From the NCBI GenBank assembly GCA_902580225.1, contig CACHJU010000020.1:1-42418 (forward strand): a stretch of 42,418 nucleotides of DNA. Reading direction: 5' to 3'. Position 1 is the stretch's first letter. Each line of letters opens with the position of its first letter. A program made the translations under genes and the position numbers. Origin of the DNA: an uncultured Verrucomicrobiota bacterium. GTDB lineage: Bacteria; Verrucomicrobiota; Verrucomicrobiia; Opitutales; Seribacteraceae. Below the pieces are notes generated by a model. That model made no database searches. It was given only the letters and a program-made list of their open reading frames with translations, and was not told the DNA's origin. Below, piece after piece: positions 1 to 42,418 of this stretch.

Positions 1-1
1 T

Positions 2-2986
2 GACTATGCCTATGAACTGCCTCAAGGGATTCAGGGCTCTCCTTATATCGCAATTGAAAATGGCATTCTTGTAGGCGATGTAACTAAGCTAAGGGAGTGG
101 AAAACTGGTACTTACGGCAATTCAATTATTGAGGCGGATGGTTTTGGAGCACCGGATTGGGATTCGTCTATGGCGGGTCCAATTTTAACCAAAAAAGCAT
201 TGTCTTTTATCAAAAGACATTCTGAAAGAAATGAAGATAATGGAATACGAAAACCATTCTTCATGTGTTATTGGAGCCAGTCTTGTCATGTTCCCCATAC
301 CCCCCCTGATGAACTGATGGGGGAAAAAGTAAAAGGTGCATCGCTGGACGCTCATTTAGATATGTTGGTGGAGGCTGATATAAGCCTGGGCAAAATAATT
401 GATGCTCTCAAAGCGAATGGTGAAATGGAAAATACATTGATTTTCTTCACTAGCGATAATGGTGGCTTATCCCGAGGTGCTCTCGGCAATTATAAGGGAG
501 GACACAATTCAAACGCAGGTTTCCGGGGAAGTAAAGCACAGGTCTACGAAGGCGGGCACCGCGTGCCTTTTATTGCCCGTTGGGGAAATGGTAAGCAGAA
601 TTCCCTAATCTCCCCCAGCTCTGTATCGGATAGCTTGATCGGGCTTCAGGACATTTATGCCACTTTAGCCGAACTCACAAGTCAACCAATGAATCCAGGA
701 GATGGATTAGATAGTCATTCATTTCTCGGCTCGCTTCTTGGCCAAAAAACTTCTTTGCCTCGGACATCTTTACTTATTCAGGCAAATAATGGAGCTTATC
801 ATGGACAACAATCCAAAAAATCCGTTCGAGAAAACATATGGAAACTAATTGCAACTAAAGAATTAAAAGCCATTGAATTATATAATCTCGCCAACGATCC
901 AATGGAGAGTAACAACCGGATTGGTGAAAAATCGCAACACGGTCGAGTCGAACGGATGACTACTGAATTAAATCGAATTATAAACTCTTCTAGAAGTACT
1001 CAACCTTTTATCTTATCTAAGAATGAGGAGAACATTGCCCAACCCAAAATACATTCCTATGAACTTTTCTCTCCCCGTGCCAGTTTAATTGGTAAAATGA
1101 AAACACCTCAGGGAACCAAAATCCAAAATTGGGGAGATAAATGGAAAATTGAGGGAAAAAGTCCGATGAGAGTATCCTTCACTCCCAAAACTGGCAGTAA
1201 ATGGAATCTTTCAGAATACAAACTTGTAGGTGTTCCAATTCAAAATTGGGAGCCCGGAATAACTACAATCGAGGGAAGAATCAACAACGGAAACCTGACC
1301 AGTTGGTCCCACCATGCGGTTGGTTTTGCAGTGGCACCCAGTTGGGAAAAAATAACTTTAGGGTTCCCCTTTCCGATGATAGAAGAAAGCTACCAGGGAT
1401 CATATCTTTACAAGGATCAATTGGCCAAGCCAGACGGACACCGTGTACATTGGCGAAGGTTTTTTCCTGAGGATGTTCGGGAAATCATATTTGACCTCAC
1501 CTCATCATCGGGAAAAATTAATACATTGATAAATGTGCCCATTCTTGCATGGCCCAATAAGAACTTATTAAATGATCGCTTGGAAAGCTTGCCCTATCTC
1601 GATGATCTTGGTCAAGTAAATGCCGTCCAATGGCCTGGCAAGGCAATGAACTTAAAAGAAGCAAGGGATACTATGCTAACTGAGTTCAAACAGGCTCAAA
1701 AAGATGCTAAGGAGAGAAAAATAAGTAAATTTGGTGGATGGGTTGACGGTCCGAGATTGAATGCAACCGGCAGATTCCGGACTCAAAAAGTGAATCAAAA
1801 ATGGTGGCTGGTTGACCCGGAAGGCTATTTGTTCTTTTCTGTAGGCACTTGCTTAACGGGCAATCGTGCGGAAACCTTAGCCGAACCAAATAGAGAAAAA
1901 AATAACTTCTTTGCTTACCTGCCAGGTGAAAATGACTATTTAAAATGGACAGGGTTGAGAAAATTAGGAGGAAGAAAATTTATCAATTTCCCCGCTTTAA
2001 ACTACAGGCGATATTTCGGGGATAAATGGGAGGAAACGGTCAATATTGGAACTCATAACCGCTTGCGGGCATGGGGATTAAACACTCTTGCTTGCTGGTC
2101 GGACGAAAGGTTACAGAAAGATCGTAAGACCCCCTACATGCTAATCTCATCCATTTGGTGGCAAGCCAATGGTCATCGAAAATTTCCCTCCCCTTTCCGT
2201 CCAGACTTTCAATCCGACTTGGAAAAAAACCTCAGAAAACTAGCATGGGCAAAAAACGATCCTTTTTGTCTGGGAATTTTTATTGGGAATGAGTTGGAAT
2301 GGCCGGATCGAATTGGGGAAAAAATTCAAAAGCTTCCACTAGACCATCCGAGTAAAATTTGGGCAGTCAATGAATTAAAAAAACAGGGCAAAAATAATTC
2401 ACCCGCAAAAGTAAAAGATTTGGATCAACTCTATTTCCCGTTCGTAAAAGCGTTCTTTCAAAAATGTAAAGCTGCGATCGAAAAAGAACTTCCCGGCACC
2501 CTCTTTTTAGGTTGTCGAACCCACCGTGGACCTAATGTACTAGGAAGGGGAGCACTTGGCTCAGTGGATGTTTTTTCTGTAAATGTTTACGATTCAAGAG
2601 TACGATCATGGCAGATTCCCACCGATATAGACATTCCCATTATTAGTAGCGAATTCCATTTTGGTGCAGTAGACCGGGGAGTTCCCAGTCCTGGGCTTTC
2701 CGGATCTTGGGATCAGCGACAACGTGCACTTTCTTTCGCCCATTATTTAGCCTCGGCACTAGCGGACAATCGATTTGTGGGCGTAAATTGGTTCCAATGG
2801 ATTGACCAGTCGGCTGCGGGACGAAAAGACCGCGAAAATCACCAGTGCGGCTTTATTGATGTTGCAGGAAGAGCTTACCCCGAACTTGTGGAAGTGGTTT
2901 CACAGGCAACCAAAAATATGTATCATGCTCGGACTAAAGAAAATTCATACACCGAATCCGTTCTTGCTGACTTATTAAAAAATTAA
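2..2986 (+). CDS. Sulfatase fused to GH50/agarase-like glycoside hydrolase (5' truncated)
   Basis: The reading frame is open to the left window edge, so the true start lies outside; the Met at 170 is internal. The first third is the C-terminal part of a type I sulfatase: a His-containing CHVPH stretch near nt 290, the metal-binding SDNGG motif near nt 451-467, and a YEGGHRVPF stretch near nt 545. The N-terminal formylglycine segment is outside the window. After a linker and a probable beta-sandwich region (about nt 1050-1600), a clan GH-A hydrolase resembling GH50 beta-agarases begins with a GGWVDGP...WWLVDPEG stretch (about nt 1732-1830). Its probable acid/base Glu is in GNELEW (about nt 2287-2304) and its probable nucleophile in SEFHFG (about nt 2648-2665). 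Inferred role: removing sulfate from, and cleaving, an algal galactan-type polysaccharide. The GH family assignment is from motif resemblance. The next sulfatase follows after 8 bp. Confidence 0.8.
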   Translation, partial: DYAYELPQGIQGSPYIAIENGILVGDVTKLREWKTGTYGNSIIEADGFGAPDWDSSMAGPILTKKALSFIKRHSERNEDNGIRKPFFMCYWSQSCHVPHTPPDELMGEKVKGASLDAHLDMLVEADISLGKIIDALKANGEMENTLIFFTSDNGGLSRGALGNYKGGHNSNAGFRGSKAQVYEGGHRVPFIARWGNGKQNSLISPSSVSDSLIGLQDIYATLAELTSQPMNPGDGLDSHSFLGSLLGQKTSLPRTSLLIQANNGAYHGQQSKKSVRENIWKLIATKELKAIELYNLANDPMESNNRIGEKSQHGRVERMTTELNRIINSSRSTQPFILSKNEENIAQPKIHSYELFSPRASLIGKMKTPQGTKIQNWGDKWKIEGKSPMRVSFTPKTGSKWNLSEYKLVGVPIQNWEPGITTIEGRINNGNLTSWSHHAVGFAVAPSWEKITLGFPFPMIEESYQGSYLYKDQLAKPDGHRVHWRRFFPEDVREIIFDLTSSSGKINTLINVPILAWPNKNLLNDRLESLPYLDDLGQVNAVQWPGKAMNLKEARDTMLTEFKQAQKDAKERKISKFGGWVDGPRLNATGRFRTQKVNQKWWLVDPEGYLFFSVGTCLTGNRAETLAEPNREKNNFFAYLPGENDYLKWTGLRKLGGRKFINFPALNYRRYFGDKWEETVNIGTHNRLRAWGLNTLACWSDERLQKDRKTPYMLISSIWWQANGHRKFPSPFRPDFQSDLEKNLRKLAWAKNDPFCLGIFIGNELEWPDRIGEKIQKLPLDHPSKIWAVNELKKQGKNNSPAKVKDLDQLYFPFVKAFFQKCKAAIEKELPGTLFLGCRTHRGPNVLGRGALGSVDVFSVNVYDSRVRSWQIPTDIDIPIISSEFHFGAVDRGVPSPGLSGSWDQRQRALSFAHYLASALADNRFVGVNWFQWIDQSAAGRKDRENHQCGFIDVAGRAYPELVEVVSQATKNMYHARTKENSYTESVLADLLKN

Positions 2987-2994
2987 AAAGGCTC

Positions 2995-4545
2995 ATGACT
3001 AGGTTAATAAAATTTAAAGGCTTTATTTTGGTTGCATTCCTTTTATCTAATACTCTCAAATCCGATATCCGTCCTAATATTCTTTTTCTTTTTAGTGATG
3101 ATCACGCCCTTCGGACAATCGGTGCCTATCCCGGATCTATCAACAGCACTCCTAATCTTGATCGGATTGCCCAGCAAGGTGCAATATTTACCAATTCATT
3201 TAATGTGAATTCAATCTGCTGTCCTAGCCGGGCGGCTATCCTCACCGGCAAACACAGCCGAGCGAATGGGGTAATTGGTAATAGTTCAAAGTGGAACGGT
3301 AAACAATGGGTTTATTCAAGAGAAATTGGTAAGTCAGGCTACCAAACCGGACTTATTGGGAAATGGCATCTTAAAGGAAATCCAACTGATGAATTTCAAA
3401 GTTGGGAAATTCTCTCAGGTAAAGGAGGACAAGGATCCTATTTTAATCCAACCTTTCTTTCTTCCAAGGGAGAAACCAAGGTAATAGGTCATTCTACCAA
3501 AATTATTACCGACAAAGCACTTGAATGGCTAAAAAAGCGGGACGATGCAAAGCCTTTTTTGCTCTGTGCTCAATACAAAGTACCCCATATTCATCGCCTA
3601 CCCCCAATTAAACATATGTACGGTTACGATGAAGTTGAATTTCCGGTGCCTGATACTTTTTTCGACAACTTTTCTACTCGTTCATCTTTTGTTTCGGAAA
3701 CATGGATGGCACTCAAGGGGATGAAAGGGCATGTCTTAAATGTTGCTCCGACAAAGGAAGAAATTGATAAAAACCCAAAAATCCGACCATTATTCCTCAA
3801 CGAAATGACTCCTAAACAACAAAAAGCATGGCATTTGGCCTATGATCCAAGAAATCTCAAATATCGGCAATTACTACAGGATGGAAAGTTAGAAGGTAAA
3901 GCAAAAACACTTTATATTTATCAACGTTTTATTAAAGATTACATTCGTTGTATAGACGGTTTAGATGATCAAATTGGCAGAATTCTGAAATTTCTCGATG
4001 ATAATGACCTGGCGAAAAATACTCTTCTTATCTACAGTTCCGATCAAGGTTTTTTCACGGGTGAGCATGGGTGGGCCGAAAAGAGATGGATGTACGAGGA
4101 AAGTTTTAAATCTCCTCTATTGATGCGTTGGCCCAATACAATCAAACCTGGCACGGAAATCACAGAACTAGTACAAAACATTGACCTTGCTCCAACCTTT
4201 TTGAAAGCAGCTGGTTTATCAGTGCCAGAGAATCTTCACGGTTTACCACTGCAACCTCTATTTTTAAAGAAATCAAATCAATCTTGGCGGAAAGATATTC
4301 TTTATCAATATTTTGATGGTGGAACACCTCAAAAAAGAGGGCCTTACAATATGCCTAGACATGAAGGCATTCGTGATGAAAAATATAAATTAATTTCATT
4401 TTATGAATTTAATCAATGGGAATTCTATGACTTAGAAAAAGATCCAAATGAACTTAGTAATTTAATTAATGACAAAAAAATGAATAACGAGATTTTTCGA
4501 ATGAAAAAAAGGCTAAAGATATTGAAAAATAAATTTAGTCAATGA
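2995..4545 (+). CDS. Secreted type I sulfatase
   Basis: 516-residue arylsulfatase-family protein. Residues 1 to about 23 form a hydrophobic signal peptide, so it is exported. Asp35-Asp36 (FSDDH) supply calcium ligands. The sulfatase signature C75-C-P-S-R79 contains the Cys that is converted to formylglycine (the first Cys of the pair fits C-x-P-S-R). A second metal site and substrate region are seen in SSDQGFFTGEHGW and KRWMYEES, a combination common in sulfatases acting on sugar sulfates. The C-terminal region has the usual FYDLEKDPNE element. Substrate cannot be assigned from sequence alone. It follows the sulfatase/agarase-like fusion by 8 bp with a weak upstream AAAAGG, so the two are probably one operon for sulfated polysaccharide use. 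An anaerobic or aerobic formylglycine maturase is needed but not seen here. Confidence 0.93.
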   Translation: MTRLIKFKGFILVAFLLSNTLKSDIRPNILFLFSDDHALRTIGAYPGSINSTPNLDRIAQQGAIFTNSFNVNSICCPSRAAILTGKHSRANGVIGNSSKWNGKQWVYSREIGKSGYQTGLIGKWHLKGNPTDEFQSWEILSGKGGQGSYFNPTFLSSKGETKVIGHSTKIITDKALEWLKKRDDAKPFLLCAQYKVPHIHRLPPIKHMYGYDEVEFPVPDTFFDNFSTRSSFVSETWMALKGMKGHVLNVAPTKEEIDKNPKIRPLFLNEMTPKQQKAWHLAYDPRNLKYRQLLQDGKLEGKAKTLYIYQRFIKDYIRCIDGLDDQIGRILKFLDDNDLAKNTLLIYSSDQGFFTGEHGWAEKRWMYEESFKSPLLMRWPNTIKPGTEITELVQNIDLAPTFLKAAGLSVPENLHGLPLQPLFLKKSNQSWRKDILYQYFDGGTPQKRGPYNMPRHEGIRDEKYKLISFYEFNQWEFYDLEKDPNELSNLINDKKMNNEIFRMKKRLKILKNKFSQ

Positions 4546-4655
4546 ACTAATGAAATCTCTTAAATTTATTTGAATTCAAAGTAAGTAGTTTCATTGACTT
4601 ACATATTGCTCATGTTCAGGGTTTCATTTATTCCTCATTAATTTTTAACCTCTCC

Positions 4656-4993
4656 CAAGTGGTTTCGTTCACAACAAGAAGAGCTCATATTAAACAAATT
4701 TCAGGAGCAATCTTGGCTCCTTACATCCACTCTGCCAAAGAATACCGAACAACGGTTAAACAAGTTAATGACGGAGTGATTGGGAAAATTGTGGAAGCCC
4801 TTTACCAACCGCAAACTTTGATTATTCCGATCCACTTACCGAAACGGTATTACTTGGTGTTATCGCTACTCGATTCCCGAAGCAGGAACTAATTTGGGAT
4901 GCTTTAAAATTATTTTTTAAAAATAGCCCCGAAGCAGCTTCTCTCATCAAAAAGAAATATCGTAAGGGATGGGAAGTAAGAGGACTAGGCTGA
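4656..4993 (+). pseudogene. Remnant of a Gfo/Idh/MocA-family oxidoreductase
   Basis: No intact gene lies between 4546 and 4994. From 4814 to the TGA at 4991-4993, one frame reads as a typical C-terminus of the Gfo/Idh/MocA oxidoreductases abundant in Verrucomicrobiota: DPLTETVLLGVIATRF, then a region with LIWDALKLFFKNSPEA, ending in KKKYRKGWEVRGLG. It has no start codon. The preceding stretch (about 4659-4813) encodes a fragment with VKQVNDGVIGKIVEA, resembling the middle of the same family, but in another frame. The junction near 4805-4816 looks like an internal deletion plus frameshift. A 77-codon open frame from GTG 4659 crosses the junction but loses the family pattern after it. This is most likely a dead fragment of a sugar-dehydrogenase-like gene once linked to the sulfatases. 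4546-4655 holds nothing recognisable. Confidence 0.68.
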
Positions 4994-4994
4994 A

Positions 4995-6263
4995 TTAATT
5001 TTCTCCATCTCGTAATTCACCCATCCATCCACCCTCTTTGGTCGGCGGAGAAAATTTTATAGCATATGGAAGTTCTGTATCTCCTTCCAAAATTTGTAAT
5101 TCTTTCCATTTTTTTTGATTGGAATTAAAGTTGTCCAATAAATATGAGCCTCCGTCATGAATGGTCTTTTTCAAAAGTGTGTATAAATCTCGTATCACAT
5201 ATTTGCCGAAACCCACTTGGCAAGCAGGTACCGAGACAGTTCTGCGGTCACAATTCATAGAGGGTTTAAATCCAAGTTTTTTTTCAAGATCTCCTTGAGA
5301 AAAGAATTCATTCATAACTAATCCCGCCCATCTTTCACTGTGTTTCCATTCTTTTCCAGGATTACTGACATCAGCACAATGCAAAATAAAAGAACTCAAT
5401 AAAACTCTTGATTCATAACTTAAAAAACTCGAGACATTTAAACCATTTTTATAATCCGAACGGGCTGCACCAATATCTTCTTGAGTAGGTTTTTTTCGAT
5501 GTTGCTTGATCACCGAAACTAATTTGTCAGAAAGTTCGGAAAATTCTTTCATCTGATCCTGATGCCGCTTCATATCAGTCCACAAAATAGATTGTTCAAT
5601 CAAATCTCGTCCCTCTTTGATCTGTTTCTTTTGTAAATCTTCCATTCCTTCATTAATAACTAAAATTTTATGCTTATCTAAAAGTTCGAGAACATAGTTG
5701 GCCGAGCGCTTTTCTTGCAAACTCTCTGCACCAGTTTCCTTAAAGTAGGGATGCTCAACTTGAATAAGAAATGAATTATTCACTCCAGTGTGCAAAGCAT
5801 CGTGACCAAGTGCAGACAGAATAAGGCAAGACCGTTCGGATGGAGTAAGGTATACGCCCCCACCAGTTTCCAACAACATATGAGTCGTAACCATAACATC
5901 CATGGCATGCGTAAATGAATGATATTCCTTGCGGATTATTGAATAATCAATTCCATCGTCTTTTTTAAAATATCCCTCTCTCAAATCCTCAAAAAAAGCA
6001 TGTAAAGAGTCTGCTTTGGGATTTCCGGGCAATTGGTAACAACCCGCATCAATAAAAAAGGAATTAAAGACTTCCAATTGTGATTTATGTGAATTCGAAA
6101 ATTCAAATGCGTTACTTGAAAAGCCAAAAGAATCAATTGAAGAATATTTTCTATTAGTCCTTAAATTAGAATCTGAATCGCTCACACAAGAAACAAGCCC
6201 CAAAAAACAAAAAAAGAAAACAAATTTGTTACATAAATAAAAACTATAATTTAAAAAATTCAT
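4995..6263 (-). CDS. Class I (PDEase_I) 3',5'-cyclic-nucleotide phosphodiesterase, predicted lipoprotein
   Basis: 422 residues. The N-terminus is hydrophobic and ends in the lipobox L23-V-S-C26, predicting lipid anchoring facing the periplasm. Residues about 110-395 match the catalytic domain of eukaryotic class I PDEs rather than bacterial HD or HD-GYP proteins. Y114-H115-SFT-H119 corresponds to the catalytic His and first metal His. H154-D155-AL-H158-TGVNNSF is the class signature HD-x2-H-x4-N. HCADVSNP supplies the second metal Asp (D298). The segment RWAGLVMNEFFSQGDLEKKL is strikingly like PDE4. CQVGF supplies the invariant substrate-purine Gln (Q349). Expected reaction: hydrolysis of cAMP and/or cGMP to 5'-NMP. 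Base specificity cannot be read from sequence. It is last in a - strand unit, 54 bp after the secretin gene. Bacterial members of this class are uncommon. Confidence 0.9.
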   Translation of the reverse strand: MNFLNYSFYLCNKFVFFFCFLGLVSCVSDSDSNLRTNRKYSSIDSFGFSSNAFEFSNSHKSQLEVFNSFFIDAGCYQLPGNPKADSLHAFFEDLREGYFKKDDGIDYSIIRKEYHSFTHAMDVMVTTHMLLETGGGVYLTPSERSCLILSALGHDALHTGVNNSFLIQVEHPYFKETGAESLQEKRSANYVLELLDKHKILVINEGMEDLQKKQIKEGRDLIEQSILWTDMKRHQDQMKEFSELSDKLVSVIKQHRKKPTQEDIGAARSDYKNGLNVSSFLSYESRVLLSSFILHCADVSNPGKEWKHSERWAGLVMNEFFSQGDLEKKLGFKPSMNCDRRTVSVPACQVGFGKYVIRDLYTLLKKTIHDGGSYLLDNFNSNQKKWKELQILEGDTELPYAIKFSPPTKEGGWMGELRDGEN

Positions 6264-6317
6264 AATCTCTAATAATCTATCAATTAATAAATCCTAATCA
6301 TAGTGAGCAATAATAAA

Positions 6318-8843
6318 TTATTTTCTAATACCCTTCATTTGAAAAATAATCTGAGCAGAATCGCGATTAAAAGCCTGCTCGAATTCAGGATAATAGTTTA
6401 TAACTTCATAAAAGAAACGGGCAGCATCGTAATCAATTACATGGTATTTATCCTTAAGTTCTTGTTCTGTTGGAAAGATAATTTGGCGACCAACCCGAAA
6501 CTCATCAATTGTGACTGGCATGGTGCTATTCAAAGCTAGAATTCTCTTCAACACCAACACACCTTTTAAGACCTCCAAAGCATCAGCTCCACGGACTCCA
6601 GGAGGAGAGATATTGGTTCCTAGTAAGATTGTATTTCTATTTGCATCGTCCTTATTTAATCTACTCATTAACTCAATATAATGAGATGCACTACGCACTC
6701 CAGTGCGATAAATCTTGGCCCTTGGGTGCTCAAAAGGGCCAGCCGAATTTGCTTTATGGTCCGCAAAATTGAACACCAAAGAATTATCTTGAGACTTTGC
6801 TAATTTATCAAGAAGAATACTCAATAAATGAGTCTTAAATTTGTTGCCATATTTGACATCATTATTCTCTTCAAAAAGAAGAATGTGATCATCAGCAATA
6901 TATTGATGAAATTTTGATTTATGTACAATTTCCCAGATCATCCTTCGTACAATAACTTCTTCTCCGGGAACTTTTTTACCCAAGTAACTAAAGATTGGCG
7001 CCTCGTCTGCAATTTCAGGGTGCTTCCTCTTATAAGCTCTTAAATCTTCTAAAATATTTTGATAAAACTCGCTTTTAGTGGCAAAAGAAAGATCAAAAAG
7101 GTCGTCATCCCGAATTCGATAAGCATTTCTAAAAAGCAGATTGTCAAATGAATCAAAAGATTGAGAATCCTTGGGAATGACATAACTGAAGGACTTTTCA
7201 GACGCGTCCATTATATGTGGTGTCAGAACAATGATAACTTCACGATCAGCACCGCTTTCTGATTGGGACTTAAATAGATTACCTAATACTGGTATTTTGG
7301 AAAGTAGAGGAATACCGGTCGACCCTTGGTTCTTTTTTTTGTCAATTAATCCTCCTATAATGAAAGGGGTATTATCTGCGACCCGAATAAAACTCTGAAC
7401 TGTCTTACTTTCAATACTTGGAGGCGTTCTTTTCTCAGGTTCAAGAGAGCTTTCGGAAGCATCATATATAGCACTACTTACAATTGTCTCAGTCTGCATT
7501 GTAACTTCAGAACCGTCTTCTGAAATTCTTGGTCGAATATTTAATACAATTCCAGTATCAATATAATTTACACTTTTTTGAGTCCCGTAGGAAGTGGTCT
7601 GAATCGTCGTGTTGGGGATTTGGGTACCAATACGAATTAATGCCTGTCGACCATCAAGCACTAAAATGGTTGGGTTAGTCAAAACCTCTGCTGTCCCATC
7701 TGAAATTGAAGCATTCAAGGCGGCCTTAAAACCAAGAGGATTTAAGTTTCCAGGAACTCCAAGAATACTATCAGTGACCGGTTTTGAAGGATCCGTACGG
7801 GTCATTCCATTATAAATAGGATATCCAGAATATGATCCTATTTGATCATTCCTAAATGAAAATAAAGAATTTTGATCAGAATAAAAGCGACTACTTATGC
7901 CATCTGCATTTAGCTCGGTGATTGATCTTTTACCGCTATGGTGGTAATTGATTCCCAATTCTTTCGCTTTGTTCGTATTTATTTCAACAACCAAAGCTTC
8001 AATAACAATTTGGCTTGCCGCAACATCTACTTCATTTCTCATCAAATTCAATAGTGCATTCAGTTGTTCAGGATACTGCTTCTCATAAATAAAAAGTAAT
8101 CTTTGCTCTGGTGCTCCGGTTGTTGATGAATGAAGGTATGTGCCACTTAGACGGTCGGTGCCCATCGCATTTCTTCCTCCGTCCAGGGCTGGTTGCATCA
8201 AACTTGTCTTCGCTGCATCTAATATTTTGACCACTATTGGATATTTTTTAGACTGAGCAAATTCTGTAAAGATACTTTCATTTAATGTTTCACCTCTTCC
8301 TGCACTAAACTCAACTGTACTGTATCCTAATGCTTTGAGTAATGCTAAGACTCGATCACTTTGCATGTAACTCAAGCGATAAGAATGAAAAGCATACAAA
8401 CTTTTTTCAGATCCGATAGCAGCAATGGGCGTTGGAGGTGACAAAGGAGCCTGTGCTTGGTATTGTCCTGAATTATTTACAGGAGGAACCACAGGCTGAC
8501 CTTGAGGTGCATAGCCTTGTTGAAATTGCTGAGCAGGTGCATTATTAGGAAAAGCCGGTTGTGCCTGTGCAGTATTTGTCTGTGCATATAAATTTCTAAA
8601 CTCTTTTTTTTCTGAGTAATCAACCGAGGACACCCCTAAAGGTGTGGGTGGAATTTTGCGGGAAGTTATTGAAGTGGATATTTTTCTAAAATCAAGTTCT
8701 GAAATTTCTCCAAAATTTTCACTAAATTCAATGACCTCTTTAGCCAAGGCAATACTTGCGATAAAAGAAGAAAAGAACCAAAACCAGAATAAACTTAAGA
8801 TACTGATTTTTTCTAAAATAATAAGATTATACTTTTTTTTCAT
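6318..8843 (-). CDS. Secretin (GspD/PilQ superfamily) with extended C-terminal domain
   Basis: 841 residues. A signal segment with a hydrophobic core (about 11-34) is followed by a low-complexity linker rich in Gln, Pro and Ala (about 90-138). An N-domain-like region covers about 145-275, and the secretin domain about 276-546. The secretin part is recognisable from VIEALVVEINTNKAKELGIN, then SDGTAEVLTNPTILVLDGRQ, a DTGIVLNIRPRI strand, and the closing IPLLSKIPVLGNLF and VIIVLTPHIM motifs. The product should form an outer-membrane ring pore. Unusually, about 295 residues follow the last conserved strand, much longer than the short S-domain of many GspD proteins and with no family I recognise. 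No other type II secretion or type IV pilus gene lies in the window. Its start is 11 bp from the stop of the upstream carrier-like gene, so the two are probably co-transcribed. Confidence 0.9.
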   Translation of the reverse strand: MKKKYNLIILEKISILSLFWFWFFSSFIASIALAKEVIEFSENFGEISELDFRKISTSITSRKIPPTPLGVSSVDYSEKKEFRNLYAQTNTAQAQPAFPNNAPAQQFQQGYAPQGQPVVPPVNNSGQYQAQAPLSPPTPIAAIGSEKSLYAFHSYRLSYMQSDRVLALLKALGYSTVEFSAGRGETLNESIFTEFAQSKKYPIVVKILDAAKTSLMQPALDGGRNAMGTDRLSGTYLHSSTTGAPEQRLLFIYEKQYPEQLNALLNLMRNEVDVAASQIVIEALVVEINTNKAKELGINYHHSGKRSITELNADGISSRFYSDQNSLFSFRNDQIGSYSGYPIYNGMTRTDPSKPVTDSILGVPGNLNPLGFKAALNASISDGTAEVLTNPTILVLDGRQALIRIGTQIPNTTIQTTSYGTQKSVNYIDTGIVLNIRPRISEDGSEVTMQTETIVSSAIYDASESSLEPEKRTPPSIESKTVQSFIRVADNTPFIIGGLIDKKKNQGSTGIPLLSKIPVLGNLFKSQSESGADREVIIVLTPHIMDASEKSFSYVIPKDSQSFDSFDNLLFRNAYRIRDDDLFDLSFATKSEFYQNILEDLRAYKRKHPEIADEAPIFSYLGKKVPGEEVIVRRMIWEIVHKSKFHQYIADDHILLFEENNDVKYGNKFKTHLLSILLDKLAKSQDNSLVFNFADHKANSAGPFEHPRAKIYRTGVRSASHYIELMSRLNKDDANRNTILLGTNISPPGVRGADALEVLKGVLVLKRILALNSTMPVTIDEFRVGRQIIFPTEQELKDKYHVIDYDAARFFYEVINYYPEFEQAFNRDSAQIIFQMKGIRK

Positions 8844-8854
8844 GGATGAAGTTT

Positions 8855-10933
8855 TTAAAACGAATTATTAGTCTGAAGTTTGTTTGATCTTTTTTTTGCT
8901 AGTAAAGATACACTTGCATTTGAGTCACTAGAGAGCATATTACAATATTTTCCTATTTCATCAGGATCAGTTTCTAAAGATAAAAAGACCTTTAGACCTG
9001 TCTCCCTCACAGAATTATTCTCGTGGCTAAAACAATCTAAGATGAAAGGTTTAACTTCTAAAAATGTTTCCTTGGTGAATGCCATTAACAATTCGCGTAA
9101 AATAGGAACCGGATAATCCATAGAAGCCTTTTCCACAAATGTTTTTAGACTGATTTCTGGTTTTTGTAAATCATCCTTTGGAGTTACAAACTGTGTTAAA
9201 ATATCTGTTCTCTTGGGACCCATAACTCCTTTTAAAACCTCGATCGCCTCAGATTTGGCATTCACATCATTCGCTTTTATACAATCAAAAACAACAAGAA
9301 AGTTTATATTTGAATCCAAAGTAGACATAATATTCGTTAAAACTTCTAATTTTTGCTCAAACATTTCATCCAAGGAAATCTCTAAATCTTTGAATTCATG
9401 AACTAGCCTAATCGTAGCAATTATATGATAATAAGTTTCACATTCAATTAGGAGTTTTTTAAATTCATTTTTTGCAAAAACTTTATTTTTTCGAGTCAAA
9501 CAAGTTGGGTTAATATTACTGTAGTACTCTTTAATATATTTAAATCGTTCTTCTTTTGAACTAACCTTTGCAATTTGGTTTTCCAAAAGATTGTAGTTTT
9601 TGGGAATTACTGAGTGAGGAAGAAAGGATGGAGTTGAACTTGCTGAAGTAACCCGGGGGAAAACAAACTTTGCACCAATCATCTCAACTAATGAATTCAG
9701 ATATTGCCTGTAATTTAAAAAAGCAACAAACAACCAACATAAGCAAAGAACAATAATGATTAGGTTCAGCCGCAAAACAATATCATTTTCAGTGCCCTCT
9801 TGCCACCAAGCCAATGTCGAAGTGATTACTAAACTGATAGCAGCTATGGTTGCTGGTCGGGTTAACCCATCGACTGCACTGTTCATTTGACCTCTTAATT
9901 TTTTATTTACCGAAAGAAAGAGCATCTGCAATCCCACATATTCAATTGTAAAAAAGACGACTTGCGTTATGAACTTCCCAACATAAACGGCATCTTGTTC
10001 TTGAAAAACCACGGCTCCAATTGCAGTCAATAGAAGAAGAATAGGTAATATCGAAATGGCTGCAATCACGCCTCCTCGGGTTAAAATAGCTTTTACTACG
10101 AATAATTGTAATAATAATTGAGCACAACTTGTATAGGTGTAAAATTGACCAAAAAAATCATACAAATCCTCTGAATAATCTTTTCGAACTTCAAATTTAA
10201 AATTTATATCAACAATCGATAAGACAATAGCAGAAAAAACCACCAACCAAGTCATAAGAATGGATTGTTTACTGCTAATCAAAACTAAAAGCTTGCTAAG
10301 TACACTATTTGATTTTTCAACATCTGGCTTTGGCTCATCATCTGTTAATTTGAATAAGTCAGCACGAACCATTAAAATTACTGATACTATAATTAAGACC
10401 GCTGCCACCAGACCAAGAGAAAGTTCATTTACAAATTCCTGCTTGCTAGCAACAGAAATTGTAAACCCAGCGAGTATGCAACCAAGGGTTCCTGCTGCAC
10501 CAATCAAACCCATCCATTTTTTTGATTCGGTCGGGTTTAAAACTCCCATAGCCATACCCCAAAATAATACCATGGGGAGTATTACAATGGTTTCACAAAG
10601 CATATAAGCAAATACATATATCGGCTTTGTTTCTCCCTTATTTCCAAACAAATAAACAACACAAACCATAGCAAGTAATGTGATCACTATACCAGATGTA
10701 GCAATTCTCATTGCTCCAAAAGCTTGAAAACGGCCACATAGATAAGTGGTAAACAATGCAAGAACTATCGAAAGACTTGCCGCAGCCATTATCATTAATG
10801 GGATACTTTCAGGTTGAAAATATTTCAGCAAAAAAGAATCAGATGTTGCACGTGCCATCATGGAGCTTTGTGCAACCATAAAATAAACTAAACACAAGAT
10901 TTTGATTTTCCTATCAATCTGGAATATTTTCAT
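8855..10933 (-). CDS. Npt/TLC-like (ATP/ADP carrier superfamily) membrane protein with HEAT-like C-terminal domain
   Basis: 692 residues. Residues 1 to about 430 contain around 12 hydrophobic segments in an MFS-like arrangement. The pattern resembles the nucleotide transporter family (Npt1/Npt2, plastid and rickettsial ATP/ADP carriers), including a segment near LFLSVNKKLRGQMNSAVDGL that matches the usual position before helix 10. The remaining roughly 260 residues are soluble and helical. They look like degenerate HEAT repeats: AKSEAIEVLKGVMG, then HENNSVRETGLKVFLSL. Such carrier-HEAT fusions occur in free-living bacteria, where transport of nucleotides has mostly not been shown, so substrate is uncertain. 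It is the first gene of a unit followed by the secretin (11 bp) and the phosphodiesterase. An A/T-rich divergent spacer lies upstream. Confidence 0.72.
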   Translation of the reverse strand: MKIFQIDRKIKILCLVYFMVAQSSMMARATSDSFLLKYFQPESIPLMIMAAASLSIVLALFTTYLCGRFQAFGAMRIATSGIVITLLAMVCVVYLFGNKGETKPIYVFAYMLCETIVILPMVLFWGMAMGVLNPTESKKWMGLIGAAGTLGCILAGFTISVASKQEFVNELSLGLVAAVLIIVSVILMVRADLFKLTDDEPKPDVEKSNSVLSKLLVLISSKQSILMTWLVVFSAIVLSIVDINFKFEVRKDYSEDLYDFFGQFYTYTSCAQLLLQLFVVKAILTRGGVIAAISILPILLLLTAIGAVVFQEQDAVYVGKFITQVVFFTIEYVGLQMLFLSVNKKLRGQMNSAVDGLTRPATIAAISLVITSTLAWWQEGTENDIVLRLNLIIIVLCLCWLFVAFLNYRQYLNSLVEMIGAKFVFPRVTSASSTPSFLPHSVIPKNYNLLENQIAKVSSKEERFKYIKEYYSNINPTCLTRKNKVFAKNEFKKLLIECETYYHIIATIRLVHEFKDLEISLDEMFEQKLEVLTNIMSTLDSNINFLVVFDCIKANDVNAKSEAIEVLKGVMGPKRTDILTQFVTPKDDLQKPEISLKTFVEKASMDYPVPILRELLMAFTKETFLEVKPFILDCFSHENNSVRETGLKVFLSLETDPDEIGKYCNMLSSDSNASVSLLAKKRSNKLQTNNSF

Positions 10934-11219
10934 TAAATAGAAATTTTAACTTATTTGTTGATTTCAAGGATAAATTACTGAATTTGGGAAGGGTGCCCAA
11001 ATCCTAGATTCTAACATAATTTACAAACATCAATTTTAAATCAATATTATAGTTAATAATTTTTTTATAAATTTTATAAACTTTTGATCCATATTTCTTG
11101 ATTAAATTTTGTCCCAAAAATGTAATTTTAGGTTTAATAAGTTTTTTACACTTGAATTAATTTTATTAAGAGTAGAAAATAAGGATTCGTTGAATTATTA
11201 ATACATTACCCTAAATTAT
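10934..11219. other. A/T-rich divergent intergenic spacer
   Basis: 286 bp between the divergently transcribed carrier-like gene (left) and the repeat-protein gene (right). It is very A/T-rich with several homopolymer runs. I find no coding frame, RNA gene or convincing sigma-70 pair in it. By position it should hold the promoters of both the carrier-secretin-phosphodiesterase unit and the repeat protein. Confidence 0.5.
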
Positions 11220-11570
11220 ATGAATAAAAGTCTCCTCTTAATGGCTTTTGCACCAACAGCCTTTGTTCTGGCTCAAAATGCTCCAGCCCCCCAACTTCCC
11301 GGACAAACTGGTCCCGCAACCGCGGCTCCACCTTTCCCTGCCGGTGCTCCTCATGCAGCTCCTGCTGGTGCTCCACAATTCCCTGCCGGTGCTCCTCATG
11401 CAGCTCCTACTGGAGCTCCACAATACCCTGCCGGTGCTCCTCATGCAGCTCCTTCTGGAGCTCCTCAATTACCTGCCGGTGCTCCTCATACAGCACCTCA
11501 TGCAGCTCCTGCTGGTGCTCCACATCATCCACCAACTACTCCGCAACAAGTTCCTAATGGACAGCCGTAA
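11220..11570 (+). CDS. Small secreted Pro/Ala-rich tandem-repeat protein
   Basis: 116 residues; no family recognised. Residues 1-18 form a signal peptide (MNKSLLLMAFAPTAFVLA followed by QN), so export is predicted. The mature part is almost entirely Pro, Ala, Gly, His and Gln. It is built from a 15-residue unit, PAGAPHAAPxGAPQ plus an aromatic or Leu residue, repeated about four times. The last copy carries an extra PH-containing insertion. No catalytic or metal motif is present, although the regularly spaced His residues could bind metal. The gene stands alone, is followed by a strong hairpin terminator, and lies divergent from the carrier-secretin-phosphodiesterase unit. The repeat leaves other frames open too. 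This frame is preferred because it alone has a signal peptide. An extended, disordered envelope or extracellular polypeptide is the simplest reading. Confidence 0.72.
   Translation: MNKSLLLMAFAPTAFVLAQNAPAPQLPGQTGPATAAPPFPAGAPHAAPAGAPQFPAGAPHAAPTGAPQYPAGAPHAAPSGAPQLPAGAPHTAPHAAPAGAPHHPPTTPQQVPNGQP
11337..11531 (+). repeat. 45-bp in-frame tandem repeat, about four copies
   Basis: Units start at 11337, 11382, 11427 and 11472 with exact 45-bp spacing, each opening with CCTGCCGGTGCTCCTCAT. Copies differ at only a few positions, mostly at the codons for the variable x residue and the Phe/Tyr/Leu at the unit end. The fourth unit is longer. The high DNA identity suggests recent expansion by slippage or unequal recombination. 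Confidence 0.9.
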
Positions 11571-11647
11571 TGGTAAAATTGATCACATTGGACCTGCGAA
11601 CTAATTCATATTAGTTTTTCTGAATAAATTTCAGAATTAAAATTTAA

Positions 11648-11675
11648 AGCCTCTCGCAAGCGGGAGGCTTTTTTT
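11648..11675 (+). terminator. Rho-independent terminator after the repeat-protein gene
   Basis: The inverted repeat AGCCTCTCGC / GCGGGAGGCT pairs almost fully (one T-G wobble) around a short CAAG loop, and is followed directly by a run of seven T. It lies about 78 bp after the repeat-protein stop and 37 bp before the DUF3293 gene, isolating the two. Confidence 0.88.
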
Positions 11676-11711
11676 CGCTTATAATATAAATTTGGGTAAT
11701 CTACATTTCAT

Positions 11712-12155
11712 ATGGATGAAAACGAAAACTATCGAGATGTTAAGTTTTTAACAAATTCGAGTTCAATTTCACTAAATTCCAATTTTGCAATTATTACTGC
11801 TTACAACCCTATGGATGAGTTATTAAATCATGAGATTAACAAAGCAAAAAATAAAGAATTGTATAAATATTTACAGAAATTTAGGAAAAAAATAATTCTC
11901 ATAATTGGTTGCTCACATGATCTTATCCACCAAGAACCTGGATTTCTAATAGACATTACTTTAGAAGATGCTTTAAGAATTGGAAAAGAATTTCAACAGC
12001 GGGCTATTTTTTGGATAGAAAAAAACGAACTTGAAATTATATATTGCGTAAAAAGACAAAGAATAAAAATTGGCAAATTTTCCAGTAGAATAGAAATCAC
12101 TGGACTGCAATTGCAATCAAGCTACTTATTGCAGGGACATAAAGATTATCATTAA
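11712..12155 (+). CDS. DUF3293 domain protein
   Basis: 147 residues, cytoplasmic (no signal or membrane segment). The sequence follows the DUF3293 pattern: FAIITAYNPMDELL near residue 25, then a Cys/Gly-rich strand IIGCSHD, EPGFLIDITLEDALRIG, and QRAIFWIEKNELEIIYC. The function of this family is unknown. It is small and common in proteobacteria and some PVC bacteria. The gene is single, follows a terminator, and its 3' end overlaps the convergent lipid kinase gene by 59 bp. Confidence 0.78.
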   Translation: MDENENYRDVKFLTNSSSISLNSNFAIITAYNPMDELLNHEINKAKNKELYKYLQKFRKKIILIIGCSHDLIHQEPGFLIDITLEDALRIGKEFQQRAIFWIEKNELEIIYCVKRQRIKIGKFSSRIEITGLQLQSSYLLQGHKDYH

Positions 12156-12756
12156 GCGTCCATGCTCCCCATTTTACTGGAAATATTTCTAAAAGTGCAA
12201 TCGAACTGGAAATAATTAAAATTTGAAATATCGAAATATCACCGGCCCAACAATTTATAAAATCAGGAAGATTTGGAAAAATAATTCCGAATAATAAACA
12301 ACAAAACAAAAAGCACGCCACCCCACCCTCTACGGTTTTGTCTCCAACTTTTATTCGCCCAATTGCTTTTCCTACAATAGCAGCAACTGCATCACCCAAT
12401 ATAAAAAGGGTTAAGCATAAAAAAACCGAAACCGAAGCGACTTCACTGCTCATAGAGATCAGACTGCATATATATGCCCCCGCTAAAATATAGGTTGCAC
12501 CAGTGAGTTGTTTTTTTTCTTCAAATCGCATCATTGATCCAAACAGTACAAAGAAAATTTTAGAAAACGCGGAATTGTTAAACCTTATCCATTCAATTAG
12601 AAGAGAAATTAACAACAAAGAAAAAATCACAATTGTCACTTCCCACTTTGAAATATCCAAGCTTCTCGGAGAGTAAAAAATTAAAACAGGAATACAAACG
12701 GCTAATACATGAAGAATTTTTCGGTTAACTTCTTCTTTTGATAAATCCCCAATCAC
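12097..12756 (-). CDS. Diacylglycerol/polyprenol kinase family (CTP-dependent type) membrane protein
   Basis: 219 residues with about six to seven hydrophobic segments. It has the pattern of the SEC59/dolichol kinase, phytol kinase and phosphatidate cytidylyltransferase-like group: NRKILHVLAV at the N-terminus, GDAVAAIVGKAIGR and the following KTVEGGVACF in the middle, and NDNLYVPA near the C-terminus. Family members use CTP (or another NTP) to phosphorylate a lipid alcohol. The substrate here is unknown: diacylglycerol and polyprenol are both possible. It lies downstream of parE-parC on the same strand (gap 50 bp). The NDNLYVPA motif is encoded within or next to the overlap with the opposite DUF3293 gene, so both reading frames are likely real there. 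Confidence 0.82.
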   Translation of the reverse strand: MIGDLSKEEVNRKILHVLAVCIPVLIFYSPRSLDISKWEVTIVIFSLLLISLLIEWIRFNNSAFSKIFFVLFGSMMRFEEKKQLTGATYILAGAYICSLISMSSEVASVSVFLCLTLFILGDAVAAIVGKAIGRIKVGDKTVEGGVACFLFCCLLFGIIFPNLPDFINCWAGDISIFQILIISSSIALLEIFPVKWGAWTLNDNLYVPAISSLIAIAVQ

Positions 12757-12806
12757 ACAATATATATCAGAATTTTGTCAGGAGTAACTAAATTTTTGAG
12801 AGTAAT

Positions 12807-15101
12807 TCAGTTATCTTCGAAATCAAAAGTAACTTGGTCCTTAGTCCGGTTTTCTTCTTCCGAATCTTGATCAACTTTAGTTGGGGAGTTTTTGATTGGA
12901 GTGGGTTGAACGACCTTCTTTTTATCGGGATCGATTTTATCTTGTTTAACTGACTGATTTCCTTCCTCGGGACTCCCATTAACATTTTCCCCTTCCAACT
13001 TGGGTGCATTGACGACGCGATCCACTTTATGAGCAGTCAATGTACTCCCTTTTACTGACCGACCCTGCACTTCAACCCAAGAGAAATCAAATTCAATCAC
13101 TTTCTCACGAACTCGTTTAAGCTCCGGATCTAAGTGAACTAAAATACGACTATTTTTCTTATCTGAGTCATGCTCAGAAAAGTAGAAAATTCGGCTTTTT
13201 GAATGAACTTTAAAAAGGGGGTATTCCTTGTCTCGGGTGACTCCACCTATTTTAAACTTTTTGGCATATAAACGACCGGAGCCCCCATCACGATAAACCA
13301 TATTATATACTTTTTGGTCATCTCTCCTAAAGACTGCAACTTTTAATGGCTTTTTACCCACAAACATTTTATCAGCAATTTTCATCACTTTCATCACCCC
13401 ATCTTTCCCAATAATAATAACATCATCTAAATTAGAACATTTTTCAATAGCCTCATCTTTTTTTAGAGCAAATCCAGCAAATCCATCTTTTCGATTTATA
13501 TATAAAGTTTCACTCGCAACCACCACCTTAGAAGCGACTATCTTATCAAACGCAACTAATTCTCCATCTTTATTGACGCTTAATTCAGTCTTACGTTCTC
13601 TTCCCTTACCATATTTTTTCATTAACTCCTTAAAGTAACGAATGGCATATCTGGTAATTTGACTAAGATGCCCCTTTACTTCCTCGATCTCTTCCTCGAA
13701 TCCTTTAATCATTTCATCCGCCCGAAACGAGTCATACTTTGAAATTCGTTTAATTCTAATTTCCAAAAGCCTTAAAATGTCATCTTCTGAAATCTCCCTG
13801 TGGAATAACTTAACATATGGTTTCAATCCCTTGTCAACGGCGGCAATTACTCCTTCCCAAGTTTCTTCCTTCTCAATATCCCGATAAATCCGTTTTTCAA
13901 TAAAGATTTTTTCAAGTGATGAAAAATGCCATTTTTCCTCCAGTTCTCCCAGCTTGATCTCTAATTCCTGCTGTAAAAGATCACGAGTTAAAAATGCCGC
14001 TGACTTTATCAGATCATTCACCGATAAAAATTGGGGGTGATTATTCTGAATTACACATGCATTGGGAGCCAGACTCACTTCACAATCAGTAAAGGCATAC
14101 AAAGCAGGAAGAATTTCATCGGCTGATACAGTCGATGGTAAGTGAATCAAAATTTCGACAAATTCAGCTGTATTATCCTCAATTTTAGAAATCTTGATTT
14201 TACTTTTGTCATTCGCTGAAAGTATGGAGTCAATAAGACTGGTTGTGGTAGTACCAAAAGGAATCTCAGTGATCTTAAGAAGATGCTTTTTTACTTTTTC
14301 CATTCGGGCTCGTACTCGGACTCGCCCGCCCCTGCTTCCACCATTGTAATCACTACAATCAGCGATACCGCCTTGATGAAAGTCAGGAAGTAAATTAATC
14401 GGATTTTTTCTCAGAGCATCGATTAATGCTTCAATAATTTCATTAAAATTATGTGGAAGGATTTTGGTTGAAAGTCCAACAGCAATACCCTCTGCACCCT
14501 GAGCGAGCAAGAGAGGAAATTTGACAGGAAATGTAACCGGTTCCTTATTTCGTCCATCATAAGAGGAAGCCCAAGTTGTAACTTTTGGGCTAAAAATGAC
14601 TTCTAATGCAAAAGGAGTCAGTCGGGCTTCGATATATCGAGGAGCAGCCGCTGAATCTCCAGTCAATAAATTTCCCCAATTTCCCTGCATGTCAATAAGT
14701 AGATCTTTTTGGCCAAGTTGAATCATAGCATCCCCAATTGAAGCATCTCCATGCGGATGGTATTTCATGGTATTGCCAATTACATTCGCCACCTTGTTAT
14801 AACGGCCATCTTCCAACTCACGCATGGAATGCAAAATTCTTCTCTGCACTGGTTTCAAACCATCATCAGCATGGGGAACAGCCCTTTCTAAAATCACATA
14901 TGATGCATAGTCTAAGAACCAGTCACCATACATATCATCAACATAAATCGCATCATCGCCATCCCTCTCCGTTACATCTTCAGCGATTAAAGCTTCAGGA
15001 TCAAATCTCCGCACGACGATCTCTTTCTCTTCAGAAGGTTTTTCCTGCTCAATCGAGTTATCTAAAGACTCTTTATTGTTTTTCTCTTCTTGATCAGACA
15101 T
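12807..15101 (-). CDS. parC: DNA topoisomerase IV subunit A
   Basis: 764-residue type IIA topoisomerase breakage-reunion subunit. The DNA-gate domain begins near residue 50. LKPVQRRILHSM and YHPHGDASIGDAM form the winged-helix/quinolone region, and the catalytic Tyr is Y156 in AAPRYIEARLT. GyrA Ser83 corresponds here to Ala120. The C-terminal part (about 530-690) has weak blade-like repeats and no GyrA box, so topoisomerase IV is preferred over gyrase. The last 75 residues are a charged, Lys/Pro/Asp-rich tail. It is the second gene of a parE-parC pair, 17 bp after the parE stop. The protein pairs with ParE to separate linked daughter chromosomes. The organism should have a separate gyrase pair elsewhere. 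Confidence 0.93.
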   Translation of the reverse strand: MSDQEEKNNKESLDNSIEQEKPSEEKEIVVRRFDPEALIAEDVTERDGDDAIYVDDMYGDWFLDYASYVILERAVPHADDGLKPVQRRILHSMRELEDGRYNKVANVIGNTMKYHPHGDASIGDAMIQLGQKDLLIDMQGNWGNLLTGDSAAAPRYIEARLTPFALEVIFSPKVTTWASSYDGRNKEPVTFPVKFPLLLAQGAEGIAVGLSTKILPHNFNEIIEALIDALRKNPINLLPDFHQGGIADCSDYNGGSRGGRVRVRARMEKVKKHLLKITEIPFGTTTTSLIDSILSANDKSKIKISKIEDNTAEFVEILIHLPSTVSADEILPALYAFTDCEVSLAPNACVIQNNHPQFLSVNDLIKSAAFLTRDLLQQELEIKLGELEEKWHFSSLEKIFIEKRIYRDIEKEETWEGVIAAVDKGLKPYVKLFHREISEDDILRLLEIRIKRISKYDSFRADEMIKGFEEEIEEVKGHLSQITRYAIRYFKELMKKYGKGRERKTELSVNKDGELVAFDKIVASKVVVASETLYINRKDGFAGFALKKDEAIEKCSNLDDVIIIGKDGVMKVMKIADKMFVGKKPLKVAVFRRDDQKVYNMVYRDGGSGRLYAKKFKIGGVTRDKEYPLFKVHSKSRIFYFSEHDSDKKNSRILVHLDPELKRVREKVIEFDFSWVEVQGRSVKGSTLTAHKVDRVVNAPKLEGENVNGSPEEGNQSVKQDKIDPDKKKVVQPTPIKNSPTKVDQDSEEENRTKDQVTFDFEDN

Positions 15102-15118
15102 ATTTTAGAAAAACTTTT

Positions 15119-17044
15119 TTAAGCAGCTTCATCGTCCGTCACTTTTTTAACTGAAGAAGAAACTGATCTTTTACTCGTTTTTTCTTCAGGGACTTCATTT
15201 TCCTTATCAACAATATCAAGTTCATATCGGAGATTCCTAATAATATATTGCTGCCTTTCAGGAGTATTTTTACCCATGAAAAATTTAAGCATTTCCTTAA
15301 TTGATTCATGTGCATCAATTTTCACTGGGTCCAATCTTATATCTTCTCCAATAAAATGTTTAAATTCATCCGGTGAAATTTCTCCCAATCCTTTGAATCG
15401 AGTGATTTCAGGATTTTTACCCAAAGTCTTAATGGCTGCCTCTCTTTCGGCATCATCATAACAGTAAAATGTTTTCTTTTTGTTTCTCACCCTAAACAAT
15501 GGTGTCTGCAAAACAAAAAGATGGCCTTGTCTAATTAATTCTGGGAAAAACTGTAAAAAAAATGTGATTAGCAAGAGTCGGATGTGCATGCCATCCACAT
15601 CGGCATCAGTCGCAATCACAACTTGATTGTAGCAAAGATCTTCAAGATCTTCTTCAATCCCAAGTGCAGCTTGTATTAAATTAAACTCTTCATTTTCGTA
15701 GACTACTTTTCGAGTAAGCCCAAATGAGTTGAGAGGTTTACCTTTTAAGCTGAAGACCCCCTGAAATTGGACATCCCTTGCCTTAGTTATGGATCCACTT
15801 GCCGAATCACCCTCAGTAATAAAAAGTGTACTTTGAAAACGATTTTTATGCTTGGTGTTCAAATGAACTCGGCAATCACGGAGTTTACGATTGTGAACCT
15901 TACTTTTTTTTGCTCTTTCACGAGCAATCTTTTGTATTCCTTTTAATTCTTTTCTTTCCCGCTCGCTTCGCTGAATTTTGTTTTGCAAAGCTTCCGCAGT
16001 TTCAGGATTCTTATGCAAATAATTATCAAGTTTTTCCTTGAGAAAATTTCCAATAAAAGAACGAACTGTTTCACCTTCAGGAGACATAGTCAGAGAACCA
16101 AGTTTTGTCTTTGTCTGGGATTCAAAAACGGGTTCTTGAACCTTAACACTAATCGCGGCTACCAACCCTCCACGAATATCTGGAGCATCAAAATTTTTCT
16201 TCGAAAATTCACGAACTGTTTTAACCAGACCTTCGCGAAATGCAGCTTGGTGAGTCCCCCCCTGCGTGGTATGCTGACCGTTAACAAAAGAAAAATAATC
16301 TTCGCCGTATTGCTCTATGTGGGTAAATGCGACTTCAATATCTTTCCCCTCTAAATGAATAAACGGATAGAGCGGTTCTTCGGAAAGGTTTTCTTCGAGT
16401 AAATCTTTCAATCCATCTTTAGATTTAAAACGTTTGCCATTATAACGGATGGTTAAACCTTTATTCAGGTAGGTGTAGTAACGCATCATGCGCTCGACAA
16501 ATTCATTCCTGTATCGATATTTCTTAAACATTACCGAATCAGGAGTATAAGTAATTAAGGTCCCGTTTTCTTCCTTGGTCGGCTTATTTTTTTTATCCAA
16601 GACCCGAGGTTCACCACATGAATACTCGATCCTTCGGGTCTCTCCCTCTCTGAAAGACTGGATATCAAATTTAGCGGACAGAGCATTGACTGCCTTTATC
16701 CCAACTCCATTTAAACCTACAGATTTCTTAAATGCTTCTGAATCATACTTTGCACCAGTATTGATTTTAGAAGAACAATCAAGAAGCTTTTCCAAAGGGA
16801 TACCCCTACCATGATCTCGTACTTCCACATTCTGACCATCACATTCAATATCAATTTGTTTACCAAAGCCCATCACAAATTCATCGATGCAATTATCGAG
16901 GACTTCCTTCAGTAGAACATAGATACCGTCATCATCTGAAGATCCATCACCCAGTTTACCTATATACATCCCTGGACGAAGACGTATGTGCTCTTTCCAA
17001 TCGAGCGACTTTATACTATCTGCAGTGTAATTATGTTCCGCCAT
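15119..17044 (-). CDS. parE: DNA topoisomerase IV subunit B
   Basis: 641-residue ATPase subunit. The GHKL ATPase domain shows [36 protein letters not shown] and the glycine-rich [15 protein letters not shown]. The TOPRIM domain has [11 protein letters not shown] near residue 410 and [10 protein letters not shown] near 478. The N-terminal pattern is that of the ParE type found in Bacteroidetes and Verrucomicrobia. I chose the ATG at 17044 because it gives the family N-terminus ([16 protein letters not shown]) and has an AAAGGGA Shine-Dalgarno sequence just upstream. A longer open frame to 17128 adds 28 residues unlike any ParE. parC follows 17 bp downstream. A 132-bp spacer separates it from the divergent EI24-like gene. 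Confidence 0.94.
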
Positions 17045-17176
17045 ATTTCCCTTTGATCCGTTCCACCTATATATACTTATGGGAAGAAGATTAGTTTTTG
17101 TCCACAGGAAAAATGCAATCTTGCTCAAAATTCTTTTTTACTAGATTTTAGAACAGGTTAGAAAAAGTATTTTTTT

Positions 17177-17854
17177 ATGATCAAAGACTATCTGCTCGCA
17201 TTTAATCAAATTAAAGATCCTCGATTTTGGAAACCGGTAATTTGTTCAACTCTCTTATCGTCGATTATCCTTATTTTATTCCTTTTCCTTGGATCTTCTA
17301 CAGGCGACTTAATCTTTGAATATTTAAATTCATATTTTGACTTTTTGGAGAAAGACTCATGGGTTAGGACTGTAATTAAAGTAATCCTTGCGGTTTTTCT
17401 GTTCATTTTAGGATTCTTTTTTTTCAATTCCATCCATGCCGGGTTCCTCGGTTTATTTATGGATGGTGTAATTGATGCCGTGAATGAAAAGCACTACCCA
17501 AGTATTAGTCTTAAACCCGCTCCCAAAACCCTGACTTCTGCGATCATTGCAACTCGCCTCGTGGTACTAAGCTTAGTTGTGAATTTGATTGCCACCCCCA
17601 TTTTTATAATTGGATGGTTTTTGCCACCCATTGGAATTGCGATGCAATTACTAGTCAATGGATATCTACTTGGAAAAGAATACCAGGCTGCAATTGATCA
17701 AAGACTCCCCTCTGAACTTATCCATAAAGCTGATTCTTTCACTCTTCATGGAAGTCTAGGCACAGCAATTTGGTTAGTTCCAATTCTAAACTTGTTTGCC
17801 CCGGTACTTGTCTGTGCATCCATTTTTCATGCAAGAGCGAAAGAAACCAAATAA
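17177..17854 (+). CDS. EI24/CysZ-like membrane protein
   Basis: 225 residues with about four to five long hydrophobic segments. It matches the EI24 (CysZ-like) family: an N-terminal MIKDYLLAFNQIKDPRFWKP cytoplasmic helix, a membrane pair separated by a short loop, and the GWFLPPIGIAMQLLVNGYLLGKE region typical of the family, with the C-terminal membrane segment near AIWLVPILNLFAPVLVCA. CysZ imports sulfate in E. coli, but most EI24-like proteins outside proteobacteria have no tested role. No sulfate assimilation genes are adjacent, so I do not assign CysZ function. It is a single gene, divergent from parE and convergent with the TPR pseudogene. Confidence 0.75.
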   Translation: MIKDYLLAFNQIKDPRFWKPVICSTLLSSIILILFLFLGSSTGDLIFEYLNSYFDFLEKDSWVRTVIKVILAVFLFILGFFFFNSIHAGFLGLFMDGVIDAVNEKHYPSISLKPAPKTLTSAIIATRLVVLSLVVNLIATPIFIIGWFLPPIGIAMQLLVNGYLLGKEYQAAIDQRLPSELIHKADSFTLHGSLGTAIWLVPILNLFAPVLVCASIFHARAKETK

Positions 17855-17865
17855 AACAGTTTACT

Positions 17866-18639
17866 TCAGTCGATTTTTTTATTTTTAATCTCAAGCATAA
17901 GTTTTTGATGGTGAATACGTGCCACCTGCTACATGTATGTACCTGTAGTTTGACCGTACTTATTAGCAACTGCTTTTGCCAAAAACTGGAGTGCATCCTG
18001 AGGCGAGTCACCTGTAAGCTCTAAAAATATTCCTACATACAAATTTGCATGGAACAAAACTCGGTCTTTGTATCCTTTGGAAAATGATTTGTTCTTTATT
18101 TTTTGAAATATTTGCAAAGGAGTCAGATCCCCCTTAAACATTGAGTATAACCAAAGGTAAGGTGGACGATCGTCCCTCTGGTAGGTGAGTAGACCTTTTC
18201 GGGCTTTTTCTAATCCACTCTCTTTATATTGAGACATAAATCGCCAAATGCCATTTTCCCGGTCCCTACTGTCGTATTGATGGTAAATTTCAAATTGACG
18301 TGCCGCTTTCGAAAAATCGGAAAGATAAAAATAAGCAATTCCCAAGCGCCAATGAGATACATTTAATTTAGGGTTTAACCGAATCATTTTCTCGTAGTCG
18401 TTTCGTGAATCTAAAAATTTACCTTGAAATAATCGGGCATCCCCCCTCATGGGATAGAAAGAAATTTCGTTTGGGCTTTGCTTGATTTGAATAGTTGCCA
18501 ATCTCTCCTGCCGAGAAAAAATTTTTATAATCGCTTACGATTCCTCAGTGGAAATAGGACAATAATTAGAAGCCTGAAGGGATAAAGTAAAAATAAGAAA
18601 GGAAAAATAAATGGATAAAGATTTACTGAGGAAACTCAT
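17866..18639 (-). pseudogene. Exported TPR protein gene with two in-frame stop codons
   Basis: A single frame of 258 codons runs from an ATG at 18639, which overlaps the 3' end of the MORN-like gene by 17 bp, to a TGA at 17866-17868. It is broken by TAA at 18535-18537 and TAG at 17929-17931. Before the TAA it encodes a good signal peptide (MSFLSKSLSIYFSFLIFTLS then LQA-S). After it comes a TPR-like solenoid: RGDARLFQGKF, DYEKMIRLNPKLNVSHWRLG, YFYLSDFSKAARQFE. Beyond the TAG the frame continues as QVARIHHQKL, which resembles the conserved end of such TPR proteins as I recall them. A shorter product of 190 residues could start at TTG 18501 after GGAGAG, but it would lack an export signal. Recent inactivation, sequence error or stop-codon recoding are the options, in that order of likelihood. 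Confidence 0.7.
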
Positions 18640-19039
18640 CTTTAAAACGCACCCCTTTTATCGATCCATTTTCATCCCATTCCTCAATTAAACCAATCGC
18701 TGCTCCTTTTTCGATTTTAGTCCGTGATCTCATTTTTCCGTCATCATAAAAATCAACTGCTGCTCCGCTAAAAGGTAATTCTTCCTCAATTCTATACCAT
18801 AAGCCATCTTCTCGATATTCGAGTTCCTTAGACTGATCAACCTGAGGAAGAGTTTCTATGCTGTCTTCTCTAGGGTTAAGCTCCCCAATGTTTTCGGTAG
18901 AGCATTGAGAAGGTAACCAGACAATGGCAAGTCCAAGAAGTAAAACTGTTCCAATCCACCAATAAGCAACTGAGGACAAAAATCGGGTACGAGGAATATC
19001 TTCCGGATCAGGAAGGTCGGGAAATTTCTGTTCGCTCAT
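18623..19039 (-). CDS. Membrane-anchored protein with MORN-like repeat
   Basis: 138 residues. A short N-terminal cytoplasmic segment (1 to about 25) is followed by one transmembrane helix (about 26-43, VAYWWIGTVLLLGLAIV), an acidic linker, and a C-terminal domain of about 60 residues. The domain reads LWYRIEEELPFSGAAVDFYDDG then KGAAIGLIEEWDENGSIKG, matching the MORN_2-type repeat seen in YwqK-like proteins (W/L-Y-x-n-G-x2-x-Y-x-n-G). The domain should face the periplasm. Function unknown. It starts 27 bp after the DUF4159 gene, so it is probably in the same transcript, and its stop lies inside the start of the TPR pseudogene. Confidence 0.68.
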   Translation of the reverse strand: MSEQKFPDLPDPEDIPRTRFLSSVAYWWIGTVLLLGLAIVWLPSQCSTENIGELNPREDSIETLPQVDQSKELEYREDGLWYRIEEELPFSGAAVDFYDDGKMRSRTKIEKGAAIGLIEEWDENGSIKGVRFKDEFPQ

Positions 19040-19065
19040 AACACAAGAGTAAAGCCAAAATTAAT

Positions 19066-20055
19066 TCAATGAAGCAAGGCGTAAAGGAAAACATTCATTC
19101 CCAACCTAGAATAAAATGCATGCGCATAATTACTGATCTCTTCACCAGAATAATATTTAAAAATTCTCCAACTACCATTCGGTTCCTTCACCCAGAGAGG
19201 ACGCTGACCATTTTCTGAATAAATGACATCCTTTAAGCCATCTTCCCGGGTAACTTCGTAAGTCCCTCCAGAAAAAGAAGCCAATTTTAAATTTTGATCA
19301 AAATTCTCAGCTGACTCACGAATACGAAATGATATGGGTGGGATCCATGCTCCATATTCATCTCGCCCCCAACCCATAGCGCAAATAGGAGAAGCTACAC
19401 AAGCCAAGCGACCCTTTATCTTAATACCAACAAATGAATAAGTCGCCTGTGGCCATTTTTCCCTTTCCACAAAATGAAGGACAGTTTCGGGTAACCTTTT
19501 TTGATCTGCCTGAATTTTCAAGTCTTCATTCTTCGGCAAACCTCTGAAGAAAGTCCGGAACAAATCATGATCGCGAGCCAAGGGAATGAAAGTCTTCTCA
19601 GGTAATACCTGTGAAAAAAGCTCTCTTACTTCAGGGCGCTCTTCCCACGCGGCATAACTGTGCCCAAGATCAGAACCAAGAAAGGAAGCTTTTATACCTG
19701 CATCCAAATAGACAAATCCACCCAATTCCATATATCGCCTAAGTGCAGTTCTTTCCTCTACAGAAAACTCAAGATTGGGCTGTTCATCACAATTCACATA
19801 TAGAATCGGGTTTTCTTTCAAACGTTCATCAGTAAAACTGTTAATGAATAAAGGATCAGTATCAAATCGTGCATTGGTTTGATCGTTCATCATTTTCAAA
19901 AGACTCGGAAGAGCATCGGGATATCTACGAACCCCGCTCTCCTGTCTTAATAACTGAACAACGCGGATGCTGCCATCCCTAGATTGGTTTGATCCCTGGC
20001 CTGATAAAAAAGAAAGCAGGAAAAAGTTGATAAATAATAGACAAATAAACTTCAT
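19066..20055 (-). CDS. DUF4159 domain protein, exported
   Basis: 329 residues. Residues 1-19 form a signal peptide (FLLSFLSG-Q). The rest follows DUF4159, a family that usually sits in MoxR/BatA gene clusters: VRRYPDALPSLLKMMNDQTN, then NPILYVNCDEQPNLEFS and ERTALRRYMELGGFVYLDAG. The last stretch resembles a class I glutamine-amidotransferase-like fold that has lost catalysis. A second half with a beta-rich FRIRESAENF and DVIYSENGQRPLW region follows. Biochemical function is unknown. The start ATG shares one base with the TAA of the HEAT gene (TAATG), indicating translational coupling. Confidence 0.82.
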   Translation of the reverse strand: MKFICLLFINFFLLSFLSGQGSNQSRDGSIRVVQLLRQESGVRRYPDALPSLLKMMNDQTNARFDTDPLFINSFTDERLKENPILYVNCDEQPNLEFSVEERTALRRYMELGGFVYLDAGIKASFLGSDLGHSYAAWEERPEVRELFSQVLPEKTFIPLARDHDLFRTFFRGLPKNEDLKIQADQKRLPETVLHFVEREKWPQATYSFVGIKIKGRLACVASPICAMGWGRDEYGAWIPPISFRIRESAENFDQNLKLASFSGGTYEVTREDGLKDVIYSENGQRPLWVKEPNGSWRIFKYYSGEEISNYAHAFYSRLGMNVFLYALLH

Positions 20056-21656
20056 TATGGATTTAAACCTAGTTTGTTTAATTCAATTCGAGCTAAATTC
20101 GAAATTCGATTTTGTGGGTTTCTGTTAATATATTCATTCAGAGCTGGAATACCATTCTGTTTATCTTCAAGCAGGCCATCCATCGCAGCTCGCTGTATTA
20201 CATAATCATCATCGAGTAAAGATCGGCTCATCACTTTAATCCATCCCGGAACCCGGCGAGCGGACATCGCTCTTATAGTGGTTGAACGGACTATCGTATC
20301 TTCATCAATTAGAAGATCAAAGCCCAAAGTATTGATTGCATCCTGCTTTGCAGTCAAAAGACTTTGAGCAGCAAAAATTCTTACATCAGAAAATTTACTA
20401 TCAACCAAAAGCTTAAGTTCACTTTCATTTAAATTTTCGATCCGTCCCCGGAGTGAGTTCAAAACATTTTGCCTGACTCCTTTGTCACGATCTTCAATCG
20501 CGGGCAACCACAATGAACTTTTTTTCCAAGCTTCACTTAAACCAATATACCTTTGCCAAGCAACAGCCCGGATTTTCGAACTGCTATGAGCAGTCAAAGC
20601 CCGATACACCCCGATTGCATCTACACCAAGGGCAGAAACCGCATACAAAATGGTGGTTACCTGAGTGCTCATTCCATCCGCTTCAAGCAAAAACAGCTTA
20701 ATTTTCTCAACTACCTGGGCAGGTACACGTTCTCCAAATCTGGCTAATTCCACTGCAGCCATAGATAAAATCTCGGGATCTGAATCAGCGGTCATATCCC
20801 TTAGAATTGAACGATAACCGTCGTGATAACGATTTGAGTCACGAGCCACAGAAACCACTTTCAAGCGAATTCCCCGATCCTCATGTAGTGCCAATTGCTT
20901 GATACGATTGACAATCCTTGATTGAGACGCATTCGCAGATATTCGAGTCATTGCAGTCAATAAAACCCCAACATCAGAATCCGACAAAAGCTTCTCCAGA
21001 GTAGATACCGGGATGGGAACTCTAAGATAAATATGATACTTGAGAATATTTTGACGAACAATCGCATCTTCATCCAGAAATGCATTCAAGGTCATTTGAT
21101 ACAAATCTGCTCTCATTCTTGCAGGAACAGCTCGATATACCTTTCTTCCATTAATTTCAACAATCTCCATTCCGCTTCTCATCATACCGCTCACTAGTCG
21201 AGGAATCATAGTAGAAACCTCTCGCCGGACTTCAACATCTGGATCACCCAGTTTAGAATAAATTTTTTCAACCAAAGATTTGTCATATACAACAAACCCA
21301 TTTGATGCATGTTCCGCGAGAGAAACCATCGCAGCCCTTCTTACCAAAAAGCTTTTATCATCAAGAGCTCCAACTAATAAAACAGAAGTTCTTGAATTAC
21401 GATATTTACCAAGTAACTTAGCCGCCCCTACTCTTCGGCCAATATCATTATTTCTTAAATCCTCACCAGCTCGTTCGATCGTTTCTGCTTCGCTGGAACG
21501 ACGAGCAATCGGAGCAACTTCGAAAGTGGAATTTTCATCTATTGAATTCAACAAGCTATCATTAGAATCATTTAATGGATTAATCGCTGGAATCCCCTGA
21601 CTTAACAAAGTGATTGAAAAAAAAGTGAATAATAAAAAACTCAAATAAATCTTCAT
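20055..21656 (-). CDS. Exported HEAT-repeat protein
   Basis: 533 residues. A signal peptide (MKIYLSFLLFTFFSITLLSQ) leads into a short Asn/Ser-rich linker and then about ten HEAT-type helical repeats covering nearly all of the protein. Examples are RRVGAAKLLGKYRNSRTSVL, DKSFLVRRAAMVSLAEHA and DPDVEVRREVSTMIPRLV. I chose the ATG at 21656 because it gives the signal peptide and overlaps the upstream VWA gene stop by 4 bp (ATGA). The open frame extends to 21728 but that segment is not conserved in character. Probable role: a periplasmic scaffold or binding partner for the VWA and DUF4159 proteins encoded on either side. Confidence 0.85.
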   Translation of the reverse strand: MKIYLSFLLFTFFSITLLSQGIPAINPLNDSNDSLLNSIDENSTFEVAPIARRSSEAETIERAGEDLRNNDIGRRVGAAKLLGKYRNSRTSVLLVGALDDKSFLVRRAAMVSLAEHASNGFVVYDKSLVEKIYSKLGDPDVEVRREVSTMIPRLVSGMMRSGMEIVEINGRKVYRAVPARMRADLYQMTLNAFLDEDAIVRQNILKYHIYLRVPIPVSTLEKLLSDSDVGVLLTAMTRISANASQSRIVNRIKQLALHEDRGIRLKVVSVARDSNRYHDGYRSILRDMTADSDPEILSMAAVELARFGERVPAQVVEKIKLFLLEADGMSTQVTTILYAVSALGVDAIGVYRALTAHSSSKIRAVAWQRYIGLSEAWKKSSLWLPAIEDRDKGVRQNVLNSLRGRIENLNESELKLLVDSKFSDVRIFAAQSLLTAKQDAINTLGFDLLIDEDTIVRSTTIRAMSARRVPGWIKVMSRSLLDDDYVIQRAAMDGLLEDKQNGIPALNEYINRNPQNRISNLARIELNKLGLNP

Positions 21657-23815
21657 CGTAATCCCGCCTGCCTCCTCATTATCCACTCCATGCCTGCCAC
21701 GACAAAAAGAGCAATAAAAAGTACCCACAAGTTAGCAAGACTATGGCGTTTTCGAACCGTTGGTAAATCCACTTTAAAAGTGGGCTCCCAATTGGTTTTC
21801 ATGTCTTCAACCGATAAGTACTGACCACCGGTCAATTTTGCTAGCATTTGCAAATCCAATCGTGCAAAAGATGTATCAACTGCCTCTTCACCGGCTTCCG
21901 AAACGCGAAGAAAATTCTCACGCTCCAAAATTTCTCCATTCGGAAACCTTGAATAATATTTAACCGCATATGCTCCCGCCAAGGTGGGACGAAAACTCCC
22001 AGCATATCTACCCGCCAATGAGCCTTCTGGATACAACTGTACAACCTGTTCAAAATCATCCGGCCCGGCAATTCTTGCCTCAACCATTGCATCCATTGAT
22101 GGTTCGAAATCTGCGCCCAATGCATCGACTCGTAGTGGAGCGTCTACTCCCCTGAGAAAAGGGACTCGGGAATCCTCCGTTTTCAAGCGGTCTTCCCCAC
22201 CGGTGCCTAACCATTGAATCAATGCCTGCCAAAAATACCTAAATTCTTTTGAACCCTCTTCGTCACTCAAGGAGCGACGCCAATCATTGGGTGATCCCCA
22301 ATACCCAACTTTACCAGCTCCGTAAGCTTGAACACTCAAGACTGGTTTGCCATTGGCTCGTGAAAGAACAATTCCCCTGGCAGCTTGGTTTTGTTCTTTA
22401 ACAAAAAAACCGGGAAGCCGCTTGGGTAAGAAAGGTTTCATTTTATCAACTTCATCTATCGGACCAAAAAGTGGTTCTTCCAAGGTTAACAAGGTGAGGT
22501 CTTCCTTAGCCATAACTTTCTCAACTTCCTTGGCAGGAACTAGCCCACCAAGTTTTGAACGTGCGTTTCCTAGTTCTCCAAAAAGAAGCAATCCTCCCCC
22601 TTTCTTTTGTACAAAGTCTTTAAGTGATAAAACTAGACTGTTATTAAGATCATCTAGGACGCTTGTATCCAAAAGAATCGCATCATAATTCATCCAAAAG
22701 GATGTTTTTTTTGGATAATGAGGATTAATATCTTCACCGAATGCATGAAAAGCTTTTTCACTCATTCGAACCAAAGCACGAAATTCAAATCGTTCTTCAT
22801 TAACTAAAATCCTTTTTAAAAATGGAAATAATGGTCGTACCTGATTGGAAATGTATAATGTAGTGAATTGATCGGGTGCTTTGACCACGACTAGAAGAGA
22901 ATCTGAATCATTCGAGGGGTCTGCATCACCCCTAGGTGAATTAATTAATATCCGATATCTGTAAGGACCTGACTGTTTGGGAACAACCGGGGAAAAATAA
23001 ACTTCTTTTTTTTCACCCGCGGACAATGCAACCGAAATCTCTTCCAGTGTTTTATTCCCAAGCTTTAGCCGGAGTTTTGTTTGGGTAAAATCCTCGAATT
23101 TATTTTCGACTTGGGCACTTAGAAGAAGCTCCTCCTTTGCAATTGCAATAGGTTTTCTGTCTGAAAACTGAACCGACAAGTCACCTATCATTTGCTCTTT
23201 TCCGACTCCAACCACATTGACCGGAATTCCACGGGTTCTATATTCTTTGGCGACCTCTAAAATTGAGGCTCCTGTATTATTTCTTCCATCTGAAAAAACC
23301 ACCACGGAACCAAGTGATTTACTATCTTTTTCATTTTGTAAACTCCTTGACAATGCATCTCCCATGGCAGTCTTTTGTCCGAGTTCAGTTACTCTCCATG
23401 AATTTCTGCTTAACCGTTCAACCTGATTCGAAAAACCGAGGCTATCAACCTTTCCGAATTTATCTTTCATTTTGGTGATCCAAGAATCAACATTCGATGA
23501 ATCCATAAAAGGCTTAATCTGTTCAATCCTTTTAATACCACCTGCCCCATCTTTTGTATTCATACTTCCGGATAAATCAGTAAAGGTGAGCAATTGGAAT
23601 TCCTTGGGATTAGGTTCATCTGAAGTGACAAATGGCCGAGCTAATAAAAGCAGAAAGAACAGGACACCCAAAAACCTCAAAGAAATCAATTTCCACGCCA
23701 ATTGAGGAATAGTGGAACCTAAAACTGCACGGCTGTGAAAAAGAAAGAAAATGAACAAGAAACCTGCAATCAAAACAAACCAAAGGGGTGAAAAGGGCCA
23801 GTCCCAACCCATCAT
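21653..23815 (-). CDS. VWA-domain membrane protein of the Bat type
   Basis: 720 residues. Two N-terminal transmembrane helices (about 10-27 and 43-61) precede a von Willebrand factor A domain with metal site D80-L-S82-G-S84-M and GSVVVFSDGRNNTG downstream. Later parts are a beta-rich middle domain, a glutamine-amidotransferase-like segment (YDAILLDTSVLDDLNN, then KKGGGLLLFGELGNAR) and a final transmembrane helix (about 697-712) with a short basic tail. The domain plan fits the large second VWA protein that commonly follows BatA and DUF4175-like genes in PVC and Bacteroidetes clusters. Start and stop overlap the neighbouring genes (TAATG upstream, ATGA downstream), so expression is coupled. 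Confidence 0.86.
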   Translation of the reverse strand: MMGWDWPFSPLWFVLIAGFLFIFFLFHSRAVLGSTIPQLAWKLISLRFLGVLFFLLLLARPFVTSDEPNPKEFQLLTFTDLSGSMNTKDGAGGIKRIEQIKPFMDSSNVDSWITKMKDKFGKVDSLGFSNQVERLSRNSWRVTELGQKTAMGDALSRSLQNEKDSKSLGSVVVFSDGRNNTGASILEVAKEYRTRGIPVNVVGVGKEQMIGDLSVQFSDRKPIAIAKEELLLSAQVENKFEDFTQTKLRLKLGNKTLEEISVALSAGEKKEVYFSPVVPKQSGPYRYRILINSPRGDADPSNDSDSLLVVVKAPDQFTTLYISNQVRPLFPFLKRILVNEERFEFRALVRMSEKAFHAFGEDINPHYPKKTSFWMNYDAILLDTSVLDDLNNSLVLSLKDFVQKKGGGLLLFGELGNARSKLGGLVPAKEVEKVMAKEDLTLLTLEEPLFGPIDEVDKMKPFLPKRLPGFFVKEQNQAARGIVLSRANGKPVLSVQAYGAGKVGYWGSPNDWRRSLSDEEGSKEFRYFWQALIQWLGTGGEDRLKTEDSRVPFLRGVDAPLRVDALGADFEPSMDAMVEARIAGPDDFEQVVQLYPEGSLAGRYAGSFRPTLAGAYAVKYYSRFPNGEILERENFLRVSEAGEEAVDTSFARLDLQMLAKLTGGQYLSVEDMKTNWEPTFKVDLPTVRKRHSLANLWVLFIALFVVAGMEWIMRRQAGLR

Positions 23816-26800
23816 TATTCCCCCTCCGCAATCCTGCGGAAATACTCTTCTACTTGTTTCTTATAGCGACTCGGAGCAGCCGTGGTTTCTTGGTTTCTTC
23901 GCAAGCGATTTTCAACTGCCTGTTTCCAAAAGAATTGTTGCACCAATTCAAGTGCGTCCGCTACCGCAGCCGAAGCCATGGAGGAGGACTGGGAAGGATT
24001 TTCACTTTTGGCAACCTGATCAAAAAACTGGGTCAAGTTTTGCAGTCTTTGATCTTGCTCAGCATTAGGTAAAGACCCGACTGCATCAGCGAGTTCTTTT
24101 GACATTTCTTTTAACTCTTCTCCACTCATATCAGGAATCTCCTCTTGGGCATTTTGTAACTTCTCCACCAGTTCACCTAGAGCTCCATTTCCAAGATTCC
24201 TTAATTTATCGGCAACACCCTGTAAATCATCGCTCAATTTTTCTAAGTTTTCTGCCACATTATCCTCCTCTTTCTTAGCCTGAGGAAATGCTTCGTAAAG
24301 AAGAGAGTTCGCAGCCCGCTTGCCAGATCGCTCCAGTCCACCCTCTCGAGAATCGCGGGCACCTCGTAATAAATCTTCAGTAGCATTTTCATTAAAATTA
24401 CCCATGGAACGGGCCGCTTGGTCGATTTTCTCAAGAAGTTGCTTGGCCAAGTCGTTTAACTCTTCCTGTTGATTCTTCAATTTCTCACCCTGCCCATCTT
24501 GGGCAATTTCGGTTTCATCTCCCAATTTGCGCTGTTTCTCAGCCAAGCCGGAAGCACCTTCTTGAAGTTGATCAACCATTCCTGCAGCAAGGGCAGACAT
24601 GGCAGATTCAACTTCTGAAATCGCTTGACCGAGCGCTTCAGATGCCAAGTCACCATGGGGCTGTGCTTTCCGGGGAGAATCTCTTCTTAAATTCCCTGCA
24701 GCATCTTTCATTTCCATTCCCGCCTGATCGAGAGAACCAACCTTGCCTAAACTTCCACTTTCCTCATACCACCTTTCCCGAAGTCCTTCTAGATCCCTTC
24801 TTAAACCCTCTTGTTCCAGGGCAATTTCTTGATTAGGCTCACCTTTTTTACCGGCACCTGCTGCTCGCCCTATGTCTCGGTTTAATTCATTCTGTCTTTC
24901 TTTAAAATCTTTGAGCTTTTCAAGATCCTTCGCCAGATCATTTAATTGTTCAGCAGGATCCTTGGAGTCATTCTCCTCATTTACTTCATTCTTCCCTACA
25001 CTCTCCTTGCTTTCCTTTGGTTTTCCCTTACCTTTCGATTTTTGTTTCTGCATTTTTTGCATCAAAGCATAAAGCTGAACTAACTTACGAAGTGTTTTTT
25101 CAGAGGGTTCAAGAGATTCATCAAGCATTTGATCGCCGGCATAAATTTCGGTTTGTTCAATATGATAAGTGGCTTCATTCAACAATTCACCCAAGTCGAT
25201 TCCATCCACAACTGGAAACTGCCCCTCGAATTCATCGTAAACTTTTGTCATTTCATTTTTTAGACCCAAAGAATCCATGGCAATGGCAAGACCAAGCTTT
25301 TCCTTATTAAATGAATCCTCGAGCAGAGCATCATAAGTGGATCGGATTATCTTCTTGGTTTTATTAATGAAATCCCTAACTGGAATTTCCTTCTGCTCCC
25401 CGCTCATTTCCTGATCAGACTCAGTTGAATTTCCCTCAGGAGGCAAAATTTCGATAAAATAAATTTCCGATCGTGCAATTTGGCCTTCTGGTTCTTTATT
25501 GTCCATGGCCAAGGCCATGTAAGTAATAACATCACCAATTGCCAGTGCTCGTTCACTAAGATCTAAAACATATGAAATAGTTTTTTCTTTTTCAATAGGA
25601 TCAACGAAAATGGTTTCTTCCTCTTTATCCCCTGCATGCGAAATGTTAATTCGAACATCGGCAATCCCATGATCATCCGAGGAGTAAATCTCAATGAGTA
25701 GACTGTCCTCAGATGCAAGCTGTAAATCTTTTGCCGGTTCCGTTATTTCAACTATTGGAGGTTCATCAGGAATGGGGGAAAAAGTAAATTCATCATATGA
25801 AACTGGTTCCCTTTGAGGAGCATCTAAATCTATTAATTGAACCGTTCCTTTCCACTCATTCTCAAGAATATGTTCAATTCGAAAGGTGTTGGCATTAACT
25901 TTCTCAAATTCAAATTTTAAATCATCTGATAGAATATTAGCCTGAACATTTTCAGGCATTTCATTTACAATTAACTCAAGCATTATTTCACTCGCTTCCG
26001 GTGCCCGGATATAACCAAAATTTTGATGATCAATGTTGTCCATCTTTAAGTAATCAGGAGGTATAATCTTCCAATTTACTTCACTTACAGATGGCGGATC
26101 ATATGCCTGTAATTTTTGCCAGTCACTCACTAGAGAAGGAGTGACCACTCGGTAAATAAAATCTTTTTGCAAAGAGGGAACCACAAATTCAAACCGACCC
26201 ATTACGGGAGTGGCGAGCATTTCCAAACGTTTCATTCTTCCGTTTTCCTCAAATTCAATATAAGCCATCTTTTCGCCACGATGACTGCGGGTAACATCAG
26301 CAAATACAGAGATATCGGTGCCACGACTAAATTCATAGCTTGAACTATACTCCTGATTGTGGGTTGCACCTGTTTTGGTGGTAAATAAAAAAAGACCGGG
26401 CTCACCCGAAAGTGCATCTATCGTTTTCTGCAATGGACTTTTATTAAAGCTCAAGGCAGTAAGTGAAAAACCGAAAACCAAACCAACGGCGAGAAAAAGC
26501 CAAAAGCGAGGTTTCGGACGGGTTCCCTGTGTCCATACAATTTCCTGAGCCTTCATCTCTGTCTTTTGCAAGACCCTTTTTTCCATGAATGAAAGAGAGC
26601 GTTTTTGAGAAGCTTCCTCTAATTCTACCGCACAATTCAGCATGTCCAACAAATCTGGATTGGCCACTTCAATTTGTTTGGCTAATTTCTTAACCGTGGG
26701 TCTGAGCAAAAACGAACGGAGAAACAAACCAATAAAAACACAAATCGAGAGTAAGCCTGCACCCAAAACCCAGGTCATCGCAACTGACTCAAGTATTGGC

Positions 26801-26934
26801 CAAACCGAATCGTATAAATCCAATAAATAGAGAAGTACAGGCCAGCTCAAGAAACCAACGATCAAAGCAAACAAAGATCGACTGAATAGGAAGAAACGAC
26901 CTTCCCGCTTTATAAATTCTAAAAAGTTAGGCAT
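23815..26934 (-). CDS. DUF4175-like large helical membrane protein
   Basis: 1039 residues. Two to three transmembrane helices lie near the N-terminus (about 18-77) and another at about 145-165. A periplasmic beta-rich region follows (about 200-500, with Ig-like strands such as EPPIVEITEPAKDLQL). The rest is long, charged and helical (about 540-1000), rich in Gln, Glu, Lys and Asn, with many coiled-coil-like heptads. Topology and neighbours match DUF4175/TIGR02302-like proteins, whose role is unknown. I use the ATG at 26934, which overlaps the BatA-like gene by 8 bp and gives MPNFLEFIKREGR. The open frame to 26994 adds an unlikely 20 residues. The helical part may act as a mechanical or assembly arm for the VWA proteins. 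Confidence 0.75.
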   Translation of the reverse strand: MPNFLEFIKREGRFFLFSRSLFALIVGFLSWPVLLYLLDLYDSVWPILESVAMTWVLGAGLLSICVFIGLFLRSFLLRPTVKKLAKQIEVANPDLLDMLNCAVELEEASQKRSLSFMEKRVLQKTEMKAQEIVWTQGTRPKPRFWLFLAVGLVFGFSLTALSFNKSPLQKTIDALSGEPGLFLFTTKTGATHNQEYSSSYEFSRGTDISVFADVTRSHRGEKMAYIEFEENGRMKRLEMLATPVMGRFEFVVPSLQKDFIYRVVTPSLVSDWQKLQAYDPPSVSEVNWKIIPPDYLKMDNIDHQNFGYIRAPEASEIMLELIVNEMPENVQANILSDDLKFEFEKVNANTFRIEHILENEWKGTVQLIDLDAPQREPVSYDEFTFSPIPDEPPIVEITEPAKDLQLASEDSLLIEIYSSDDHGIADVRINISHAGDKEEETIFVDPIEKEKTISYVLDLSERALAIGDVITYMALAMDNKEPEGQIARSEIYFIEILPPEGNSTESDQEMSGEQKEIPVRDFINKTKKIIRSTYDALLEDSFNKEKLGLAIAMDSLGLKNEMTKVYDEFEGQFPVVDGIDLGELLNEATYHIEQTEIYAGDQMLDESLEPSEKTLRKLVQLYALMQKMQKQKSKGKGKPKESKESVGKNEVNEENDSKDPAEQLNDLAKDLEKLKDFKERQNELNRDIGRAAGAGKKGEPNQEIALEQEGLRRDLEGLRERWYEESGSLGKVGSLDQAGMEMKDAAGNLRRDSPRKAQPHGDLASEALGQAISEVESAMSALAAGMVDQLQEGASGLAEKQRKLGDETEIAQDGQGEKLKNQQEELNDLAKQLLEKIDQAARSMGNFNENATEDLLRGARDSREGGLERSGKRAANSLLYEAFPQAKKEEDNVAENLEKLSDDLQGVADKLRNLGNGALGELVEKLQNAQEEIPDMSGEELKEMSKELADAVGSLPNAEQDQRLQNLTQFFDQVAKSENPSQSSSMASAAVADALELVQQFFWKQAVENRLRRNQETTAAPSRYKKQVEEYFRRIAEGE

Positions 26935-28933
26935 GAATCGAGTTTGCTTGTGATGAAGTATTTTGTTGCGTTGGACGGGACCAGAACATTTCAATAATCA
27001 ACAGAATTGCGGCAGCGATTGCAAACCACATCCATAGAGGATCATTCTCTTTTTCCAAGACTATTTGATCCTGAAGCTTGATTTCTGTATTTTTCAAAGT
27101 TCCGCCCAGGCTTTCTGAAAGTTCTTTTTGCGAAAATGTATCGGGAGAAGATTCAGCGGAGGAAAGAACCACTTCCACCCACTGATCCTCAAATCGGTAT
27201 GCCCCCGGTTTTCCAGCGGTAAAGAGTCCCTGATTCCCAGGCAGTTCCTCCCCAGGTTCCAAAACTGGCCAGGCCCTAGACGAAGATTCAATTCCCTTGC
27301 CCTGAGTAAGTTCCATGAGTAGGGGAAGAAATGAGTTGCGCAAAGGTATGTCAGTCCAGACAGTATTCATTCGGAATGGAAAGAAAACCAACTTGCCACC
27401 CCCATCAAAATTTCGAACTAATGCTAGAGGTCTACCTTCTCGGTCACGAAGTGGAATTTCAGTATCGTGCTCTACCGGACCAGGTTTCAAAATCCCAAAT
27501 TTATGAATTGCAGACAAATAGAGATCGCGAGCGGACTTACCCGCAAAAACTTCGGCTAAGGCGGATTCCTCATCCAAAGACCCAATTCGGAATGGATTTC
27601 GGGAGCGAGTTGCACCTCCTGCAACACGCACAAAATTATACCCCATTAAACCATTACTCCTGAGAACAGACACCGAAGAAGAAAATGGCTCACCAGGAGT
27701 TGCCAGAACCACCCCGCCATTTTTAAGAAAAATTTTTAGGGGTCTCCCCAGTTGTTCCTCTTCAAACCATTTCCCAACTCCCAAAACCATTAAAATTTCG
27801 AGCTTTAACTGATCATCCCCCAACCGTAATCCGTCCGCCTGATCCTGATTCCATTCCCATCGGTTCCATCCATTATCGCCCGCACTTGCAACCGCGGTTT
27901 TGAGAAAAGATTTCTCGTCGTCAGTTTCATCACTTTCCTGCTCCGGCATCCAAAATCCAAATCTTCTTGCCGGTGGTGCTTTAAGCCAAAGATGGCGCTG
28001 ATTATCAAGTTTGAATTCATCCTCACTTTTCACCCGCACCAAAGCTTCTGCAAAATCACCTTCTCTTAGGACAAATTGAACCTGGGTGGATCCGAGCGGA
28101 GATACTGACGCTGTAACAATTGATTGCACTTTCCCACCCGCAAATAAATCCACTTCAACCGTTTTATTTACATCATCCCAATTACGGACCACTGACCATA
28201 TCCTAATTTTTTCAGGTCCAGCGGGCACGGCTCTCGCATCCATTACGCTTACATTGTTAAATCGTCTTCCTTTCAAACCATTTTTCTGACCGACTTTAAC
28301 TAATTTATAAGATATTCCGGATTCCACCAAATTACTGTATGCCGTCTGCCAATCAGATTTTTGAAAATCACTTATTATTATCAACTTTCGCCCAGTTACA
28401 TTTTTTGAAAACATAGATGGAACCTGATCAAGCATAAGTTGAGCATTCCCTTTTGTCCAATAATGAGATAAAAAGTTTATTTTTTTTAGTAGTTCTTCCT
28501 TTCCCAATTCTATCTTCTCCAATTCTGAACGGCCAAAAATCAGTAAGCCGACTTTTTCAGCATTGGAATTTATGATTTCAGCAGCTTTTTCTTTAGCTTC
28601 TTTTAATCCGTCCCAACCTGACATGCTTGGCGACAGATCAAGAGCAATTAAGACTTCTTCTCCACTACCCTCAGTCACTGGAGTAGTTTCAGATTTCCAA
28701 TAGGGATCAGCCAGCAAAGTGGCTGTAATTAAAAAGAGAATAATTCTGATCAGCAAAAGCGGAATGTCAGAGGGTCTGCGCTTCCCTGTTCTCGGGATTT
28801 GGGAGGGACGGATGAAACGAATCGAAGGAAAATAAAACTTCTTCGTAACCCGACGATAAGCCATATGAGCAAGTACAGGCAGACCAATCGCCAGAGCGGT
28901 CCACAATGCAGCAGGTTGTGCAAATTCGATCAT
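26927..28933 (-). CDS. BatA-like VWA protein (aerotolerance-regulator N-terminal domain)
   Basis: 668 residues. The N-terminal domain (about 1-76) has the BatA pattern: two hydrophobic helices around LAHMAYRRVTKKFYFPSIRF and RRPSDIPLLLIRIILFLI. A VWA domain follows with the complete metal site D99-L-S101-P-S103 and a second-site KLIIISDFQKSDW stretch. The middle is beta-rich with a glutamine-amidotransferase-like part (RDREGRPLALVRNFDGGGKL). A C-terminal transmembrane helix (about 638-655) precedes a short cytoplasmic tail. In characterised systems BatA-type proteins work with a MoxR ATPase and DUF58 protein. The same genes are directly upstream here. It overlaps both neighbours (4 bp and 8 bp). 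Confidence 0.87.
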   Translation of the reverse strand: MIEFAQPAALWTALAIGLPVLAHMAYRRVTKKFYFPSIRFIRPSQIPRTGKRRPSDIPLLLIRIILFLITATLLADPYWKSETTPVTEGSGEEVLIALDLSPSMSGWDGLKEAKEKAAEIINSNAEKVGLLIFGRSELEKIELGKEELLKKINFLSHYWTKGNAQLMLDQVPSMFSKNVTGRKLIIISDFQKSDWQTAYSNLVESGISYKLVKVGQKNGLKGRRFNNVSVMDARAVPAGPEKIRIWSVVRNWDDVNKTVEVDLFAGGKVQSIVTASVSPLGSTQVQFVLREGDFAEALVRVKSEDEFKLDNQRHLWLKAPPARRFGFWMPEQESDETDDEKSFLKTAVASAGDNGWNRWEWNQDQADGLRLGDDQLKLEILMVLGVGKWFEEEQLGRPLKIFLKNGGVVLATPGEPFSSSVSVLRSNGLMGYNFVRVAGGATRSRNPFRIGSLDEESALAEVFAGKSARDLYLSAIHKFGILKPGPVEHDTEIPLRDREGRPLALVRNFDGGGKLVFFPFRMNTVWTDIPLRNSFLPLLMELTQGKGIESSSRAWPVLEPGEELPGNQGLFTAGKPGAYRFEDQWVEVVLSSAESSPDTFSQKELSESLGGTLKNTEIKLQDQIVLEKENDPLWMWFAIAAAILLIIEMFWSRPTQQNTSSQANSIHA

Positions 28934-29832
28934 TTTCTGTTTCTCATACCTAAGAAGCGACGCAATGCGCAGCCCAAGTCTTGATTTGAGATTAAAGTTT
29001 CAAATTCTGATGATACAGAGGAGAGCTTTTTGCCTAAGTCTTCAATAAATTCGTTCATTTCAATTTTATATTTCTCTCGAATTGCAGGCGGCGAAGTGGA
29101 AACCTCGCGGTCTCCTTCCAGCTCCGCAAAACGCAACGAATCAGCATTCGGAAGATCGATTTCATCTGGATCCAGCAATTGTAAACACAAGCTTTCGTAC
29201 CGTGAGGATAGAGAAAATCTTAATTGTTCTGCAAGTGTATCCTCCGCTTCAAGAAAATCAGATATGAAAATAATCATCGCCCTCCCGGGCAATCCGCTCA
29301 CCATTTGCTCCCAGCCAAATTTATGAGCGGTCGAACCACCGGACTCCAATCCCCTAAGAGCAGAAAAAATTCGATTCAATTGACCGGAACCGGACCGGGG
29401 TCTGATCCATTCTTTAACTACATCAGAGTATGCGAATAAACCCAACCGATCACCCTGTCTATGAGCAATGTAGGCAAAACAGGCAGCCAGCATCTTAGCA
29501 TATCTTAATTTCGAATATGAGGAAGCCTCCCCCTGATACCCCATAGATGCACTGGTATCTATCACCAAGCAAACTGAAAAGTTGGTACTTTCCTGAAAAG
29601 TTTTCGAAACAAGTTCATCTCGTTTTGCAAAAACTTTCCAGTCCACCAGCTTTAAATCTTCTCCACGGGTATAAGGTCGGTATTGATAAAATTCGCTTCC
29701 TCTCCCCTGCCTTAGACTTCGGTGAATGCCAGGCAATGCTCCGTCCACCACCACTCTTGCAAGCAACGAATAATCCTCTATCTGATTTAGATGGTTGGGG
29801 TCTAGAAGTTGATGATCTACAGATGCAGCCAC
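28930..29832 (-). CDS. DUF58 protein
   Basis: 300 residues, soluble. The DUF58 core is seen in GRGSEFYQYRPYTRGEDLKL, VDWKVFAKRDELVSKTFQE, and the adjacent VWA-like metal site VIDTSASMGYQG. These proteins are the usual partner of MoxR AAA+ ATPases, and the DUF58 fold contains a divergent VWA. It starts 34 bp after the MoxR stop and its stop overlaps the BatA-like start by 4 bp (ATGA). The role is inferred: adaptor between the ATPase and membrane-bound VWA proteins. Confidence 0.92.
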   Translation of the reverse strand: MAASVDHQLLDPNHLNQIEDYSLLARVVVDGALPGIHRSLRQGRGSEFYQYRPYTRGEDLKLVDWKVFAKRDELVSKTFQESTNFSVCLVIDTSASMGYQGEASSYSKLRYAKMLAACFAYIAHRQGDRLGLFAYSDVVKEWIRPRSGSGQLNRIFSALRGLESGGSTAHKFGWEQMVSGLPGRAMIIFISDFLEAEDTLAEQLRFSLSSRYESLCLQLLDPDEIDLPNADSLRFAELEGDREVSTSPPAIREKYKIEMNEFIEDLGKKLSSVSSEFETLISNQDLGCALRRFLGMRNRK

Positions 29833-29866
29833 GCTAATTGAAAAGTTTGTAAGAAAGCCAATTGAA

Positions 29867-30862
29867 TTATTGATCTACTTTTTCCAGAAGATATTCGATA
29901 ATAGAATCAGAATTAAGACCTTCAGACTCGGCAAAAAAACTTGGGAGCACACGGTGCCGGAGACCTGATTTTGCCATCACTTTAACATCTTCACAAGAAA
30001 CATTCGGACGACCTGAAAGCAAAGCCCTTGCCTTCCCGGCAAGAATCAATGCTTGTGCACCTCTAGAACCGGCTCCCCATTTAACTCGCTTGGAAGTCCA
30101 TTCATCACATTGATCGGACAATGGACGAGATGCAGATGCTAATCTTACCGCATAACTTACTACATTTTCAGGAGCGGGCACTTGTCTGGTTAAATCCTGC
30201 AGGGCAGTAATATCTTCAGCACCTAAAACAGCTTTCGGTTCATCACGGTCAATTCCAGTGGTCTCTCCAACCATTTTAATTTCATCTTCCATTGGAAGAT
30301 ATTGAATGACAGGATTAAGTAAAAAACGGTCAAGCTGAGCCTCCGGAAGCGGATAGGTTCCCTCCAGTTCGATCGGGTTTTGAGTGGCCAGAACTAAAAA
30401 AGGAGTATCAAGTGGACGGGTCTCCCCTGAAACCGTGACCTGCCTTTCTTCCATTGCTTCAAGAAGAGCAGCCTGTGTTTTAGGGGGAGTCCGATTAATT
30501 TCATCCGCTAGTACGATATTGGTAAAAATTGGCCCTGGAGAAAAACGGAAATTTCTTTTACCAGTGGCTGGATCTTCATCCACCACTTCGGTGCCGACTA
30601 CATCAGCAGGCATTAAATCAGGGGTAAATTGAATGCGTTTAAAATTTAAGTTCAGGCATTTAGATAATGTTTTAACAAGGAGTGTTTTTCCCAGTCCAGG
30701 AATCCCGGTGAGCAGGCAATGGCCCTGGGCGAATAAAGTGACAAGCAATTGTTCAATCACTTCGTCTTGTCCGACGATACCCTTTCGAATCTCCTTTAGT
30801 AATCGTTCGCGGGTTTTAGGTAAACTCTCCAGAATGGATTCTGAATTTTCCAGTTTTGTCAT
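29867..30862 (-). CDS. MoxR-family AAA+ ATPase
   Basis: 331 residues, full length for the family. Walker A is G53-IPGLGKT60, Walker B is VLADE (117-121) followed by INRTPPKTQAALLEAMEER, sensor 1 is ATQNPIE (159-165), and PLPEAQLDRF (171-180) carries the conserved Arg region. A C-terminal lid domain follows. It is the first gene of the long cluster running to about 17866. MoxR proteins act as ATP-driven chaperones that activate or assemble VWA-containing partners in the cell envelope, and the downstream genes encode such partners. The 89-bp spacer upstream is A/T-rich and should contain the promoter of the cluster. Confidence 0.95.
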   Translation of the reverse strand: MTKLENSESILESLPKTRERLLKEIRKGIVGQDEVIEQLLVTLFAQGHCLLTGIPGLGKTLLVKTLSKCLNLNFKRIQFTPDLMPADVVGTEVVDEDPATGKRNFRFSPGPIFTNIVLADEINRTPPKTQAALLEAMEERQVTVSGETRPLDTPFLVLATQNPIELEGTYPLPEAQLDRFLLNPVIQYLPMEDEIKMVGETTGIDRDEPKAVLGAEDITALQDLTRQVPAPENVVSYAVRLASASRPLSDQCDEWTSKRVKWGAGSRGAQALILAGKARALLSGRPNVSCEDVKVMAKSGLRHRVLPSFFAESEGLNSDSIIEYLLEKVDQ

Positions 30863-30951
30863 AGATGATATATGTTATATTTATGAGAATGAAGGGCAAA
30901 CTTCAGTTGCGCCACAAATTGTTTGTTCGCACAAATTAAAAATGATTAGAA

Positions 30952-31830
30952 TTAGCTACTTTCTAATTGATTGGTGAGTACAAGTAACCGGTCCCATTCC
31001 ACAAGAAATTTATCCAAATGAACCCGCCCTCCCGAAATTTCATCCTTCAAAAGAGTTCTTACTAAATCTTGTTCGTTCCGGTATGCTTCACTGGATAATA
31101 GTCCTGAAAAATGGGCCACTCTTGCCCAGAGTAAATGAGTGGTAAAGGCATCAAATTCATTGTATGCCACAATTTCATCTAATTTTCCCTCTGCCCACAT
31201 TTGAGCCACAGAATTTCCACTCACATCAATCTTGCCAGGAATTCCACTAAGAGTTGCAGCTTGATGTAAAGAAGGACGATCTCGAAATTGTCCAAGAGCA
31301 TCGGCAAGATCAACATTATATTCTGAATTTCTTGCATCAAAATAATCAACACCCATCCATGGTTTATCGGGTCGTTCAGAAAAACCAAAACCGGGCAAAC
31401 CGTTTACTATTGCCCGTTGAACGATGATCGGCACATCAGCTTGAGCAGAATTAAAGCCTACAAGTTGGGGTTTTTTTCGTCCAACCGATTTAAGAAATGT
31501 AATCAGTAATGATTTTTCTTCGCACTTGGAGGGTTCACTCGGGTCAGCGGGTAAAGAAACTAATTTCAGATCCACCACCCCACCCGGCTTCTTTTCCCGA
31601 AGAATACCAGCCAAAGAAACGATTCGACATAGAATTGTTTTAAGATATGGCTGGAAATCTTCGGGATCTCCCTCTTTGCGAGCTGACGCCCACAATACTT
31701 CAAAAGATTTTTTTGCCATAAGGCTTGGTGTATTTACGGGATCACTTTGATGAAGAATTTCCGCGGACTTTGGATCCGGTATCCATTCCACATCAAACGA
31801 AAAAACTGAATCTGCAAGTAATTTTAACAT
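30952..31830 (-). CDS. PolB-like predicted 3'-5' exonuclease
   Basis: 292 residues. The protein fits the DNA_pol_B_exo2 family (PF10108), DEDD-fold nucleases without a polymerase part. Exo I is FSFDVEW with D13 and E15. Exo II is GFNSAQADVPIIVQRA. Exo III is VAYNEFDAFTTHLLW. The middle region GVDYFDARNSEYNVDLADAL and FRDRPSLHQAATLSGIPGK is characteristic of the family. It probably degrades or proofreads single-stranded DNA or RNA; its pathway is not known. It lies between the MoxR cluster and map, 18 bp downstream of map, so it is likely co-transcribed with map. Confidence 0.85.
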   Translation of the reverse strand: MLKLLADSVFSFDVEWIPDPKSAEILHQSDPVNTPSLMAKKSFEVLWASARKEGDPEDFQPYLKTILCRIVSLAGILREKKPGGVVDLKLVSLPADPSEPSKCEEKSLLITFLKSVGRKKPQLVGFNSAQADVPIIVQRAIVNGLPGFGFSERPDKPWMGVDYFDARNSEYNVDLADALGQFRDRPSLHQAATLSGIPGKIDVSGNSVAQMWAEGKLDEIVAYNEFDAFTTHLLWARVAHFSGLLSSEAYRNEQDLVRTLLKDEISGGRVHLDKFLVEWDRLLVLTNQLESS

Positions 31831-31848
31831 AGTAAATATCTTATAAAA

Positions 31849-32655
31849 TTAGGCGGGTAAAAGATCGGCAAAAAATTGCTCCGCTTTTTCATATCCATCC
31901 GGAATAGTTAAAATTTCCGCTGCTCCATTATCCACTAGAATCGTATGTTCGAAATGAGCTGAAGGCAGTCCGTCAACAGCTAACGCAGTCCAACCATCCT
32001 GAGCCATTCGAATCTGCGGACTTTTAATATTAACCATTGGCTCAATACAAATAGCCATTCCTTTTCGAAATTTCATTCCGGTTCCAGACTTTCCAAAATT
32101 AGGAATTTGTGGGTCTTCATGCAAAGAACGTCCAACGCCATGTCCAACAAAGTTGGTGATTACCGCGAAGCCTGCGGACTCCACATGGGATTGAACCGCA
32201 TTGGATACATCGCCAACCCTGTTCTTATCAACTGCTTGCTCGATCCCGAGAAAAAGTGATTCCTCAGTAACCCTTAACAAACGCTCAATTTCTGGAGCCA
32301 CTTTACCCACAGGAATGGTCCGGCAATTATCTCCAATAAATCCATTTTCACGGATGCACACATCGACCGAGATCACATCTCCCTCTTTTAAAATTCTTTC
32401 TTTGACTCCAATTCCATGCACTACTTCTTCATTTACTGATAGACAAGTGTACGAAGGAAAAACGCGGTGACCTGAGCGGTAGCCTTTGCAGGCACTCTTA
32501 ATTCCCATAGTAGACATTAATTCACCTCCGGCCTCATCGATTTCGAAGGTGCTCATTCCAGGTTTTACCATACTGCAAAGACGGTCTAAAACGGTGGCCG
32601 CAGATTTACCTGCACGGCGCATTTTTTCTTTATCTTTAAAATTTTTACAAATCAC
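31849..32655 (-). CDS. map: Methionine aminopeptidase, type I
   Basis: 268 residues, the usual length of the bacterial enzyme. All metal ligands are present: D98 (SVDVCIREN), D109 (GDNCRT), H172 (GHGVGRSLHE), E205 (IEPM) and E236 (HFEHT). H80 in NEEVVHGIG is the expected catalytic His. It removes the initiator Met from nascent proteins in the cytoplasm. There is no N-terminal zinc-ribbon extension. The exonuclease gene follows after 18 bp, and the transporter gene lies 52 bp upstream on the same strand. Confidence 0.97.
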   Translation of the reverse strand: MICKNFKDKEKMRRAGKSAATVLDRLCSMVKPGMSTFEIDEAGGELMSTMGIKSACKGYRSGHRVFPSYTCLSVNEEVVHGIGVKERILKEGDVISVDVCIRENGFIGDNCRTIPVGKVAPEIERLLRVTEESLFLGIEQAVDKNRVGDVSNAVQSHVESAGFAVITNFVGHGVGRSLHEDPQIPNFGKSGTGMKFRKGMAICIEPMVNIKSPQIRMAQDGWTALAVDGLPSAHFEHTILVDNGAAEILTIPDGYEKAEQFFADLLPA

Positions 32656-32707
32656 CCTAATTACTTCTTATGAATTTCGCTCACATTCAACCACAAAAGA
32701 GATAATT

Positions 32708-33706
32708 CTATGAACTCTTATGCCCCACCCATTTTTTAAATTGAGGTACAAAACATATACCAAAAGAAAGCTGTAAAAAATGATACAGTATTAATGGGCA
32801 GGCAATCAGTCCCCCGCTTTTAAAATCATTTCCATTAATTACGGCAAGCAAAGGCAAACCCATTGCCAAAGATTTTTGACTAATACAAAAAAATTCAGCA
32901 ATCTTAACTTCGGCTTTGTTAGATGCCCAAAAAATACCTACCCAACTGAGTATTAAATGTCCTATTAAAAAACCGATTAAATAAGGGAATAAAATCATGA
33001 AAAGGGAAATAAATTCCGTTTTCCCTAGTCCGGAAATAGTTTCAGAAAAGGCAATGTAAACAAGGACGAGGATTCCAATAAAACTCACTTTCTTAAACCA
33101 GTTGTTCATCCATAAAGCTCTCCTCTGAAAATATCTACTTTTAACATACCAACCTAAAAAACTGGGGCAAATAAACAGAAGGGCAATTTTAGGGATCACT
33201 TCTTGCCCGACTCGAACTGAGCGATCGAGCCATTCTCCTTCTGAGCCTTCCACAAAAAGTATCCATGCAAAAGGAACCCATATCATTGCCATTAAATTGG
33301 ACAAAGTAGCGTGACCTAATGCGGAGGCAGAATCTCCTTCTGCAAGAGAAGTATAAACTACGCAACTCGATATGGTTGTTGGTAGAATCGATAAAAAAAG
33401 AAAACCAAGAAACCATTCGACGGGTATCAAATTAAATTCACCGGCGATGGATACGGCAATAGGCGGACCAAAAAAAATAAACCCGTGAACCCTGAATAAA
33501 TTGCCAAATTCTTTAAAGACCGCACCCAATCTATGAATTTGCAAATTCCAGCCCTGACTAAAAAAAATTAAAAAGACCGAACTTGCCGCAGTAATACTAG
33601 AATAGGAAGAATCATCCTCCCCTCCTCCCCAGGGCAAAAACCAAGCCAACGCAAAGGTTATTAATAACCCAATCAAAATTCCGGATCCATTTGGAAAAAC
33701 TCGCAT
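32708..33706 (-). CDS. Bile acid:sodium symporter-like (SBF_like) membrane protein
   Basis: 332 residues with about nine to ten hydrophobic segments and no large soluble domain. The pattern fits the SBF-like group (YfeH type): FLPWGGGEDDSSY after helix 1, FFSQGWNLQIHRLGAVFKEF, and the conserved LSILPTTISSCVVYTSLAEG region near the substrate and sodium sites. The C-terminal half has FCISQKSLAMGLPLLAVING. Members of this branch are uptake carriers of unknown substrate in most bacteria. No neighbour gives a clear substrate. It is divergent from the folate operon (86-bp spacer). Confidence 0.85.
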   Translation of the reverse strand: MRVFPNGSGILIGLLITFALAWFLPWGGGEDDSSYSSITAASSVFLIFFSQGWNLQIHRLGAVFKEFGNLFRVHGFIFFGPPIAVSIAGEFNLIPVEWFLGFLFLSILPTTISSCVVYTSLAEGDSASALGHATLSNLMAMIWVPFAWILFVEGSEGEWLDRSVRVGQEVIPKIALLFICPSFLGWYVKSRYFQRRALWMNNWFKKVSFIGILVLVYIAFSETISGLGKTEFISLFMILFPYLIGFLIGHLILSWVGIFWASNKAEVKIAEFFCISQKSLAMGLPLLAVINGNDFKSGGLIACPLILYHFLQLSFGICFVPQFKKWVGHKSS

Positions 33707-33792
33707 GATACTTTGTATTAATTTACATTTTATCTATTCTCACATTTCTTACATTTCACCAACCGCTAAAAGTTTTTTGCCTTCTGAAATTA

Positions 33793-34467
33793 ATGACCGA
33801 TTCAATAAAAATTCTTACAGTCGATGCCGCAGGTACCCTGATCCAACCCTGTCCATCTGTCGGTGCGGTTTATGGAAAAACAGCCCGGAAATATAATATT
33901 GATGTTAAGGATGAGGAAGTGGAACAAAGGTTTTATGAAATTTTTGGAAAAGCCCAAAAAAATAAAAAGATCACCATGGGAGAAGAAAAAGACTTTTGGC
34001 GAGAGGTCGTAAAACAAGTTTTCCAGCCTTTTGCAAAGGGAAATGACATTGATCCAGTTTTTGAGGTTTTATGGGATTTATTTGCCGAAGGAAAACACTG
34101 GCGTATCGCACATTCAGCGGAGTCTACCTTGAGAACTCTCAAGGAAAGAGGCTATCGATTGGCGGTACTCTCGAATAACGATTCCAGATTGCGCTCAGTT
34201 CTAAACGATCATGGAATCACTTCTTTATTTGAAGAATTATTTATTTCATCGGAGCTCGGAGTGGAAAAGCCGGATGCGGCCATTTTTCAGGCTGTGGAAA
34301 AAAGAATGCAAGAATCACCCTCTTCCTTTCTGCATCTGGGAGATAGTTATTCTAGAGATTTTGAAGGGGCAAGAAATGCTGGTTGGTCAGCCCTCCTTTA
34401 CGGCAAACCCGTTATTGAATCCGACCAAATCTTATCTTTTCCTGAATTGCTTGATCATATGCCATGA
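33793..34467 (+). CDS. HAD-superfamily hydrolase with altered motif I
   Basis: 224 residues. The HAD fold is clear: motif I VDAAGTL (D11, T15), motif II LAVLSNND, motif III GVEKPDAAIF, and motif IV LHLGDSYSRDFEGARNAGW. A helical cap (about 20-100) places it in the subclass I group. The second motif I Asp, the usual acid/base of phosphatases, is Ala13. Motif I therefore resembles haloacid-dehalogenase-type (DxYGT) and DREG-2-like members more than classical phosphatases. Its stop overlaps the pabB start by 4 bp (ATGA), so it belongs to the folate operon. A role in removing phosphate from the pterin precursor is possible from context but weakened by Ala13. Confidence 0.85.
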   Translation: MTDSIKILTVDAAGTLIQPCPSVGAVYGKTARKYNIDVKDEEVEQRFYEIFGKAQKNKKITMGEEKDFWREVVKQVFQPFAKGNDIDPVFEVLWDLFAEGKHWRIAHSAESTLRTLKERGYRLAVLSNNDSRLRSVLNDHGITSLFEELFISSELGVEKPDAAIFQAVEKRMQESPSSFLHLGDSYSRDFEGARNAGWSALLYGKPVIESDQILSFPELLDHMP

Positions 34468-35711
34468 TTTCAATCGAACGAACACTCCCGCTGCCAAACC
34501 TTTCGGAATTGTTAAGTTCTGAAATTGCCATAAAAGTTTTACCCGAAGGAGGCTTCATTACATACTTAGACTTTGAAAATGTCCATTTACTAGATCATAA
34601 AAATGTTGAAAAAGGATTGGCTCAATTCAACCAAAAACAAACTACTAATAAAATTAGTTTCTCAGGGTGGATTGGTTTTTTTGGATATGAATTCTTAGCC
34701 TCTAATCTCGGTCTTAATCTTCAAGCCAAGCGGGATTTAAACATTCCGGACGGGTGGTTTGGACGCCCCCGAACAATCATTCACCTACTCCAAGATGAAA
34801 CTAGAATTGAATCATCTATTCCTCAAAAAGCGGAAAGGATTGCGGAAACACTCAATTTTAATCCAATTCATGATTTAGATAAAATAGAATTTCAGACTTA
34901 CTCACAAAAATGTAATTTAGAATTCTCAGATTATAAAAAAATTTTTTTTAAAGCACGGGAAGCTATTTTAGATGGTGAAAGCTATCAGATAAAAATCTCT
35001 CAACGACACGAAGCTAAAGTCCAAATCAATCCTATTCATGCATTTGCCAAATTACATTTTGCCAACCCCGCACCGGAAGCCTTTTTGTTGCAAACCCAAA
35101 AGTTTTCCTTGGTAAGTTGCTCCCCGGAAATTGTTATCGAAAAAAAAGGCAACAAAATTTCAACTCGTCCAATTGGTGGAACTTATGAAAGAAATCAGAT
35201 CGAAAATGAACACTCCGCTATTAAGCGTTTTTTGAAAGACCCCAAAGAAGTGGCTGAACATAATATGCTGGTTGACTTAGAACGTAATGACCTCTCCGCA
35301 GTCTGCCGTCCAGGTAGTGTTCAACTAACTCGTTTCAGGGAAGTGGAAACCTATGCCCATTTATACCACCTTGTTTCCACAATCGAAGGAACTTTAAAGG
35401 ATAATGTTAAATTGGCTGAAATTCTTTCCGCAATGCTTCCAGGGGGCAGTATTACAGGTTGTCCAAAAATCCGTACGATGGAATGGATTGATCAATTGGA
35501 GCCCTGTTTTCGGGGTCCCTACACTGGAAGCTTTGGCATGATATCCGACCAGGGTGATATTTCTCTCAATTTAATTATTCGTTCTATGCTTATTCTTAAG
35601 GAATTCTGCTACACCCAGAGCGGGGGAGGAATCGTGATTGATTCAAAACCGGAGTATGAATACAGGGAAAATGAACTAAAAGCTCGGGCCCTACTCGATC
35701 TACTTTCATGA
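34464..35711 (+). CDS. pabB: Aminodeoxychorismate synthase, component I
   Basis: 415-residue chorismate-binding enzyme. The family core is complete: GESYQIKISQ, SCSPEIVIEK, RPIGGTYER, AEHNMLVDLERNDL, GGSITGCPKIRTMEWIDQLE and GSFGMI, followed by QSGGGIVIDSKPEYEYRENE. With PabA it converts chorismate and glutamine-derived ammonia to 4-amino-4-deoxychorismate. In the PIKGT motif of E. coli-type PabB the Lys is replaced by Gly238 (PIGGT), and the following RPR is YER. Anthranilate synthase has Ala there, so TrpE-like chemistry cannot be fully excluded. However, the neighbours pabA, pabC, folP, folB and folK strongly support folate synthesis. It overlaps both adjacent genes by 4 bp. Confidence 0.88.
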   Translation: MISIERTLPLPNLSELLSSEIAIKVLPEGGFITYLDFENVHLLDHKNVEKGLAQFNQKQTTNKISFSGWIGFFGYEFLASNLGLNLQAKRDLNIPDGWFGRPRTIIHLLQDETRIESSIPQKAERIAETLNFNPIHDLDKIEFQTYSQKCNLEFSDYKKIFFKAREAILDGESYQIKISQRHEAKVQINPIHAFAKLHFANPAPEAFLLQTQKFSLVSCSPEIVIEKKGNKISTRPIGGTYERNQIENEHSAIKRFLKDPKEVAEHNMLVDLERNDLSAVCRPGSVQLTRFREVETYAHLYHLVSTIEGTLKDNVKLAEILSAMLPGGSITGCPKIRTMEWIDQLEPCFRGPYTGSFGMISDQGDISLNLIIRSMLILKEFCYTQSGGGIVIDSKPEYEYRENELKARALLDLLS

Positions 35712-36292
35712 TATTACTCATTGACCATCAGGATTCCTTTACCCGAAACCTAGAGCATTTATTGACAAATTTTGACCAAGTCAGAGTGATTGACCGTAAA
35801 AAGATTTCACAATCAAATATTGATGAAGCAAAAATGATCGTACTTTCACCCGGACCTGGCAAACCGGATGATTATCCGGAAACTAAAGCTCTTTACAATT
35901 CACTTAAGAAAAAACCCGTACTTGGAATCTGCCTTGGATTTCAATTAATGCTACAGGAAGAAGGGGGGAAGATTTCGAGGCAGACTCAAGTTTTACACGG
36001 GGTAGAAACGGATATTGAAGTGATTCCTGACTCCCATACCTACAGGAAAATCAACAAACCACTCCGGATCGGTCGCTACCACTCTCTCCAAGTGGATCCG
36101 GTGAGTATAGCTTCCTTAAAGCCTTCGATTAGTATTACAGCTCGTGACCCGCTTCGCAACACACCTCTTTCATTTGAAGATTTGCAACGCAAACTCTTTG
36201 GATTGCAATATCATCCGGAATCATTTTTAACAAACTCAGGCAAACAGATAATTCAAAACATCCATCATGCATGCGTGGGCAAAATCGGGTGA
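35708..36292 (+). CDS. pabA: Aminodeoxychorismate synthase, glutamine amidotransferase component
   Basis: 194 residues, class I glutamine amidotransferase. The catalytic triad is visible: C75 in LGICLGFQLM, and H169 with E171 in LQYHPESF. The N-terminal MILLIDHQDSFTRNL and LSPGPGKPDDYP are typical of PabA/TrpG. It provides ammonia to the PabB-like subunit. From sequence alone PabA and TrpG cannot be separated, and some bacteria share one subunit for both. The folate neighbours favour PabA. It starts in the pabB stop (4-bp overlap) and its 3' end overlaps pabC by 26 bp. Confidence 0.92.
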   Translation: MILLIDHQDSFTRNLEHLLTNFDQVRVIDRKKISQSNIDEAKMIVLSPGPGKPDDYPETKALYNSLKKKPVLGICLGFQLMLQEEGGKISRQTQVLHGVETDIEVIPDSHTYRKINKPLRIGRYHSLQVDPVSIASLKPSISITARDPLRNTPLSFEDLQRKLFGLQYHPESFLTNSGKQIIQNIHHACVGKIG

Positions 36293-37022
36293 ACCAATCA
36301 AACACCCTGAACCTTGGGGAATCGCAGGAGCGTTTTCCACTCTTCGTTTGTTACCTAATGGATATATCCCTTTTCGGGAGGCTTACTGTAAAAGATTGTT
36401 GGATTCAGCTCATATTTTACAACTTTCTTGGATTCCGGAAGAAAGTCTTATTGATGCTCGATTAAACGAATTTTTAAGAGAGACAGAAACAAAGGATGGT
36501 CTGATTCGGATTTGCCTTTTTGAAAACTCAATCGGCTTTTCAGCACGTTCCGCAGAATCTGACGGAAAAAAAGTGGAGGGATGGTTATTACAATATCGGC
36601 GTCCAATTCCGAATGCAAAGTCTACTCAGGAAAAAGAACTTTATGGTAGGCTCTCCGAGCTAGATCTCTCTGCTGAGGACTGGATAATAATCGATCCTAA
36701 GGATAAAGATATCCGAGAATCTGCCACCGCTAATCTTATTTTTGTTAAAGAAGATCAGTTAGTCATTCCAGACAAGCGTATCCTAAAAGGAGTTGTCCTT
36801 AGAAAGATGCTTCCCCAATTATCCGATTTGTATTCGGTTATCCATGCATCTCCATCCGATCAGGAGATCAATGAATTCGATGAAATTTTATTGTGTGGAA
36901 CTGGTCGGGGAATTGCTCCATTAGAATCATTACCTGAGTTGGGCTGGTCTTCTACTTCTGAAAGCGCATTTAAAAAAATCAGATCTGAATACGAACAAAT
37001 AATATCCAAGCCGAATGGCTAA
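36267..37022 (+). CDS. pabC: Aminodeoxychorismate lyase (class IV PLP enzyme)
   Basis: 251 residues. Fold-type IV aminotransferase features are present: the N-terminal WGIAGAFSTLRLLPNGYIPF, an Arg-rich RIYC-like strand (LIRICLFEN), and the conserved ESATANLIFVKEDQLVIPD stretch before ILKGVVLRKML. The likely PLP Lys is in the NAKSTQEKELYGRL segment, assigned by rough alignment. It would split aminodeoxychorismate to p-aminobenzoate and pyruvate. The start at ATG 36267 lies inside pabA (26-bp overlap); no later in-frame Met gives the family N-terminus. Its end overlaps folP by 8 bp. Confidence 0.85.
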   Translation: MHAWAKSGEPIKHPEPWGIAGAFSTLRLLPNGYIPFREAYCKRLLDSAHILQLSWIPEESLIDARLNEFLRETETKDGLIRICLFENSIGFSARSAESDGKKVEGWLLQYRRPIPNAKSTQEKELYGRLSELDLSAEDWIIIDPKDKDIRESATANLIFVKEDQLVIPDKRILKGVVLRKMLPQLSDLYSVIHASPSDQEINEFDEILLCGTGRGIAPLESLPELGWSSTSESAFKKIRSEYEQIISKPNG

Positions 37023-37836
37023 ATACAATTTTAATGGCTGTACTTTTGAATTAAAGTACCCGGCGGTTATGGGGATATTAAACCTTACACCCGACTCTTT
37101 CAGTGATGGGGGAAAATTCTTAAATTCAGAAATTGCGGTCAAAGAAGCGTTCAAAATGGTTGATCATGGGGCCCAGATTATTGATTTTGGTGGTGAAAGT
37201 ACCCGCCCAGGAAGCGAACCGGTTTCAGAAGAAGAAGAACTCAGTCGTATTCTTCCGGTGATTGAAAAAATGCCTAAAGATCAATTTATTCTTTCACTAG
37301 ACACGACAAAACCTGCTGTGGCCAAAGCGGGTCTCGAAAATGGAATCCACATTATTAATGATGTTTCGGGGGGGAATAAGGAACTTTTGGATCTGGCCGA
37401 TAAGCATAATGCCGGATTTATTTTAATGCATGTACAGGGTACTCCCAAAATAATGCAAGATGCACCCAAATACGAAAATGTGGTAGAAGAAATCCATTTA
37501 TTTTTTGAACAAAAAATGAAAGAAATATCTAATCTAAAACTTCCCAGAATTTGGATGGACCCCGGCATCGGATTTGGGAAATCGCTGGAACATAATCTTG
37601 AACTGATTCGTAATCTGTCCTCTTTTAAAAACGACGAATGGGGAATCCTTCTTGGGTCTTCCCGAAAGTCTTGGATTGATCAGTTATGTCATGCACCCAA
37701 ACCCTCGGAGCGTTTAGGTGGATCTATTGCTTCAGCACTCTCCTCAATTTCACAGGGTGCTGAAATCATTCGCGTTCATGATGTTCGTGAAACCAGTCAG
37801 GCAATCTCTGTGGCAAAGGAACTCGCTCTTCTTTAA
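37015..37836 (+). CDS. folP: Dihydropteroate synthase
   Basis: 273 residues, normal length. Signature regions: VMGILNLTPDSFSDGG near residue 20, IIDFGGESTRPGSEPVS, LDTTKPAVAKAG, and INDVSGG. The pterin/sulfonamide site contains DPGIGFGKSLEHNLEL and LGSSRKSWI, followed near the C-terminus by VHDVRETSQA. It joins p-aminobenzoate to 6-hydroxymethyl-dihydropterin pyrophosphate. Its ATG lies within the last codons of pabC (8-bp overlap), and folB follows after 21 bp. Confidence 0.97.
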   Translation: MAKYNFNGCTFELKYPAVMGILNLTPDSFSDGGKFLNSEIAVKEAFKMVDHGAQIIDFGGESTRPGSEPVSEEEELSRILPVIEKMPKDQFILSLDTTKPAVAKAGLENGIHIINDVSGGNKELLDLADKHNAGFILMHVQGTPKIMQDAPKYENVVEEIHLFFEQKMKEISNLKLPRIWMDPGIGFGKSLEHNLELIRNLSSFKNDEWGILLGSSRKSWIDQLCHAPKPSERLGGSIASALSSISQGAEIIRVHDVRETSQAISVAKELALL

Positions 37837-37857
37837 TATAATACATATAACTTTCAA

Positions 37858-38208
37858 ATGGGAAAAATTCGATTAGTTGGCATTGAAGTCATGGCCAGAA
37901 TTGGTCTGCTCGAAGAGGAGCAATATGCACCTCAGGACTTATTAGTATCCGTCGAGTTGTCTTACGATTTTACCAATATTAAAGAATCAGATGAGGTTAC
38001 TGAGGGGATTGATTACCGAGATCTCATTTCTCATATTCGAAACTTTTCGACAGCTTATGATGGAAAAACACTGGAAAAATTTGCACACTTATTGGCTTCT
38101 GAGATTAAGCAAATTTTTCCAGTTGATAAAGTCAGGCTATCAGTCGACAAACCCAGATATACCAAGAAATTGGGTCTCAAGGAAATTCGAGTGGAAGTTG
38201 AGCGCTGA
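37858..38208 (+). CDS. folB: Dihydroneopterin aldolase
   Basis: 116 residues, the usual size. The family pattern is present: IRLVGIEVMARIGLLEEEQ at the N-terminus with the Glu-rich pterin region, DVSVELSYDF-like strand (LLVSVELSYDF), EGIDYRDLISHIRNF, and TLEKFAHLLASEI before the C-terminal RLSVDKPRY. It cleaves dihydroneopterin to hydroxymethyl-dihydropterin and glycolaldehyde. It is between folP and folK, and its final codons overlap the inferred folK start. Confidence 0.93.
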   Translation: MGKIRLVGIEVMARIGLLEEEQYAPQDLLVSVELSYDFTNIKESDEVTEGIDYRDLISHIRNFSTAYDGKTLEKFAHLLASEIKQIFPVDKVRLSVDKPRYTKKLGLKEIRVEVER

Positions 38209-38701
38209 TGCATATTTGGGTATCGGGGCAAACTTAGGAAACCCACTGGAAACTTTTGACAAAGCCCTCAATCTCATCTCCTCTTTTGGGTCCATTCAAA
38301 AACTATCAAAGATTTATAAGTCCGCCCCTTTTGGTTATTCCAACCAACCCCCATTCACCAATGCAGCGGTACATTTAAAAACGAACTCTTCTCCCCTAGA
38401 CCTTCTTTCACAAATGAAGGATGTGGAATCCCAACTGGGTAAAAAAGTCATTCACAAAAATGGTCCGCGAATCATTGATCTTGATCTTTTACTATACGAT
38501 AATCTTGTTATCAAAACAGGAGAATTGACTCTTCCTCACCCAGGCATCCTTATCCGTGATTTTGTTTTGCTTCCGATGATTGATTTGGATTCCAGTTTAA
38601 CTCATCCCACATGGGGTTCCAAAACACTGAAGTCCGCACTTAGCGGACTTCAGAAAAAATTCGTCGAGAACGAACCCGAACTTTGGAATTATCCGGATTA
38701 A
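38198..38701 (+). CDS. folK: 6-hydroxymethyl-7,8-dihydropterin pyrophosphokinase
   Basis: 167 residues from an inferred TTG start at 38198-38200. The HPPK pattern is complete: AYLGIGANLGNPLETF, SKIYKSAPFG, QPPFTNAAVHLKT, and the magnesium/ATP motif GPRIIDLDLLLYD, then LPHPGILIRDFVLLPM. The open frame starts further upstream (ATG at 37991), but that part overlaps folB in another frame and does not look like HPPK. TTG gives MSADAYLGIGANLG, the expected N-terminus. The nearby ATG at 38207 is out of frame. The start lies 11 bp inside folB, with GTGGAAG just before it. The enzyme activates the pterin for FolP. Confidence 0.9.
   Translation: MSADAYLGIGANLGNPLETFDKALNLISSFGSIQKLSKIYKSAPFGYSNQPPFTNAAVHLKTNSSPLDLLSQMKDVESQLGKKVIHKNGPRIIDLDLLLYDNLVIKTGELTLPHPGILIRDFVLLPMIDLDSSLTHPTWGSKTLKSALSGLQKKFVENEPELWNYPD
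38627..38653 (-). terminator. Hairpin in the folK 3' end, probable terminator of the convergent BI-1 gene
   Basis: A perfect 11-bp inverted repeat (CTGAAGTCCGC / GCGGACTTCAG) encloses a 5-base loop and lies inside the last 20 codons of folK. Read on the - strand it is about 53 bp after the BI-1 stop, is preceded by six T and followed by TGTTTTGG, which is moderately T-rich. On the + strand no T tract follows. It is most likely a terminator for the - strand transcript, embedded in folK coding sequence. Confidence 0.55.
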
Positions 38702-38705
38702 ATGA

Positions 38706-39419
38706 TCAATCATCCCCTCCCCCAGCTAGACTCATCAAAACCTGAAGGATGTAGAAAAACAGAAGGGCAACGGATGCGAAAAGTGAAAGAGCGGCAGCAA
38801 CATGCTGATCAGTACTGTGCTGGTGCAGCACATTTGAAGTCGAATAAAGAACTGCACCTCCGGCAAATACCACCATGATCGAGGAAAAGATTAGACCAAG
38901 TGAAAAACCGAAAATCATACTGCATATGATAAATCCGAGAGCTACAAATCCACCCATGGAAAGAAAGCTGCCCATAAAAGAAAAATCCTTTTTAGTAATG
39001 AAAACTGTGGCAGTGATACCTCCGACAAGAAGTAGCGTCATTAATCCAGCAGTGGCAATAACTCCTTCTCCTGCATAAAAGGTGGCAATGTAGAGGAGCG
39101 GAAGAAAAACAATTGCCTCAGCCACCACAAATAGACCTAAACCTAAATATTGCATCTGCTGGGAAGTCTTGGAAACCGCAAGTTTATTTGCAATATAACT
39201 GACTCCCATAAATAGACCGATCACAATCAGCCAGCTCATGCCACCTGTCATACTAGAAGCAAGCTTGGCAGCAAAAGGTGAATGAACCAAATAATATTCG
39301 ACCGCGATAAAGCCAAGAATGGCCACCGCTAGATGCGCGTAAGTTTTGCGGATAAAACTGGCTCTTTCAGAAGCAGGACTGTTAGCCGCAGATTGAAGAT
39401 CATATACTTGTTCTTTCAT
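38706..39419 (-). CDS. Bax inhibitor-1/YccA family membrane protein
   Basis: 237 residues with seven hydrophobic segments, a usual size for the family. The sequence follows the BI-1 (YccA/YbhL) plan: an N-terminal soluble part ending in ASFIRKTYAHLAVAILGF, then GLFMGVSYIANKLAVSK, and the final FASVALLFFYILQVLMSLAG with acidic end GGGDD. Bacterial members are thought to be pH-sensitive calcium leak channels or regulators of FtsH; the role here is unknown. I prefer the ATG at 39419 (MKEQVYDLQ) to the longer frame to 39473, since the added 18 residues are not family-like. It converges on folK with a 4-bp gap. Confidence 0.88.
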   Translation of the reverse strand: MKEQVYDLQSAANSPASERASFIRKTYAHLAVAILGFIAVEYYLVHSPFAAKLASSMTGGMSWLIVIGLFMGVSYIANKLAVSKTSQQMQYLGLGLFVVAEAIVFLPLLYIATFYAGEGVIATAGLMTLLLVGGITATVFITKKDFSFMGSFLSMGGFVALGFIICSMIFGFSLGLIFSSIMVVFAGGAVLYSTSNVLHQHSTDQHVAAALSLFASVALLFFYILQVLMSLAGGGDD

Positions 39420-39510
39420 AATTTTTTTAATGTATTTAAAATTTAATTCCCGTTGAATAAGTAAGCGTAACAAATAGATCGAGTTTTTTCAAGGATGAGA
39501 ATTTTTTTAT

Positions 39511-40602
39511 TCAAACAAAGTTTTCTCCCTTTCTAAGAGAACGGGCAAATGCCACTAGCAATTGCACCACTGCTTCCAAATCATTTAGGTCCATCACTTC
39601 GCTTGGAGTATGCATGTAACGCAGTGGAATACCCACCAATCCAGTTGGTACTCCGTTACGGGCAATTTGAATGGCCCGAGCGTCAGTACCTGTTGGTCGG
39701 GGGTCTGCCTCAATTTGTACCGGCATTCCCTCTTTTACCGCACAATCCATTAACCGATCAAATACAGCCGGATGCACATTAGGTCCACGGGTAAGAATTG
39801 GACCGCCTCCCAAAGTAAATGCCCCGTATTTCCGATGATCCGCATCCGGATGGTCGGTCGCATGACTCACATCCACAGCTAATGCCACATCAGGATCAGC
39901 CAGATGGGAGGATGTAATTGCTCCTCTGGTACCGATTTCCTCCTGGGAGGTAGAAACTGCGACCACTTTACAGGACGGCTTTCTTCCTTTGGCCAAACGA
40001 AGCAAAGCCTCATTCACCGTGTAAGCCCCTGACTTATCATCAAATGCACGAGAAACAGCCAAGGGTCCGTGTAGCTTTTCGAATCCGTGTACATAAACTG
40101 CAGGGTCACCAATCATTATCCGTGAAAGTGCTTCTTTCTTGTTTTTGGCTCCGATATCAATCCACATTTGGTGCATCTCTGGAACTTTCCTGCGATCCTC
40201 AGGTGTCATTAAGTGAATAGCCCGTTTACCGGTGACACCACGGATAATTCCCTTGCGAGTCATAATGTCGACTCGTCTGCCCGAAATCATAGCCCGGTCA
40301 TGCCCGCCAATCGCATCGAAATATAAAAACCCTTTTTCACTTACATGTTTGATAATCAGCCCGAGTTCATCAATATGACCCGCAAGCATTAGGGTAGGTG
40401 AACCCTTTTCACCAAGAGTCGCATGACAGCTACCCAATGCATCCACCGTGAAAGAATCTGCTACAGAAGAAATTCTTTTACGGACAACCTCCCGAGCCTC
40501 CTCTTCGTATCCGGACGGCGATCTTGCTTGAAGCAATTCTTTTAAAAAAGCAGGGGCTGATGGGTTTCGAGAAGATGTTTTTGGTTTTGTAATTTTTGGC
40601 AT
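39511..40602 (-). CDS. M42-family aminopeptidase
   Basis: 363 residues, the usual length. Two-metal centre residues are visible: H76 and D78 (LAGHIDELG), D188 (SRAFDDKSGAY), E221 and E222 (STSQEEIGTRGA), and D244 (AVDVSHATD), with a C-terminal His in RYMHTPSEV. M42 enzymes are large cytoplasmic assemblies that trim peptides, such as glutamyl or general aminopeptidases (and FrvX-like proteins). Specificity cannot be read here. It is a single gene, divergent from hisA (111-bp spacer) and 91 bp upstream of the BI-1 gene. Confidence 0.95.
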   Translation of the reverse strand: MPKITKPKTSSRNPSAPAFLKELLQARSPSGYEEEAREVVRKRISSVADSFTVDALGSCHATLGEKGSPTLMLAGHIDELGLIIKHVSEKGFLYFDAIGGHDRAMISGRRVDIMTRKGIIRGVTGKRAIHLMTPEDRRKVPEMHQMWIDIGAKNKKEALSRIMIGDPAVYVHGFEKLHGPLAVSRAFDDKSGAYTVNEALLRLAKGRKPSCKVVAVSTSQEEIGTRGAITSSHLADPDVALAVDVSHATDHPDADHRKYGAFTLGGGPILTRGPNVHPAVFDRLMDCAVKEGMPVQIEADPRPTGTDARAIQIARNGVPTGLVGIPLRYMHTPSEVMDLNDLEAVVQLLVAFARSLRKGENFV

Positions 40603-40713
40603 ATTAAATTTATAAAAATAATCTAATATCTCCAGAGCCAGAGTTTGGCAAGTACGAGTAAATCAAGTTTTCCCTTTTTTGCATCGCGATAACTCAAAAA
40701 ACTTTTATGGATT

Positions 40714-41445
40714 ATGAGGATGACCATATACCCAGCTATTGATTTGAGGAAAGGCCGATGCGTTCGGCTTTTTCAGGGAAAAGCAGACCAAGAAACAATA
40801 TATTTTAAAGATCCAAGCGAACCCGCAATTGCCTGGAAACAGGCAGGAGCATCTCATTTACATGTTGTTGACTTGGATGGTGCATTTAATGGTGCATCGG
40901 CCAATTTGGAAGCGGTTAGCTCCATTTTGAAAGTCGATGGGTTAAAAGTACAACTCGGGGGTGGAATGAGAAGCGAGGAGGCTATTGAAAAGGCTCTTCA
41001 ATTAGGCCTTCACCGAGTCATTATTGGTACTCGTGCCTGTTCTGAACCAGAATGGGTTGGTGAATTAATCAGGAAATTTGGCCCTGAAAAAATAGTGGTG
41101 GGTATTGATGCAAAAGATGGAATGGTCGCCACAAAAGGATGGGTTGAAACTTCCCAAACCGAAGCGATTACACTCGCCCGGCAATTAGAAAGCCAAGGTG
41201 TCCGTTGGATCATTCATACCGATGTAGCCACTGACGGGGCAATGAAAGGACCAAATTTGGAAGCCCAGCAAAAAATGGCCTCATCTGTTCCGCAATGCAT
41301 GGTAATTGCATCCGGAGGCGTGAGTCGTGAAAGTGATATTACCGATCTGGAACTACTTTCTGCACATTTCCCGAATATAGAAGGCGTAATTATCGGTAAA
41401 GCTCTTTACGAAGGTACAGTTTCCCTAAAAAATTTGTGCGGTTAA
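40714..41445 (+). CDS. hisA: ProFAR isomerase (histidine biosynthesis)
   Basis: 243-residue TIM barrel. The pattern is that of HisA: YPAIDLRKGRCVRLFQG with the catalytic Asp of strand 1, VVDLDGAFNG, VQLGGGMRSEEAIEKALQLG, IIGTRAC, and HTDVATDGAMKGPN with the second catalytic Asp, then ASGGVSRESDI. It performs the Amadori rearrangement of ProFAR to PRFAR. The start is ATG 40714, or possibly ATG 40720, which gives MTIYPAID. No other his gene is in the window, so the pathway is scattered in this genome. Confidence 0.96.
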   Translation: MRMTIYPAIDLRKGRCVRLFQGKADQETIYFKDPSEPAIAWKQAGASHLHVVDLDGAFNGASANLEAVSSILKVDGLKVQLGGGMRSEEAIEKALQLGLHRVIIGTRACSEPEWVGELIRKFGPEKIVVGIDAKDGMVATKGWVETSQTEAITLARQLESQGVRWIIHTDVATDGAMKGPNLEAQQKMASSVPQCMVIASGGVSRESDITDLELLSAHFPNIEGVIIGKALYEGTVSLKNLCG

Positions 41446-41531
41446 TTTTTTTAGGGATTCAAAATTCGCCTGTCCATTAATCATTTAAAAATTAACATCA
41501 AATTGAACTTGCAAAGAGCAATGGAGAACTT

Positions 41532-41560
41532 TTGACTTGGATTGACCTAAAATTTTTTAA
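41532..41560 (+). promoter_or_regulatory. Candidate sigma-70-type promoter
   Basis: TTGACT (41532-41537), a 17-bp spacer, and TTTTAA (41555-41560) lie 17 bp before the start of the 3'-truncated HTH-like gene. The -35 element is good and the -10 weak. The spacing is ideal but the assignment is by eye only. Confidence 0.33.
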
Positions 41561-41576
41561 ACCACCCTAATCAATC

Positions 41577-42418
41577 ATGACTAAAATATCCTTCGATGTA
41601 GATTTCAGTAAAGATCCTGAAAAAATCCTCCAAGAAATTCAAGAGCGTGCAAAAGCAGAAGTTGAAAAACGAGAAAGTAAAGAAAGAAATGCTGCTTATC
41701 TATCCAAGCTCTATGAACAGGTTAATGAAAAATTAGGTACTGATTATAAAAGTGTCAGTGATCTCATTCGGGCCCTCGCTCCTTTTGCCGCACCTTCGCT
41801 CAGAGAAAAACTTTCCGGCACTACCGCAAGTGGTCGTCGTAAGACAATTTCAATGAATAAAGAGGCTTTTGATGAGGTAAAGAAACTACTCGATAAACCA
41901 AATCCAAACAAAGCCGCTATTGCTCGGGAAACTGGAGTTAGCGTTGTTCAGGTCCGAAAAGTTGCTGATGGAGGTTTTGATGAAAAATTTGGTGATGAAG
42001 CACCCTCTGTTCAAGAGAAGCCTGCAATGCCGAGCATTCAGGAAATCGCTCCTCCGAAAATGGAAACAAAATCCGAGGAAGAAAAAATTGAATTGGATCC
42101 ACCTTCAATTGACTCTGAAGAAGATGCAAAAGAACTTCCTCCAATCGATGATGATTCCAAAGAAGATTCCATTAAAGATGACTCTCCTACCCTGCCTTCT
42201 TTTGGAGATAGCGAAGAATCTACTGATCTCCCACCCATCGATTTAACTCCTCCACCGCCTACACCCGATCTTACGCCCTCACCTGCCGCAGAAGACGACA
42301 GCCCATTAGATAATAAAGAAGTACAGGATGGTGGTGAAGCGAATATTTTACCCCCTCTTCCAAAGTTTACTCCGGCACCTTTCGATTCCACTGAAGAGAA
42401 TGAAAGCGAGGATGCTCC
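41577..42418 (+). CDS. HTH-like protein with acidic Pro-rich tail (3' truncated)
   Basis: Open from ATG 41577 to the right window edge (280 codons, no stop seen). Residues about 10-60 are a charged helix with coiled-coil character (KDPEKILQEIQERAKAEVEK). A basic patch GTTASGRRKTISMNK precedes a helix-turn-helix-like segment, NKAAIARETGVSVVQVRKVAD (about 104-124). From about residue 135 the chain is low-complexity and rich in Pro, Glu, Asp and Ser (for example LPPIDLTPPPPTPDLTPSP). I do not recognise the family. The layout suggests a nucleoid- or DNA-associated protein with a disordered acidic tail. Since it is cut by the edge, further domains may follow. hisA is 131 bp upstream. Confidence 0.75.
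   Translation, partial: MTKISFDVDFSKDPEKILQEIQERAKAEVEKRESKERNAAYLSKLYEQVNEKLGTDYKSVSDLIRALAPFAAPSLREKLSGTTASGRRKTISMNKEAFDEVKKLLDKPNPNKAAIARETGVSVVQVRKVADGGFDEKFGDEAPSVQEKPAMPSIQEIAPPKMETKSEEEKIELDPPSIDSEEDAKELPPIDDDSKEDSIKDDSPTLPSFGDSEESTDLPPIDLTPPPPTPDLTPSPAAEDDSPLDNKEVQDGGEANILPPLPKFTPAPFDSTEENESEDA

Follow-up and report, generated by a model that had tools for sequence, protein, structure and literature searches.

A predicted lipoprotein of the class I cyclic-nucleotide phosphodiesterase family encoded beside a secretin and a transporter relative in uncultured Opitutia

The stretch of DNA analyzed here (the window; 42,418 nucleotides) is contig C20 of a draft genome of 2.36 Mb, which is 67% complete and consists of 115 contigs. 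Its minus strand carries a putative operon that begins with a gene for an NTT/TLC-type transporter relative (8855..10933; 692 aa; PF03219, 41.7 bits). This gene is followed after 11 bp by a secretin gene (6318..8843; 841 aa; PF00263, 133 bits) and, after a 54-bp gap, by an ORF of 422 aa with an ATG start (4995..6263) encoding a class I cyclic-nucleotide phosphodiesterase (PDE) with a predicted lipoprotein signal. Promoter-like sites barely exceeded those in shuffled sequences (32 vs 24.8, sd 5.7) and terminators numbered 5 vs 4.8, so it is gene spacing and order that suggest transcription as an operon. The site is bordered on its near flank by a DUF3293 gene (11712..12155, plus strand; PF11697, 61.8 bits) and on its far flank by what is left of a decayed GFO_IDH_MocA oxidoreductase gene (4644..4990, plus strand). 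The remnant was recovered by tblastn in three pieces (residues 1-25, 160-184, and 380-443) and is internally deleted; the gene at this place is longer in relatives. Two sulfatase/SGSH_C genes in tandem adjoin the operon (170-4545, plus strand), and a gene cluster encoding DUF4159, HEAT repeats, and an N-terminal double-transmembrane domain was found at 19066-28933 (minus strand).

A preliminary description of this DNA had assigned the PDE to the class I family from its catalytic residues, and the Pfam search supported this assignment: the protein matched PF00233 (PDEase_I; 5154-5924, minus strand) with an E-value of 4.1e-57 and 194 bits, far over the cut-off of 24.8. The sole other Pfam match, HD-CE, fell below its cut-off (22.7 vs 27), and an NCBIfam search of the ORF gave no match. 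At E ≤ 0.001, 151 PDB sequences matched the PDE, and the best 60 of these 151 were all named phosphodiesterases, mostly PDE4. Residues 40-396 (5076..6146, minus strand) were predicted to adopt the all-helical class I catalytic fold, and sequence and predicted fold together support a class I enzyme. The more specific affinity to PDE4 suggested earlier was not supported, since the best PDB matches of the profile were PDE1B and then PDE4, and the predicted fold tied PDE4, PDE6, and RhoPDE. Among the PDB chains compared, the N-terminal half of the protein scored best with PDEB1 enzymes, which we take to be kinetoplastid. Transfer of a class I PDE from a eukaryote to a bacterium is our guess, the eukaryotic side of the comparison being made up of PDB chains. 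The gene is under purifying selection, with dN/dS values of 0.09-0.23 in six pairs, the synonymous sites being near-saturated in the pair with the lowest value (G000-G013).

Next, we compared the active sites in an alignment of PDE relatives (A1; 14 rows, window included). Eleven residues (Y114, H115, H119, H154, D155, H158, E184, D298, N301, Q349, and F352) were invariant in 14/14 rows, and these include all seven that the preliminary description had placed in the catalytic site (H115, H119, H154, D155, H158, D298, and Q349). We presume that H115 is the general acid and, from PDE4 work, that N301 and Q349 would favor cAMP over cGMP. The putative purine-binding glutamine and hydrophobic clamp (Q349, F352, and V316) likewise showed no variation in the 14 rows. 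The Zn ligands given for PDE4B in the available part of the source (His238, His274, Asp275, and Asp392; PMC13095499) mapped by motif to H119, H154, D155, and D298, so that no direct Zn ligand was missing from any row.

The metal pocket as a whole was less complete. The accessible text of a study on Giardia lamblia GlPDE describes eight metal-pocket residues as strictly conserved, His1176 of GlPDE among them (PMC5617230). Seven of the eight were kept here, and the place of His1176 was occupied by Ser187 in 14/14 rows. The earlier statement that every catalytic element is present thus stands for seven of the eight pocket positions and fails at this one; with Ser in place of a reportedly strictly conserved His, the enzyme might be weakly active or have a changed activity. 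The preceding residue, R186, was Arg in 13/14 rows, where human PDEs have His; in the same part of that study, this His is described as missing in Giardia and tied to an H-loop salt bridge (PMC5617230), whose acidic partner position is L157 in the window protein. Where the aligned PDB chains have E-N-H-H or E-V-H-H, the bacterial PDE has E-K-R-S. The window protein had no exact match to PROSITE pattern PS00126, reading HDALHTGVNNSF with Ala at the third place; the pattern matched exactly in 5/14 rows, and in all 14 once the third place was left free.

The first 26 residues (6186..6263, minus strand) form a predicted lipoprotein signal with the lipobox LVS directly ahead of C26. This position was Cys in all 13 A1 rows that reach the N-terminus, row L002 being cut by a contig end and left out of the count. 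When L028 was added, [AGS] preceded the Cys in 14/14 sequences and a hydrophobic 12-mer lay ahead of it in 14/14 (Kyte-Doolittle mean, 1.7-2.8), and the classic [LVIM]x[AGS]C was found in 10/14, including the window; the classic -3 residue was missing in the other four. The leaders of the relatives otherwise varied in sequence and length, and that of the window carries one Lys ahead of its hydrophobic stretch. Judged by the rule of a hydrophobic stretch followed by Cys, these data support the earlier claim of a lipoprotein anchored at C26, and the PDE would probably reside outside the cytoplasm.

To place the PDE in its genomic context, we compared gene order in 15 loci (the window and L016-L029), of which the 14 related ones were labeled Opitutia/Opitutales (nine), Verrucomicrobia/Verrucomicrobiota (four), and Porticoccaceae (one). 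The PDE followed the secretin in 13 of the 15 genomes with this secretin type (57 searched). The order transporter, secretin, PDE was conserved in 9/9 loci whose contig extends to the transporter; of the remaining six, the contig begins inside the secretin in five and inside the PDE in L029. A protein of 134-173 aa intervened between transporter and secretin in six of these nine loci. It matched PF00027 (cNBD) at 67-79 bits in L023, L026, and L027 and, just below the cut-off, at 26 bits in L020, and the intervening proteins of L021 and L028 grouped with the scanned cNBD proteins by BLAST. The cNBD protein was absent from the window, L017, and L025. The motif FGE...RSA, which we take to be the phosphate-binding cassette of cNBDs, was present in L026, L027, L028, L069, and L070; its Glu was lost in L023 and L079, and the cassette was degenerate in L020, L021, and L080. 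PDE and cNBD are therefore not inseparable, as the window lacks the cNBD and three loci have a degenerate one. Where the cassette is lost (L020, L021, L080, L023, and L079), the PDE of the same genomes (G019, G024, G023, G034, and G029) keeps its site. Of the five transporters scanned, only that of L023 showed recognizable HEAT_2 repeats, and the label "NTT-HEAT" for the others is based on homology. The window, G001, G013, G014, G022, and G025 each have parC close to the transporter gene on the same contig. A MocA gene followed the PDE in 9/14 loci among L016-L029 (not in L023, L024, L027, L028, or L029), so the site as described is valid for much of the genus and not for every carrier. The secretin frame was broken in G029:C210 (L024 1-1966) by an in-frame stop or shift, reflecting either an assembly error or a pseudogene. 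This operon, its pattern of presence and absence, and its frequent cNBD partner go beyond the preliminary description.

We then examined how widely the PDE is distributed. PF00233 was found in 14/42 family genomes (5/14 among the good ones) and in 15/110 genomes of wider kin, own genome included, namely the 14 of the family and one with a 25-bit partial match. In 387 genomes sampled from the phylum, three matched, two over the cut-off, and only the window's own match was full length. A sample of 398 genomes from the phylum to which the L028 genome belongs gave 13 matches at E ≤ 0.001; two of these exceeded the cut-off, and the sole full-length match was in the L028 genome itself. Because the broader collection was scanned with narrow peptide patterns and the samples cover two phyla, more distant bacterial class I PDEs may exist. 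As far as sampled, the earlier remark that such an enzyme is unusual in bacteria holds, in agreement with the available parts of two papers that place class I PDEs in eukaryotes (PMC8115329; PMC4858519). Weak PF00233 matches (19-29 bits over ≤59 positions; G078, G409, and twelve of the 398 genomes) were discounted as chance or as HD-domain proteins of other kinds; the one sequence inspected was L015, whose 25 bits lie slightly above the cut-off. Carriage by Gammaproteobacteria, as implied by the Porticoccaceae label of L028, was considered improbable: this locus is 72-74% identical in DNA to the Opitutia locus L027 over most of the operon and, with no other full-length match in the 398 sampled genomes, is probably mis-binned. 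No match was found in phages, plasmids, or viral contigs. Isolate names suggest that the group is marine.

Within the family, presence of the PDE coincided with that of its operon partners. Among 37 genomes in which all three genes were sought, 13 had both the PDE and the transporter or this type of secretin, 20 had neither, one had the PDE alone (G027, contig end), and three had the transporter or secretin without the PDE (G001, plus G025 and G030, which end at a contig edge); Fisher's test gave p = 1.9e-6, a significance overstated by the relatedness of the genomes. Flanking regions downstream of parC were available from 13 genomes, ten of them PDE-negative. Empty sites, with DUF3293 directly beside MocA and gaps of 13-361 bp, were found in G017, G004, G018, G026, G016, and G012; in the other PDE-negative flanks, one extra ORF lay between (G010 and G003), other genes were present (G021), or the contig ended too early (G011). 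The three PDE-positive flanks gave no information, as they ended with the contig (G024 and G015) or held other genes (G027). In G001, the transporter, cNBD, and secretin genes occupy the site and a tblastn search for the PDE gave no match below E 0.1. Its secretin grouped with those of the PDE-bearing operons of G022, G005, and G472 (support 100/99 on a midpoint-rooted tree, with a long branch), which makes loss of the PDE from this genome probable. On a ParC tree that is partly unresolved, with 11 of its 24 inner branches starred, the PDE state requires at least seven changes, a count that incomplete genomes may inflate. The ParC proteins of G006 (with PDE) and G009 (without; site near a contig end) differed by 0.6%.

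The closest known systems are the catalytic domains of eukaryotic class I PDEs (PDE4B/4D, PDE1B, PDE6, and choanoflagellate RhoPDE), from which the present protein differs in its bacterial host, its lipoprotein signal, the lack of a regulatory domain, the change from E-x-H-H to E-x-R-S, and the loss of the H-loop acidic residue. Like CpdP, the periplasmic cAMP phosphodiesterase of Vibrio fischeri, it is a bacterial cyclic nucleotide PDE with a (predicted) extracytoplasmic location, whereas CpdP has the class II motif HxHLDH and is not homologous. The available text of PMC4222275 assigns the V. fischeri enzyme to class II and also covers the class III enzymes CpdA and SpdA, which are bacterial cyclic nucleotide phosphodiesterases as well but carry metallophosphoesterase motifs and are not homologous, SpdA being predicted as cytoplasmic. 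GlPDE resembles the present enzyme in being class I, in having an N-terminal membrane region, and in lacking the H-loop salt-bridge pair (Gly1146/Ala1175, equivalent to L157/R186 here); unlike the bacterial protein with its Ser187, this eukaryotic enzyme keeps the pocket His1176 (PMC5617230, available part). For the operon, the closest precedent is the NTT-HEAT and NTT-HEAT-cNBD proteins: a separate cNBD gene has been reported behind NTT-HEAT genes, and a link to cAMP was suggested (Major, Embley and Williams, 2017; PMC5381601). A similar NTT-then-cNBD arrangement may be present here, with a TLC/NTT match in the window, HEAT_2 repeats in 1/5 transporters, and the cNBD gene in 6/9 loci but not in the window; the accessible part of that paper names no secretin or class I PDE, and these two genes are an addition to the arrangement it reports. 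A search of titles and the beginnings of abstracts in open-licence literature gave no description of a bacterial class I PDE or of this operon, which is weak evidence of absence. In the literature searched, the class I fold and its expected chemistry are known, and the host, anchor, pocket substitution, and operon are not described.

Cyclic nucleotides are probably made in the host, since its own genome had three class III cyclase matches, two of which were inspected (GAF-GAF-PAS-cyclase and CHASE2-cyclase), and four cNBD matches: a 539-aa cNBD protein, an MscS-cNBD protein, a 616-residue part of a longer frame, and a cNBD-receiver protein. No DNA-binding domain was detected by Pfam at E ≤ 0.01 on the scanned cNBD proteins, and no CRP-like regulator was seen in this incomplete genome. 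Separately, class III cyclases L030-L034 (G015, G024, G031, G001, and G018) matched PF00211 at 208-217 bits; other listed cyclases of the family scored ≤178 bits, and the best of the own genome 86 bits.

Taken together, we favor, at a probability of about 0.6, a class I PDE that is an envelope lipoprotein and hydrolyzes cAMP within a nucleotide-handling module of transporter and secretin in uncultured Opitutia. Export of the protein would follow the Sec/lipoprotein route, with C26 as the site of lipidation and a linker of ~15 residues tethering it to the periplasmic face (or the cell surface) of an envelope membrane, where its binuclear metal site would hydrolyze cAMP, probably over cGMP, to the 5'-nucleotide. 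Encoded last, after the NTT-type transporter relative, the stand-alone cNBD protein of some lineages, and the secretin, it may serve a module in which the secretin forms an outer-membrane pore and the NTT relative sits in the inner membrane. The PDE would then remove or convert cyclic nucleotides crossing the periplasm, either ending an envelope cyclic-nucleotide signal or converting incoming cyclic nucleotides. G001, which keeps the other three genes (transporter, cNBD, and secretin) and lacks the PDE, speaks against such a module.

A serious though rather unlikely alternative is nutrient scavenging, by which plankton-derived dissolved cAMP would be converted to AMP, dephosphorylated, and taken up as a source of P, C, and N. 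The neighboring sulfatases and the nucleotide-transporter relative fit this reading, as does the growth of Vibrio fischeri on cAMP by means of CpdP; NTTs, however, classically carry ATP/ADP and not AMP. PF02872 (5'-nucleotidase C-terminal), the phosphatase family sought, gave no match in the 67%-complete own genome and was present in just 1/11 PDE-bearing genomes (41 searched); its absence from the other ten weighs against the commonest form of scavenging. According to the available part of PMC4103542, cAMP occurs in dissolved form and marine bacteria take it up, in keeping with this alternative and also with the favored reading. The substitutions at Ser187 (14/14) and R186 (13/14), where aligned eukaryotic enzymes carry His-His, would suit a dead or altered relative that kept the fold and, through the E-K-R-S change, became a cyclic-nucleotide binder or a phosphohydrolase acting on another substrate. 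We consider this improbable, because the direct Zn ligands, H115, the Gln, and the Phe clamp are all invariant, dN/dS is low (0.09-0.23), and GlPDE, which likewise has a substitution at the first of these His positions, hydrolyzes cAMP according to the accessible text (PMC5617230).

Far less credible is a cytoplasmic enzyme of ordinary cAMP turnover with a fortuitous lipobox. Class III cyclases in the genome, the single Lys of the window leader, and the four of 14 sequences without the classic -3 residue would agree with it, but the hydrophobic stretch and [AGS]-Cys were kept in 14/14 N-termini despite divergent leaders. Eukaryotic contamination or a mis-assembled contig might be suspected in a draft of 115 contigs at 67% completeness; we regard this as next to negligible, since the gene lies mid-contig beside bacterial genes and another 12 genomes of the family have lipobox-bearing relatives behind this type of secretin.

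Class I PDEs are a well-known family of drug targets, and the bacterial lineage offers a natural minimal enzyme, free of regulatory domains, on which the need for the pocket His could be tested. The operon likewise gives genetic access to the long-standing question of how sea bacteria use dissolved cAMP. As an extension of the favored module, we tentatively put forward, as an unlikely scenario, a trans-envelope circuit in which the secretin passes cyclic nucleotides through the outer membrane, the NTT relative under cNBD control reads or moves nucleotides at the inner membrane, and the eukaryote-type PDE of the envelope ends the signal, so that extracellular cAMP would be exchanged or eavesdropped on. 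If this were true, a second gene pair of these genomes, an MscS-cNBD channel with a secretin, would share the same theme.

This second secretin, 30-39% identical to that of the operon, lies directly after a cNBD protein in G000:C26 (L076 811-4101), and secretins are thus paired with cyclic-nucleotide-binding proteins twice. Its partner was scanned in the own genome alone, where it is a 516-aa fusion of an MscS channel and a cNBD. By coordinates, the second cNBD-secretin pair also occurs in G005, G008, G013, G014, G015, G019, G022, and G034.
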